This document shows, one piece after another, positions 1-50,462 of a stretch of DNA of 50,462 nucleotides. Within the stretch, counting starts at the first letter, position 1; each line of letters begins with the position of its first letter. The position numbers and the translations under genes are program-made. Source of the stretch: Hyphomonadaceae bacterium (lineage in GTDB: Bacteria > Pseudomonadota > Alphaproteobacteria > Caulobacterales > Aquidulcibacteraceae); contig JACMMP010000120.1 in assembly GCA_014378995.1 (NCBI GenBank), forward strand, positions 1-50,462. Reading direction: 5' to 3'. The notes beneath the pieces were generated by a model. It saw only the letters and a list, made by a program, of their open reading frames with translations. It was not told the DNA's origin and searched no databases.

Positions 1-176
1 GCTGCGCCGCCGGCGCCTGGCCGATTGATCGAGCGCTTCTCGCGCACTTCGACAGCGACCTGCTTGGTGCGGCCGTGCGAAAAACTTTGGCGCACGGTGC
101 CTGCGCTCGCCGTGCGGGTGAGCGTCAGCGGCTTGCGGCCGGAGGGAGTTTCTTTTTGTTCGTTGCCGTCAGACAT
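1..176 (-). CDS. infB: Translation initiation factor IF-2, N-terminal fragment (runs off the window)
   Basis: Only the first 58 codons are present, from the ATG at 176-174. The peptide begins [19 protein letters not shown] and then shows [23 protein letters not shown] in pieces, the N-terminal signature of alphaproteobacterial IF-2 (a short basic stretch containing RQSFSHGR). IF-2 is the GTPase that places initiator tRNA on the 30S subunit; the GTPase domain lies outside the window. It follows the YlxR-like gene by about 50 bases on the same strand, matching the conserved order rimP-nusA-ylxR-infB. Confidence 0.9.
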
Positions 177-227
177 GCAGTCGCGTTGCCAATCCTAAAT
201 TCGTCGTCAGTTCGTCGGTCGTCGTCG

Positions 228-944
228 TCAAATATCGGTGCGCTCGTCGCGGCCCTGGTTGTCTCCAGTTTCCGCGCCGCCCAGTTTCCACGACACAGAG
301 CGCCAGGAATCGGGCCAAGAGCTTGGAACGATAGCGCGAAAGCCGGCTAGACGGCCGATTTCCGCCGCCCAGCCCACCGCCAAGCGCTCTTGAAGCAGGC
401 ATGCGTGTATCACACGTTCCCGCCCCAGCGCCACGCCCAATTCCTCGGACGTGAAGCAGCCAACGGCGCGCGGCGGGCGGCTCCAAAACCCTATATGGAG
501 GCTCATCAGCTTTTCGCGACCCTCCTCCGCGCCATCTTCTGCTTCGATGAGCACAAAGGCCGGCGCGGCGCGAATAGCGGCCCCCACTTGCGTGGCGCCG
601 ATCGCGATCGCGCCCGCGCGGCGCGCAAGGCCAAGTTGATCGAGGCAACGCCGCACGAGCAGCCGCTCAGTAAGGCTGGCTAGATCCTCGGGAACTTTCA
701 CTTCGCGTTTGAAAGCGCGCGCAAAGTGACCCTTCGCCGCCGCTGCAATGCTGTTGCGGTCAGCGCGCACCCAGGCGCCACGCCCCGGAAGTTTCGCCGC
801 CACGTCCGGCGTCACCATACCGCCAGGCCCAAGCGCGAAGCGCATCAGGCCGGCTCCGCCTTCGCTTTCACCGCTGACGATGCAGCGCCGCTCCCGCTCG
901 CGGCGCGGCCGTTCAGCTTCGATCTGGGAAGACGCTGGCGACAT
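228..944 (-). CDS. YlxR-type (DUF448) RNA-binding protein with L7Ae-like C-terminal region
   Basis: About 238 residues. Residues 10-75 carry the YlxR/DUF448 signature (RRCIVSGE near the start, then LPGRGAWV). The next stretch (LGLARRAGAIAIGA through FVLIEAEDG) resembles an L7Ae/L30e RNA-binding fold. Such proteins sit between nusA and infB in alphaproteobacteria and probably bind RNA in translation or transcription; the exact role is not settled. An upstream ATG at 995 exists, but the ATG at 944 has an AGAAAGAGA-like ribosome site 9 bases ahead and overlaps the end of nusA by only 32 bases, so I chose it. The C-terminal 30 residues are low in recognisable motifs. Confidence 0.85.
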   Translation of the reverse strand: MSPASSQIEAERPRRERERRCIVSGESEGGAGLMRFALGPGGMVTPDVAAKLPGRGAWVRADRNSIAAAAKGHFARAFKREVKVPEDLASLTERLLVRRCLDQLGLARRAGAIAIGATQVGAAIRAAPAFVLIEAEDGAEEGREKLMSLHIGFWSRPPRAVGCFTSEELGVALGRERVIHACLLQERLAVGWAAEIGRLAGFRAIVPSSWPDSWRSVSWKLGGAETGDNQGRDERTDI

Positions 945-2565
945 CGTCGGCGTCTCTTTCTGGTTCTTCAACCGGCTCGGGCTCGGGCGGGGCATCGATC
1001 CAGCCGGCGGCGACCCGCGCGTTCAGCACCAGCGCGTCGGCTTGCTCCTGCGTAAGCTGGAAGCTCTCGAGAACGCCAGGTTCGCGCACGCGCTCGCCGT
1101 TTTTGGTTTCGAAATAGCCGCGGATGTCGTCGCCCACGAGGCCGGCGAAATCGTCCAGCAGCTTTACGCCCTTCTCGCCGAGCGCAATCAACATCAGCGC
1201 CGTAAGGCCTGGCACGCTCTTCAGCGCGTCCTCGACGCCAAGCTCGATGCGCTTGGCTTCCAGTTCGGCCGCCAGCTTATCCAGATAATCGCGCGCACGC
1301 GCTTGCAGCTCGTCGGCGATCTCATCGTTGAGGCCTTCGATCGACGCCAGCTCCATTTGATCGACGTAGGCGATCTCCTCGACGGTTTCGAACCCTTCAG
1401 ACGCCAAAAGCTGAGCGAACATCTCGTCCACCTCGAGCGCCTTGACGAAGAGCTCGGTGCGCGTGGCGAATTCCTTCTGGCGGCGCTCGGATTCTTCGGC
1501 TTCGGTCATGATGTCGATCGACCAGCCGGTGAGCTGCGAGGCCAAGCGCACGTTCTGGCCGCGGCGGCCGATGGCGAGTGACAGCTGTGCTTCACCGACA
1601 ACCACGTCCACGCGCGCATCTTCCGGATCGAGCACGACCTTGGAGACTTCCGCCGGCTGCAGCGCGTTGACGATGAAGGTGGCGGGATCGGCCGACCACG
1701 GGATGATGTCGATCTTCTCGCCCTGCAATTCGCCGACAACCGCCTGCACGCGGGCGCCGCGCATGCCGACGCAGGCGCCGACGGGATCGATCGAGCTATC
1801 GTGCGAAAGCACCGCAATCTTGGCGCGCGAGCCCGGATCGCGGGCGGCGGCTTTGATTTCGATGACGCCTTCATAAACTTCCGGCACTTCCTGCGCGAAC
1901 AGGCGGGCCATGAATTCAGGCCGCGCACGCGACAGGAAAATTTGCGGGCCCTTGGTTTCGCGGCGGACGTCGTAAACGTAAGCGCGGGTACGGTCGCCGA
2001 CGCGAAGATTTTCGCGCGGAATGCTCTCCGACTTACGGATCACGCCCTCGGCGCGGCCCAGATCGACGATGACGTTGTAGAATTCAACACGCTTCACCAC
2101 GCCGTTGATGATCTCGCCGATGCGGTCCTTGTACTCGAGGTGCTGGCGCTCACGCTCGGCCTCGCGCACTTCGTGATTGATAACTTGCTTGGCGGTTTGC
2201 GCGGCGACTCGGCCAAACTCGATCGGCGGCAGGCCTTCATCGTACATCTTGCCGACGACAGCTTCCGGATCGGTCTTGCGCGCGATGTCGAGCATGATGT
2301 CGGTGGACGGGTTGAACGGGCGCGTCTCTGGATCGAGCATCGACTCGTCCACCACCGTCATCACGCGCTTCAGCTCCATCTCGCCGGTTTTTTGGTCGAT
2401 GGTGGCGCGGATGTCGTGCTCGGCGCCGTAGCGCGAACGCGCGGCTTTTTGCAGCGCGTGCTCCATCGCTTGGATGACGATCTCTTTATCGATCGACTTC
2501 TCACGTGCGACCGCATCGGCGATCTGCAGAATTTCCATCCGGTTTGCGGAAATGCCGGTGCTCAT
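913..2565 (-). CDS. nusA: Transcription termination/antitermination factor NusA
   Basis: 550 residues, the usual length for alphaproteobacterial NusA with its C-terminal acidic repeats. The N-terminal RNA-polymerase-binding domain ([18 protein letters not shown]) is followed by an S1 domain (about 135-200, [21 protein letters not shown]), two KH domains ([18 protein letters not shown] and [19 protein letters not shown]) and two C-terminal helix-hairpin-helix repeats ([10 protein letters not shown] and [18 protein letters not shown]). The start ATG overlaps the rimP stop in an ATGA, indicating coupled translation. It controls pausing, Rho-dependent and intrinsic termination, and rRNA antitermination. 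Confidence 0.97.
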
Positions 2566-3131
2566 GTGTCTTTTCCTTCGTCCGTCGTCTCTTTTTCAGC
2601 GGCTTCGGCCGCTTTCGCGCGGCGCAAATCATCTGCGATCAGTTTGTCGGTCAGCACGAGGCGGGCGTCCGACAGCGCCGCAACCTTGAGCCGCGCATCG
2701 CCTGTATCGGTGTCGATCACGATCTCATCGCCTTCGACCGCCTTGATCACGCCGCGCCAGCGGCGGCGGTTGTCAGCCATCGCGGCAGTCTCGAACTTGG
2801 CTTCGTGGCCGATGAAACGCTCGAAATCTTCGATGCGAACCAAGGGACGATCTATGCCGGGCGAGGAGATCTCCAAGTCGTACTCGCCCTGCACCGGATC
2901 CTCGAGATCGAACACCGGCGCCAGCGCCCGCGACAGCCGGGTGCAATCGGCGATGCCCATCTCACCGTCGCTGACGCGCTCGCCCATGATCTGCAGGCGC
3001 TTGCGGCGATTGCCGGAGAGCCGAACGCGCACGATCCGGTAGCCGAGACCAGCGGCGGTCGGCTCGATCAGCGCGATGACGCGCTCTTCCACTGGGTTCG
3101 TCGCGCGCAGAAGCCGCTCCTGAAGTAACAA
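2562..3131 (-). CDS. rimP: Ribosome maturation factor RimP
   Basis: The protein (up to 189 residues) has the RimP core: PVEERVIALIEP at the start, GYRIVRVRL, LQIMGER, CTRLSRALAPVFD, YDLEISSPGIDRPL and the C-terminal Sm-like domain (FIGHEAKFET, RWRGVIKAVEGDEIVI). RimP assists 30S assembly. The start is uncertain. The longest frame begins with TTG at 3131, inside the T-tract of a terminator-like hairpin. Nearer candidates are CTG at 3110, which has AGGAG 6 bases upstream, and GTG at 3092. No ATG lies in a plausible place. It overlaps nusA by 4 bases. Confidence 0.92.
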   Translation of the reverse strand: MLLQERLLRATNPVEERVIALIEPTAAGLGYRIVRVRLSGNRRKRLQIMGERVSDGEMGIADCTRLSRALAPVFDLEDPVQGEYDLEISSPGIDRPLVRIEDFERFIGHEAKFETAAMADNRRRWRGVIKAVEGDEIVIDTDTGDARLKVAALSDARLVLTDKLIADDLRRAKAAEAAEKETTDEGKDT

Positions 3132-3160
3132 AAAAGCGGCGGACCCGAGGCCCGCCGCTG
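3130..3160 (-). terminator. Terminator-like hairpin in the rimP leader (possible attenuator)
   Basis: On the minus strand an 8-bp perfect stem (AGCGGCGG with CCGCCGCT), extended by two more pairs past a mismatch, is followed at once by six T residues that run into the rimP start. This is the form of an intrinsic terminator, but it points into the operon, not out of the previous gene. A smaller perfect hairpin (GCCTCC-GTT-GGAGGC, 3162-3176) precedes it in the same leader. Together they look like a short attenuated leader controlling rimP-nusA-infB. Confidence 0.6.
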
Positions 3161-3197
3161 CGCCTCCAACGGAGGCATCAGCGAAGATGTTGGATGG

Positions 3198-3226
3198 GAT
3201 ATAGCGGGTTGGGGGGCTGGAGCCAA
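3198..3226 (-). promoter_or_regulatory. Putative sigma-70-type promoter of the rimP-nusA operon
   Basis: Reading the minus strand, TTGGCT (3226-3221) is separated by exactly 17 bases from TATATC (3203-3198). Transcription would begin near 3191, giving a leader of about 60 bases holding two hairpins before rimP. Seen directly; its use is inferred. Confidence 0.5.
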
Positions 3227-3258
3227 GCCCCTACCTTGGGAGAGTCTTCATCTGGGCC

Positions 3259-3711
3259 CTAATCAGACGTTGCCGCTGCTTCCCAGCGAAGTCGAATTTC
3301 CTGTTCGAGCACCCTGATCGCTGGCGCGGTATCGTCGGTGGCAGATAGCACCAGTGCCAAGGCCGCAAGCTGTCCGTCATGCTGTCCGACGCGGGTGAGA
3401 ATTGGGGCGGCAACCATCGAAGGAAGCTCCTCCCGATTTAGCAGTGCATTAGCGCATGGAAGAACAGCCTCCACCAACGGGTGATCGACGATGGCAATCC
3501 ACTGACCGAGCAGTTCTTGCTGTCGGGCGAACGTTACCGGGGGCGGATGGGGCGGAGAGCAAATCTCTTGGAGGACGCAAAACGCCGCGTTCAGTGAAAT
3601 ACCGCGAGCCTCTTCGATCAGACGCTGCGCTGCCCCGTGCTCGTTGTAGGGGAAACGGCAGTCTATCCGATCCGCGAATGTCTGGTCTTGACCGGAGTTG
3701 TACTCGCGCAT
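3259..3711 (-). CDS. Hypothetical protein, function unknown
   Basis: A 150-residue frame from the ATG at 3711, preceded by GTGGAAG about 9 bases upstream. The composition looks protein-like: an alternating hydrophobic/charged helical pattern (AAQRLIEEARGISLNAAFCVLQEI, read in parts) and a C-terminal ALALVLSATDD region. I recognise no domain. A longer in-frame extension to 4005 would run through the vapB gene on the other strand and is unlikely. It lies between the vapBC operator and the rimP promoter. It is probably a small cytosolic protein, but it could be a spurious frame. Confidence 0.45.
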   Translation of the reverse strand: MREYNSGQDQTFADRIDCRFPYNEHGAAQRLIEEARGISLNAAFCVLQEICSPPHPPPVTFARQQELLGQWIAIVDHPLVEAVLPCANALLNREELPSMVAAPILTRVGQHDGQLAALALVLSATDDTAPAIRVLEQEIRLRWEAAATSD

Positions 3712-3768
3712 GCCGCGACACTTCCACGTGGGCGAAATGACCGCAATCGGCGAGCAACGGACGTTCGC

Positions 3769-3816
3769 TTTACGCGAGCGCCATAAATGTGTATAATCTA
3801 GAGGAAACATACACAT
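3769..3816 (+). promoter_or_regulatory. vapBC promoter and operator palindrome
   Basis: TTTACG (3769-3774) and a consensus TATAAT (3792-3797) are spaced by exactly 17 bases. The -10 box overlaps the left arm of a perfect 8-bp inverted repeat, ATGTGTAT (3787-3794) and ATACACAT (3809-3816), with 14 bases between the arms. Overlap of an inverted repeat with the -10 box is the usual arrangement for autorepression by a VapB or VapBC complex. Confidence 0.7.
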
Positions 3817-3828
3817 GAACCAGTTACC

Positions 3829-4035
3829 ATGCGCACGAACATCGAAATCGACGACGATCTTCTCGAAGAGGCCATGACGGCGACGGGACTCTCTACCAAA
3901 CGCGCCACTGTCGAAGAAGCGCTGCGCCAGGTTGTGGCAACCCATCGCCAGCGCGAGGCGATCCGCGCATCCGCCGGCATCGGTTGGGAGGGCGACTTGG
4001 AGCAAATGCGGCTCGACGATGCGCCCGGTCGATGA
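3829..4035 (+). CDS. vapB: VapB-type antitoxin
   Basis: 68 residues beginning MRTNIEIDDDLLEEAM, the DNA-binding N-terminal strand and helix typical of the VapB antitoxins (DUF2191-like) found in alphaproteobacteria, followed by TKRATVEEALRQVVATHRQREAI. The C-terminal part (IGWEGDLEQMRLDD) would wrap the toxin active site. The stop overlaps the toxin start in an ATGA. It neutralises VapC and, with it, should bind the palindrome just upstream. An out-of-frame ATG at 3815 with a better-spaced GAGG would encode only 20 residues. Confidence 0.88.
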   Translation: MRTNIEIDDDLLEEAMTATGLSTKRATVEEALRQVVATHRQREAIRASAGIGWEGDLEQMRLDDAPGR

Positions 4036-4424
4036 TTGTTGTCGATAGCTCGGTCTGGATCGCGCACTTTCGCAACGCGATGAGCCCTGCGGTGACGATG
4101 CTGCGCGGGTTCCAAAGGCCGAACGAGGTCGTCACCGGCGATCTCGTGCTGCTCGAATGCCTGCAAGGCGCGCGCGACGACGAGCACGCAGTGCAGATCG
4201 AAGCCACGCTACGCGCTTTCAATGTGGAGCCAATGTTGAATGACGCGCTCGCCGTGGAAGCGGCGCGGCGCTATAGGCGTCTGCGTGCGTTGGGGGTGAC
4301 GCCACGCAAGATGACGGATCTTATCATCGCAACATTTTGCATCGCACGCGGCTATCGCTTGCTGCATCAGGACCGCGATTTCGAGCCGATGACCGCGCAT
4401 CTTGGGCTCCAAGTTTTGCCTTAG
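4032..4424 (+). CDS. vapC: VapC-type PIN-domain ribonuclease toxin
   Basis: 130 residues, the normal size for VapC. The PIN-domain acidic residues are in place: D5 in VVDSSVWI, E42 in LVLLECLQG, D96 in KMTDLIIA and D114 in LHQDRDF. VapC toxins cut specific tRNAs or rRNA when freed from VapB; the target here cannot be read from sequence. No catalytic residue is missing, so the toxin is probably active. It is expressed with vapB from the upstream operator-promoter. Confidence 0.92.
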   Translation: MIVVDSSVWIAHFRNAMSPAVTMLRGFQRPNEVVTGDLVLLECLQGARDDEHAVQIEATLRAFNVEPMLNDALAVEAARRYRRLRALGVTPRKMTDLIIATFCIARGYRLLHQDRDFEPMTAHLGLQVLP

Positions 4425-4459
4425 GCTCCGCGCACAAACTGCCGGTCCCACCCTTGAGT

Positions 4460-4900
4460 TTACGACCGGCGCGCTGCGCCTTCTGGCGGCCGGCGGTCGG
4501 CCGATAGTGCGGCCTGCACTTCCAGAAAAATCCGGTCGGCGTAGCCGCGTTCCGTGCGCGCGCTGGGCTGGGCCGGATCGCGGGGATCGACAGCGACGGT
4601 GACGCGCGTCGTGTGCGCATCGACCCGCGCGATCACGACGCGTCCGCTTTCGCCCCAGCCGGTAGGCGTCACCGGCCGATCGAACCGCGCGACACGGTTT
4701 TGGCCGACATTGGCGGGGGCGATGATGTTGACGGGCAGCGTCTCGATCGCGGCATCCACCGCGGCGCTGATGCGTTCGAAACTCGCCGGGAACGTACGAG
4801 ATACGCCAGATTGCAGCGGACGGCTTTCAAGGCTCGATGCAGTCGAACAACCAGCCGCTGCTGCGCAAAGCAGCGCAACCAAGCGACGACGTGTGGGCAT
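4460..4900 (-). CDS. Predicted lipoprotein, function unknown
   Basis: 146 residues from the ATG at 4900. An N-terminal MPTRRRLVALLCAAAAGC gives a basic region, a hydrophobic core and a lipobox-like AAGC, so the mature protein would begin at Cys18 and be lipid-anchored. The rest has a small alpha/beta pattern (FERISAAVDAAIETLPVNI, then VVIARVDAHTTRVTVAVD). A longer start at 4951 would bury the signal peptide and overlap trmB. It is 34 bases downstream of trmB on the same strand and could be co-transcribed. Confidence 0.75.
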   Translation of the reverse strand: MPTRRRLVALLCAAAAGCSTASSLESRPLQSGVSRTFPASFERISAAVDAAIETLPVNIIAPANVGQNRVARFDRPVTPTGWGESGRVVIARVDAHTTRVTVAVDPRDPAQPSARTERGYADRIFLEVQAALSADRRPPEGAARRS

Positions 4901-4934
4901 GCCAATTCCTTCGCTGCGTTCTGCGGATCGGTGT

Positions 4935-5747
4935 TTAAGCCGATCTTTCAAACCGCAGCCACACTGGCGCGCAGTCGCCTAGCTGCTTTTGCTCGTACCG
5001 CGTGGCGACATGTCCGGGCCACGCGGCGCGCCAATCGCTCGCCTGTTCGGCGAGCCAGTGGAACCGCGCATCGCGGGTGAAATGCTCAAGCGTCCACGCG
5101 GCGTAATTGGCCCAGTCGGTGGCGAAGCGCACTTCGGCGCCAGGCTTCATCACGCGCGCGAGTTCGCCAAGGAAGTCCCGCTGGATCAGGCGGCGCTTGT
5201 GATGGCGCGTTTTCGGCCATGGATCGGGGAAGAGGATGTAGACGCGGTCGAGCGCGGCGTCTGGCAACCGCGCGATCACGTCACGCGCGTCGCCTTGGTG
5301 CAGCCGGATGTTCTGCGCGCCGCTCTCCTCGATGTGGCGCAGGCATGAGGCGACGCCGTTGAGGAACGGCTCAACGCCGATGAAACGCTGCTCGGGATGC
5401 GCGGCTGCCTGGGCGACCAAGTGCTCCCCGCCGCCGAAGCCGATTTCGAGGGTGAGGAGGACGCGATCCTGCTCCTCCCCCCTTGCGGGGGAGGTGTCGC
5501 CGTAGGCGACGGAGGGGGGGCGATCCGACATGCCGAAGTCGGCGGCAGCTTCACGCCCCCCACCCCCCTGCCCCCCGCCCCGCGAGGGGGCGGGGGAAGA
5601 AAAGAACAGCGCCTCGACATCGATCGCCCCCTCCTCCGAGACGGCCAGGTGCGGCAGCAGCGTCTCGACCAGCCCCGCTTGGCGCGGCTTCAGCGTGCGC
5701 GCTTTGATGCGGCCGTAGGTCCGCAGGTGTCGGGTGTCAGATGTCAG
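4935..5747 (-). CDS. trmB: tRNA (guanine-46-N7) methyltransferase TrmB, with internal repeat insertion and unresolved start
   Basis: The core is unmistakable: TLEIGFGGGEH (SAM motif I), FIGVEPF, the catalytic-region VYILFPDPWPKTRHHKRRL, FATDWANYA and TRYEQKQL near the end. The frame stays open upstream of the ATG at 5531 and encodes the family N-terminus LRTYGRIKARTLKPRQAGL and VETLLPHL, so 5531 is not the true start. An in-frame TGA (5753-5751) lies further up, and between it and the TYGRIK motif there are only CTG codons (5747, 5726) as possible starts. About 43 codons between the N-terminal helix and motif I are a GC-rich palindromic repeat read as Gly/Pro/Arg-rich protein. The enzyme may still work, since the insert is in frame in a loop region. 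Confidence 0.85.
   Translation of the reverse strand: MTSDTRHLRTYGRIKARTLKPRQAGLVETLLPHLAVSEEGAIDVEALFFSSPAPSRGGGQGGGGREAAADFGMSDRPPSVAYGDTSPARGEEQDRVLLTLEIGFGGGEHLVAQAAAHPEQRFIGVEPFLNGVASCLRHIEESGAQNIRLHQGDARDVIARLPDAALDRVYILFPDPWPKTRHHKRRLIQRDFLGELARVMKPGAEVRFATDWANYAAWTLEHFTRDARFHWLAEQASDWRAAWPGHVATRYEQKQLGDCAPVWLRFERSA
5472..5602. repeat. Palindromic repeat inserted in frame inside trmB
   Basis: Three nested hairpins are packed together: CCTCCCC/GGGGAGG (about 5474-5493), GTCGCC-GTA-GGCGAC (5496-5510) and CCCCCGCCCC paired with GGGGGCGGGG (about 5572-5596). This C/G-homopolymer-rich element resembles interspersed palindromes commonly seen between genes in alphaproteobacteria. Here it lies inside a coding region without breaking the frame. 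Confidence 0.75.
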
Positions 5748-5839
5748 GTGTCAGCTCCCGTGCCGTGGCGCGAACTCGCCGCGCGTTCCTATATCTGATA
5801 GTCCCTTCTGACACCTGATACCCGGAACCTGACACCTGG
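5725..5839. repeat. CTGACACC-type repeat, two inverted blocks between trmB and the aldehyde dehydrogenase gene
   Basis: Block A (5725-5754) carries three or four GGTGTCAG-like units. Block B (5808-5839) carries two CTGACACCTG units in the opposite sense, so the blocks can pair across about 54 bases. Block A covers the place where the trmB start codon should be. Block B ends 9 bases before the aldehyde dehydrogenase ATG and includes its GGAG ribosome site. TATATCTGATAG between the blocks could be part of a promoter. Confidence 0.7.
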
Positions 5840-5848
5840 AGCCTGGCC

Positions 5849-7285
5849 ATGCGCGAGAAGCTGAATTTCTACATCGACGGCAAATGGGTTGCGCCGGCCA
5901 AGCCGCGCACCCACGACGTGATCAACCCGGCCAATGAGGAACCATGCGGACGCATCTCGCTGGGTTCGGCCGAGGACGTAAACAAGGCGGTCGCCGCGGC
6001 GAAGACGGCGTTCGAGACGTGGTCGCAAACCAGCGTCGATGAGCGCAAGGCGGTTCTGGACAAAATCATTGCAATTTATCAGCGTCGCATGGGCGAGATG
6101 GCTGAGACCATTTCGATGGAAATGGGCGCGCCGCTGGCGCTGGCGCAATCGAGCCAGGCGCCGGCTGGGCTCGGCTATTTGATGGACGCGCGCAAGCAGC
6201 TCGACGAGTTCGACTTCGAGCATCAATACAATGGCACGCACCGCATTCTGCGCGAACCGGTCGGCGTCGTCGGCATGATCACGCCGTGGAATTGGCCGAT
6301 GAACCAGGTCGCGGCGAAAGTCGGGCCGGCGCTGGCGGCGGGCTGCACCATGGTGCTGAAGCCCTCCGAACTGGCGCCGCTCAACGCGGTGCTGTTCGCC
6401 GAAATTCTCGATGAAGCTGGCGTGCCGGCGGGCGTGTTTAATCTCGTCAACGGCGATGGCCCTGGTGTCGGCGCCGTCCTCTCCGCGCACCCGGACGTAG
6501 ATATGTTGAGCTTCACCGGCTCGACCCGCGCGGGGACGTCGGTGATGGAAAACGCGGCGAAAGGCATCAAGAAAGTGGCGCTCGAACTGGGCGGCAAGAG
6601 CCCGAACATCATCCTCGAAGACGCCGATCTGCAAAAGGCCGTCGCGCGCGGCATGATGCACATGGCCAACAATACCGGCCAAAGCTGCAACGCCCCCTCG
6701 CGCATGCTGGCGCCGAAGTCGAAGTATGAGGAAGTGGTGCAGATCGCCGCCGCGACAGCGCAGGCGATTAAGGTGCAGGCGCCCGATTCCGCCGAAAAAG
6801 GCGCCATCGGCCCGCTCGCAAACGCCAACCAATTCCAAAAAGTGCAGGGCCTGATCCAGAAGGGCATCGACGAAGGCGCGCGTGTCGCCGCCGGCGGCGT
6901 TGGCCGCCCGGACGGCTTCAACCGCGGCTATTACGTAAAGCCCACCGTGTTTGCCGACGTGAACAACAACATGACCATCGCGCGCGAAGAAATCTTCGGC
7001 CCGGTGCTGGTGGTGATTCCGTACGAAAACGAGGAAGAGGCCATCAGAATCGCCAACGACACGCCCTATGGTCTCGCCGCGTACGTGCAAGGCCCGGAAG
7101 AGAAGGCGCGCAAGGTTGCCCGCAGGCTCCGCGCCGGCAACGTGCATATTAACGGCGCTTTCGGCGGCATGGGCACGCCGTTCGGCGGCTACAAGCAATC
7201 GGGACTCGGGCGCGAGGGCGGCTCATTCGGCTTGGAGGAATTCCTCGAAGTCAAAGCCGCCATCGGCTGGGGCGAGCAAGCGTAA
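5849..7285 (+). CDS. NAD(P)-dependent aldehyde dehydrogenase family protein
   Basis: 478 residues, full length for the family. Cofactor and catalytic residues are present: TPWNWP with N148, KPSE at 171-174, FTGST at 222-226, E246 in LELGGKSPN, and the nucleophile C280 in NNTGQSCNAPS. The C-terminal EEIFGPV and the end motif GGYKQSGLGREGG are also intact. It oxidises an aldehyde to a carboxylic acid with NAD(P)+; the substrate cannot be assigned, although similarity in feel is closest to the broad ALDH group acting on aliphatic or betaine-type aldehydes. GGAG precedes the ATG by 9 bases, within a CTGACACC repeat. Confidence 0.93.
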   Translation: MREKLNFYIDGKWVAPAKPRTHDVINPANEEPCGRISLGSAEDVNKAVAAAKTAFETWSQTSVDERKAVLDKIIAIYQRRMGEMAETISMEMGAPLALAQSSQAPAGLGYLMDARKQLDEFDFEHQYNGTHRILREPVGVVGMITPWNWPMNQVAAKVGPALAAGCTMVLKPSELAPLNAVLFAEILDEAGVPAGVFNLVNGDGPGVGAVLSAHPDVDMLSFTGSTRAGTSVMENAAKGIKKVALELGGKSPNIILEDADLQKAVARGMMHMANNTGQSCNAPSRMLAPKSKYEEVVQIAAATAQAIKVQAPDSAEKGAIGPLANANQFQKVQGLIQKGIDEGARVAAGGVGRPDGFNRGYYVKPTVFADVNNNMTIAREEIFGPVLVVIPYENEEEAIRIANDTPYGLAAYVQGPEEKARKVARRLRAGNVHINGAFGGMGTPFGGYKQSGLGREGGSFGLEEFLEVKAAIGWGEQA

Positions 7286-7321
7286 ACAAGGCGAAAACAT
7301 CGCTTTCACGCGGTATTAGCT

Positions 7322-7939
7322 ATGAGCGGGCAGAGTGGCTGGATGAACCAGCCGCTCGACCCCTTCGCGCAAAGCTTCGACTCGATCGAAATCGGCGCCC
7401 GGCCAAGCGCCGCTTTCGATCACGCGCTTGCGCTGGCCGCGGTTAGCGCCGCGGCGCCGGATTTCGCTTCATCGGGCTTCCACCTGCTCGATGACGCTGG
7501 CGGCCGTTTCATCGTCGACCGGGAATTCGGCGTCGTCTCGTTGAAGGACGACGCGCTGCTCGGACGCGAGCGCGGCGCCGTTCACAGCGTGCGGCTAAAG
7601 GTCGTTGAAGCGTCTGGAGCAAGCTACGAGCTCGACATGCAGCTGCGGATCACCGGGCACGTGCCGCAAATGGTCGGCGCCGAGGATTTCGGGTTTCTGC
7701 CGGGAGAGCCAACAACTGCGCCTGCTATTGTCGCCCCGCCGCGTGCGCAGATCGCTTGGTCAACCTTCACGGCGCTGCAGGACGCGGGCGCTCCCTCTTC
7801 GCTGCGTTCGTGCGGCGCCGCACCCTACGGTGCGCTGCTGTGCGTCAGCCTCCCCGTTGAGCATGCGCAAAGCGCTTCGCTGCTGCTGGGCGAACAAATT
7901 CCCGCGCCCTCCGGCAGGAGCGCCGCTTGGTCGATCTGA
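7322..7939 (+). CDS. Hypothetical protein with a possible beta-sandwich segment
   Basis: 205 residues, no clear signal peptide or membrane segment. Residues 50-110 (GGRFIVDREFGVVSLKDD, then VHSVRLKVVEASGASYELDMQLRI) have the strand pattern and the D-R-E spacing seen in cadherin-like repeats, but I would not assign the family. The C-terminal third is Ala/Pro-rich. It starts 36 bases after the aldehyde dehydrogenase on the same strand and may be in its transcript. Function unknown. Confidence 0.65.
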   Translation: MSGQSGWMNQPLDPFAQSFDSIEIGARPSAAFDHALALAAVSAAAPDFASSGFHLLDDAGGRFIVDREFGVVSLKDDALLGRERGAVHSVRLKVVEASGASYELDMQLRITGHVPQMVGAEDFGFLPGEPTTAPAIVAPPRAQIAWSTFTALQDAGAPSSLRSCGAAPYGALLCVSLPVEHAQSASLLLGEQIPAPSGRSAAWSI

Positions 7940-8009
7940 CTTGGCGGCATTGAATTTCCAGCTCAACAGGCACAGAACGTCGCACTAGCAATCGCGACGG
8001 AGCTGAAGC

Positions 8010-9290
8010 GTGGCTGAGAAGAAGTGGCGCAAACGCACGCTCGGCAATCGGCCGCTGAAGCCCGAAACTTTGATGATGGGCTATGGCTACGATCCGATGC
8101 TCTCCGAAGGCTCGCTGAAGCCGCCGCAATTTCAAACGTCGACGTTCGTGTTCAAATCGGCGCAAGACGGCAAGGATTTTTTCGCGACCATCCAAGGCCG
8201 CCGCAAGCTCGGCCCCGATGAAGAGCCGGGCCTTATCTATTCGCGCTTCAACAACCCAAACCTCGAAGTGGTCGAGGATCGCCTGGCGCTATGGGACGAG
8301 GCGGAGACATCGCTTGTGTTCGCCTCCGGCATGGCGGCGATCTCAACGGCGCTGCTCGCGTATCTGCGCCCGGGCGAAGTTATTCTGCAGAGCCGTCCGA
8401 TCTATGGCGGCACGGAAACTCTAATCCATTCGATCCTGCCGGAGTTCGGCGTCACACCCGTCGCGTTCGAAGCTGAGCTTGGCGCTGAAGACATGCGCCG
8501 CGCGGCGCTCAAAGCGAAGGAAAGCGGCCGAATCGGCGCGATTTTCATTGAAACGCCCGCAAACCCGACCAATGCCCTCGTCGATATCGCGGCGGCGCGC
8601 GATCTTTCAAAAGCGCTCGCGGTCGATGGCAAACGCCCGCCCGTCATCGTCGACAACACATTGCTCGGGCCGGTTTACTCGACGCCGCACCAGCAAGGCG
8701 CCGACATCGTGCTGATGTCGCTGACCAAGTACGTAGGCGGCCATTCCGATTTGATCGCCGGCAGCGCGTCGGGCTCCAAAGCGATGCTGGCGCCGGTGCG
8801 ACGCATGCGCTCGACGCTCGGCACCATGGCCGACACGCACACGGCCTGGCTGCTGATGCGCTCGCTCGAGACGCTGAAGATTCGCATGGAGGCGGGCGCG
8901 GCCGGCGCGCGCAAGGTGGCGGAATTTCTGCGCGATCACCCGAAGGTGGCGAGCGTCTGGTATCTCGACTTCCTGCCCGCCGATCATTCCGACCGCGCCA
9001 TCCATGAGCGGCAAAACAAGAGCGCGGGCTCGACCTTCTCGTTCGAAGTGAAGGGCGGCGAAACAGAGGCGTTCCGGGTTCTGGACAATCTGCAGATCAT
9101 CAAGCTCGCCGTCAGCCTCGGCGGCACCGAGACGCTCGCCTCGCACCCCGCGGCGATGACGCATTCCGGCATGCCGGCCGAAGAGCTGGCGCGCTATGCG
9201 ATCCGGCCAAACCTGATCCGCATCTCGATCGGTATCGAAGACCCGGACGATTTGATTGCCGACCTCGCCCAAGCGCTCGACGCGATGTGA
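8010..9290 (+). CDS. Cystathionine gamma-synthase/lyase family PLP enzyme (Cys/Met metabolism)
   Basis: 426 residues of the Cys/Met-metabolism PLP family (fold type I). Seen: YSRFNNPN (phosphate-binding Tyr/Arg from the partner subunit), FASGMAAIST, ETPANPT, VDNTLLGPV with the PLP Asp, and the Schiff-base Lys at K240 in SLTKYVGGHSD. The C-terminal SLGGTETLASHPAAMTHS segment is typical of cystathionine gamma-synthase, gamma-lyase and methionine gamma-lyase, which sequence alone does not separate. The start is GTG at 8010 with GGAG 7 bases ahead. It probably moves sulfur between homocysteine, cysteine and methionine, in the cytoplasm. Confidence 0.92.
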   Translation: MAEKKWRKRTLGNRPLKPETLMMGYGYDPMLSEGSLKPPQFQTSTFVFKSAQDGKDFFATIQGRRKLGPDEEPGLIYSRFNNPNLEVVEDRLALWDEAETSLVFASGMAAISTALLAYLRPGEVILQSRPIYGGTETLIHSILPEFGVTPVAFEAELGAEDMRRAALKAKESGRIGAIFIETPANPTNALVDIAAARDLSKALAVDGKRPPVIVDNTLLGPVYSTPHQQGADIVLMSLTKYVGGHSDLIAGSASGSKAMLAPVRRMRSTLGTMADTHTAWLLMRSLETLKIRMEAGAAGARKVAEFLRDHPKVASVWYLDFLPADHSDRAIHERQNKSAGSTFSFEVKGGETEAFRVLDNLQIIKLAVSLGGTETLASHPAAMTHSGMPAEELARYAIRPNLIRISIGIEDPDDLIADLAQALDAM

Positions 9291-9332
9291 CCGCCGCTTC
9301 GCGCGCGGGGCGAAGCCTCTATATGTTGGCGC

Positions 9333-10622
9333 ATGTCGATTCTCGCGCCCCTGACCGATCCCGCCGTCGCTGAAGCGCACCAGGCGCTCGCCGACCGCAC
9401 GCCGGTGGTGCTGCTGATCGGCAGAGCTGGTACGGGAAAGAGCCATTTCATCCGCTCGCTGGTGGAGCGCGATCCGACTTACCCACAGGCGTTGCTGGCG
9501 CCGACAGGGCTCGCCGCGATGAACATTGGCGGCCAGACGGTGCACTCGTTCTTCGGCTTTCCGCCGCGCCCGTTGATCGGCAATGCGGAAAAGCCGCACT
9601 ATTTTTTCACCCGCACGGCGCGTGCGATCAACCGGCTGATCATCGACGAAGTCTCGATGCTGCGCGCCGACGTGCTCGACGCGATGAACCATCACTTACA
9701 AGTGGCGCGCAAAAGCTCGCGGCCCTTTGGCGGCGTGCAGATGCTGTTGGTGGGCGATTTTTATCAATTGCCCCCGGTGGTGCGCGGTGAGGAAGGCCAG
9801 CTGCTGGAAGATGCGGGCTATTCGAGCCCCTACGCGTTCTCCGCGCATTGCCTACGCGATGCGCCGCTTGCCGCGGTGCAGCTCACAGAAGTGCACCGCC
9901 AAACCAATCAAGATTTTATCGCCATTCTATCCTCGATCCGAGAGCGGCGCGGCGTCGAAGAAGCGGTGACGATCCTGAACACAGTGTGTCTCGACCGCTC
10001 GCTGCCGAAGCGGCCGGTGTTGCTGTGCGCCACCAATGCGGTGGCGGACAATTACAACGTTCGAGGGCTCGCAAGTCTCGAAGGCGCGGCGGCGCGGTAC
10101 ACCGGCGCGTTCCAAGGCGAAGCGCCGCGCGCGCAAGGCGATCGCTTCCCGGCGCCAATGGAGCTCACGCTCAAGCGTGATGCGCGCGTGATCTTTACGC
10201 AGAACGATCCCGAAGGGCGCTGGGTGAACGGCTCGCTCGGCACGGTGAAGTCGCTCGATGACGAAGTGATCGTGGTGCTGCTCGATGCGGGCGATGAAGT
10301 GGATGTCGAGCGTGCAACCTGGCCGCAGGCGCGCTGGACTTGGAACGCCAAGGAAAACCGCATGGAGGTGAAAGAGGAATTCAAATACGTGCAATTTCCC
10401 CTCGCCCCGGCCTGGGCGCTGACCATCCACAAAGCGCAAGGCATGACGCTGGATAGCGTCGAGATCGATCTCGGCCGCGGCGCATTCGCCCCAGGCCAAG
10501 CCTACGTCGCGCTCTCGCGTGCGCGCAGCATGGAGACGCTACGGCTAACGCGCCCGCTGTCACCGCGCGATGTGCAGGTGGATGAAGCGATCGCAGAGGG
10601 GCTGGCGCGGTTGGGGGTGTGA
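9333..10622 (+). CDS. Pif1/RecD-like superfamily 1 DNA helicase (AAA ATPase)
   Basis: 429 residues. Walker A is GRAGTGKS (30-37), followed by APTGLAAMNIGGQTVHSFFGF (motif Ia region), the Walker B IIDEVSML, VGDFYQLPPV (motif III), LTEVHRQ (motif IV) and the C-terminal ALTIHKAQGMTLDSVEIDLG and AYVALSRAR (motifs V-VI). This set is diagnostic of the Pif1-like SF1B helicases. Bacterial members unwind DNA 5' to 3' and some act on G-quadruplexes. It is compact, with no extra nuclease domain. Its stop directly abuts the stop of the convergent cyclase gene. Confidence 0.9.
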   Translation: MSILAPLTDPAVAEAHQALADRTPVVLLIGRAGTGKSHFIRSLVERDPTYPQALLAPTGLAAMNIGGQTVHSFFGFPPRPLIGNAEKPHYFFTRTARAINRLIIDEVSMLRADVLDAMNHHLQVARKSSRPFGGVQMLLVGDFYQLPPVVRGEEGQLLEDAGYSSPYAFSAHCLRDAPLAAVQLTEVHRQTNQDFIAILSSIRERRGVEEAVTILNTVCLDRSLPKRPVLLCATNAVADNYNVRGLASLEGAAARYTGAFQGEAPRAQGDRFPAPMELTLKRDARVIFTQNDPEGRWVNGSLGTVKSLDDEVIVVLLDAGDEVDVERATWPQARWTWNAKENRMEVKEEFKYVQFPLAPAWALTIHKAQGMTLDSVEIDLGRGAFAPGQAYVALSRARSMETLRLTRPLSPRDVQVDEAIAEGLARLGV

Positions 10623-12464
10623 CTAGGTCGCCTCCGCGAGCTTGGCGCGGAAGGCCTTGAAGCGCGGATGATCGCGGATGGGATCGAGGCTGTTGTCGAT
10701 GTCGATCCAATGCGCCCAGCCGGGACTTATCTTTCCAACGAGCGGCTCAAGCAAGTCCATGGCGGCGTCCACATCTCCGAGCTTCGACATGCCGCAAGCC
10801 GTGTTGTAGCGCAGACGCATGTTGTCGGGATCGAACAGCGCCACGCGCTTGGCCCACTCGCGCGCCCGCTCCACTTCACCGAGGTCCGCGAGGGAGCTGA
10901 CGAGAAACCCGAGCGCGCCGCTATGATCCGGCTCGAAACGCAGCAACTTCTCGCAACGCTCCAGGCATCGCCGCGCCGCCCACTGCACGCGCTCGTCGTC
11001 GCCGATCGCTTCGTACACCTGCACCACCATGCCGGCGGGCCGATAGGCGTCCGGATCGAGGTCGCACGCGGTTTCGAAATGGCGAATGGCCTCGGCGTGC
11101 TGCTTCAGGCCCAGGGTGAGATAACCCGCGAAGAGGTGCGCGTCGTAGCAGTTCGGATCGAGGGTGAGCGCCGTTTCGATAAAGGGCTTGCCCGCTTCCA
11201 GCTCCATGCCCGGGCCGCGGCCCATTACCTCGGCCATGGCGGCATGGCCTTCCGCGAGCAGCGGATCGACTTCGATCGCCCGCTGCGCAGCTTGGCGCGC
11301 GTCCTCGATGCTATAGCCGGCAACGCCGCGCTGACTCATCTCAGCGATCGCCATAGCCATGACGGCCCAGCCGCGCGCGAAAGCCGGATCCAGCGCGACC
11401 ACCTTCTGGCAAATCCGCACGATAAGCGGCTTCATCCGCTCGCTGCCGGTGCGTTCGAACTGCCGCGCCAATAGGAAGAGTTCGTAGGCCTCGGGATTCG
11501 ACGTGTCGCGGCGTTCGATCCTCTTCTTCTCTTCGGGCAGGAGCTTTAATCTCAGCGCTTTGACGACAGCTTCGGAAATTTCATCCTGGAGCGCGAAAAT
11601 GTCGTTGAGGTCGCGATCCCAGCGTTCGGCCCAGACGTGTCCGCCCGACGCATCGATCAGCTGCGCCGTGATGCGGACACGGCCGCCAGCCTTTCGGACG
11701 CTGCCTTCCAGCACATGCGTAACCTTTAGGCTTCGCGCGGCCTGCGGCACGTCGACGGGCTTGCCCTTAAACGTGAACGATGTATTGCGTGCGGCCACCC
11801 ACAGCGCCGAGACCTTTGAAAGGTCGGTGATGATGTCTTCGGTGATGCCGTCGGAAAAATACTCCTGCTCCTGATCACCGCTCATGTTCGCGAAGGGGAG
11901 CACGCAGATCGAAACCGCTGGCCGCTTCTCCGCGGTCGCGGCGACCGATGCTTGCGGTCGAACAGCGAAAACATGAACCGGACTCTCGCCTTCCTTTACC
12001 GCGTGCGAGCCTCGATCCTCGAACTCGGCGGCGATCTTGCCCGCCACCTGATCCTTGACGTTACGCGCAACCGCTATGCCGCCGACCGGCGCCAAAGCCT
12101 GCAGGCGCGCCGCGACGTTGACGCCCTCGCCGTAGATGTCATCGCCCTCGACGATGACGTCGCCCAGATTGATGCCGATGCGATAGCGCAACCGCTCGGA
12201 ATCCGGGCGATGGGCTTCGGCAGCCTCCATCGCCGCTTGAATTTCGATCGCGCAACTCACCGCGGCCCCGGCACTCGGAAACTCAACTAGCACGCCGTCG
12301 CCCATGACCTTGAACGTGCGCCCGCTTTGGGCGGCCACGCGCGGGTCAAACAGTGATTTGCGGTTTTCCTTAAGACGCGACAGCGTCCCGGCCTCATCGC
12401 GCTCCATCAGAACGCTATAGCCAACAACATCCGCCGACAGGATTACGGTCAGTTTGCGCTGCAT
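10623..12464 (-). CDS. Class III adenylate/guanylate cyclase with TolB-like segment and TPR repeats
   Basis: 613 residues. The N-terminal 1-165 is a class III nucleotidyl cyclase domain: metal-binding D12 (SADVVGYS) and D56 (VMGDGVLVEF) and the transition-state pair N116/R120 (GEGVNVAARL) are present. Residues 180-310 (ICVLPFANMSGDQEQEYFSDGITEDIITDLSK) form the TolB N-terminal-like segment common in these proteins, and 320-600 is a TPR superhelix. No membrane segment is visible. It should make cyclic nucleotide in response to protein or ligand binding at the TPR part. Such cyclase-TolB-TPR proteins are abundant in alphaproteobacteria. Confidence 0.9.
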   Translation of the reverse strand: MQRKLTVILSADVVGYSVLMERDEAGTLSRLKENRKSLFDPRVAAQSGRTFKVMGDGVLVEFPSAGAAVSCAIEIQAAMEAAEAHRPDSERLRYRIGINLGDVIVEGDDIYGEGVNVAARLQALAPVGGIAVARNVKDQVAGKIAAEFEDRGSHAVKEGESPVHVFAVRPQASVAATAEKRPAVSICVLPFANMSGDQEQEYFSDGITEDIITDLSKVSALWVAARNTSFTFKGKPVDVPQAARSLKVTHVLEGSVRKAGGRVRITAQLIDASGGHVWAERWDRDLNDIFALQDEISEAVVKALRLKLLPEEKKRIERRDTSNPEAYELFLLARQFERTGSERMKPLIVRICQKVVALDPAFARGWAVMAMAIAEMSQRGVAGYSIEDARQAAQRAIEVDPLLAEGHAAMAEVMGRGPGMELEAGKPFIETALTLDPNCYDAHLFAGYLTLGLKQHAEAIRHFETACDLDPDAYRPAGMVVQVYEAIGDDERVQWAARRCLERCEKLLRFEPDHSGALGFLVSSLADLGEVERAREWAKRVALFDPDNMRLRYNTACGMSKLGDVDAAMDLLEPLVGKISPGWAHWIDIDNSLDPIRDHPRFKAFRAKLAEAT

Positions 12465-12537
12465 CTGGGCCCGGCCTTCCGCACTGCTGCTTAGCGCGTC
12501 CGCGAACTCACGTCAGCGAAAATGCACGCGGCCACGG

Positions 12538-14079
12538 CTACATAAATGGCCGCCGCGGTGACGCGATGTGTTCTCCGCGGACTGTGCCGCTGTCGTCCTG
12601 CTCCAGCAGCTTTACGTCGTAGCCCCAGAGATCGGCGACGTGTTGGAGCACTTTGTCGGTGTCGCTTTCCTCCAGCGTGATGCCGTCCTGCACGCGGTGC
12701 TGCAGGATGAGCTTGCGATCGCCGGCGAGATCGACATCGACGATCTGGATGTCCGGATCGCGGTAGGCGATGTCGTAATGCTTGGACAGCGCGCGGCGAA
12801 TTTTGCGATAGCCGCGCTCGTCGTGGATGGCGGCAACGTTCATCTCGTCTTGCTCTTCGTCGTCGACGACGCGGAAGAGGCCGAAATCGCGAATGCAGCG
12901 CGGCGAAAGATATTGCGAGACGAAGCTTTCGTCGCGGTAATTGGCCCAGATGTCACGCAGCGCGCCGTAGGCGTCGCCGCAGCCGGCGATGTCCGGCATC
13001 CATTCGCGATCCTCGTCGGTCGGGTTGGTGCAGACGCGCTCGATGTCGCAGCACATGGCGAACCCGAGCGCATAGGGATTGATGCCGCCATAGCGGCGAT
13101 CGTCGAAGTGGGGCTGCAGCACGACGCCGGTGTGCGAGTGGATGAACTCGAGAAACGAGCCGTCGTCGATCTGCCCCTTCTCATGCAGGCGGTTCATGAT
13201 GCGGTGATGCACGTAAGTGGCGCAGCCTTCGTTCATGACTTTGGTTTGCCGCTGCGGATAGAAATACTGATTGATCAGCCGCACCACGCGCAAAATCTCG
13301 CGCTGCCACGGCGCCAGGCGCGGCGCTGTCTTCTCCAAAAAATAGAGCAAATTCTCTTCCGGCAGGCCGAGCAGCGCCTTGCGGCGCGCGTCATCATCCT
13401 TGCTGCGCTTGCGCTTGCCGACCGGAACCGTGCGCCAAAGGTCGTTGAACAATTGCTCGCCGTGCAGGCGGCGTTCTTCTTCGCGCCGTTGCTCGGAACG
13501 GAGATCGGCCATGCGCTTGCGCGGAAAGCGATGCACGCCGTGACTCTGCAGCGCGTGCGCCGCGTCCAGCATGCGCTCGACTTCCTCCTGGCCGTACCGA
13601 TCCTCGCACTTGGAAATGAAGTTTCGCGCGAACTCCAGATAGTCGAGGATGCCGTCGGCGTCGGTCCATTGCTTGAAGACGTAATTGTTCTTGAAGAAGT
13701 GGCTGTGGCCGTAGCCCGCGTGCGCGATTACGAGCGTCTGCATCGTCGCGGAGTTTTCCTCCATGATATAGACGAGGCACGGGTTCGAATTGATGACGAT
13801 TTCATACGCCAGGCCCTGATAGCCTTTGCGGTAGAGCGCTTCGTTGCGGGCGAATTCCTTGCCGAAGCTCCAGTGCCGGTAGAACAGCGGCATCCCTGTG
13901 GACGCGTAAGCATCGAGCATCTGTTCGACGGTGATGACTTCGATCTGGTTCGGGTAGGGATCGAGCCCCATCTCTTTGATGCCGATCTCGCCGCAGGCAT
14001 CGTGCACGCGCTTGATCAGGTCGAAGTCCCAATCCGCGCCTTGATAGAGCAGCTTCGAGCCGGCCAACGTCGTCATCAC
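12538..14079 (-). CDS. spoVR: SpoVR family protein
   Basis: 513 residues with the SpoVR signature (FYRHWSFGKEFARNEALYRKG, LAYEIVINSNPCLVYIMEEN, GHSHFFKNNY, NEGCATYVHHRIMN, GINPYALGFAMCCDIER). The first codon is GTG at 14079 (GTGA overlap with yeaH) or the adjacent ATG at 14076 (TGATG); either gives tight coupling. The protein is conserved beside YeaH and PrkA in many proteobacteria, where the three act in stress and stationary-phase physiology. Its biochemical activity is not established. Confidence 0.95.
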   Translation of the reverse strand: MMTTLAGSKLLYQGADWDFDLIKRVHDACGEIGIKEMGLDPYPNQIEVITVEQMLDAYASTGMPLFYRHWSFGKEFARNEALYRKGYQGLAYEIVINSNPCLVYIMEENSATMQTLVIAHAGYGHSHFFKNNYVFKQWTDADGILDYLEFARNFISKCEDRYGQEEVERMLDAAHALQSHGVHRFPRKRMADLRSEQRREEERRLHGEQLFNDLWRTVPVGKRKRSKDDDARRKALLGLPEENLLYFLEKTAPRLAPWQREILRVVRLINQYFYPQRQTKVMNEGCATYVHHRIMNRLHEKGQIDDGSFLEFIHSHTGVVLQPHFDDRRYGGINPYALGFAMCCDIERVCTNPTDEDREWMPDIAGCGDAYGALRDIWANYRDESFVSQYLSPRCIRDFGLFRVVDDEEQDEMNVAAIHDERGYRKIRRALSKHYDIAYRDPDIQIVDVDLAGDRKLILQHRVQDGITLEESDTDKVLQHVADLWGYDVKLLEQDDSGTVRGEHIASPRRPFM

Positions 14080-15380
14080 GCGCCCTCCGCGGCGACGCCT
14101 TCGGGCCGGCGCGCAAACAATTCCCGGAACACGGGATAAATATCGCGGCGGTGGCGCACCTTGCGCATGGCGAATGGCGCATCGACGGCCACACGGCGAT
14201 AGGCGCGCCAGAGATTGGTGCTGGGCTCGCCGGCGCCCGGATGCTCGTCCTCATCATCCATGCCGACTTCAACATAAGCGTAGTACTGGCAAAGCGGCAG
14301 AATCGCGTCCTTCAGCTGCGCCAGCACAACGGCATTGTCACTCGACGTGTTGTCGCCATCGCTCGCTTGCGCCGCGTAGATATTCCATTGATCGATCGGG
14401 TACCGGTCGCGCACGATCTCAGCCATCTTGAACAGCGCCGTCGATACGACGGTGCCGCCCGTTTCGCGCGAGTAGAAAAACGTTTGCTCATCCACCTCGG
14501 ACGCTTCGTGCGTGTGGCGGATGAAAACGACATCGACGTGCTCGTAGCGGCGATTAAGGAACAAGTAGAGCAGCGAATAGAAGCGCTTCGCTAGGTCCTT
14601 CATGTGCTCGTTCATCGAGCCGGAGACATCCATCAGGCAGAACATCACCGCCCTGGCGATCGGCTTAGGATTGGATTCAAGGCGACGGTAGCGTACATCG
14701 ACGGGATCGATGTACGGAATGCGCTTGCTGCGGGCGAGGCGCTGCTCGAGATCGGCGCGCAGGGCTTGCAGCGCATCGAACTGGCCGCCTTCGCGCTCCA
14801 GTTTCTCGATCTCTTCGCGCAGCGCGATAATCTCGTCCGCCTTCGGCCGCTTCAGCGCGATGCGCCGCGACATCGAATGGCGCAGCGTCCGCGCCACAGA
14901 AATCCGCGACGGCGGGCCGGAGACCGAATAGCCGGCTTGGCGCCACTGCACAGATTTCGCGCCGGCGATCTGGCGCTTGGCCAAGTCCGGCAATTCCAGA
15001 TCTTCCAGATAAAGGTCGAGATATTCTTCGTCCGTGAGCGCGAAGCGAAACTCGTCCTCGCCATCGCCGCTATCGCTGGCTTTCGATCCCTGTCCGCCGC
15101 CTTGTTGAGGCCGCGCGATGGAATCGCCTTCGATATATTCCTTGTTGCCCGGCAGCACATAGTCGCGGACGCCGCCTTCGCGCGAACGGCGCAGGTGCGG
15201 CTCATGCACGCCGCCGGTCGGGATCGAGACTTCGCCGCCCTTGCCCGCGTCCTTGATCGAGCGCGAACTGGAAGCTTCGCGCACCGCCTTGCGCACCTGT
15301 GCGCGTGCGCGGCGCAAGAAGCGCTGGCGGTTGGCGAAGCTCTTGCCGCCAGGGTTCAGCCGGCGGTCGATAATGTGCAT
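14076..15380 (-). CDS. yeaH: YeaH/YhbH family protein (DUF444, VWA-like)
   Basis: 434 residues from the ATG at 15380, which gives the family's usual start MHIIDRRLNPGGKSFANRQRF; an upstream in-frame start at 15419 overlaps prkA and is less likely. A von Willebrand A-like domain holds an intact MIDAS motif, DVSGS (251-255), so it may bind a metal and partner proteins. The N-terminal third includes a flexible, Gly/Ser-rich linker. It is the middle gene of prkA-yeaH-spoVR, 8 bases after prkA. Confidence 0.94.
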   Translation of the reverse strand: MHIIDRRLNPGGKSFANRQRFLRRARAQVRKAVREASSSRSIKDAGKGGEVSIPTGGVHEPHLRRSREGGVRDYVLPGNKEYIEGDSIARPQQGGGQGSKASDSGDGEDEFRFALTDEEYLDLYLEDLELPDLAKRQIAGAKSVQWRQAGYSVSGPPSRISVARTLRHSMSRRIALKRPKADEIIALREEIEKLEREGGQFDALQALRADLEQRLARSKRIPYIDPVDVRYRRLESNPKPIARAVMFCLMDVSGSMNEHMKDLAKRFYSLLYLFLNRRYEHVDVVFIRHTHEASEVDEQTFFYSRETGGTVVSTALFKMAEIVRDRYPIDQWNIYAAQASDGDNTSSDNAVVLAQLKDAILPLCQYYAYVEVGMDDEDEHPGAGEPSTNLWRAYRRVAVDAPFAMRKVRHRRDIYPVFRELFARRPEGVAAEGA

Positions 15381-15388
15381 TAGGCCGC

Positions 15389-17329
15389 CTACCCCGCTTG
15401 CTTCACACGCATGTACCACTCGACCAGCCGGCGGACCTGCCGCTCGGTGTAGCCGCGCTCGGACATGCGCATCACGAATTCCTCGTGCTTCTTTTCGCTG
15501 TCGCTATCTTTCTTGGACCCAAACGAGATCACCGGCAGCAAATCCTCAACCTGGCTGAACATGCGCCGCTCAATCACTTCGCGGATTTTCTCGTACGAGG
15601 TCCAAGACGGATTCTTGCCGCCATGGCCCGCCCGCGCGCGCAGCGTGAACTTCACCACCTCGTTGCGGAAATCTTTCGGATTGGCGATGCCGGCGGGCTT
15701 TTCGATCTTCGAGAGTTCCTGGTTCAGCAGCTCGCGATTGAGCAATTGGCCGGTATCGGAATCCTTGAAGTCGATGTCCTCGATCCAGGCGTCGGCGTAA
15801 TCGACATAGCGGTCGAACAGGTTCTGGCCGTAATCGTGATAGGATTCCAGATACGCCTTCTGGATTTCGTTGCCGATGAATTCCGCGTAGCGCGGCGCCA
15901 GCTCGGCCTTCACGAACTCCAGGAGCCTGGCTTCCTGCTCTTGCGGGTATTGCTCGCGGCGGACGTTCTGTTCGAGCACGTACATCAAATGCACGGGATC
16001 GGCGGCGACTTCGATCGTGTCATGGTTGAAGGTGGCGGCCAGCACCTTGAACGCAAAGCGCGTCGAGATGCCGTCCATGCCCTCATCGACGCCGGCGGCG
16101 TCCTTATACTCCTGCAGCGAGCGCGCCTTGGGATCGACTTCCTTCAGGCTCTCGCCATTATAGACGCGCATTTTGGCGAAGGCGTTCGAGTTCTCGTGCT
16201 CCTTCAGGCGCGACAGCACCGAAAACCGCGCCAGCATTTCGAGCGTGGCCGGCGCGCACGGCGCTTCTGCGAGCTCCGAGGTGCGGATCAGCTTTTCGTA
16301 GATTTTCTTCTCTTCGTCGACGCGCAGGCAGTACGGCACCTTGATCACGTAGATGCGGTCGATGAAAGCCTCGTTGTTCTTGTTGTTCTTGAACGCCTGC
16401 CACTCGGACTCGTTGGAGTGCGCCATGATGATCCCTTGGAACGGGATCGCGCCGATGTTTTCGGTGCCGACGTAATTGCCTTCCTGCGTGGCCGTCAGCA
16501 ACGGATGCAGCATTTTGATCGGCGCTTTGAACATCTCGACGAATTCGAGAATGCCCTGGTTGGCGCGGTTGAGGCCGCCCGAATAGGAATACGCGTCCGG
16601 ATCGTTCTGCGCGTGCATTTCAAGTTTGCGGATATCGACCTTGCCGACCAACGAGGAGACATCCTGGTTGTTATCGTCGCCTGGCTCGACCTTACCGACG
16701 CCAATCTGGCGAAGGCGCGACGGCATGACCTTCGCCACCCGGAAGCGGGTGATGTCGCCGCCGAACTCGTCCAGCCGCTTCACGCACCAAGGACTCATCA
16801 GTCCGCTCAGGCGGCGCTGCGGGATGCCGTATTCTTCTTCGAGCCGCTGGCCCCACACTTCCGGATCGAACAAGCCGAGCGGGTGCTCGAACACCGGGCT
16901 CATGGCATCGCCGGCCTTCAGCACGTAGATCGGCTGATCTTCCATCAGCGCCTTGAGGCGCTCCGCCAGCGACGACTTACCGCCGCCCACGGGGCCGAGC
17001 AGATAAATGATCTGCTTGCGCTCTTCCAAACCCTGCGCGGCGTGGCGGAAGAAGGCGACGATCCGCTCGATCGTCTCTTCCATGCCGTAGAATTCCGCGA
17101 ACGCTGGATAGAACCGCACCGTCCGGTTCATGAACACGCGCCCAAGCCGCGCATCCTTCGATGTGTCGACCATCCTCGGCTCGCCAATCGCCGCCAGCAG
17201 GCGCTCATGCGCGCTTGCGTAGGCCATCGGGTCGTCACGGCAGAGCTTCAAGAAGTCCTGCAGCGACATTTCCGCTTCACGACGCTGCTCGAACGAGCGG
17301 GCGTAACTGCGAAATATATCTTCAGACAT
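15389..17329 (-). CDS. prkA: PrkA family serine protein kinase (YeaG-like)
   Basis: 646 residues, full length. An AAA-like N-terminal domain carries Walker A GPVGGGKS (112-119); the C-terminal part contains the PrkA kinase-related region (RVYNGESLKEVDPKARSLQEYKDAAGVDEGM, read in parts, and DNYADAWIED-like segment). First gene of the prkA-yeaH-spoVR operon, with GGAGG 7 bases before the ATG. PrkA/YeaG proteins phosphorylate or remodel substrates during nutrient stress; partners here are unknown. Confidence 0.95.
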   Translation of the reverse strand: MSEDIFRSYARSFEQRREAEMSLQDFLKLCRDDPMAYASAHERLLAAIGEPRMVDTSKDARLGRVFMNRTVRFYPAFAEFYGMEETIERIVAFFRHAAQGLEERKQIIYLLGPVGGGKSSLAERLKALMEDQPIYVLKAGDAMSPVFEHPLGLFDPEVWGQRLEEEYGIPQRRLSGLMSPWCVKRLDEFGGDITRFRVAKVMPSRLRQIGVGKVEPGDDNNQDVSSLVGKVDIRKLEMHAQNDPDAYSYSGGLNRANQGILEFVEMFKAPIKMLHPLLTATQEGNYVGTENIGAIPFQGIIMAHSNESEWQAFKNNKNNEAFIDRIYVIKVPYCLRVDEEKKIYEKLIRTSELAEAPCAPATLEMLARFSVLSRLKEHENSNAFAKMRVYNGESLKEVDPKARSLQEYKDAAGVDEGMDGISTRFAFKVLAATFNHDTIEVAADPVHLMYVLEQNVRREQYPQEQEARLLEFVKAELAPRYAEFIGNEIQKAYLESYHDYGQNLFDRYVDYADAWIEDIDFKDSDTGQLLNRELLNQELSKIEKPAGIANPKDFRNEVVKFTLRARAGHGGKNPSWTSYEKIREVIERRMFSQVEDLLPVISFGSKKDSDSEKKHEEFVMRMSERGYTERQVRRLVEWYMRVKQAG

Positions 17330-17663
17330 CGTGCCTCCGTCGCGCCCCGCCCTAGACTCTACATAAGAGGTCCAGCGGGACGACGCTTAACAAACAGACA
17401 TGCGAATCTGGCGGCCATAAGGTGGCCTTCGACGTGGCTGCCGATCCGCCCAAGTGAGCAACGCGCAGGTTGCCATGATTTGCTCCTTTCCCGCTCGCGA
17501 AAACGAGAAAAAACATGTGCGCTGCGCGCGCGCCGGCACTTGCCAAGACCTCAGACTCTCACTCGCGGTTTGTCAGAGTCTCTTAACGAAAGGCAAAAGC
17601 CGCTATTTTACGTGGCCTTAAGCACGATCAGGCATCTCAGTTAGATGCTGCGGCGAGGCTGTG
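17330..17663. other. Divergent intergenic region between prkA and the coiled-coil gene
   Basis: 334 bases without a supported gene. On the minus strand TTAAGC and CTTATG lie 17 bases apart about 60 bases before prkA; on the plus strand TTAACG and TATTTT (15-base spacing) precede the coiled-coil gene; a 6-bp inverted repeat GACTCT/AGAGTC (about 17552-17580) sits upstream of the latter. All are weak promoter candidates. I found no GGAAC-N17-CGTT (EcfG-type) site. Confidence 0.3.
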
Positions 17664-20084
17664 ATGAGTGAGCAATCCTGGGTGCTGAAGGGCATCGACC
17701 CCGCGACCCGCGCTAGAGTGGTCGCGGAAGCGGAACGTCGCGGCGCAAGCCTGGCCGACTACATAACAGATGTCGTGCTGCAAGGCGCGCTGCTTGAGCA
17801 AATGTTTGCGCCGCAACCACAAGAACCGGCACAGTCTGAGCAGTCCCTGGGCTCGTTGCCGGAAAACTTTGTCTTTCGGCACCGGATCGAATCGCTTGAG
17901 CGGCGCCTTAGCCTCTCTGTCAGCGGCCTCGACGGCGCCGTGCACGGGCTGGACAGCTCAGTCTATGGGCTCGCGGCGCGCGTTGATGAAGCCGAGGCCT
18001 TGGCCACCGACACCGCGGACGCCCTGCAGCAGGCGCTGGCCGATATCGGCGGCAATCTTGGCGCCATGCGCAAGCGCATCTCCGACGCCGAGGACCATCA
18101 CGGCGAGCTAAACGACGAGTACGAGGGCTTGCGCGCGGAAACTGCCCAGCATTTCACTGCAGTCGAATTGCGCATTGAAGACGTTGAAGGCGCAGCGCGC
18201 GCCGCCCAAACTGCAATTGTTCAGGTCGCGGTGGCGCACGAGGCGCTGAAATACGCGGTCGCCGACGATTTCAGCGCTTTCACCAGCGAAACCACCGCAC
18301 GCCTCGGCGCCGGCCTTGAAGATGTGCGCGCCGCAGCTGAGATTGCCGCGCAGCAAGCCGATACGGCTGTCGCCCACCTCATCACCGAGTTGCGCGGCGT
18401 GCGCATCGCCATTGAGGATCGCGTGGCCGAGGGCGTGGCCGAGACCCGCCAGCGCATGCACACCGCCTTTGCTGAAGCAGCCGAGCGGCTGAACGCGCTT
18501 GGAGAGCGCGTCAACGAGACCGAGCGCCTGTCGCTCCGCGGCTTGGAGCAATTGCGCACGCAGATCGCCGACGTCGAGGACGCCGGGCAGACGGCGATCG
18601 AAGAAACCGCTGAAAGCCTCCGCCAGGCCGGCACGGCGCTTGCCGCCGAATTCGCCCGCGCCACCCGCGACAATCGAACCGCGCTCGACAGCGTCCACGC
18701 CGACCTCTCAAGCGAAATCGCCGAGCTGCGCGAGCGCCAGGCCGGAGGCTTAGCGCGCCTGAAGCAGGTCGACGTCACCACCAGCGCCAACGGCGCCGAC
18801 ATCGCCGCGCTTCGCGATCTGCTCGACCAAAGCATCGCCCGCAGCCAGCGCGAGACGCTTGAAACCATTGCCAAAGCGCAGGCGGACCGGCGCCAAGAGG
18901 TCGCCGCACTTACCTCCCGCCTCGCCCAACAGGAACTGGACGGCGCCGACAACGACCGCGCCCTAAAGGCGGACATCGAGCGGGTAGAGGCGTGCACGCT
19001 CGCCGCTTTGGACAAGATGGCAGCCGACCGCGCGGGCGGAGACGCTTTGCTCGAACGCCAGATCGAACAGCGCGCCGCAGCCACCGACGCGGGCGTAGAC
19101 CAACTGCGGCAACGCATGGAGCGCCAGATCCAAGACCAGGACGCGTTGCTGGACAAGATAGCAGCCGACCGCGCCGGCGCGGACGCTTTGCTCGAACGCC
19201 AGATCGAGCAGCGCGCAGCAGTCACGGAAGCGGGCGTAGAACAGCTGCGCCAACGCATCGAGCGCCAGATGCAAGATCAAGACGCCTTCCAAAGCGGCGC
19301 GCTCGCACGATTGAAGCTGCTCGACAGCGCCCTTTCCAGCGTCGGCGATACGCCCGCGCGGCTTGAGCGGATCGAAACCGACCTCGCCGGCCGCGCTATC
19401 GACCGCGGCTTCGATGAGCGGCTTTTGAGGCTCGAGGCCCGCGCCGAGGGCGGAGAAACCGACCACGCCCTCGCCGTCCTACGCGGCCAAATCGCAGGCG
19501 TGGCCGCGCAACTCGACGCCCAGCGCCAAGACGACAGCTTCAAGCAAGTGATCGAAGAGCTGCGCAGCCGGGTCACAGCCTTTAGCGCGCAAGCCGCAGA
19601 CGCGGGAGAACGGGTCCACGGCGTTGCGCGCATGGTCGGCCATTTAAGCGCCCAGCACGCCGACGCGATGACGCAATCCGAGGAACGCCTGCGCAAGCTC
19701 GAACTCGCGGTGGCGGATGTGCGGCTGGACCAGTATTCCGGCCCGGCGCCCTCTTCGGCGGCGGCCGAAGCGGCTCACGCATTGGAGCAGCGGATCGTCG
19801 CGGTCGAGGCGCGCCAGAGCGACACATTTGACCTCCTGCGCGAGGATCTGGGCGCCTTCATCGCCGACAACGTGGCTCGCCTCGAAGCGCTCGAAAGCGC
19901 CCAACCGGCCGGATCGGACTACGATGTCGCGGCGGAATTCCAGGCGCTGCGTACGCGGATCGAAGAGCGTATTCTTGGCGTTGAACAGCGCAGCGTGCGC
20001 GCACTAGAGCAAGTCGCCGACACGATGGCGGTGCTGGAAAAGCGCTTCAATGGCGCTGACGAGCGCGCCGCTCAAAGCGCCTAA
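17664..20084 (+). CDS. Long coiled-coil protein with a PodJ-like N-terminal motif
   Basis: 806 residues from the ATG at 17664, chosen because GAGG lies 5 bases ahead (a GTG three bases earlier is too close). Residues 6-45 (WVLKGIDPATRARVVAEAERRGASLADYITDVVLQ, read in parts) resemble the short N-terminal motif of PodJ and related polar SEL1-repeat proteins of Caulobacterales. The rest is almost wholly heptad-patterned coiled coil rich in Ala, Glu, Arg and Gln, with no membrane segment. A 47-residue unit is repeated in tandem near residues 450-543. It is probably a cytoplasmic scaffold or polarity factor; that is inference from architecture. Confidence 0.8.
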   Translation: MSEQSWVLKGIDPATRARVVAEAERRGASLADYITDVVLQGALLEQMFAPQPQEPAQSEQSLGSLPENFVFRHRIESLERRLSLSVSGLDGAVHGLDSSVYGLAARVDEAEALATDTADALQQALADIGGNLGAMRKRISDAEDHHGELNDEYEGLRAETAQHFTAVELRIEDVEGAARAAQTAIVQVAVAHEALKYAVADDFSAFTSETTARLGAGLEDVRAAAEIAAQQADTAVAHLITELRGVRIAIEDRVAEGVAETRQRMHTAFAEAAERLNALGERVNETERLSLRGLEQLRTQIADVEDAGQTAIEETAESLRQAGTALAAEFARATRDNRTALDSVHADLSSEIAELRERQAGGLARLKQVDVTTSANGADIAALRDLLDQSIARSQRETLETIAKAQADRRQEVAALTSRLAQQELDGADNDRALKADIERVEACTLAALDKMAADRAGGDALLERQIEQRAAATDAGVDQLRQRMERQIQDQDALLDKIAADRAGADALLERQIEQRAAVTEAGVEQLRQRIERQMQDQDAFQSGALARLKLLDSALSSVGDTPARLERIETDLAGRAIDRGFDERLLRLEARAEGGETDHALAVLRGQIAGVAAQLDAQRQDDSFKQVIEELRSRVTAFSAQAADAGERVHGVARMVGHLSAQHADAMTQSEERLRKLELAVADVRLDQYSGPAPSSAAAEAAHALEQRIVAVEARQSDTFDLLREDLGAFIADNVARLEALESAQPAGSDYDVAAEFQALRTRIEERILGVEQRSVRALEQVADTMAVLEKRFNGADERAAQSA
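19011..19292 (+). repeat. Two tandem 141-bp repeats within the coiled-coil gene
   Basis: Units at 19011-19151 and 19152-19292 encode matching 47-residue segments starting DKMAADRAGGDALLERQIEQ and DKIAADRAGADALLERQIEQ. The period is a multiple of three, so copy-number change would keep the frame and lengthen the coiled coil. Confidence 0.85.
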
Positions 20085-20088
20085 AGGC

Positions 20089-20385
20089 TCAAATGAATCG
20101 CGGCAGCGTCGGCCCGGTGCTGAAGCCGGCGACGGCGCATTCATCGTCGCGCCACAACAAATTGCCGGCGGTCTGCAGGGCGCGGTGTGCTGTCTCCTGC
20201 GCAAGCGCGATGAGCTTGGCGCGCCATTCAGCCGGCGGCGCGTAGGTCCCGATCTCGGCCATAGCGACGTCACGCTCGTCGACGCCCAAGGCGGCGGCCA
20301 AGTCCGATCGCCAACCAACCCCGAACAGGGCTCGCCCCGCCGTCGTCAGCTCTGCCGGGCTAAGGGGGAAATATTCCGTGCTCAT
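20089..20385 (-). CDS. Hypothetical protein, possible helix-turn-helix
   Basis: 98 residues. Residues 10-45 (LTTAGRALFGVGWRSDLAAALGVDERDVAMAEIG, read in parts) have the alternation expected of a helix-turn-helix of the Cro/XRE kind, as in small proteins that begin with a WRSDLAAALGV-like helix pair. The C-terminal half is helical and ends in LLWRDDECAVAGF. It is convergent with the coiled-coil gene, 4 bases apart. The function is unknown; DNA binding is a guess. Confidence 0.6.
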   Translation of the reverse strand: MSTEYFPLSPAELTTAGRALFGVGWRSDLAAALGVDERDVAMAEIGTYAPPAEWRAKLIALAQETAHRALQTAGNLLWRDDECAVAGFSTGPTLPRFI

Positions 20386-20542
20386 AGGCCAAGAGCAGCA
20401 CGAGGTTGGTTCGGAACCTCTTAATCTGACTGTACTCAGCGCTTCGCTCTACTTTCGGTTGCAGCACAAGCGGCCGCCCCTTACCTCTGATTGCAGGGCG
20501 CGGCCTTTACCGCTCGCTAACCCCGCCGCCCGACGGTGGCGC

Positions 20543-21028
20543 ATGTTCAAACTAAACTTTCGGGCGAAAGCTTTTCTCGCGGCGTTGCTGGTTAGCGCCG
20601 GCGCCCTGGCGGCGCTCGACCCCGCCCCTTTTGCCCGCGCTGAGCCTAACGAGGCCGCCCCCGCCTCCCCGCGCTCGCAACAGGTCAATTGGCGCGTCAT
20701 CGACGGCGACACCTTCGAAGACCTCACCACCGGCGACCGCTACCGGCTTGAGAACATCGACACGCCGGAGACTGGCGGCCGCGCAGGCTGCGTCGCCGAA
20801 AGGACGCTCGGCGACCGCGCCACGCAGCAGGCGCGCACTTTGATCACAAGCGCAAATCAGCTCGACGTCCGCCGCACCGGCCGCACCGATCGCTATCAGC
20901 GCATCATCGCCTTCATCGAAATCGACGGGCGGGACCTGGGCGAACTGATGATCGAACAGGGCCTCGCCCGCCCCTGGCGCGGCCGCCGCGAGCCCTGGTG
21001 CGACGACGCCGGCAATCTCATTCCCTAG
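20543..21028 (+). CDS. Secreted thermonuclease-like (SNase) protein
   Basis: 161 residues from the ATG at 20543. The N-terminus is a signal peptide (MFKLNFRAKAFLAALLVSAG, cleavage probably after FARA). The mature part is a small SNase-like domain: VIDGDTFED, YRLENIDTPETGG, and GELMIEQGLARPWRGRREPWC, with the calcium-binding and catalytic-region residues recognisable. It is shorter than staphylococcal nuclease, as usual for this proteobacterial group. It should act in the periplasm or outside the cell, degrading nucleic acid. An upstream in-frame start at 20378 would bury the signal peptide. Confidence 0.82.
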   Translation: MFKLNFRAKAFLAALLVSAGALAALDPAPFARAEPNEAAPASPRSQQVNWRVIDGDTFEDLTTGDRYRLENIDTPETGGRAGCVAERTLGDRATQQARTLITSANQLDVRRTGRTDRYQRIIAFIEIDGRDLGELMIEQGLARPWRGRREPWCDDAGNLIP

Positions 21029-21188
21029 CGGCACGACTTCGGCCGTTCGCTTTGGCGGCTCACAGGCAAAGCACGGCGCCGCCGCGCTCGCCGCTATCGC
21101 AAGGGTGGAGCGCTGAAGCCGCCCTTGTGCGCCGCTCGCTTGGCGGACATATCGAGGCCTTATCCTCCCAGGCACCGAGAAAAACGCC

Positions 21189-22040
21189 ATGTCCGTGATG
21201 GACGAACTCACGAGCATCCTCGCGCTCGAACCGATCGAAGTGAATCTGTTCCGCGGCCACAGCCCGAAGGAAGAGCGTTTCCGCATCTTCGGCGGCCAGG
21301 TCGTCGCGCAAGCGCTGACGGCGGCGTACAAAACCGTCGACGGCAAAATCTGCCATTCGCTGCAGAGCTATTTCATTCGCCCCGGCGATCCGGCGCAGCC
21401 CGTGCTCTACCAGATCGAGCGCTCGCGCGACGGCAAGAGCTTCGCCACGCGGCGCGTCATCGCCATCCAAAAGGGCGAGCAGATCTTCAACATGGCGTGC
21501 TCCTTCCAAACACCGGAAGACGGCTTCGATCACCAGAGCACGATGCCGCCGGCGCCGCGCCCGGAAACGCTGCCGGACGACAACGATCGCTGGCGCGAAA
21601 TCTTCAAGGACAATCCGAAAGAGCTAAAGGCCTGGACGCGCGATCGCCCGATTGAGATGCGCCAAGTCGACGCCATCAATCATCTGCACCCGGAAAAGAA
21701 GTCGCCCGAGCACCTGGTCTGGTTCCGCGTGCGCGGCGATCTCGGCGACGACGTCGCGCTCAATCAAACCGCGCTCGCGTATGCCTCAGACTATTCTCTG
21801 CTCGGCACCGCCATGCGGCCACACGGCGTCTCTTGGATGAGCGGCGTGCAGACAGCGAGCCTCGATCACATTCTCTGGTTTCACCGCCCAACGAACTTTT
21901 CGCGTTGGCACCTTTACGTGCAGGACAGCCCGAGCGCCTCTGGCGCGCGCGGCTTCAACCGCGGCGCCATCTATCGCGAAGACGGCGTTCTAGTTGCGTC
22001 AGCGGCGCAAGAAGGCCTGATCCGCTGGCGCGGGACGTGA
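21189..22040 (+). CDS. tesB: Acyl-CoA thioesterase II
   Basis: 283 residues with the double hot-dog TesB fold: FRIFGGQVVAQALTAA, HSLQSYFIRPGDP, RDGKSFATRRV in the first half, and ALAYASDYSLLGTA, SLDHILWFHRP and GRGAIYREDGVLVASAAQEGLIR-like end in the second. The catalytic Asp is the D of ASDYSLLG and the Gln that of AAQEG. It hydrolyses medium- and long-chain acyl-CoA. Monocistronic in appearance; a GAGAAAA stretch precedes the ATG. Confidence 0.94.
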   Translation: MSVMDELTSILALEPIEVNLFRGHSPKEERFRIFGGQVVAQALTAAYKTVDGKICHSLQSYFIRPGDPAQPVLYQIERSRDGKSFATRRVIAIQKGEQIFNMACSFQTPEDGFDHQSTMPPAPRPETLPDDNDRWREIFKDNPKELKAWTRDRPIEMRQVDAINHLHPEKKSPEHLVWFRVRGDLGDDVALNQTALAYASDYSLLGTAMRPHGVSWMSGVQTASLDHILWFHRPTNFSRWHLYVQDSPSASGARGFNRGAIYREDGVLVASAAQEGLIRWRGT

Positions 22041-22055
22041 GCTAGCGCGGTCCGC

Positions 22056-22127
22056 CTTCGACAAGCTCAGGCTGACGCTGAAGCACATGCCAGCGCCAAA
22101 ATTGGCGTCACCCTGAGCCCGTCGAAG
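22056..22127. repeat. Imperfect inverted repeat of the CTTCGACAAGCTCAGG family
   Basis: Arms at 22056-22077 and 22106-22127 are complementary at 19 of 22 positions, and the spacer holds a smaller CGCCAA/TTGGCG hairpin. This CTTCGACAAGCTCAGG motif is a very common interspersed palindrome in alphaproteobacteria. Placed between convergent tesB and the M16 protease gene, it may serve as a bidirectional transcription stop. Confidence 0.8.
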
Positions 22128-22146
22128 GGCGACGCCACGCTCCGTC

Positions 22147-24945
22147 CTACGGCGTCACCACCTCAATCGGCAGGCCCAAGCTTTCCAGCTGCGGCCGCAC
22201 CACCGACGCATCGCCGACAACCACCCAGACGAAGCGCGAAGGATCGATCACGGCGCGCGCCGCCGCATCCATCTCCGCCCCGCCCATCGCCCGATAGCGC
22301 GATGCAACGCCTTCCCAGTAATTGTCTGGACGGTCGTAGAGATCGTTGGAGCGTAGCGCGCCGAGGATTGAGCCCGCTGTCTCATACGCGCCCGGCAACT
22401 GGCGGATGTTGCCGTTGATCGTGCGCACGTGCTCGGACTCGGTGATGCCGGCGGTCGAATTGAAGCCGTTGATCTGCTCCAGCAGCACGCGGATCGAATC
22501 GCCTGTGCGGTCGGCCTGCACCGGTGCGTTGATCACGTACGGCACGCGCTGCTCGCGCAATTGCACGACGCCGCTCAAGCCGTAAGACCAGCCGCGCCGC
22601 TCACGGATTTCGGTGTTGATGCGCGACAGGAAGCTCGCGCCCAGCACTTCGTTGGCGGCGTTGAGCGCCAGCGTATCGTCCGAGCCGCGCTGCGGCAGGA
22701 CGGCGCCAGCATAAATGATCGATTGCGGCGATTGCGGGCGATCGACGATGACGATGCGCGGCTGTTCTTGCGGAATGCCGACGGTGAAGTCCTTGCGCCC
22801 CACCGGCGCATTCGCAGCGCCGCTCCAGCTCCCGAACCGAGCCTCCAGCGCACGCCGAACTTCACGCAACGGCCGATCCGAGACGACGAAGATGCGCGCC
22901 GTGTCCGGACGGATCCACGTGTTGTGAAAGGCCGCCAGCGCATCGCGGTCGAGGGCCGCCACCGAGCCTTCGCTGCCGAGGCCCGAAAGCGGCCGGCCAT
23001 AGGGGTGGGTCTGGCCGTAAATAATCGGCGGCAGCGTCCGTTGCGCCAGACCGTTCGGCGATGTCGCCTCCTGCGCCACCAGCGCCAGTTGTTGTTCGCG
23101 CAGACGCTCCACCTCTCCCGCGAGGAAATCCGGACGCATGACGATGTCAGCGTAGAGATCGAGCGAGAGATCGAGATTGGCCGACAACGCCGTCAGCGAA
23201 ACAGTCGAGCGATCGAGCGAGCCAAAGGCGGAAATGTTAGCGCCCAGCCGCTCCTGCTCTTCGGCGATCTGCATCGCGTCGCGGCCATCGGCCCCGGCTG
23301 TCATCACCGAGAGCATCAGACGCTGCGTGCCGAACGCATCCAGCGGATCGGCGGCGATGCCGGCGTCGAAATCCATAGCGATGAGCGTCGCCGGGATCGC
23401 GTCGCGGTGCGCGTAGACGATCTCGATTCCGTTCGAGAGCTGCGCCCGTTCGACATCCGGGAAATCCAGATCGGCAATCTCACCAATTGGCGGCATCGGA
23501 TCGCGCGGCGTGACTTGCGGCGGCGTCGTATCCGGCGCCGGACGCGAGGTGGCGCTTGCCTCTTGATACGGCTCGCGCACGCCAGGATCGATGCGCATGG
23601 CGTGCACTGGGCGCGACAGCCATTCACTCGCGGCGCTTTGCACGGAGGCCGGCGTCACTTCGCCATACTCAAGCAGATTGCGGCTGAAGAAGTCGGGGTC
23701 TTCCGCCAGCACCGCGCCATTGGCGAGCGCTACGGTTTTGCCGCTGAAGCCGCCGATTTGTTCGATATTGAAGAGGCTCTGCGCCACTTCTTGGGTGGCG
23801 ACACGTTGCACTTCCGCTTCGGTTGGACCATTGGCGACGAAGTCCGCGATGATCTCATCCAAGCGGCGCGACACCGCATCGACGTCCTCACCCGGCTTCA
23901 CATCCACCGTGACCAAGAACATGCCGAGGCGCTGAAACGACAGCACGCTGGACGTGACCGAAACCGCGGTCTGCTCATCGCGCACCAGAATGCGGTCGAG
24001 CCGCGAACTGGCGAGGCCGCCCAAAACTTGCGCGGCGACGTCGAGTTCAACCGCATCCTCATGCGTCAACCCCGGCACCGTCCAAGTGCGATAGAGCCGC
24101 GTGTTCGACACGCGATCCTGCATCACGTCATCAATGCGCGCGTCGAGCGTCGGCACATCGGCGGCCGCCGGAATGTTATCCGGCCCGCGCGGGATCTGCC
24201 CGAAATAGCGCTCGACCAGCGGGCGCGCTTCTTCCGCGTCAATATCGCCGGCCAGCACCAGCACGGCGTTGTTGGGACCGTAATTTTCGCGGAACCACTC
24301 GCGCATGTCTTGCACCGAGGCTTCATCCAGATCGGCCATCGAGCCGATGGTGGAGTGCCGGTACGGGTGCCCTTCCGGGAAGAGGCGTTCGAGAATGCGA
24401 TAGAAAGCGAGGCCATAAGGCTGGTTATCGCCCTGGCGCTTTTCGTTCTGGACGATGCCGCGTTGCGCATCGAGGCTGGTCTGCGTCAGCGCGCCTAGCA
24501 GATAGCCCATGCGCTCGCTTTCCAGATAGAGCACGCGCTCCAACGCCGGCGTCGGCGCGGTTTGGAAATAGTTGGTGCGGTCGAACCAGGTGGTGCCGTT
24601 CCAATTGGTGGCGCCCATGTCGCGCAACGGCTCGATCAGATTGGGCACGTGCTCGGTGCCGTTGAACAGCATGATATGCTCGAAGAGGTGCGCGTAGCCG
24701 GTCTGGCCCGCCGGCTCGTCCTTGGAGCCGACATTGTACCAGGCCGCGACCGCCACGATCGGCGCCTTGCGATCCTCATGGACCAGCACCGTGAGCCCGT
24801 TCGAAAGCTCGAACTGCTCATAGGGAATCTCGACGCCGGCCAGCAGCTCTTCGACGGTAGCCGGCGCGCCGGCATTCTGTCCGGCGGTGCTGGCGCAGCC
24901 GCTCAGCGCTATTGCGGACACCGCCGCCAGGAACAAACGCTTCAT
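22147..24945 (-). CDS. M16 (insulinase/pitrilysin family) zinc metalloprotease, lipoprotein
   Basis: 932 residues from the ATG at 24945 (GGGAG ahead; an adjacent GTG at 24948 is possible). The N-terminus MKRLFLAAVSAIALSGC is a lipoprotein signal with lipobox LSGC. Two M16 halves follow: the N-terminal one with the inverted zinc motif HLFEH (about 86-90) and downstream RGIVQNEKRQGDN, and the C-terminal half (about 500-930) without a zinc motif, including RRGWSYGLSG, the usual inactive-partner sequence. It probably degrades peptides at the periplasmic face of a membrane. It stands alone on its strand. Confidence 0.93.
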   Translation of the reverse strand: MKRLFLAAVSAIALSGCASTAGQNAGAPATVEELLAGVEIPYEQFELSNGLTVLVHEDRKAPIVAVAAWYNVGSKDEPAGQTGYAHLFEHIMLFNGTEHVPNLIEPLRDMGATNWNGTTWFDRTNYFQTAPTPALERVLYLESERMGYLLGALTQTSLDAQRGIVQNEKRQGDNQPYGLAFYRILERLFPEGHPYRHSTIGSMADLDEASVQDMREWFRENYGPNNAVLVLAGDIDAEEARPLVERYFGQIPRGPDNIPAAADVPTLDARIDDVMQDRVSNTRLYRTWTVPGLTHEDAVELDVAAQVLGGLASSRLDRILVRDEQTAVSVTSSVLSFQRLGMFLVTVDVKPGEDVDAVSRRLDEIIADFVANGPTEAEVQRVATQEVAQSLFNIEQIGGFSGKTVALANGAVLAEDPDFFSRNLLEYGEVTPASVQSAASEWLSRPVHAMRIDPGVREPYQEASATSRPAPDTTPPQVTPRDPMPPIGEIADLDFPDVERAQLSNGIEIVYAHRDAIPATLIAMDFDAGIAADPLDAFGTQRLMLSVMTAGADGRDAMQIAEEQERLGANISAFGSLDRSTVSLTALSANLDLSLDLYADIVMRPDFLAGEVERLREQQLALVAQEATSPNGLAQRTLPPIIYGQTHPYGRPLSGLGSEGSVAALDRDALAAFHNTWIRPDTARIFVVSDRPLREVRRALEARFGSWSGAANAPVGRKDFTVGIPQEQPRIVIVDRPQSPQSIIYAGAVLPQRGSDDTLALNAANEVLGASFLSRINTEIRERRGWSYGLSGVVQLREQRVPYVINAPVQADRTGDSIRVLLEQINGFNSTAGITESEHVRTINGNIRQLPGAYETAGSILGALRSNDLYDRPDNYWEGVASRYRAMGGAEMDAAARAVIDPSRFVWVVVGDASVVRPQLESLGLPIEVVTP

Positions 24946-25103
24946 CACCCACTCCCATTTAGCCGGCCAATCTAGCGCGCTCTCACCCCGGCGCCACAGC
25001 GGCCGTGCGACGAGTGGCCCTGTTTCAGCGATGCCGCGGCATCAGCGCCCCGCACCGCGCCGCTAACGCAACATTAGCCACGTCGGGCGATACTGGCGCC
25101 GCC

Positions 25104-25460
25104 ATGGCCACAAAATGGGTCGATAACACCGAATATTTCGGACCGGACCGCCGTCGCGGTTCGCGCTCGAAACTATGGAACGAACGCCGTCATCATGACG
25201 ATACGGGGCAATTGCCGCCGCTCGGCGCGTTGCTGCGGCGTCTGCGCGTCCAAATGGTCGGCTTGAAGGCTGAGGGCGTGCCGGTGGCTTTGCAGTTGTT
25301 TTCAGGCGCTATCGCTGAAGCCAACCGCCAAGGCTTCCGCCGCTGCGCCGCCTCGCTCTACGACGCCGACGCCGCGCTGCGCCAAGGCGGCGCCGCCGCG
25401 TCGGCTGAGGCCGACGTTCATCTCGTCGAAGCGATGGACCATGCCGGCGGCAGGCGCTGA
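25104..25460 (+). CDS. Hypothetical protein
   Basis: 118 residues from the ATG at 25104; the frame extends upstream to 25005 but that part is less protein-like. It starts MATKWVDNTEYFGPDRRRGSR, a basic motif (GPDRRR) seen near the start of many small alphaproteobacterial proteins of unknown function, and continues with two amphipathic helices (LGALLRRLRVQM; ALQLFSGAIAEANRQGF). No membrane segment. Convergent with the sulfotransferase gene, whose stop begins one base after this stop. Confidence 0.6.
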   Translation: MATKWVDNTEYFGPDRRRGSRSKLWNERRHHDDTGQLPPLGALLRRLRVQMVGLKAEGVPVALQLFSGAIAEANRQGFRRCAASLYDADAALRQGGAAASAEADVHLVEAMDHAGGRR

Positions 25461-25461
25461 G

Positions 25462-27082
25462 CTAGACTTCGTAGCCGAGCTTGATCGCCCAAGGGTTCAG
25501 CACCGGCAGCACAGGCGCCAGCTGCGCCTCGTAGCGGCGCCAGCGCCCGATCGAACGCGTATAAAGCGGCTGCACCACTTGGCGCAGGCTCGGCGTGTTG
25601 ATGTCGCGCTTTAGTGCGGTTTCACGATAGCGAAGCATCGCAGGCTCAAACGGCAGATCCAGGAATGCCGCGAGCGCGCGCGCCTCGCCTTCAAGATCGG
25701 ACACCACGTTTTCATAGCGCACCTCATGTACGTGTTGCCCAAGCTTCTCGCGGCACACCTGCATGAGGCGCATGACGAGATCATAGTACGCGGCCGCCCG
25801 CGGAAGCTCCAGAAATTGAGCCATGCCAACGCTTCATGGAGAAGCGATGCTGATAGCACGAGAGCACTGCGTCGCGGGGGTCGCGTAGCGCCAAGATAAT
25901 CTTTGTCTCCGGGAAGATCGCTTGAATAAGCGGCAGCACGACGATGTTGAGCGGCAGCTTGTCGATCACCACGGCATCATCGGGCAAAACGCCGGCGCGT
26001 CGCACCTCTTGCCAATACCGCGCGCGAACCGTCTCGATTTCGTCATCGCTCAGCGCGCCCATCGCGTTCATCTTCGCGGCGCTCGTGAACACCGTGGCGA
26101 GCGCAACTGATAGATGCTCCTCCTCCTCCAGGCACACGATTCGCGTGTGCGAGGAAAGCACTTGATCCAACAGCGTCGTTCCTGAACGGGGAAAGCCGAC
26201 CAAGAACACTGGCGCAGGCAGTGCGGACGGCGCCGGCGTCCGCCACGCAGCCATATCGGTGTTCGCCACGAACTGCGTCATCGCCTGCACGCCGGTCGGA
26301 TGATAAAGGTGTCCCGCCGCGTCGCGCAGTGTCTGGTGTTCCGCCAGCCGCAGCTGATTGGCCGCGGTGAACGCGGCGAACGCGGCGGGCGCGTCGCCGG
26401 CACGATCACGCGCATCGCCGATAACGGTCCACGCTAGCGAGCGATCGTCGGGGGCAAATTGCGCTTGCGTCACCGGCGCCGCCGCCGCTTCGGCGCCTGC
26501 GCTGTCCCCTTCTCGCACCAGCGCCTGCGCCAGCGCGACGCGCGCAATCGCATTTGAAGGTTCAGCCTGGAGCGCCGCCAGCGCATGGCGCTTGGCGCTC
26601 GCAAGATCGTGCCGCGTCTCGAACAAGCGCGCCAGCTGAGCATGAGCCGCTGCATCCTGCGGCGCGATATGCAGCGCGCGCCGATAAGCGGCGATCGCCG
26701 CCGTGAAATTTCTCTCCGCAACTTCCAGCGCGCCAAGATTTCGCCAGCCGTCGATGAGCGAGAGCTCCCCAGCGGCTACATACGCCCGGCGCGCGCCGTC
26801 CGCTTCGCCTAGCAGCCGCAGCGCCACGCCCAACGCATTCAGAATTTGCGGATCGCCCGGCAAACCAGCGCTCGCCGCTTCCAAGTGCCGCTGCGCCGCC
26901 GCCGCATCACCGGCGTCGAGCGCAACCACGCCCAGCACATGCCGCGCCCGCGCATCTCCGGGCCGCCGCAACAAGAGCTGACGCGCAAATTCCGTTGCGC
27001 CCGTGCGGTCGCCGCGGGCCAAAGCCTGCGCGGCGCCCTGCGCCAGCCGCTGCGCCTCAGGATCGTCCGGCGCGTTCAACAT
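25462..27082 (-). pseudogene. TPR-sulfotransferase, disrupted by a single frameshift
   Basis: Two adjacent minus-strand frames encode one protein. The first (27082 down to about 25832) has N-terminal TPR repeats (10-270) and a sulfotransferase domain with the PAPS 5' loop VGFPRSGTTLLDQ and the 3' phosphate motif LRDPRDAVLSCYQ. It then goes out of frame after FSM. The second (about 25840 to 25462) continues with MAQFLELPRAAAYYDLVM, VHEVRYENVV and VQPLYTRSIGRWRRY, the normal C-terminal half. Removing one base near 25832 restores FSMNVGMAQFLEL, the family consensus. No other stop or decay is visible, so the lesion is recent or a sequencing error. The 5' end of the gene lies 22 bases from the island boundary. 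Confidence 0.85.
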
Positions 27083-27103
27083 CGGGGCTGCATAGCAGAA
27101 ACA

Positions 27104-27148
27104 TGGAGCGGGCGATGAGATTCGAACTCACGACCCCAACCTTGGCAA
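27104..27148 (-). other. Left attachment site: 45-bp tRNA-Gly 3'-end fragment
   Basis: This is identical to 44231-44275 of the intact tRNA-Gly(GCC): it covers the CCA end, acceptor 3' strand, T arm, variable region and the anticodon-stem 3' strand, and stops in the anticodon loop. The half-gene cannot make a tRNA. A break in the anticodon loop is the usual crossover location for many tyrosine integrases. Confidence 0.88.
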
Positions 27149-27219
27149 TCGTCGCAAATACTGATTCCGCTTCATTCTAGCTCTTTCCGCTTCATTCCAA
27201 ATTACCGCTGGCGAGCCGG

Positions 27220-27477
27220 TCAAGGTCGCAACCCACTGCGCCGCGATCCGCACCTTCTCAAAAACCGTTCGCCACTGCGACGCAAGGTCAGCGTTAACCC
27301 GACGACGGGACGTTCAGGCGCCCTAGGCGTCGTGGCCTGTCGCCAAACCTGCGGCGTATGAGCGATTGTGACGAGGGCTTCCCCTAGCGCCTGATCGAAT
27401 TGCGTCAGCCGGTCGGCCGCAACATCGGCGCGCGGCTCCATGAACGCCTCGACGCGAAACGTAACAACTACACTCAT
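27220..27477 (-). CDS. Small hypothetical protein at the island margin
   Basis: 85 residues from the ATG at 27477 (MSVVVTFRVEAFMEPRADVAADRLTQFDQALGEALV, read in parts). The first half is an acceptable strand-helix pattern, while the Arg-rich C-terminus is less convincing. It has no clear ribosome site and no recognised domain. It may be chance or a degraded fragment of an island gene. Confidence 0.3.
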   Translation of the reverse strand: MSVVVTFRVEAFMEPRADVAADRLTQFDQALGEALVTIAHTPQVWRQATTPRAPERPVVGLTLTLRRSGERFLRRCGSRRSGLRP

Positions 27478-27615
27478 GCGCGCCGAAACTGGCGACATGA
27501 GGGGAAGGCGTCCAACCGTTCGCCCGATTTGAAAGGCCCCGCGAACGCGGAGTGTCAAACCTGACCACTCCGACAGTCAAACCCGTTGATTTGCACGGCC
27601 CGCAAGGCGGGGTGG

Positions 27616-27642
27616 TGGCGCACCCGACCGGATTCAGACCTG
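27616..27642 (-). other. Degenerate tRNA-Arg-like 3' end (inner left repeat)
   Basis: Read on the minus strand this ends in a T-arm and an acceptor 3' strand followed by G and CCA. It matches 43879-43905 at 24 of 27 positions, in the same orientation. The T stem has a mismatch, so it is a worn copy. It lies 31 bases beyond the leuS stop and marks the edge of the cargo. Confidence 0.55.
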
Positions 27643-27672
27643 CCGCTTTCCCCTGCATCTTTGATCCAATTG

Positions 27673-30174
27673 CTAGTCCTTTAGGACAACATTGAGCAGT
27701 TTCGGCCGCCCGTGTTTGTCGCGCACGATGATCACGCGGTCGATCGCCATGTCAGCAAGATAGCGCGCAATGCCCTCTTCAGCCGCCGCGAGGATGCCGC
27801 GAAGGTCGTCGTCCGACGCTGCCGGCGAACACTCCAATTCTCCACGACGTTTGCCATCCACTTGCACAGCGACGTGTACGGTTTCGGCGGCGCGCGCGAG
27901 GGCGCTTCTATCAAAGAAGGGCCAACGCTCTTTGAACAGGCTTTGTGATCCGAATTTTGCACGCCATAGGAAATCGGCGATGTGCGGCGCGAACAGGCCG
28001 AGCATCTTCAAGTAGGTTTGCAAGCAGTACGCAAACGCCGCCTTTTGCACCTCGTTTGTGCGGCTCGCTTCAATGAGCGTGTTGAGGGTCGAGTGCAGTG
28101 TGGCGACGGCGGTGTGGAAAGAACGCCGTTGCTGCAATGAGCTCTCAATGTTCGCGGCTTCCGCGTGGATTGCGTCCACCAATGCCTTCGATGGACCCTC
28201 CAAATCGCTCGGTGCCGATTGGAGCGCCGCCCAGGTCTCGGTGTTCTGATACAGCGTAAAAATGCGAGACAAGAAGCGTTGCTTTGCTTCAAGGCCGGAC
28301 TCGTCCCAGTCGCGGTCCCGCTCGAACGGCGCGTCAGACAGAATGTAAAGCCGAAGCGCATCGGCGCCGTACTTGTCGATCATCTCGTCGGGCGTCACGG
28401 CGTTGCCGCGAGATTTGCTCATCTTGTGGCCGCCCAACCGGATCATGCCATTGTCGAGAAATTGCGTTACCGGCTCTTTTGTCGGCGTCAGCCCAATCGA
28501 GTGCAGGAAGTGCGCCATGTATCGGAAATAGATGAGGTGCTGGTTCGCGTGCTCGAGGCCGCCGACGTAATAATTGATCGGCATCCATTGCTCGGCGCGC
28601 GAAGCGCGCCAAGCGCATTGCGCATTTTTCGGATCGAGGAAACGCCACGCATACCACGCCGAACACATGAACGTATCCATCGTGTCCGTTTCGCGTGTAG
28701 CTGGCCGCGGATCACCAGCGATCTCGGCACGCAGAAAGGCCGGATCTTGCGCCAGCGGAGAGCGCCCCTTCGCGACGCCAAAATTGACTTCAGCAGGCAA
28801 GGTCACCGGCAAATCCGATTCCGGCACCGGATGCCAATCGCCATCCGCATCGCGCACCATCGGGATCGGCGCGCCCCAAAACCTCTGCCGCGATACCGAC
28901 CAATCACGCAGGCGATACCGCACGACCTTGCGGCCGAGATTGCGCGTCTCCAGAACTTCGACGATCTGCTTCCGCGCGTCCTTGCTCGTTAGACCACTGA
29001 ACTCGGCGGAATTAACCAGCACGCCGTCGTCCTCGAAAGCTAGTGCAGACGGCTCCTCTTGGGCGTCGCCAGGCGCGGCCACAACAGTCCGAAGTGGCAA
29101 GTTCACCGCGCGCGCAAAATCCATGTCGCGTTGATCGTGCGCAGGCACATTCATGATTGCGCCGCTGCCATACCCGCCCAGGACATATGCACTAACGTAG
29201 ATCGGCACTTGTTGGGACGTGATGGGGTGCACGGCGTAGCATCCGGCGAACACGCCCGTCTTGCCACTGCCCGCCTGACGATCAACCTCGCTCAATTTGA
29301 GCGCACTTTCGACGTAAGCGGCTACACTTGCATCCTTGGCGGCGATTGATCCTGTCAAAGGATGTTCTGGTGCGAGCGTGACGGAAGTGACCCCGAACAG
29401 CGTGTCAGGGCGTGTTGTGAACACTGTGATCCGCTGATCAGCGTCGGCCAACGCAAAGTCGATGTCGGCGCCCTCTGAGCGGCCGATCCAATTGCGTTGC
29501 GCCGCGATGGCGCGCTCTGACCACCCGGTCAGATTATCCAGTCCGTTCCACAGATCTTCGGCGAAGTCGGTGACCCGGAAACACCATTGCTCCATGAGGC
29601 GTCGCTCGATAGGCGCGCCGCTGCGCCACCCACGCCCGTCAATCACCTGCTCGTTTGCCAGCACTGTTTCATCGACAGGATCCCAGTTCACCCAGGACTT
29701 CGATCGGTAGACCTGCCCGTGTTCATACAGTTTCAGAAACAGCCACTGGGTCCAGCGATAATAGTCCGGCGAGGATGTGTTGAGCTCAAGATCGAGATCG
29801 AACGAAAAGCCGGCGCGGCGCAACTGCTCGTCCCGCATGCGGCTGATGTTTTGTTCAGTCCACAGCGCTGGATGAATGTTGTTCTTGATCGCCGCGTTCT
29901 CGGCCGGAAGGCCAAAGGCATCCCACCCCAACGGGTGCACAACAGAAGCGCCCTGAAAACGCGCCAGACGCGCCAATGCATCCGAAATTGAGTACACGAG
30001 CATATGGCCGAGATGTGCGTTGCCCGATGGGTAGGGAAACATCCCAAGCACGTAGCAGCGCTGGGCGTTGGGGGATTCAAGATTGGTCTTATCGACCCCC
30101 TCGGCCTTCCAAGCCGCTTGTAGATCGGCCTCGATGCGCCCGACTTGATCGTGGTATTTGCCGATATCTGACAT
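27673..30174 (-). CDS. leuS: Leucyl-tRNA synthetase, island-borne copy
   Basis: 833 residues, a complete bacterial LeuRS: class I motifs HLGH (54-57) and KMSKS (584-588), the CP1 editing domain with TTRPDT (253-258) and the editing Asp D347 in NVPAHDQRD, plus GWDAFGLPAE and DWSVSRQRFWGAPIP. The leucine-specific insertion normally found before KMSKS in E. coli-type enzymes is missing: only NGMIRLGGHKMSKS is there, as in Bacillus-type LeuRS. The sequence after HLGH (MLVYSISDALARL) departs from the usual VRNYTIGDVIAR. It ends the coupled minus-strand operon of the island, 50 bases after the HAD gene. It charges tRNA-Leu; in this context I infer a drug-resistant duplicate that protects the producer. 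Confidence 0.93.
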   Translation of the reverse strand: MSDIGKYHDQVGRIEADLQAAWKAEGVDKTNLESPNAQRCYVLGMFPYPSGNAHLGHMLVYSISDALARLARFQGASVVHPLGWDAFGLPAENAAIKNNIHPALWTEQNISRMRDEQLRRAGFSFDLDLELNTSSPDYYRWTQWLFLKLYEHGQVYRSKSWVNWDPVDETVLANEQVIDGRGWRSGAPIERRLMEQWCFRVTDFAEDLWNGLDNLTGWSERAIAAQRNWIGRSEGADIDFALADADQRITVFTTRPDTLFGVTSVTLAPEHPLTGSIAAKDASVAAYVESALKLSEVDRQAGSGKTGVFAGCYAVHPITSQQVPIYVSAYVLGGYGSGAIMNVPAHDQRDMDFARAVNLPLRTVVAAPGDAQEEPSALAFEDDGVLVNSAEFSGLTSKDARKQIVEVLETRNLGRKVVRYRLRDWSVSRQRFWGAPIPMVRDADGDWHPVPESDLPVTLPAEVNFGVAKGRSPLAQDPAFLRAEIAGDPRPATRETDTMDTFMCSAWYAWRFLDPKNAQCAWRASRAEQWMPINYYVGGLEHANQHLIYFRYMAHFLHSIGLTPTKEPVTQFLDNGMIRLGGHKMSKSRGNAVTPDEMIDKYGADALRLYILSDAPFERDRDWDESGLEAKQRFLSRIFTLYQNTETWAALQSAPSDLEGPSKALVDAIHAEAANIESSLQQRRSFHTAVATLHSTLNTLIEASRTNEVQKAAFAYCLQTYLKMLGLFAPHIADFLWRAKFGSQSLFKERWPFFDRSALARAAETVHVAVQVDGKRRGELECSPAASDDDLRGILAAAEEGIARYLADMAIDRVIIVRDKHGRPKLLNVVLKD

Positions 30175-30223
30175 AGTGGTCCGCCGTGTTGAGCGCTTTG
30201 GCTAACCACACTCTAGACTTAGA

Positions 30224-30862
30224 TCAACGGGGGAGCTTCAGCGGCAGCGGCGCAGATGTCGAAACGAGCAAGGCCAGTAATCCCGCGCGCCGAGCCCCCC
30301 GAACATCGCTAACCGGGTCGTCGCCGACGTGGAGCGTGCCGCCGGGAGACACACCGGCCAGTTCGCACGCCGCGTAAAACGCACGCCTCTGGGGTTTGGC
30401 GGCCCCGATCTCGCTGCTGGTCAGGCCGCCCACGACCAATTGAGAGCAGCCGAGCGCTTGGAGCACAGGCGTCAGTGATCCGCCCCAGTTCGAGAGAATG
30501 ACGGCCGGGACGCCAATTTCGCTGACCGAGCGCAATAGGCTGAGCGCACCCTCGCGCATCTGCCAATTGCGCGGATCTTGAAAGGACTGGATGGCGCTGC
30601 TCACTGCATCGCGTAGGCGCTCACTCGGCGCCAAACCGAGTTGATCGCGCCAAAGCTGAGTGAATTGCTCCCTCCACCCCTCGGCGCCAGACACGGCGGC
30701 GTCAAAGGCAGAGCGGCGCACGGCCCAAGCGGGCGGCCTCAACGGACGGTCCACGGTCAGGCCGGCCGCAGACAAGGCTTCGCGCAATATTTCTTCCATA
30801 GATCGCCGCGGCGTGGCCAGCGTATCCGCGAAGTCAAACGAAACGGCTTGGATGCGTGTCAT
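30224..30862 (-). CDS. HAD superfamily protein with altered first motif
   Basis: 212 residues from the ATG at 30862, which overlaps the preceding stop in an ATGA. HAD motifs: VSFDFADTL (nucleophile D10), ILSNWGG (motif II), the Lys in GAAKPQRRAF (motif III) and HVGDDPVSDV (motif IV). The residue two after the nucleophile, normally the acid/base Asp of phosphatases, is Ala12. The same change occurs in phosphonatases and some dehalogenases, so simple phosphatase activity is doubtful. A cap region of helices lies at 15-80. Function in the pathway: possibly C-O or C-P cleavage, or a catalytically weak phosphatase. Confidence 0.85.
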   Translation of the reverse strand: MTRIQAVSFDFADTLATPRRSMEEILREALSAAGLTVDRPLRPPAWAVRRSAFDAAVSGAEGWREQFTQLWRDQLGLAPSERLRDAVSSAIQSFQDPRNWQMREGALSLLRSVSEIGVPAVILSNWGGSLTPVLQALGCSQLVVGGLTSSEIGAAKPQRRAFYAACELAGVSPGGTLHVGDDPVSDVRGARRAGLLALLVSTSAPLPLKLPR

Positions 30863-31572
30863 GCCAACAAGGCGGAGCGCGCCGCCATGCACGCCGCAGG
30901 ATCGGCGCCGCTCGGATTATCCAAGACTTCGAACTCCCACCATCCATCGAAGCCCAGAGATTCCAGCCGCCTGCGAAGCGCAACGAGCGGCAAAATCCCA
31001 TCTCCTGGCATCAACCGAGGATCGAGCGTGCACCCCATAGTAGCCCGGTCCGAAACGTGGAGGATCTCGCACCGCGCTATGATCTCTTCCGGCAAATTCA
31101 TGAGTTCCGGCCACTCCACGTGAGCCACGTCGAGGACAAGACCGGCGCGCGATCGGGGGAGCATCTCCAGAATCTGGATCGCGTCGGGCACTGAACGTAG
31201 CGCCGATATCTGCGACAGGGCGCTGCAAAGAGGCTCCAAACAGATCCGTCCCTCTACCCGCTCCAACACACCCGCGAGCATGTCTCCAAACTGTTGGAGC
31301 GTGCCCTCCCACGAAGAGGTTGGGATCACGATCACCGGCGCCAAGGCTTGCGTTCGCGTGAGCAAATCTTCAAGCGCCCCCTCAGCGGCGCGCTCCCGAT
31401 CTGCGAAGAAGACGTAGACACCGCTGCAGGCCAAACCGCCTAGATTGGCAGGCGCCTCCGCGAAATGTGACGCCGCGAGGCCGACGCCATCGAATCCGGC
31501 CTGCTCTATTCGATCGAGGATATCGGGCGCTCGTGCGTGAACTGCGGCGAAGCTGTTGAACGACCACTTCAT
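30859..31572 (-). CDS. Xylose isomerase-like TIM-barrel protein (sugar isomerase/epimerase)
   Basis: 237 residues of the AP endonuclease 2/xylose isomerase-like barrel family. The four metal-site regions are visible: ICLEPL, VLDVAHVEW, ILHVSDRA and WWEFEV, giving Glu, Asp/His, His and Glu ligands. In this family such enzymes isomerise or epimerise sugars, inositols or hydroxypyruvate. It overlaps both neighbours by 4 bases (ATGA), so it is made with the Gfo/Idh and HAD proteins. That trio suggests oxidation, epimerisation and dephosphorylation of a sugar or cyclitol. Confidence 0.85.
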   Translation of the reverse strand: MKWSFNSFAAVHARAPDILDRIEQAGFDGVGLAASHFAEAPANLGGLACSGVYVFFADRERAAEGALEDLLTRTQALAPVIVIPTSSWEGTLQQFGDMLAGVLERVEGRICLEPLCSALSQISALRSVPDAIQILEMLPRSRAGLVLDVAHVEWPELMNLPEEIIARCEILHVSDRATMGCTLDPRLMPGDGILPLVALRRRLESLGFDGWWEFEVLDNPSGADPAACMAARSALLA

Positions 31573-32573
31573 GCGCCGTCATCCGCCACGCGGACTGTAC
31601 GGCCATCTTTGATACTCTGCTCCACAGCCATCAGCAGAGCGAGCACGCGGCCATGCCGGCCGAGACCAAGCGTGACGGCGTCCTCATCTCGGATCAAGTG
31701 ATCGACGAGACGTTCATTGAGCTTCTCTAGATCCATCATCGCGCCGCCGTCGTCGTCGACCTGTTGGTAGTGCTGGTCACGGAAGAGCTTCCCATCAATC
31801 ACTTCAAGGACGCCGCTCGTTCCTTCCAGGCAAACGCCGGAGAAGTAAGTGCGAAAGGGTCCGCGCAGCCGTGACCACCGCGACAGAATCTGAATGACCT
31901 CGCCTTCTTCACCCCGCAGCAAGGCAGAAACGTCGGCTTGGCCGGGAAACGGGCTCCAGCGTGGGTTCCACGCCTGTGCGCTCACTTCAACCGCGCGAAA
32001 GTCGGGTAGCCATTCAAGAGCCAGGTCGAGTTGATGGACCATTCCCTCCCACAGACTGGGAAACGCCATCTCACGTCGCCAAGCCCATCCGGGCGCCCAG
32101 AACGTGCCGTCGACTTCAACATCCAATCGGAGATACCCCGGTCGGCCGATGCGCCCTTCACGCACCTGCCGCTGAAGCGCGATGAACGCCGGCAAAAATC
32201 GCTTCTGCATGGCGACGAACGCCATCCCGCTCTTTTCGCTGACCGCGCGATCTATGGCGCGCGCTTCCTGCGCGGTCCACGCCGCCGGCTTTGCTAGAAC
32301 GAACCGCCGCGCTCTGTCCGCGATTGCAGCGATCCTGTCTGCGCGCTGCATCGGCGGCGTGCTGTCGATCAACACATCCGCACTGCCCTCCCATGCCGCC
32401 AACGACGGAAAGCAACGGTCACGCGGCGTGCGGAAGACTTGGCGTGCGACCTCGAGCGCTTCGCGATCGGTGTCGATCAATGCGGCCACGCGCATTCCTG
32501 ACGCAGAGATCGCCGCGCGCCAAGTTTGACCAAAACCGCCAACGCCAAGCAGGACAACGTCACGCCAAGTCAT
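31569..32573 (-). CDS. Gfo/Idh/MocA family oxidoreductase (first of two in the island)
   Basis: 334 residues. The Rossmann motif GVGGFGQTW opens the protein after VVLL, Asp near ALIDTD selects the cofactor, and DVLIDSTPPMQRAD follows. The family EKP motif reads LAKPAAW: the Lys is kept but the Glu is Ala. The C-terminal alpha/beta domain has WEGMVHQLDLALEWL, supplying the His/Asp often used in catalysis. It should oxidise or reduce a sugar or cyclitol hydroxyl using NAD(P). Coupled by 4-base overlaps on both sides. Confidence 0.88.
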   Translation of the reverse strand: MTWRDVVLLGVGGFGQTWRAAISASGMRVAALIDTDREALEVARQVFRTPRDRCFPSLAAWEGSADVLIDSTPPMQRADRIAAIADRARRFVLAKPAAWTAQEARAIDRAVSEKSGMAFVAMQKRFLPAFIALQRQVREGRIGRPGYLRLDVEVDGTFWAPGWAWRREMAFPSLWEGMVHQLDLALEWLPDFRAVEVSAQAWNPRWSPFPGQADVSALLRGEEGEVIQILSRWSRLRGPFRTYFSGVCLEGTSGVLEVIDGKLFRDQHYQQVDDDGGAMMDLEKLNERLVDHLIRDEDAVTLGLGRHGRVLALLMAVEQSIKDGRTVRVADDGA

Positions 32574-33130
32574 GCGACAGTCCGCCCAATCTGCCCGAGG
32601 ATAAGTTGCACAGGTTCAATCATGAGACCGGCAAACTCCGCACATACTGCAAGCGTTTCAAGCGGCATCTCTAGCCTCGATGATCCAACTTTCCAGAAGA
32701 AACGCCGTGCATGGCCGCGCTCTAAGTCCCACCGCGTCGCCTCCGCATGAACCCACGTCGGCCGGTCAATCCATTCGATCGCGCCGACGTCCTGAGCGCG
32801 GACATATTTCCAGGTTCGTCCGGCGCCGATCGGCCCGCCAATCACTTCGTACTGAGCGCTCAGTTCGCGCCAGTGATCGGTCACGTTCACGCAGCCAACA
32901 AGCAGCGCCGCCGCGGGCTTGACCATTGCTTCGTCAGCGGCCACCTGACGCCAACGTTGCAAGCCTACAGAATGAAATGCGCTAACGGCGATCGTCCTGC
33001 CAAGGTCGTCAAACTCTTCTGCGGACACCGGAAGAGATGAAACAAATACCGCGCTCGATGGACGGTAGAAAGCATGGGACGCCGCGATCGCGCGTTCGAG
33101 ACAAACGCCAGCGATCGCCGCAACCCTCAT
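32570..33130 (-). CDS. Unknown protein in the island operon
   Basis: 186 residues, no family recognised. It starts MRVAAIAGVCLERAIAASHAF and contains short strands and helices with a Trp-rich C-terminal half (RPTWVHAEATRWDLERGHARRFFW, read in parts). Residues ALLVGCVNVTDHWREL look like a buried strand followed by a helix. No membrane segment or cofactor motif. Four-base overlaps with the radical SAM gene upstream and the Gfo/Idh gene downstream tie it firmly to the pathway, perhaps as a new enzyme or an accessory subunit. Confidence 0.75.
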   Translation of the reverse strand: MRVAAIAGVCLERAIAASHAFYRPSSAVFVSSLPVSAEEFDDLGRTIAVSAFHSVGLQRWRQVAADEAMVKPAAALLVGCVNVTDHWRELSAQYEVIGGPIGAGRTWKYVRAQDVGAIEWIDRPTWVHAEATRWDLERGHARRFFWKVGSSRLEMPLETLAVCAEFAGLMIEPVQLILGQIGRTVA

Positions 33131-35217
33131 GACGCGGCGTGGGGTCGAAGCCGGACGCCGATCTGCTTTTCCTTGTGCCCAATCCGAGCCAAGACCTGTT
33201 CGAACTGGCGTTCACTGGCGCCATGAACGCCGATCACGTCACGCGGCTTGCCATGAAAATCCGACCCGCCCGTTTCCAGCATGTCCAACGTGCTGGCCAA
33301 TTGCCAGAGCCGCAGTCGAGTGTCGTCATCGTTGAGCCGATGCGTGACCTCGATTCCATCAAGACCCTCGGCGTGAAGGTGCGCCACAGCCTGAAGGATC
33401 GAGTCAAACGTGCCGGACTTAACACCGATGTTCCGGACCCAAGCAGGATGCGCCAGAACAGTGACGCACCCAAGCTCCTCCGCCCAGCGCACGAGTGAGA
33501 CGCAATCGAGGCCAGACGCCGTCTTTCTATCTGCGGAAATCTTGCCGATTAGCTCGTTTTTCGCGTGATCGACCGACACGTTCGCCAGGCGCGAAACCGC
33601 CTCTGCGAGAGGAGTCCGGTTGTAGGTCAGCTTCCGCGCGGACAATTCCGACACCGGATCGCTCACGCGATAGATTTCCTCGATCGGCGGCAGATCGGGC
33701 CATTGCGCCAACAGGCGCTCATAAACTTCGGAGATGAAGTCGATCTCCGCGTTGTTTGCGCCGGCGATCCATTCATGGAAGGCCGCGTCAAGCACGCCCG
33801 GACCGTAGACCAAAACGTGCACTCGGAACGCTTGCTCGCCGTCGGGCGCGTAATAGTTGGCGCTCACTTCAGTAGCGGGAATTGGGCAGTCCAGTCCGCA
33901 CTCAGCGGCATAAGCCTGGAGCGCCGGCCAATTTGGGTGAACGCCATTGTGCTCCGTGAAGACTGCACGGCGTACGCCACCGGCTAGCAGCGCATGCACA
34001 ACCTCACTCGGACAAAGCATTCCATCGGACACGGTGGAGTGCAGATGCATGTCGTGATCGTAGCGCACCGGCGCGGGCGTCGTCCTTGCTCGGGCGTCGG
34101 CGGCGGGATAGCGGCCTGGACGATCCACTCGAACGCGACTTAGCGAATCAACCATGGCCGCACGATCAGCGTCGAAGATAAAACTCGAGCTCGACAACCA
34201 GCTGGAATAGAGCAAGTTGTTGGGCATGTGGATGAGGCGCCTGATTTTGCGATCAGGATCAGGAACATCTGCGCCTCGGTCTACGCTGATCTCAGTTGCT
34301 CCGTGGCGGAGTATGTAGAGATCATAGTCCGCCTCCTGCCGGCTAAAGGTCTCGGTCCACCCTTCGGCGCACAGCGCATCTCGCAGCTCAGCTGTCGTCA
34401 GATCATTCAGAGCGGAATTGGCCTCAGCATAGGAGCTTGAAAGCGTGTAGCGCTGCGGCAGGTTGCTTGGGAGACGGAATACGAAGTCATTGACACCCAG
34501 TCGCCGGCCCCACTCAATGTACCGCCGCACACCCTCAACGTCCGCCACGCCGTCCGGAAGCATGAAACAGCTCAATCGCGTGCGTATGGCGGCGGCTAGA
34601 ACGGCCAGTTCGGCGTCGGCCAATGAGGCGCTGTCAGGCATGCGCATCAATGCTGCGTTCAGTTTCTGGTCGATCGCGGCTCGGCTGAGCGATACTTCGC
34701 CCAGGCCCTGCTGAATCAACGCGTCGAGCAACACGCCGCCATCGCTCCGCCGCTTCAGGACGCGCGAGCCATTGGTGTGCAGGCGTTTAAACCCCGGCAA
34801 TGTCCGAGACACCTCGATAGCGTTCAAGAGCTTTGCCGGCAGCAGCGTCGGTTCACCGCCAGAAAACGACACGTTCGCAACACCGCCCGCCTGGGCGAAT
34901 GCGACCGATCGTTCGAAGGAACGCGACGCCTGAGCGGCGCTCGAGTTGACGTCAGGAAAAAACGTCGCGCCGTTGAAGCAGAAGCTACAGGCCGCATTGC
35001 AAACGGCGGTCAAGTTGAACGTCAGTGTCGCCTTGCTGCTGACGAGATAGTAAGCGCCGTCAAACGGCGTCACCGTAATGTTGCGATAACGTACACCATC
35101 AACGACGACGCCCTCGTCGCCAATAAAGCCGGCGTATGAGCCATGCGCCAATTCCTCGGCAGAGAACGCCTTCTGCCAGGGCGCTCGCTTGCGATATGGA
35201 TCGAGCGGCGCGTTCAT
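33127..35217 (-). CDS. Radical SAM enzyme fused to a PHP-type phosphoesterase domain
   Basis: 696 residues from the ATG at 35217 (ATGA overlap with the previous stop). Residues 60-330: radical SAM domain with CNAACSFC (C73, C77, C80 for the 4Fe-4S cluster) and SGGEP (119-123) binding SAM. Residues 386-690: PHP domain with every metal motif, HLH (390-392), TEHN (420-423), ATEVSANYY, RVHVLVYG, LAHPAW and GGSDFHG. No Cys-rich SPASM tail is obvious. A radical SAM step combined with a metal-dependent phosphoesterase in one chain suggests a radical rearrangement followed by, or requiring, phosphate-ester hydrolysis. I know of no characterised protein with this order; both halves look active. Confidence 0.88.
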   Translation of the reverse strand: MNAPLDPYRKRAPWQKAFSAEELAHGSYAGFIGDEGVVVDGVRYRNITVTPFDGAYYLVSSKATLTFNLTAVCNAACSFCFNGATFFPDVNSSAAQASRSFERSVAFAQAGGVANVSFSGGEPTLLPAKLLNAIEVSRTLPGFKRLHTNGSRVLKRRSDGGVLLDALIQQGLGEVSLSRAAIDQKLNAALMRMPDSASLADAELAVLAAAIRTRLSCFMLPDGVADVEGVRRYIEWGRRLGVNDFVFRLPSNLPQRYTLSSSYAEANSALNDLTTAELRDALCAEGWTETFSRQEADYDLYILRHGATEISVDRGADVPDPDRKIRRLIHMPNNLLYSSWLSSSSFIFDADRAAMVDSLSRVRVDRPGRYPAADARARTTPAPVRYDHDMHLHSTVSDGMLCPSEVVHALLAGGVRRAVFTEHNGVHPNWPALQAYAAECGLDCPIPATEVSANYYAPDGEQAFRVHVLVYGPGVLDAAFHEWIAGANNAEIDFISEVYERLLAQWPDLPPIEEIYRVSDPVSELSARKLTYNRTPLAEAVSRLANVSVDHAKNELIGKISADRKTASGLDCVSLVRWAEELGCVTVLAHPAWVRNIGVKSGTFDSILQAVAHLHAEGLDGIEVTHRLNDDDTRLRLWQLASTLDMLETGGSDFHGKPRDVIGVHGASERQFEQVLARIGHKEKQIGVRLRPHAAS

Positions 35218-35819
35218 GCGCAACCAATATCAAGAATCGCGAGCGCTTCGCGCTGAACAGATTCGATTGACTCACGCCGATTGCGCGCGATGAGGGCGGC
35301 GAGCAAGCTGTGATGCGGCGCACAGACAACGCGGACCGATTCCAGCGGAAGCGGCTCCAGACTTCCAAGGAGACATTGTCCCAGTGGGGCCTCAGAAACG
35401 CGGTAGGCCAGTATCTCGATCACATCGCTCGTCGATGTCTCCGCCGGCAGGTCAGAGATCATACATGCTGTGCTGCGCGTCTCCGCCAACGTTGTGTCGA
35501 GACGGCGCGCCAATGTTTCGACCATGGCGTCGCTTGGCCCTGCGCCCGCTAGAACGAGCGTTGAACGACCCCAGAGGCCTCCAGCGCGTCCTTTTTGCTC
35601 AGCGAGCCAACCAGTGACGTGCGCCAATCTGCTGCGCAGGCCGCTTACGCTGTCGATCGCTTGACCGAGGTCCCAGACCATCATCAAGTGCTTCGCGTCA
35701 GCGCGTTCTGGTTCGGTCCGCCACGCCTTCACGCTCATCAGCGCGCGCGTCGATGCGACCCGAACGAAGAAGCTAACGGAATCTGCGCCAGGCCGCGCAG
35801 AGAATACTTGCCCCCCCAT
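35214..35819 (-). CDS. Unknown protein, first gene of the left island operon
   Basis: 201 residues from the ATG at 35819, which has GAAGGAAG about 9 bases ahead; an in-frame ATG at 35858 has GGAG only 2 bases away and is less likely. The middle holds GGLWGRSTLVLAGAGPSDAMVETLARRL, a strand followed by a glycine-rich loop, and further strands (ESVRVVCAPHHSLLAALIARNR, read in parts). I recognise no family. It ends ILDIGCA, with the stop inside the start of the radical SAM-PHP gene. Only 55 bases separate it from the divergent Gfo/Idh gene, so both promoters must lie in or close to that gap. Confidence 0.7.
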   Translation of the reverse strand: MGGQVFSARPGADSVSFFVRVASTRALMSVKAWRTEPERADAKHLMMVWDLGQAIDSVSGLRSRLAHVTGWLAEQKGRAGGLWGRSTLVLAGAGPSDAMVETLARRLDTTLAETRSTACMISDLPAETSTSDVIEILAYRVSEAPLGQCLLGSLEPLPLESVRVVCAPHHSLLAALIARNRRESIESVQREALAILDIGCA

Positions 35820-35874
35820 GGCGAACGCTTCCTTCGCTAAAAATTGTGCCCTAGACATAACTCCAGATTGTAGG

Positions 35875-36999
35875 ATGGCGTCACATCCCGGGGGTGTCGA
35901 GGTGTTTTTTTCCGGGGGAGCCGAGTTCGCTGACGGCCAATTGAACATCGTCGCCGTCGTCGGTTGCGGAAAAATCGCCCAGCTCAAATATCTGCCAGCA
36001 TTGAGCGCCGCCGGCATCGAGACAATCCTGCTCACCGACCACTCACCGTCTCTGGCGGCGGCCGCGGCCTCCGCACTCGGACCGAGTGCGCATGTCGTTT
36101 CAGATTTGTCGCAACTCATCGAGAGACAGCCGCAACTCGTGTTCGTTCTGAACCACGATCACTTCGAAACGGCGCGCCGCCTGCTTGATTCTCAATGCGC
36201 CGTGATTTGCGAAAAGCCGCTATGCTGGCGCGCGCGCGAGGCAGAAGAGCTGGTGAGCATCGCCAGACGGCGCGAAGCGCCGCTCAGAGCCGCCTACTTC
36301 CGCCGCTACGATCCTCTCGTACAAACGGCCCTTGACGCGGTGGACTCCCGCGGTCCGCCACAGACTATCGTCATTCGCCAGCATGCGGGCCTCGCGGCAA
36401 AGGCGATCGCGTTTGCCGACCTAAAGCCTCCGGCTGAAGACCGGCAAGGAATAAAGGCCGCATTGGAATCAGCCTGGGAAAGGCGGCTCTCCGCGTTGCC
36501 CCCCAAGCCCGCGCGCCAAGCCGTCAGGCTGCTCCTGGAGTTGCTCATTCACGATCTCGACTTGCTCGGATGGATCGCACGTCGGGCTTTTCGCGTCCGC
36601 GACGCATGGATCGAGCACGACGCATCTACGATGAGCGTACGTGTTGAACTGGAGAGCGACGAAGGCTGGAGGTGCTCCGTCACGTGCGCACCGCAATTTA
36701 GCGGCCCTCACGCGTGGCGACATGAATGGGACCTCGGATGGGACGAAGAGAAGCTCTCGATCCAATTCGGCAATCCATTCGCTTTCACAAACGAGGGTAC
36801 GGTGGAGTGGCGGCGCGCAGATGAATCGGTTGAACGCCTTCATGCGCCGCTAGCCGACCCGTTCGCACTCATGATATCCGACGCCTTAAGTCACACGATT
36901 GGCGAACGCCGGCCCCACCAATCAGCCTTGGATGCGGTGCAGACCCTGAGCCTGATCGAAGCCATTGAAGCAAAGCTCAAGACAGGGGTTGCGGCATGA
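35875..36999 (+). CDS. Gfo/Idh/MocA family oxidoreductase (second of two in the island)
   Basis: 374 residues if the ATG at 35875 is used; a GTG at about 35899 or TTG at 35941 just before NIVAVVGCGKIAQ is also possible because the N-terminal 22 residues look unfolded. Rossmann motif VVGCGKIAQLKYL, LLTDHS for the cofactor ribose, and an intact EKP motif (VICEKPLCW). The C-terminal domain has ELLIHDLDLLGWIARR with the conserved His-Asp pair. It should act on a sugar-like alcohol with NAD(P). The divergent partner operon starts 55 bases away; the downstream kinase overlaps by 4 bases. Confidence 0.88.
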   Translation: MASHPGGVEVFFSGGAEFADGQLNIVAVVGCGKIAQLKYLPALSAAGIETILLTDHSPSLAAAAASALGPSAHVVSDLSQLIERQPQLVFVLNHDHFETARRLLDSQCAVICEKPLCWRAREAEELVSIARRREAPLRAAYFRRYDPLVQTALDAVDSRGPPQTIVIRQHAGLAAKAIAFADLKPPAEDRQGIKAALESAWERRLSALPPKPARQAVRLLLELLIHDLDLLGWIARRAFRVRDAWIEHDASTMSVRVELESDEGWRCSVTCAPQFSGPHAWRHEWDLGWDEEKLSIQFGNPFAFTNEGTVEWRRADESVERLHAPLADPFALMISDALSHTIGERRPHQSALDAVQTLSLIEAIEAKLKTGVAA

Positions 37000-37835
37000 T
37001 TTGGGCTGTCGGCGAACTCGCGCTTCACGTCTTTGTCCCGCTATCCCCTGACGAGCCGCTGGCGCTTCAGGGCCATAGTCACGTTCAGCTTGGCGGCGGT
37101 GCTGGAATGATCGCCAGAGCAGCGGCGGCGTCCGGCAAGCCAGCAGGACTGATCGGCGTGGTCGGCGGCGACGCGACCGGCGATCTCATCGCGCAGCTCG
37201 CATCTTCCTCGGCGGCGTCCAGCCTCGTTGCGCGCGACACCGAGAACGGCAGTTCGGTCGTGTACTTGCATGCCTCGCGCGAAAAGCTAGAGCGCGTGAC
37301 ATTTGCACCGGGCGGACCGCGCATGGCTCTCTGCTTAGAAAGCCTCGACCATATCAAAGCGGGAGCTCCCGTCTATTGCCCAGCATTTCCGGGGTATGAC
37401 GAAGTCTTGCGCGCACTCGCGGCGCGGGACGTTCAACTAATCGTCGACATAGGATTCGCCCCCTGGCTCGGCGACACGGCGCGATTGCAGCGAGCTACCG
37501 AGGACGCGCCTGACTGTGCATGCATGATGATCAGCTGCGCCGGTCTGTCGCCGGAAGAGATTCAAGCGCTCGCCGAGAGAGCGGCGCGAAAGACAAGCCG
37601 CGTCCTGGCCACAGCTGGCGCGCGAGCGGCGCTCATTCGCGACCGCGAAGAACTCTTTTGGCGCCAACCGCCGCCTGCAAAAGTGGTGCGCTGTGACGTC
37701 GGCGCGGGAGACATCGTGGCTCATACCCTCCTGCAGGCTCTCGATGACGGGACGCCATTTGTCAGCGCCTGCGAAAGAGCCCTCAGCGCAGCGAGCGCAC
37801 ACGTGGGACGTTGGGGCGTCGAGGTCAGATCATGA
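36996..37835 (+). CDS. PfkB-family carbohydrate kinase
   Basis: 279 residues. The N-terminal glycine-rich GGGAG (33-37) and GVVGGDATGD (54-63) are the family's substrate-side motifs. The C-terminal signature is DVGAGDIVAH with GAGD at 236-239, so the catalytic base D239 and the anion hole are intact. PfkB kinases phosphorylate sugars or nucleosides (ribose, fructose, adenosine). The lid strand region LHASREKLERVTFAPGG is short. It is coupled by 4-base overlaps to the Gfo/Idh gene before and the GGDEF-kinase fusion after. It probably phosphorylates the pathway's sugar or nucleoside. Confidence 0.9.
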   Translation: MIWAVGELALHVFVPLSPDEPLALQGHSHVQLGGGAGMIARAAAASGKPAGLIGVVGGDATGDLIAQLASSSAASSLVARDTENGSSVVYLHASREKLERVTFAPGGPRMALCLESLDHIKAGAPVYCPAFPGYDEVLRALAARDVQLIVDIGFAPWLGDTARLQRATEDAPDCACMMISCAGLSPEEIQALAERAARKTSRVLATAGARAALIRDREELFWRQPPPAKVVRCDVGAGDIVAHTLLQALDDGTPFVSACERALSAASAHVGRWGVEVRS

Positions 37836-39223
37836 CGACAAATCCGGGCGACTCCGACGCCGACAATCTTCAGCGCATCCAAGCCGACCACGCGATAGAA
37901 GAAAGCGTGAAGGCCGAGATCCGCGCGCTGTGTGTTAACGCCGCCGCGCCGATCTCGATCATCTGCATCGACATCGACAAAATTGCAGTCATACGAGCGG
38001 CGGGCATCGCGTCGAAGCTTCACGTTCTCAAGCAGCTCGCCGCGCGCGTTCAAAACGCGATCCCTGATGCGGCGCATTTCTACGACATCGGAACGCGCGA
38101 CGAATTCGTCGTGGTTCTACGAGAAGCGACGGACGCGACCACAGCGGATACGGCAGAAACCGTGCGCGCTGCGATCTCAAAATCGCCGGTTCACACACCG
38201 GACGGCGCGGAGCATACGCTAACCGCTTCGCTGGGGACCGGAATCTGGCCCGTCGACGCCGTGGACCCGGAATTTGTCTACGCCCTTGCAAAAGGCGCCA
38301 GCGCCGCCGCAAAGGAGGCCGGGCGCAATACAGTCGTCGCTGCGACGCCGTGCAACGGTCTCGCTCAGCTGTCTTTCGACGCACCGCGGCAACGCATGGA
38401 TTCGCTTCGGGCAACGAGCGCGAATCTTATGCGTCCGATGTCGACGCTCGTACTCGACGCGATTGATCTGGCTTGCCAGCGCCACGCGGGGCTCGAACAA
38501 TTCCACAAAGGGCTGGAGTTCGCTTTAAGCCGTCATTTGCGGCAACACACCGGACTAGGAAGCACAATCATCGTTAGCGGTCCGCCGGGCAGCGGCAAAA
38601 GCTCGCTTGCGAACCAATTGCGCAGCAAACGTCGCTCCCGTGTGTTCGCTGTGCGGCCGCAGCTGAACCACCTGCGCAGCGCCGGCGCCGAGCTCGCGGC
38701 CGAGATCGACGCCATCCTCGCCACTGAAAAGTTTATTCCGGACGCGTTGGTCGGAAAAATGCTCAGTGCATACCTGCACGAAACGCTCGCGAGCGACGAC
38801 ATCATTCTAGAAGGCGTGCCGATCTCGCGAGGCCAAGCATTTGTCGTTGAAAAGGCGCTGATCAACTCACAAAGAACGATTGATCTAATCGTCTTCTTGA
38901 ACGCCGACCCTGACACGGTTCGCCGCCGGGTTGAGGCGAGACGCATCTGTCTCGATTGCGAGGCGACGACGCAAGCGGGGCGTTCCTATAGCGACGGGGA
39001 AACCACGTGCCCCGATTGCGGCAAGCCACTCACGCGCCGCCGCGACGACGAAATGCAGCACTTGGAGCGTCGCTTAGCGCAATACCAGGCAGAACGAAGC
39101 TTAGTCAGCGCCGCGCTCGGACACTATCCCACATTAGAGCTCAACTCCGAGTCGCTCTCTACCGTGGAGATCGCAACAATCGTTCTGGGCGCCATCGACC
39201 GCGATACCGATGAACATCCCTAG
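37832..39223 (+). CDS. Degenerate GGDEF-like domain fused to a zinc-lid adenylate-kinase-like domain
   Basis: 463 residues from the ATG at 37832 (ATGA overlap with pfkB). Residues 35-170 follow the GGDEF fold: ICIDIDK (metal Asp D47), VLKQLAARVQ, then DIGTRDEFVVVL where GGDEF should be (87-92), LTASLGTGIW and AKEAGRNTVV at the end. The signature loop is altered to GTRDEF. Residues 243-455 form an adenylate-kinase-like P-loop domain: GPPGSGKS (250-257), ILEGVPISRGQA (like LDGFPRT in adenylate kinases) and a zinc LID with C373, C376, C393 and C396. It probably transfers phosphate to a nucleotide-like substrate, with the GGDEF part as a nucleotide-binding or altered cyclase module. Confidence 0.85.
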   Translation: MTTNPGDSDADNLQRIQADHAIEESVKAEIRALCVNAAAPISIICIDIDKIAVIRAAGIASKLHVLKQLAARVQNAIPDAAHFYDIGTRDEFVVVLREATDATTADTAETVRAAISKSPVHTPDGAEHTLTASLGTGIWPVDAVDPEFVYALAKGASAAAKEAGRNTVVAATPCNGLAQLSFDAPRQRMDSLRATSANLMRPMSTLVLDAIDLACQRHAGLEQFHKGLEFALSRHLRQHTGLGSTIIVSGPPGSGKSSLANQLRSKRRSRVFAVRPQLNHLRSAGAELAAEIDAILATEKFIPDALVGKMLSAYLHETLASDDIILEGVPISRGQAFVVEKALINSQRTIDLIVFLNADPDTVRRRVEARRICLDCEATTQAGRSYSDGETTCPDCGKPLTRRRDDEMQHLERRLAQYQAERSLVSAALGHYPTLELNSESLSTVEIATIVLGAIDRDTDEHP

Positions 39224-39854
39224 CTCGACAAACGCCAGCGTTGCATTGGCCTTGAGCTGCGACGCGATTGGATTCGACCTCGACGATACGCTGATTGCGA
39301 CATTCGCAACCGCCTACGCGCGCGTATGCAGCGCCGCACGGAGCCTGCAGCTGAGTCCTCCGTCAATCCAGCAGTTTGAAGACATATATGGCCGAGTTTC
39401 GTTTCCGGAGTGCGTTCTGGAATGGTATAGCAACGTCGATCTTGAGACCTTCGAGCGCGCCTATCGTGAGCACTCGCCGCGGCATCCCTACCGAGCGCTC
39501 GTTGACGGAAAGGCGCTTCTCGAAATGCTACGCGCAAGACGCAAGAGCGTAGGCCTCATCACCAATACGCCGCGCGAAAAAATCCCCGCGAAACTCGCAG
39601 TCGTCGGACTCACGACCGAGTCATTCGATCACGTCATCAGCGCCGATGACGTCGGTGCGCCAAAGCCCGACCCAGCAGTCTTGCACGCATGGATCAACGC
39701 GAGCGGCCGAGATCGCAGCGCACATTGCTACATCGGTGATTCGCCGGCGGACCAAGCAGCTGCTGCGGCTGCAGGAATCAAGTTTGTCGCCGTGCAAGCG
39801 AGGGATCGTATCGAGGCGCCGACAATGACTTCCGTCGCAGCATTTCTTGAATGA
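39210..39854 (+). CDS. HAD-superfamily phosphatase (phosphoglycolate phosphatase-like)
   Basis: 214 residues. All motifs are intact: GFDLDDTLIATF (nucleophile D23, acid/base D25), LITNTP, GAPKPDPAV and YIGDSPADQAAA. A helical cap lies at 35-95. It should remove phosphate from a small sugar or nucleotide monophosphate. The start lies 14 bases inside the end of the GGDEF-kinase gene. Its 3' end overlaps the 3' end of the convergent zinc-lid kinase gene by 77 bases. Confidence 0.88.
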   Translation: MNIPSSTNASVALALSCDAIGFDLDDTLIATFATAYARVCSAARSLQLSPPSIQQFEDIYGRVSFPECVLEWYSNVDLETFERAYREHSPRHPYRALVDGKALLEMLRARRKSVGLITNTPREKIPAKLAVVGLTTESFDHVISADDVGAPKPDPAVLHAWINASGRDRSAHCYIGDSPADQAAAAAAGIKFVAVQARDRIEAPTMTSVAAFLE

Positions 39855-40500
39855 TCTCCATCGGTGAATCGTGAGCTTCATGCAACGTCTTTGCATACTC
39901 CGACACCTGACGCGCGTAAGCCCCTGAAACGACGGCAAGCGGCGGAAGCAATTTCAGAAGCACGCGTCTGCGCATACGCCAGCTCCGGAGCCGCTCCACA
40001 ATGCCCTCACGCTCGTCTGCGCGCGGGGCGATTGCGCCACCGCAGTTTCGACAAGCCGCCCCGCTGTCGTCCTCACTGGCGTCATCGACGCCGCCGTCGC
40101 AGGTGACACATACACGCCGCGCCAGCGCGCGCTGGCGAGCGTCGGCCGGTGACAAAAGCACCCAGACCGGCAGCAAAGCTTGCTTGGTCGCGTCCGACCA
40201 ACGCAAAAGGCGACGCGCCTGCCCCTCGGTGCCGGGGACCCCTTCAAGTATCGCATGGGGCTGACGTAAGCCTGCGCTCATCGCCTCCCAAACGAGGTCG
40301 TCTGACAACAGCGTTCCTAAAGGCGGCAACGCAACGCCGCTCATGCGAAGTGGCTCGAAGTGCTTCCGCACTGAGAAAGGCCGCGACGCGCGCGCCAGCG
40401 CCGTCGCCAGCGAACTCTTTCCAGAGCAAGGCCCGCCGAGCAGAATGACGACGGCGGAGGCAGGTGCGGCGAACACCGCGGGGGATATCGCACGGATCAC
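39778..40500 (-). CDS. Zinc-lid adenylate-kinase-like protein
   Basis: 240 residues from GTG at 40500, a GTGA overlap with the PPK2-like gene. P-loop GGPCSGKS (22-29), AILEGVPGTEGQA (84-95) and a zinc LID with C131, C134, C150 and C153 match the C-terminal half of the GGDEF fusion across the operon boundary, motif for motif. The two appear to be paralogues. Standard adenylate kinases have LDGFPRT in place of LEGVP, so the accepted phosphate group is likely different. The protein continues beyond the lid with a helical arm ending SLARRQT, coded in the 77-base overlap with the HAD gene. Confidence 0.78.
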   Translation of the reverse strand: MIRAISPAVFAAPASAVVILLGGPCSGKSSLATALARASRPFSVRKHFEPLRMSGVALPPLGTLLSDDLVWEAMSAGLRQPHAILEGVPGTEGQARRLLRWSDATKQALLPVWVLLSPADARQRALARRVCVTCDGGVDDASEDDSGAACRNCGGAIAPRADEREGIVERLRSWRMRRRVLLKLLPPLAVVSGAYARQVSEYAKTLHEAHDSPMEIIQEMLRRKSLSAPRYDPSLARRQT

Positions 40501-41249
40501 GAGCGGGGGCTCGTTCCTCGAACGAGGTTCGCCAACTCAGCGCGAACAATGGTTGCCGCTACACAATCTGCGTAGGCCCTGTCGTCGCATGGCACGTGAA
40601 ACCAACCAGCGCCGCGAGCGATAGAATCTCTTAGTACGCGCTGCGCTGCGTTGGCATGGGCCTCCGCGTTGGCGACAGCCTCTTCGTCAGCGGCGCTGTG
40701 CTTCCAGCGCATTGATGGCGTTGACCGTCGCCCTGATATCCTCGCCTCTTGCTCCTGTGCGGAAACATGCAGGTACAGTCTGCAAATGCGCACCGCGAAG
40801 TCGGAGAGGAGCGCTTCGAACGCCACGATGTGCTGCAACAGATCCACCGGATCCCGAGCGCCTCTCAGGATTTCGTGTTCAACATCGTCATAATAGGACC
40901 GATTGAACACAGCGACGCTGCCTCTCTCCGGCATCGCCGCGTGATAACGCGCCAAAAAATCCCGCCCTCCCCGGTCCGGCTCCGGGCGCCCGAAGAAACT
41001 GAACGTCACGCCGCGTGGATCGGTCGCGCCCGCCAGCATCCGACAGGTCCGGTCTTTGCCGGCGGCATTCGCGCCATACAAGATCACCAACAACGCTCCG
41101 GCGCGTGTCGCCTGCAGTTCTTGGTGCAGCGCAAGCGTATCAGTCGCAGCGCTGGTGCTGAGACGCATCGATTCCGCGACGTCCCAATCCGCCGGCGGCC
41201 GAGTGTCGAAGTCGGCCAAAACCACATCGGCGGGCAATTCACGCATCAC
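40497..41249 (-). CDS. PPK2-like P-loop kinase
   Basis: About 250 residues (GTG at 41249, or ATG at 41246 overlapping the previous stop as TGATG). Walker A GANAAGKD (59-66) sits in the context LLVILYGANAAGKDRT, followed by FFGRPEPDRGGRDFLARYH and VAVFNRSYYDDV, the lid and Walker B region of PPK2-type kinases that move phosphate between polyphosphate and nucleotides. Similarity beyond these motifs is modest, so the true substrate may be another small molecule. It is coupled to the nucleotidyltransferase gene upstream and the zinc-lid kinase gene downstream. Confidence 0.82.
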   Translation of the reverse strand: MMRELPADVVLADFDTRPPADWDVAESMRLSTSAATDTLALHQELQATRAGALLVILYGANAAGKDRTCRMLAGATDPRGVTFSFFGRPEPDRGGRDFLARYHAAMPERGSVAVFNRSYYDDVEHEILRGARDPVDLLQHIVAFEALLSDFAVRICRLYLHVSAQEQEARISGRRSTPSMRWKHSAADEEAVANAEAHANAAQRVLRDSIARGAGWFHVPCDDRAYADCVAATIVRAELANLVRGTSPRS

Positions 41250-42238
41250 AGCTGGTGCGGCCGAAGCGTTGCAGCGACTGTCGACACAAGGTCTTGCGTC
41301 ACGACCTGGACCCGCGCACTCGCGTCAAAGTCTTTCGCCGCGTCGTCTGAGACCAATAGCGGCAACGCGTTTGCAAGCGAATCGACACGATCACGCTGCT
41401 CAGCGAGCATCATGCGAACCGACATGTGTGCAACGTAAACAGCGGCGTCGTAGCTTTGTAGCTTGGAGAGTGAGCCGGCGTCCTCAAACGTCCGTAGAAT
41501 GTAGTCCTTCACCTCTTCTGACTGACACGCCTCGATCGCCGGCGTGAGCCATTCTCGCGTTGTGTCGAGAACGTCTTGCGCGCCCTCAGCAGACACGGTC
41601 CCGCAGCCATGCAAGTGACAAATCAGGTCTGCCAAATCGCCACGCCCGATCTGACGCAGACGGGCAAGCATCCATTTTGGCTTCACAAAGCCAATTGAAG
41701 AGGCCGAAGTGACACAGACACACGCCAAATCGGCCAATTGCTGCAGACAGAAAACGGCAAATGGCGAGGCAGATGCAGCGCCCGCTTGATCGGCCCAGAA
41801 CTCGATGCTCTTCGCGAAGCGCTTCGACTCGGCCGCATCAAGACACGCCACGCGCGCCTCCGTGCGCGCCTTGGAAAACTCACCGGACCGATCGAACAAT
41901 ATAATCGCGCTGGTCAGCCGCCCGCGCTCGCGCAAGAATTGAAGATCACCCGCCGCGCTTGCCAGCATTTGATGGGCAGTCCGCCACTGGATCGTCTCAA
42001 CATCGAAGCGACGGCCATCAAAGCACGCGCTTTCAATCTGCGGCGCGTTGATCTCGCCACCTTTTGCAGCGTGCAGAACCAGTAGATCGACATCAGAATC
42101 CGGTCCGGCTAGGCCGAGTGCAACCGACCCAGTCAGCAAAACGGCCCTGACGTCGGCGTCCGCCGCCAAGGCTTGCGCGCACCGCGAGGCACGCTGCTCC
42201 AGCGTTCCGCTCAGCCGCCCGGCCGCGCGCCAATCCAC
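41246..42238 (-). CDS. Nucleotidyltransferase-domain protein
   Basis: 330 residues from GTG at 42238, one base after the stop of the small gene before it. Residues 30-56 (LLTGSVALGLAGPDSDVDLLVL, read in parts) carry the pol-beta nucleotidyltransferase motif: G37-S38, then D49 and D51 as metal ligands. The rest, 100-330, is helical like the C-terminal part of antibiotic adenylyltransferases (KPKWMLARLRQIG; CHLHGCG). It probably transfers AMP or another nucleotide to a hydroxyl or phosphate of the pathway intermediate. Confidence 0.82.
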   Translation of the reverse strand: MDWRAAGRLSGTLEQRASRCAQALAADADVRAVLLTGSVALGLAGPDSDVDLLVLHAAKGGEINAPQIESACFDGRRFDVETIQWRTAHQMLASAAGDLQFLRERGRLTSAIILFDRSGEFSKARTEARVACLDAAESKRFAKSIEFWADQAGAASASPFAVFCLQQLADLACVCVTSASSIGFVKPKWMLARLRQIGRGDLADLICHLHGCGTVSAEGAQDVLDTTREWLTPAIEACQSEEVKDYILRTFEDAGSLSKLQSYDAAVYVAHMSVRMMLAEQRDRVDSLANALPLLVSDDAAKDFDASARVQVVTQDLVSTVAATLRPHQL

Positions 42239-42239
42239 G

Positions 42240-42512
42240 TTAGCTGAAAGGCGAAGCCACTATGCCGGCGGCGATGTCCGACTCGATTTCCTGGGTCAAT
42301 TGTTTGAGCTTGGCGTCCGAGGCGCGACCACGCTCGATTCGAGCAAAAACCTCCACTGACGCCAATTCAGTGAGGTTAGAAGGCATCGGCAGTCCTTCGC
42401 GCCGAATGATCGATGCTTTCGCCATTGCCTCGGCATAGGCGATTTGCTTGTCGCTCAGGCCGAGATTGTAAGTGTCAGATAAGATTCGGTAAGCTTCATA
42501 GATGTCAGCCAT
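42240..42512 (-). CDS. Small helical protein of unknown function
   Basis: 90 residues from the ATG at 42512, chosen because GGAGG lies 6 bases ahead; an upstream TTG at 42557 overlaps the aminotransferase stop but has no clear ribosome site. It begins MADIYEAYRILSDTYNLGLSDKQ and continues as amphipathic helices (YAEAMAKASIIRREG; FARIERGRASDAKLKQLTQEIESD, read in parts). No domain recognised. Being in the unit between the aminotransferase and nucleotidyltransferase genes, it may be a carrier or a partner protein. I see no phosphopantetheine DSL motif for an acyl carrier protein. Confidence 0.65.
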   Translation of the reverse strand: MADIYEAYRILSDTYNLGLSDKQIAYAEAMAKASIIRREGLPMPSNLTELASVEVFARIERGRASDAKLKQLTQEIESDIAAGIVASPFS

Positions 42513-42553
42513 GTGCCCCTCCGGGTCGGCGCAGGCAGTCTCGCAGCGCTGGA

Positions 42554-43750
42554 TCAACAGGCGTCTGCGTGGACCGCTGACTCCACAAGCCGGCTCAACC
42601 CAAGCTCCAGGAGCCCCGGGGAGATACTAAACGCTGGAGTGAGCCGTATGCAATCCCTGATTACGGAGGTGATTACGCCGCGCTCAAGGCACAGCTTGCC
42701 GACCAGCGCCGCGCGCTCCCTGCTATCGAACTCGATTGCTGCAAGTGCGCCATAAGCGCTCACGCGATGAACGCTTTTGAGATCGGTCAAAGGCGAGAGT
42801 ATGCGTCGGCACGCGCCCTCAATGTCGCGCTGACGCGCAAACACCTCTTCGGCGATCATACGATCAATGGTGGCGAGCACGAGCCGACACACGGGCGCTT
42901 GTCCGGCGGCGCTATCGGTGCCTTTGACTGTGCGTACAACATCGCCATACGCCTCGAGACACGCGATCGCCGCGAACGGCAGCCCACTCTTCCAGGACTT
43001 GCCCAGGCTGATGATGTCAGGCGCGCAGCCCTGGCCTTCAGCGTCTGACCAGAACCCCGTCCGTCCGGACGTCAAAAACTCATCGGCCAGCAATAGGATT
43101 CCGCGGGGGGCCAACACGTCACGCTTCAAACTATGCAGCCAGCCAGGCGGCGGCCTTACAACCGCCTTTGACAAAATGGGCTCGATCACCAGGCCCGCGA
43201 TCCGCGAGCTTCCCTGCGCATCAATCGCCTTGGCGACATCTTCCAGCGCCAACGGCTGCAGACGCTCACCGACAGGGCGGCGGGCGTCGTAGCCAGGATA
43301 AGGCAATTGGAAATAGCCCTCGATACGATCGCCGTTACATGGGTCCATGTCGCTCAGCGAAGCCGTGGCTTTGCTGTAGCCGTGAAAAGATCCGTAGAAG
43401 CCGCAAAATGCGTTTCGACCCGTGATCGCCATGGCGTAGCGGAGCATGCCTTCATTGGCGCCGGTCCCGGTGGAATAGAACTGAATGTGCGAATAGCCGG
43501 GATAGAGCGAGGCGATCTTGTCGGCTAACTCGTCGCGATAGCGATTGGTGTATAGCCCGAGATTCAGCGGCGGCTCACCGCTGAAGGAATCTATCAGCGC
43601 GCTCGCGTCGTGGCCAAAAGGAAGCGACGTGTTGGCGTAGAGATCAATGTATTCGCGGCCTTCGCTATCTGTCACGGTCGCGCCACGCGCCGATACAAAC
43701 TTCACATCCGCGATGGTTTGAATGCGGCCCACCGCAGGATTGTGATGCAT
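42554..43750 (-). CDS. Class III (GSA-like) PLP aminotransferase
   Basis: 398 residues. Fold type I class III features: STGTGANEG (93-101), FYGSFHGYSKAT (118-129), LADEFLTSGRTG with D223 binding the PLP pyridine nitrogen, and the Schiff-base Lys K251 in SLGKSWKSGLPFAAI. LGKSW in place of the usual LGK-G/A pattern resembles aminotransferases for sugar or unusual substrates. It would transfer an amino group to an aldehyde or ketone made by the Gfo/Idh enzymes. It opens the right minus-strand unit; no strong promoter is visible in the 120 bases upstream. Confidence 0.9.
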   Translation of the reverse strand: MHHNPAVGRIQTIADVKFVSARGATVTDSEGREYIDLYANTSLPFGHDASALIDSFSGEPPLNLGLYTNRYRDELADKIASLYPGYSHIQFYSTGTGANEGMLRYAMAITGRNAFCGFYGSFHGYSKATASLSDMDPCNGDRIEGYFQLPYPGYDARRPVGERLQPLALEDVAKAIDAQGSSRIAGLVIEPILSKAVVRPPPGWLHSLKRDVLAPRGILLLADEFLTSGRTGFWSDAEGQGCAPDIISLGKSWKSGLPFAAIACLEAYGDVVRTVKGTDSAAGQAPVCRLVLATIDRMIAEEVFARQRDIEGACRRILSPLTDLKSVHRVSAYGALAAIEFDSRERAALVGKLCLERGVITSVIRDCIRLTPAFSISPGLLELGLSRLVESAVHADAC

Positions 43751-44230
43751 CGCCCGCCCCGCCCTGCTGCGCCTTAGCAGCGGCGCTCGAAGTCGTTGAG
43801 GATACTTAGCCGACTTTGACCGTCAAGGTTGCAGCGCTCGAGAACGGGATCGCCACCCTGTCGTCGCTCCAAGCGAACTGGCGCGCCCGACAGGATTCAA
43901 ACCTGTGACCTCTGCCTTCGGAGAGCAATGTCCGAAGTTGCGAAATGGCCGCGTCGTCCGCGGTCCGTTGTGGCCCCGATCTTCGCTTTCACGTCGCTAT
44001 GCGATGAAACTTCCACATCCGGTGGCTCGGCGCGCACGAAGCTGCTCCGACGCTGACGTCCTCTGCACCTGGGTTCGCTCGTGGCTGTGTCCCGTCCAAC
44101 ATCCGCGGAGCAGATACTCACAGGAAATCTCGCTCCGGACAACGCCACGAAGGTTGGTGGCAAAGTGGTAGCAAACCTGTGGAAAGCGCCCCGCAGGGGT
44201 CGCCTGCCACCACAAAAACCCAATGAAAAC
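43751..44230. other. Right island margin: tRNA-Arg-like fragment, no confident gene
   Basis: 480 bases. Apart from a tRNA-Arg-like 3' fragment at 43879-43923 I see no supported gene. Short frames across this stretch, including one starting at 43829 on the plus strand, translate the antisense of the tRNA and are not genes. No integrase remnant was recognised. Confidence 0.5.
43879..43923 (-). other. tRNA-Arg(CCG)-like 3' half (inner right repeat)
   Basis: On the minus strand this reads from the anticodon loop (CTCCGAAG, anticodon CCG) through a good T stem (ACAGG/CCTGT around TTTGAAT) to the acceptor 3' strand CGGGCGC, G and CCA. The 5' half (a matching GCGCCCG and D arm) is missing, so it is a fragment. 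The first 27 bases match 27616-27642 at 24 positions. It is the better preserved of the inner pair. Confidence 0.7.
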
Positions 44231-44305
44231 TGGAGCGGGCGATGAGATTCGAACTCACGACCCCAACCTTGGCAAGGTTGTGCTCTACCCCTGAGCTACG
44301 CCCGC
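44231..44305 (-). tRNA. tRNA-Gly (anticodon GCC)
   Basis: A complete 75-base cloverleaf on the minus strand from 44305 to 44231: acceptor GCGGGCG/CGCCCGC, D arm GCTCAGGGGTAGAGC, anticodon arm CAACCTTGCCAAGGTTG with anticodon GCC, T arm with TTCGAAT, discriminator T and encoded CCA. It serves as the intact right attachment site of the island; its last 45 bases are repeated at 27104-27148. A weak promoter (TTGCCT, 17 bases, GATATG) lies about 45-70 bases upstream at 44376-44348, inside the neighbouring gene. Confidence 0.96.
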
Positions 44306-44316
44306 ATCCGTGGGTG

Positions 44317-44335
44317 CCCCGGATCAAGTCCGGGG
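44317..44335. repeat. CCCCGGA palindrome upstream of tRNA-Gly
   Basis: A 7-bp perfect stem CCCCGGA/TCCGGGG with a 5-base loop. It spans the stop codon of the minus-strand membrane-anchored gene and lies 12 bases before the tRNA 5' end. It belongs to a palindrome class common in alphaproteobacteria. It lacks a T-tract, so a terminator role is not supported. Confidence 0.6.
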
Positions 44336-44806
44336 CTGAGGGGCGCTCATATCGCAGAGCGCGGGGGTGTAGGCAAGGGGGCGACTAACAGAGCGGCTGA
44401 AGTTCGCAGCGTTCGAAGTCGCCCTCTCGTCAGGTGCCAGCGGTGGCCGGTCTCCAACCACAGCTTGCCAGGTTTGCGGCAGGCAAATGCCGGCGACTTG
44501 GTCTTCCTCGGCAAGCCTCACTCCCACATGCTGTAGCCATAGGTAGCCCTCCTCACGATATGGGCCGGCGCCTGCCGTGGCCGCCCAGCGCTCGATTGCT
44601 GCGACAGAGGGGGCGGCGCCGCTTGTGCAGAACTGATCACGTAGCGCGCGGAGTTCACCTGCTTCGGCCTTCATTGAGCGAAAAGTCGATCCGGTATCGG
44701 AGACAAGCACACCTTCGCTCACCATCTGTCCCAGCCAACCGAAGGCGAGGACGACGTTCAGCAACACAGAAACGCCAAGCGCAATCGGGAGCCAGCGGAT
44801 GCGCAT
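44324..44806 (-). CDS. Hypothetical protein with one N-terminal membrane segment
   Basis: 160 residues. MRIRWLPIALGVSVLLNVVL starts a single hydrophobic helix (about 5-27) that is followed by a soluble region, so the protein is probably anchored in the inner membrane with its C-terminus outside. The soluble part includes LRALRDQFC, IERWAATAGAG and ICLPQTWQAVVG; no family recognised. The start lies 1 base after the stop of the DUF6065-like gene, suggesting one transcript. The C-terminal end overlaps a palindrome just upstream of tRNA-Gly. Confidence 0.7.
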   Translation of the reverse strand: MRIRWLPIALGVSVLLNVVLAFGWLGQMVSEGVLVSDTGSTFRSMKAEAGELRALRDQFCTSGAAPSVAAIERWAATAGAGPYREEGYLWLQHVGVRLAEEDQVAGICLPQTWQAVVGDRPPLAPDERATSNAANFSRSVSRPLAYTPALCDMSAPQPRT

Positions 44807-44807
44807 C

Positions 44808-45563
44808 CTACTCCCCCGGCTCCGCCTTGCGCGGCGCTTTCAGCCGGCGGCGATTGATGTGGCTATCCGGCGCGACGTGGCCTTCCGGCGTGCGGCCGCG
44901 GAAATAGTCGCGTTGCCAGCCGTGCTTGATGGCTTCCTCGTCCTTGTCGCCGAGCTTGTTCAGGAAGTTCGTGCGGCTTTCGCCCCAGGCATCGTATTGG
45001 CGCTTTAAGTCCGGGTCGTCGTGGATCGATTTTATGATCGGCTGCACCGCGTCCATCTGCTCATGCGGGATCGGCATGACGAAGCAGAACGGCTCGTTCT
45101 TCTTGAACGAGATCATGCCTGGCCGCGTGAAGCGCCAGTTCATCGTGAACGGAAACGGCAGCCAATAGGTCTCGACCACGCCGGTGAGCGGCTGAATGCC
45201 GTCCTTGATGTGATTAGGCGGGCCGCCGGCCCAGAGATCCCAGCCCGGCTCGGTGCGGAAGAGATAGCCGGTGTGGAAGGTCAGCACGCCGCCGGAAAAA
45301 TGCGACACGGCCCAGCGCTTCAACAGCGCCGCTGGCGTGTCGTCATCGGGATCGAGGCGGATGTCTTCGATCCGCGCGCCGCCGTTCCACGTCGCGGTGA
45401 AACTGACCGGCGAGAGCAGCGCCCAACCCGTCGTGTTCGCCACCACCAGGGGAAGGCAACGGTACGGATGGCGGTCGGAGAATTTGTCCATCCACTCGCG
45501 ATCAGGCGATCCGGGCACGAGCTCGGCCGGTTGCGGATCGACTTGGTAGCAAGTGAGTTTCAT
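44808..45563 (-). CDS. DUF6065-like protein (downstream copy)
   Basis: 251 residues from the ATG at 45563. It begins MKLTCYQVDPQPAELVPGSP, and has REWMDKFSDRHPYRCLPLVVANTTGW, TFHTGYLFRTEPGWDLWAGGPPNHIKDGIQPLTG, read in parts, and FTMNWRFTRPGMISFKK. I recall this pattern as the DUF6065 family, whose role is not known. The C-terminus is basic. It lies 7 bases after the upstream paralogue's stop, so the two are expressed together. The protein has no signal peptide or membrane segment. Confidence 0.85.
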   Translation of the reverse strand: MKLTCYQVDPQPAELVPGSPDREWMDKFSDRHPYRCLPLVVANTTGWALLSPVSFTATWNGGARIEDIRLDPDDDTPAALLKRWAVSHFSGGVLTFHTGYLFRTEPGWDLWAGGPPNHIKDGIQPLTGVVETYWLPFPFTMNWRFTRPGMISFKKNEPFCFVMPIPHEQMDAVQPIIKSIHDDPDLKRQYDAWGESRTNFLNKLGDKDEEAIKHGWQRDYFRGRTPEGHVAPDSHINRRRLKAPRKAEPGE

Positions 45564-45570
45564 CGCGATC

Positions 45571-46317
45571 CTAAACGTCGTCTTCGCCGGCGCGGCGGGG
45601 CGTGGCCAATCTACGCTTGTGGATGTGATCGCCCACTGCAGCTTCGCCGCGCAGCGTCTTGCCGGCAAAGTAAGTGCGTTGCCAGACTTGCCCGGCAGCT
45701 TCGGGATCGCCGTCACGGAGGCGCGCGACGAATTCACTGCGGCTTTTCATCCAGTCCTGGGTTTCCGCTTCGAGCGCGGGATTGTCGGCAAGCGCCTTGA
45801 TCACCGGCGTGCACGCATCGATGGCCGCGTGCGGCACCGGCATGATCATGCAGAACGGCTCGCCCGCTTCGAAGCTCACCGTGCCCGGCGCGGTGAAGCG
45901 CCAATTCATCGTGAAGGCTTGCGGCAGCCAGCTGGTTTCGACGATGCCGGTCAGCGGCTGAATGCCATGCTTGATCCAGTTCGGCGCGCCGCCCACCCAA
46001 GTGTCCCAGCCGGACTCGGTGCGGAACAAATAGCCGGTGTTGAACGTGACAACGCCGCGCGCAAACATCGAGCCGGCAAAGTGCTTGTGGACGTCGCCCT
46101 CGCTTTGGAACGTGACATCCGACAGCGCCGGCCCGCCATTCCAGCTGGCGGAGAACGCCGCCGGCGTCAGGATTTCCCAACCGGTGCAATTGGCGATGGT
46201 GAGCGGCAGGCAGCGGTAAGCGTGACGATCGGTAAAGTCGTCCATCCACGCCCGCTCGGGCCTTCCCGGCCGAATTTCAGCCGGGTAGGTTTGCAGCGGG
46301 TAGCAAGTCAGTTTCAT
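45571..46317 (-). CDS. DUF6065-like protein (upstream copy)
   Basis: 248 residues, paralogous over its whole length to the next gene downstream: MKLTCYPLQTYPAEI, RAWMDDFTDRHAYRCLPLTIANCTGWE, FNTGYLFRTESGWDTWVGGAPNWIKHGIQPLTG and FTMNWRFTAPGTVSFEAGEPF, read in parts, all match in order. Function unknown. Its start faces the YbaK-type gene 21 bases away on the other strand, so the promoters of both must be packed into that gap or lie within the coding ends. Confidence 0.88.
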   Translation of the reverse strand: MKLTCYPLQTYPAEIRPGRPERAWMDDFTDRHAYRCLPLTIANCTGWEILTPAAFSASWNGGPALSDVTFQSEGDVHKHFAGSMFARGVVTFNTGYLFRTESGWDTWVGGAPNWIKHGIQPLTGIVETSWLPQAFTMNWRFTAPGTVSFEAGEPFCMIMPVPHAAIDACTPVIKALADNPALEAETQDWMKSRSEFVARLRDGDPEAAGQVWQRTYFAGKTLRGEAAVGDHIHKRRLATPRRAGEDDV

Positions 46318-46338
46318 CGCAGCGAACTATACGGACAA

Positions 46339-46920
46339 ATGACCGCACCGCCACACGCCGCGACGCCCACGGACCCCGCGAGCCAGGCGGATCTCTTCTC
46401 CCTGTTCAGCCGCTTGGACATCGCCCACCGCACCACTCAGCACCGCCGGGTGTTCACCGTGGAGGAAGGCGCCGATCTCAAGGCCCAGATGCCGGGGGGC
46501 CATTCGAAGAACCTGTTTCTGAAGGACAAAAAGGGAAGGCTCTTCCTCCTTTGCGCGCTCGGCGATACCGTGATCGACCTCAACGCGCTGTCCAAACTGC
46601 TCGCAGCTGGGCGGGTGAGCTTTGGCTCAGCGCAGCTTTTGATGGAGCATCTCGGCGTCGAGCCGGGCTCGGTGACGCTATTTGCGTTGATCAACGACCC
46701 CGAACATCGCGTCACACTGCTGCTCGACGAGGGCCTTCTTGCTCATGACCCCGTCAACTTCCATCCCCTGCGCAACGACGCCACCACAGCCATCAGTCCG
46801 AGCGACATGCTGAAATTCATCCGCGCGCTCGGGCGCGAGCCGGTCGTGCTCCGATTTGATCCCGATGGCGTCCCAACGAGAATTGAACCCGGCGCGCCAA
46901 CAGCCCATCTTCAGCCCTGA
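46339..46920 (+). CDS. YbaK/ProXp-type aminoacyl-tRNA editing protein
   Basis: 193 residues from the ATG at 46339. It carries the prolyl-tRNA editing (YbaK/EbsC) domain: FTVEEGADLKAQMPGGHSKNLFLKDKKGRLFLL and LSFGSAQLLMEHLGVEPGSVTLFALIND, read in parts, and VNFHPLRNDATTAISPSDMLKFI. The K in HSKNLFLKDKK and the GxxP-type loop (VEPGSVT) match free-standing ProXp-ala/PrdX proteins, which hydrolyse mischarged Ala-tRNA-Pro. A longer upstream frame starting at 45553 runs antisense to the DUF6065 genes and is not real. Confidence 0.9.
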   Translation: MTAPPHAATPTDPASQADLFSLFSRLDIAHRTTQHRRVFTVEEGADLKAQMPGGHSKNLFLKDKKGRLFLLCALGDTVIDLNALSKLLAAGRVSFGSAQLLMEHLGVEPGSVTLFALINDPEHRVTLLLDEGLLAHDPVNFHPLRNDATTAISPSDMLKFIRALGREPVVLRFDPDGVPTRIEPGAPTAHLQP

Positions 46921-46938
46921 ATTTCAGAGGGACTAGGA

Positions 46939-47835
46939 ATGACCATTCTCGAAGGCGGCGCCGCGTCCAGCGATCTCGTGACCGAGGGTTCCGACCAGGG
47001 CTTCATGGCCGATGTCGTCGAGGCCTCACGCGCGCAGCCGGTGATCGTCGATTTCTGGGCGCCGTGGTGCGGCCCCTGTCGCCAGCTCGGCCCGCCGCTG
47101 GAGAAAGCGGTGCGCGCGGCCGCCGGCAAAGTGAAGCTGGTGAAGATCAACATCGATGAGAATCCCGGCGTCGCCGGCCAGCTTGGCGTGCGCTCGATCC
47201 CTGCGGTTTACGCCTTCGATCAGGGCCGGCCCGTCGATGGCTTCATGGGCGTGATCCCCGAGAGCCAGATCAAGTTGTTCGTCGATCGCCTCGGCGGCGC
47301 CGACATGGAGGAAGCAATCGAGCCGCTGCTCGAACAAGCGGCGGAGAGCGTCAAGCTCGGCGACGTTGGCGGGGCCGCGCAGGGCTTCATGGCCGTGCTG
47401 CAGCTCGACCCCACCAACACCAAGGCGATCGCCGGCATGGCGCGCATCGCGCTGTCGAGCGGCAACGCCGAGGAGGCGCGCGAGATTCTCGACATGACGC
47501 CGCCGGAGAAAGCCAACGATCCCGAGATCGCCGGCGTGCGCGCCGCGCTTGAGCTTGCCGCCAAAGGCGACGCCGGCGACAGCGACGAACTCGCAACCAA
47601 GGTCAACGCAAACCCCGGCGATTTGCAGGCGCGTTTCGAATACGCCGAAGCGCTCTCGGCGCGCGGCGATCTTGAAGCCGCGAGCGACCAATTGCTCGCG
47701 ATCATCGCCAATGACAGGGACTGGAACGAGGGCGCAGCGCGCGCGCAGCTGCTAAAGGTTTTCGAAGCCGCCGGCCCAATGTCCGAAACCACCAAGCAGG
47801 GACGCCGCAAATTGTCCGCGATTTTGTTCTCATGA
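46939..47835 (+). CDS. cnoX: Thioredoxin-TPR protein (CnoX/YbbN-like co-chaperone)
   Basis: 298 residues. An N-terminal thioredoxin domain (25-120) has an intact active site WCGPC (43-47) and the cis-Pro loop SIPAV. The C-terminal 130-295 is a TPR-like helical repeat domain (AAQGFMAVLQLDPTNTKAIAGMARI, read in parts). YbbN/CnoX proteins with this architecture protect proteins during oxidative stress and pass them to chaperones; both Cys being kept suggests redox activity. A 4-base overlap joins it to the Lon-domain gene. Confidence 0.92.
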   Translation: MTILEGGAASSDLVTEGSDQGFMADVVEASRAQPVIVDFWAPWCGPCRQLGPPLEKAVRAAAGKVKLVKINIDENPGVAGQLGVRSIPAVYAFDQGRPVDGFMGVIPESQIKLFVDRLGGADMEEAIEPLLEQAAESVKLGDVGGAAQGFMAVLQLDPTNTKAIAGMARIALSSGNAEEAREILDMTPPEKANDPEIAGVRAALELAAKGDAGDSDELATKVNANPGDLQARFEYAEALSARGDLEAASDQLLAIIANDRDWNEGAARAQLLKVFEAAGPMSETTKQGRRKLSAILFS

Positions 47836-48488
47836 GCGCGTTCGGTTATCGCAAGCCCGGCGACCTGCCGCAGGCAATCCCCCTGTTTCCGCTGAACAGC
47901 GCGATTTTGATGCCGCGCGGCATGCTGGCGCTCAACATATTCGAGCCGCGCTACCTCAACATGATCGACGATGCGCTCGGCGGCGAACGCCTGATTGGCA
48001 TGATCCAGCCGGCTAGCGGCGCAGAGGGCGAGCCTGTGCCGCAATTGTGCGACGTGGGCACGGTGGGGCGCATTACCTCGTTCAACGAAACCGATGACGG
48101 GCGCTATCTCGTCACGCTGACCGGCGTTTGCCGTTTTGATCTTGAGCAGGAGATCGACGGCGGCACGCCGTATCGGCAGGCGATCGTAAGCTACGAGCCG
48201 TTCGCCGATGATTTTCTCACCTCGCCCGGGCGCTCAATCGACCGCGCCGGTCTCATCACATCGCTGAAAACCTACGCCGCCCTGCATGGCTTCCAAGTGG
48301 ATTGGGACGCGGTCGAACAGGCGCCGACGGAAACCATCGTCAACGTCGCCGCCCAAGTCTGCCCCTTCGACACCGCCGCCAAGCAAGCGCTGATCGAAAC
48401 CATCACGCTGGAGGAGCGCGCCAACGCGCTAATCGCGCTTTTGGAATGGGATTCGGCGTCCGACGATTCGCAGAGGCCGATGCAGTGA
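47832..48488 (+). CDS. Lon N-terminal-like substrate-binding domain protein
   Basis: 218 residues. It matches the free-standing LON substrate-binding domain: [34 protein letters not shown] near the start (read in parts), [27 protein letters not shown] in the middle, and a helical C-terminus ([12 protein letters not shown]). There is no ATPase or protease domain. Its role is unproven; these proteins are widespread beside thioredoxin/YbbN genes in alphaproteobacteria. It overlaps both neighbours by 4 bases (ATGA and GTGA). Confidence 0.9.
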
Positions 48489-48667
48489 GCGAACCCGATC
48501 CGAAATTGCTCGAAGTGCTGGTGTGCCCGCAAACCCGCACGCCGCTGCGCTACGACCGCGAGCGCCAGGAGCTGGTCAGCGCACGCGCGCGCCTTGCCTA
48601 CCCCGTGCGCGACGGCGTGCCGATTATGCTGATCGACGAAGCCCGCGAACTCGGAGCCGACGAATGA
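48485..48667 (+). CDS. Trm112 family protein
   Basis: 60 residues from GTG at 48485 (GTGA overlap with the previous stop). Reads [19 protein letters not shown], then [22 protein letters not shown], the small Trm112/YcaR zinc-ribbon-like fold. Only one Cys of the usual metal pair is kept, as in many bacterial members. In other organisms Trm112 activates methyltransferases for tRNA, rRNA and release factors; the bacterial role is less clear. Third gene of a coupled thioredoxin-Lon domain-Trm112 unit. Confidence 0.9.
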
Positions 48668-48673
48668 TCTTTC

Positions 48674-48794
48674 ACGCTTCCCGGCCAAGCGTGCGCAGCA
48701 CGCGCCGAGCCGGGACCCAGGGGCAAACTAAATGCCGGTGGCCCCTGGGTCCCGGTTCTTCGCCCGCGTTCGCGGGCGCGCGCCCGGGAAGCGT
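48674..48794. repeat. Nested palindromic repeat between Trm112 and DUF971 genes
   Basis: An outer 11-bp perfect inverted repeat (48674-48684 with 48784-48794) surrounds a 15-bp perfect inverted repeat (48710-48724 with 48741-48755) built on CCGGGACCCAGGGGC, and a separate hairpin GCCCGCG/CGCGGGC (about 48761-48778). The whole can fold as a branched cruciform. It is of a type common between alphaproteobacterial genes. It may end the preceding transcript. Confidence 0.8.
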
Positions 48795-48815
48795 ATGTGG
48801 AAGAAAGCGCTCCGC

Positions 48816-49190
48816 ATGACGATCACCGCCGCCACCCGCCCCTGGCCCACCGATCTCGTTTTCGACCGCGAAGCCAAAGCGCTGATCGTCGCCTTCGACG
48901 ACGGCGCGCACTTCGACATCCCGTTCGAGCTGCTGCGCGTTGAAAGCCCCAGCGCCGAGAACAAAGGCCACGGCCCCAATCCGCCGCCGCCCGTCACCGG
49001 CAAGGCCAACGTCAACGTTGTGCGCGCCGACGCCGTGGGCCGCTACGCCGTGCGCATCAGCTTCGACGACGGCCACGACACCGGCCTCTTCTCCTGGGAT
49101 CTGCTCTACGACCTCGGCCGCGACAAGGAAAAGCTGCTCCGCGTTTACCGTGAAACCCTGGCGCAACGCATGCTGCGCGACGAAGCTTAA
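48816..49190 (+). CDS. DUF971 family protein (gamma-butyrobetaine hydroxylase-like N-terminal domain)
   Basis: 124 residues from the ATG at 48816; upstream in-frame starts at 48732 and 48795 lie in the palindrome and are unlikely. Seen: PTDLVFDREAKALIVAFDDG, IPFELLRVESPSAENKGHG, YAVRISFDDGHDTGLFSWDLLYDLG (read in parts) and a C-terminal helix. This is the small beta domain found alone (DUF971) or at the N-terminus of trimethyllysine/gamma-butyrobetaine dioxygenases. It is linked to iron-sulfur or metal handling in some genomes; its role here is unknown. TAATG links it to the next gene. Confidence 0.88.
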   Translation: MTITAATRPWPTDLVFDREAKALIVAFDDGAHFDIPFELLRVESPSAENKGHGPNPPPPVTGKANVNVVRADAVGRYAVRISFDDGHDTGLFSWDLLYDLGRDKEKLLRVYRETLAQRMLRDEA

Positions 49191-49405
49191 TGCCGACCAG
49201 GGATGACAAGGCGCAGCTGCGCGAACTTCAGCGCCAAGCCATCGAAGTCGCCCGCCAGAACGGCGGCCTCATGATCTACATCGGCGCGCACAATCAGCGC
49301 CCTGGCGTCCGCTACGTCTGCGTCCAATGCAAACGCGCCAACGACCTCGCGCGTGACCCAGGCGCGAGCAATTTGCGCTGTCCCGATTGCGAGCCGGACG
49401 GCTGA
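49190..49405 (+). CDS. Small zinc-ribbon-like protein
   Basis: 71 residues. Two Cys pairs, CVQC near residue 44 and CPDC near the end, are spaced as a zinc ribbon. A short helix (DDKAQLRELQRQAIEVARQNGG) precedes them. The start ATG overlaps the DUF971 stop as TAATG, so the two are coupled. The function is unknown; a nucleic-acid or protein contact role is typical for such ribbons. Confidence 0.75.
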   Translation: MPTRDDKAQLRELQRQAIEVARQNGGLMIYIGAHNQRPGVRYVCVQCKRANDLARDPGASNLRCPDCEPDG

Positions 49406-49487
49406 CAAACTTTCATGCTTAATTCGCGCCGCTTCGCGCGAAGCTGATTGGTGCTCGCCCGCGCTGCACGTAGTCTCCCGCGCACCT

Positions 49488-50462
49488 ATGCCTCTCGTTT
49501 CCCCCTCCGCACTCGATGGCGAGTTTGATGTCTGCGTCGTTGGCGCCGGGCCGGCGGGCCTCGCGTGCGCGCTCGATCTGCACGATCGCGGCTTGCGCGT
49601 CGCGCTGCTGGAAGCGGGCGGCGCAAATCCTATCCCCGGCGAACCGGACGTGCGCGCCGCCGAGATCGCGCATCCGCAATTTCACGACCCGGTCGACATC
49701 GTCGCCGCCTCTGCGCTCGGCGGCTCGACGCATTGGTGGGGCGGGCGCAGCGTGCCGTTCGATCCCGTCGATTTCCGCCACTGGCCGCTCACGCACGATG
49801 AGATGCTGCCCTGGTGGGAGAAGGCCGCCGAGTTTCTCGGCAGCCGCGCCGTCAGCGAAAGCGCGCCGCCGCCTGCGTTTCAAAAGCTCAAGCGTTTCGA
49901 CGCGCTGCGCGACGAATGCTGGGGGCCTGAACTCAACATGGCCCGCCGCTGGCGCGCGCGCATCGCCGCAGCGGACGGCCCCGCCATCATTAGCGGCGCG
50001 CGCGTCACCGGCCTCGATCTCGACGGCGCCCGCGTTAGCGCCGTGCGCGTCGGCGAGCGCCGCGTGCGCGCCAAGCACGTGGTGCTGACCAGCGGCGGGC
50101 TTGGCAGTTTGAAGCTCTTGCTGCTGATGCAGCGCGAACGCCCGGCTTTGTTCGGCGGCGCAGATGGCCCGCTCGGCCGCGGTTACATGGGCCACCTCAC
50201 CGGCACGATCGCCGCGCTCGCGCCCGCCGACACAAACGACGTCGCCGCCTTCACCACGCGCCCGCTCGGCGACGGCGTTCACGCACGCAGGCGCTTGCGC
50301 CCGTCAGCGCAAACAGTGCGCGACGAGAACATCGTCAACATCGCGTTCTGGCTGGAGAACGGCGACGCCGCCAATCCCGCGCACGGCAACGCCACCGCCT
50401 CGGCGCGCTATCTCGCCACCCGCATGCTGCGCCTCGGCCGCGGCGAAGGCGCGCTCGGGCCC
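49488..50462 (+). CDS. FAD-dependent GMC-type oxidoreductase, N-terminal part (runs off the window)
   Basis: 325 codons from the ATG at 49488 to the window end, with no stop. FAD-binding motif CVVGAGPAGLACALDL (GAGPAG at 19-24) and E42 in LLEAGG bind the ADP-ribose part; ASALGGSTHWWGGRSVPF is the GMC-type glycine/Trp loop; HVVLTSGGLGSLKLLL is the second dinucleotide segment. The catalytic His-containing C-terminal motif would be outside the window. Members oxidise alcohols, sugars or sterols. It starts 82 bases after the zinc-ribbon gene. Confidence 0.85.
   Translation, partial: MPLVSPSALDGEFDVCVVGAGPAGLACALDLHDRGLRVALLEAGGANPIPGEPDVRAAEIAHPQFHDPVDIVAASALGGSTHWWGGRSVPFDPVDFRHWPLTHDEMLPWWEKAAEFLGSRAVSESAPPPAFQKLKRFDALRDECWGPELNMARRWRARIAAADGPAIISGARVTGLDLDGARVSAVRVGERRVRAKHVVLTSGGLGSLKLLLLMQRERPALFGGADGPLGRGYMGHLTGTIAALAPADTNDVAAFTTRPLGDGVHARRRLRPSAQTVRDENIVNIAFWLENGDAANPAHGNATASARYLATRMLRLGRGEGALGP

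Follow-up and report, generated by a model that had tools for sequence, protein, structure and literature searches.

A radical SAM (rSAM) domain and a PHP metal-phosphoesterase domain are joined in one 696-residue protein of a Hyphomonadaceae bacterium, and the predicted operon encoding it ends with a full-length second leucyl-tRNA synthetase (LeuRS). Both genes lie on a 17.1 kb island within the window, the 50,462-nucleotide stretch of DNA that was analysed. A fused enzyme and a spare LeuRS on a foreign island suggest an unknown antibiotic against LeuRS. A preliminary description placed the fusion correctly but gave no strand, and it left out the island and the extra LeuRS, on which most of the meaning rests.

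The island at tRNA-Gly

The island ends are a perfect 45-bp repeat of the 3' end of tRNA-Gly (Table 1). The same site is empty in the nearest relative. The island is foreign DNA and a recent arrival at tRNA-Gly. When positions 27000-44400 were searched with Rfam at gathering scores, the tRNA alone was found. No integrase occurs among the Pfam matches of the island frames, the short frames at both ends being checked by eye only, and two island frames match no Pfam family. Positions 35100-36300 showed no promoter-like consensus site, a result that says little.

Table 1. Features of the island and its integration site (positions in the window)
Feature	Position	Strand	Remark
Island left end	27104..27148		45-bp copy of tRNA-Gly 3' end
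Second LeuRS	27673..30174	-	833 aa
HAD hydrolase 1	30224..30892	-	
Xylose-isomerase-like TIM-barrel enzyme	30859..31572	-	
Gfo/Idh/MocA oxidoreductase 1	31569..32573	-	
Unknown protein	32570..33130	-	186 aa; first ATG overlaps rSAM-PHP stop by 4 bp
rSAM-PHP fusion protein (P0001)	33127..35217	-	696 aa
PHP half	33130..34068	-	residues 384-696
rSAM half	34087..35217	-	about residues 1-377
Unknown protein	35214..36119	-	overlaps rSAM-PHP on its upstream side; longest frame, true start probably further in (an ATG at 35861)
Gfo/Idh/MocA oxidoreductase 2	35818..36999	+	longest frame; domain begins near 35950
PfkB-family kinase	36996..37835	+	
GGDEF-type domain fused to adenylate-kinase domain	37811..39223	+	GGDEF signature degenerate
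HAD hydrolase 2	39210..39854	+	
Adenylate-kinase-like protein	39778..40500	-	below curated cut-offs
PPK2-family kinase	40497..41249	-	
Nucleotidyltransferase-domain protein	41246..42238	-	
Class III aminotransferase	42554..43750	-	
Island right end	44231..44275		same 45 bp, inside tRNA-Gly
tRNA-Gly(GCC)	44231..44305	-	integration site

Two complete domains in one protein

The rSAM-PHP gene is a single open frame of 696 codons on the minus strand, from an ATG at 35217 to a stop at 33127; the plus strand of this region is interrupted by stops in the same phase. The rSAM half belongs to the radical SAM superfamily, scoring 37.8 bits against PF04055 (cut-off 29.5) over residues 68-192. It carries the cluster motif CX3CX2C as C73-N-A-A-C77-S-F-C80, GGEP at 120-123, the family motif DPDxKIRR at 320-327 and a C-terminal P(N/D)...Y.SW stretch. 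Against PF02811 the protein itself scores 15.2 bits, under the cut-off of 26.4, and the PHP domains of both homologues exceed it (40.4 and 35.5 bits). The PHP half was assigned to its superfamily by ligand set and fold. Nine ligand-type residues (H391, H393, D398, H423, E450, H467, H590, D653 and H655) match what we take to be the PHP metal-ligand set (H-x-H, D, H, E, H, H, D-x-H), and all nine are kept in 3/3 family members. The preliminary description, which had both domains with all key motifs in one chain at 33127-35217, is confirmed.

In an AlphaFold2 model, residues 43-351 or thereabouts form an rSAM fold and residues 387-693 a PHP fold; its interdomain arrangement is unreliable (pTM 0.59, linker pLDDT <50). 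The PHP fold is nearest to phosphoesterases, including 3e0f (BAD_1165; Z 19.0), 2yb1 of C. violaceum with AMP bound (Z 17.2) and RNase AM, which share its fold at 17-23% identity in structural alignments. By family, the PHP half would act on a small phosphate ester, with the reservation that its RNase AM relatives act on RNA. The nearest folds and sequences of the rSAM half include MoaA (Z 18.6-18.8), viperins with CTP, BlsE and AbmM. Because the best fold match is the lipid enzyme 7tol (Z 20.1), and the peptide-modifying rSAMs SuiB and SkfB score near the nucleotide enzymes, in a search whose listing does not exclude families absent from it, fold leaves the rSAM substrate unfixed.

By score, rSAM-PHP reaches the cut-off of no characterised enzyme family among those tested. 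It gives 30.1 bits against the MoaA model TIGR02666 (equivalog cut-off 284.05) and 58.7 bits against the 3',5'-nucleoside bisphosphate phosphatase model NF041577 (equivalog cut-off 400). Three Pfam families are matched, none of them the B12-binding domain expected of a cobalamin-dependent rSAM such as OxsB. Weak matches to NF038283 (41.8 bits) and PADLOC pVip (E 5.7e-12), together with nucleotide-kinase-like proteins nearby, would fit a viperin-like antiviral system that makes modified ribonucleotides, with the PHP half as control phosphatase. However, 41.8 bits falls far short of the curated 180-bit cut-off, the alignment covers no more than the rSAM core (65-212), and sugar enzymes and a LeuRS are unfit for a defence operon. 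Viperin-type defence is very unlikely and was rejected on score and context.

The rSAM and PHP pair in three lineages

The pair was seen in three genomes only. A recoded SR1/Gracilibacteria-type genome, with a different genetic code, has its own fused homologue of 710 aa, and in Streptomyces cellostaticus the rSAM and PHP proteins are encoded by adjacent separate genes. The three rSAMs cluster together with 100/100 support in a tree of 33 rows. With one relative fused and one split, the domains are not separate in all relatives, the finding that the preliminary description had named as one that would speak against a true fusion. Read from the first start codon, the two Streptomyces frames have a 4-bp overlap, and a one-base error could join such genes. 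The fusion might then be two neighbouring genes run together by a frameshift or assembly error. Against this, the second genome is also fused, with a linker of its own, and a linker of about 27 residues joins two complete domains in the window's protein. The same fusion in a second genome with another code argues strongly against chance or assembly error, and an artefact is extremely improbable.

Both full relatives were recovered only with an alignment that included distant rSAMs; single-sequence pattern scans found no relative. The genome search scored, as a rule, only the two best first-look candidates per genome, so a lack of matches in it does not prove absence. When the window's PHP half was compared with the 80 loci kept, 2/80 had a PHP match at E 1e-3 (L050 and L051) and the other 78 had none, some of these loci being only a few kb long. 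Viral scans gave one weak relative with the family alignment (27% identical), one with the PHP alignment (21% identical), and 11 rSAM relatives with alignment A1. A plasmid search with the Streptomyces rSAM gave nothing at E 1e-12. The nearest wider relatives found are phage and Bacillota rSAMs that bear an FHPNGxLxGSW-like stretch at the C terminus (Dulem virus 40, L039-L041, L053-L073), which are about 20-30% identical over the rSAM half. They lie across a 100/100 branch from the pair-rSAMs, and their loci, among the genome loci kept other than L050 and L051, have no match to the window's PHP half.

Extra synthetases beside the pair

The island LeuRS is 39.7% identical to the host's own, which is encoded on contig C216. 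It keeps the HIGH, KMSKS and editing motifs and is without the leucine-specific insert. In S. cellostaticus an extra isoleucyl-tRNA synthetase (IleRS) adjoins the rSAM/PHP pair. The usual place of ileS is beside divIVA and ftsZ, and the other S. cellostaticus IleRS adjoins divIVA-, sepF- and ftsZ-like genes. The two enzymes differ at 77/1047 aligned columns, two of them gaps; as judged from this alignment, the IleRS next to the rSAM is a recent duplicate. In two very distant clusters, an extra class Ia synthetase shares both strand and predicted operon with rSAM and PHP. The link holds in 2/3 clusters only, because no LeuRS or IleRS relative lies within about 30 kb on either side of the SR1-type fusion.

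Clusters with synthetase-based self-resistance contain a second copy of the target synthetase, and a second synthetase copy lies inside the cluster here. The duplicated synthetase would then be the target of the cluster product. The extra LeuRS, like the Streptomyces IleRS, might instead be mainly biosynthetic and no resistance copy, supplying leucyl- or isoleucyl-adenylate or aminoacyl-tRNA from which an amide or ester bond of the product is made. In known pathways, seryl-adenylate seems to come from AbmK, and VlmL acts in seryl transfer (PMC9032320); the motifs kept in the island LeuRS suggest that it can be active. But Pfam revealed no aminoacyl transferase on the island, and the IleRS of the Streptomyces cluster is little changed from the genome's other IleRS, which fits a duplicated target. 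We regard a mainly biosynthetic role as unlikely.

Proposed pathway

According to the preliminary description, one protein would carry out radical chemistry on a phosphorylated sugar or nucleotide and also hydrolyse a phosphate ester. This is supported in part, because the nearest rSAM folds include nucleotide or nucleoside enzymes (though a lipid enzyme comes first), the PHP half is near phosphoesterases, and the neighbours are kinases, HADs and sugar-type oxidoreductases; the context agrees, and the substrate we infer, as we do the product, the reaction order and the role of the LeuRS. A PfkB kinase, perhaps also the adenylate-kinase-like and PPK2 enzymes, would phosphorylate a nucleoside or sugar. 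The rSAM half would make a 5'-deoxyadenosyl radical and alter the sugar of the phosphorylated substrate, and the PHP half would then hydrolyse a phosphate ester, releasing the product and driving the step forward. The oxidoreductases, TIM-barrel enzyme, HADs and aminotransferase of the island would finish a small nucleoside- or sugar-like molecule. This molecule would mimic or carry leucyl-adenylate and inhibit LeuRS, and the extra LeuRS would protect the producer or also feed leucyl-adenylate into the pathway. This reading, of a unit that phosphorylates, radical-modifies and dephosphorylates a nucleotide or sugar phosphate on the way to a synthetase inhibitor, while the extra synthetase confers self-resistance or donates the aminoacyl group, has in our estimate about an even chance of being correct.

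PfkB and adenylate-kinase-like enzymes are common to the window and Streptomyces clusters; the PfkB proteins are 31% identical, as are the kinase part of 37811..39223 and the Streptomyces cluster kinase. HAD hydrolase 2 is 27% identical to each of two HADs adjoining the SR1-type fusion. Against the proposed pathway, Pfam scans of the island frames brought up no exporter, ligase or nucleoside-forming enzyme. The Gfo/Idh, PfkB, HAD, TIM-barrel and aminotransferase enzymes are typical of sugar pathways, and neither LeuRS nor IleRS lies near the SR1-type cluster, so the window's cluster might make a modified sugar or nucleotide for a surface glycan or cofactor, with the LeuRS as passenger gene. 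Yet Pfam revealed neither a glycosyltransferase nor a flippase on the island, and an extra class Ia synthetase in the predicted operons of two very distant clusters speaks against a passenger. This alternative too has a low probability.

Comparison with known systems

In oxetanocin A biosynthesis, as far as the available text goes, the rSAM OxsB remodels a phosphorylated nucleoside and is paired with the phosphohydrolase OxsA (PMC7074753). The pairing of rSAM and phosphohydrolase is shared. In that text OxsB is cobalamin-dependent and OxsA an HD-domain protein, whereas here there is no B12 domain and the phosphatase is PHP-type and fused. The albomycin cluster combines rSAMs (AbmJ and AbmM) with an extra synthetase (AbmK), which is a SerRS rather than a LeuRS or IleRS; the portions of that study available mention no PHP partner (PMC9032320). 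The best PDB sequence match of the rSAM is AbmM (8wm2), a weak match (E 7.9e-5) over the rSAM core only.

The LeuRS AgnB2 is the self-immunity enzyme in agrocin 84 (PMC5059758). Plasmid pAgK84 also carries a LeuRS and an rSAM gene, which suggested an agrocin 84-type cluster. When 15 island proteins were compared with 21/40 annotated pAgK84 proteins, only LeuRS was clear (E 1e-178), the match between the two rSAMs coming next at E 0.007, and this candidate was rejected. The island LeuRS is 36.1% identical to AgnB2. Two of the AgnB2-specific changes were sought in it and not found: it has KMSKS rather than KQSKS and P rather than T before the HIGH loop. The leucine-specific insert is absent also from AgnB2 and from a Legionella LeuRS whose gene neighbours are lnt, lptE and holA; the AgnB2 study, in the sections available, did not link its absence to resistance (PMC5059758). 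Around leuS on four plasmids (Agrobacterium, Sinorhizobium, Legionella and Sphingomonas), 4/122 records with a match, the annotated names show no similar cluster.

Meaning

Nucleotide-acting rSAM enzymes yield nucleosides active against viruses and bacteria. The pairing of rSAM and phosphatase follows a logic known from OxsB/OxsA; here it is physically fused, and the PHP type is without counterpart among the precedents compared. Absence from print is weak evidence, as word searches of the open-access literature miss other wordings. More tentatively, and with some doubt on our part, the three distant lineages may share a new pathway class in which a PHP-coupled rSAM core acts on a phosphorylated nucleoside or sugar and yields class Ia synthetase inhibitors. 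The amino acid would differ by cluster, leucine here and isoleucine in Streptomyces, and would be read out by the adjoining duplicated synthetase. The extra synthetases point to the likely target ahead of any compound, which makes the product class directly testable.

Domain composition of the fusion protein

The preliminary description placed a radical SAM and a PHP domain in a single 696-residue chain, and database searches bear this out. The gene is one open frame. Its N-terminal half matches PF04055 (radical SAM) at 37.8 bits, against a cut-off of 29.5, and carries the CX3CX2C motif as C73-x3-C77-x2-C80 and GGEP at 120-123. The C-terminal half is a PHP domain that scores 15.2 bits with Pfam, below the cut-off of 26.4, for the window sequence; all nine ligand-type residues are present, and the closest PDB sequence, phosphoesterase 3e0f, covers most of the domain (E 9.1e-10). 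An AlphaFold2 model built from a 35-row alignment (mean pLDDT 75.8, pTM 0.59) contains two folds, residues ~43-351 (radical SAM) and 387-693 (PHP), whose placing relative to each other we do not trust. In a fold search with the model, the radical SAM fold matched tetraether synthase 7tol best (Z 20.1), followed by MoaA (18.6-18.8), viperins (up to 17.9), SuiB (17.4), BlsE (16.9) and, lower down, AbmM of the albomycin cluster (14.2). The PHP fold matched 3e0f (Z 19.0), 2yb1 with AMP (17.2) and RNase AM (17.1).

Coordinates of features in the window and in related loci
Feature	Sequence	Position	Strand
Radical SAM-PHP gene	window	33127-35217	-
Left direct repeat	window	27104-27148	
Right direct repeat	window	44231-44275	
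Extra DNA relative to G112	window	between 27148 and 44231	
GGDEF-adenylate kinase gene	window	37811-39223	+
tRNA-like stretch	window	43880-43935	
Tandem DUF6065 genes	window	44808-46317	
Lar genes	L050 (S. cellostaticus)	2643-4708; 12027-13331	
FHPNGxLxGSW-type radical SAM gene	L033	4144-5948	
SGLENT radical SAM-like gene	L036 (genome G547)	8854-9984	

Relatives of the fusion protein

Single-sequence scans found no full relative; two of them gave one and four records, with single-domain matches only. Among genomes of the window's order, 17/398 matched at E 1e-3, its own over the whole length and 16 in the radical SAM half only. Phylum-wide, 5/398 matched at E 1e-7; besides its own, three align to the PHP half and one to the radical SAM half. 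An alignment with distant radical SAM proteins was then built and used to scan species genomes. It matched 508 stretches, 151 of which code for a relative, and both domains are present in two of the best 80 of these 151. In Streptomyces cellostaticus they are encoded by separate adjacent genes, 35% (radical SAM) and 29% (PHP) identical to the window's; with the first start codon, the two frames share 4 bp. The second locus is of SR1/Gracilibacteria type, and its genes give open frames under table 25, in which TGA codes for glycine. The preliminary description had considered a read-through artefact, with the domains separate in all relatives; this is contradicted by the SR1-type locus, where they form one 710-residue protein, 29% identical to the window's across 676 columns, with 44 TGA codons as glycine, two of them within GGEP. 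All three share a DPDxKIRR motif and other invariant positions in the C-terminal part of the radical SAM domain.

In a tree of 33 hand-picked radical SAM proteins the three form one group with support of 100/100. The Streptomyces and SR1-type proteins join at 95/88, so that the fusion was either gained twice or lost once; this inner order is tentative, given the long branches and a warning from the tree tool about long branches meeting. A family profile matched 62/391 genomes of the Streptomyces order at E 1e-15, where S. cellostaticus alone spans model positions 25-375 and the rest match in the PHP part or the radical SAM core only. In the phylum of the SR1-type locus there were matches in 8/379 genomes; a single one is full-length, and the other seven are confined to the PHP part.

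The wider radical SAM family includes phage and Bacillota proteins with an FHPNGxLxGSW-like C-terminal end (L033, L039, L040, L041, L052-L072). Two separate radical SAM matches, read as tandem genes, occur in 17 of the best 80 loci. A radical SAM-like protein of L036, from the same wider family, has SGLENT instead of SGGEPT, and the Xanthomonas copy (L075) has SGLEMT.

A tRNA-site island with an additional LeuRS

Judged by two flanking proteins (M16 peptidase, 95% identical; DUF6065 protein, 94%), G112 is the closest of 30 genus genomes. Their genes are separated by 2.4 kb in G112 and by 19.9 kb in the window. Alignment placed the extra DNA between perfect 45-bp direct repeats of the tRNA-Gly(GCC) 3' end; the whole tRNA is present in both genomes. 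G+C is 61.0% in the insert and 63.8% and 65.3% in its flanks. The 17.1-kb insert looks like a classical tRNA-site island; no integrase gene was recognised within it. A stretch near its right end resembles, by eye, the 3' end of another tRNA, possibly a relic of an older integration site; ARAGORN found no tRNA there. The tandem DUF6065 genes in the flank are 55% identical to each other, and 28 of the 30 genus genomes, own included, have a DUF6065 match.

The predicted minus-strand operon encodes, in order, an unknown protein, the fusion, a 186-residue unknown protein (joined to the fusion by an ATGA overlap), a Gfo/Idh oxidoreductase, a TIM-barrel enzyme, a HAD hydrolase and a LeuRS. A plus-strand set encodes a second Gfo/Idh enzyme, a PfkB kinase, a GGDEF-adenylate kinase fusion and a HAD protein; beyond it, an aminotransferase, a nucleotidyltransferase, PPK2 and an adenylate-kinase-like protein lie on the minus strand. 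The GGDEF-type domain reads TRDEF, so its cyclase site looks degenerate. The island LeuRS clears its family cut-off (883.5 vs 548.4 bits) and retains HIGH, KMSKS and the editing motifs. It is 39.7% identical over the whole length to a further LeuRS elsewhere in the genome (contig C216), and is without the long leucine-specific insert of that host enzyme.

The Streptomyces and SR1-type clusters

In S. cellostaticus an IleRS gene (910.4 vs a cut-off of 621.4 bits) precedes the radical SAM gene on the same strand. A second IleRS has an intact 1047-codon frame adjoining divIVA-, sepF- and ftsZ-like genes, which we take to be the housekeeping place; the two TGA codons that the genome search showed inside its match have to be upstream of that frame. 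An alignment of both IleRS shows 77 differences, including two gaps, in 1047 columns; the duplication is therefore recent. The radical SAM and PHP genes have LarB, LarC and a LarA-like protein (below LarA-family cut-offs) as neighbours. Also nearby are genes for an alcohol dehydrogenase, a PfkB kinase, an enzyme resembling adenylate kinase, and a protein whose FhuF-like match falls below threshold. The Lar genes (nickel-pincer cofactor) surround the cluster and suggest a hydroxy-acid or sugar epimerisation step.

Common to the window and Streptomyces clusters are radical SAM, PHP, PfkB (31%) and adenylate-kinase-like proteins (31 and 33%); each cluster also has an additional class Ia synthetase, of a specificity that differs between the two. 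The SR1-type cluster has HAD proteins in common with the window (27%), and no LeuRS or IleRS relative was found within ~30 kb either side of its fusion.

Proposed pathway and target

The radical SAM half resembles nucleotide-acting enzymes among others, and the PHP half nucleotide phosphatases and RNase AM. Since the two share a chain or are encoded side by side, they probably act in turn on the same molecule, and a single phosphorylated substrate is likely. The kinase common to two clusters may supply a phosphate, the radical step would alter the sugar, and the PHP half would then remove a phosphate. OxsB and OxsA of oxetanocin A biosynthesis follow the same logic (PMC7074753). Extra synthetases in natural-product clusters are described as self-immunity for AgnB2 of the agrocin 84 plasmid (PMC5059758) and as an aminoacyl-adenylate donor for AbmK of the albomycin cluster (PMC9032320).

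Chance does not readily account for two different extra class Ia synthetases in two very distant clusters of one rare family; this is our judgement rather than a computed probability. The presence of these synthetases suggests that LeuRS and IleRS are the targets of the cluster products. We lean modestly towards a diffusible small molecule as product. The whole model, in which the pathway leads to a synthetase inhibitor and the extra synthetase confers self-resistance or donates an aminoacyl group, stands evenly balanced. Word searches of open-access literature, which are weak evidence, returned no paper on a radical SAM-PHP fusion, on radical SAM combined with either synthetase (IleRS or LeuRS) and with self-resistance or a nucleoside antibiotic, or on duplicated synthetases with self-resistance and genome mining. 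Systems of this kind, in which an extra synthetase accompanies a radical SAM pathway of nucleoside type, are already known. What appears to be new is the coupling to PHP, the fusion, and the variation between leucine and isoleucine.
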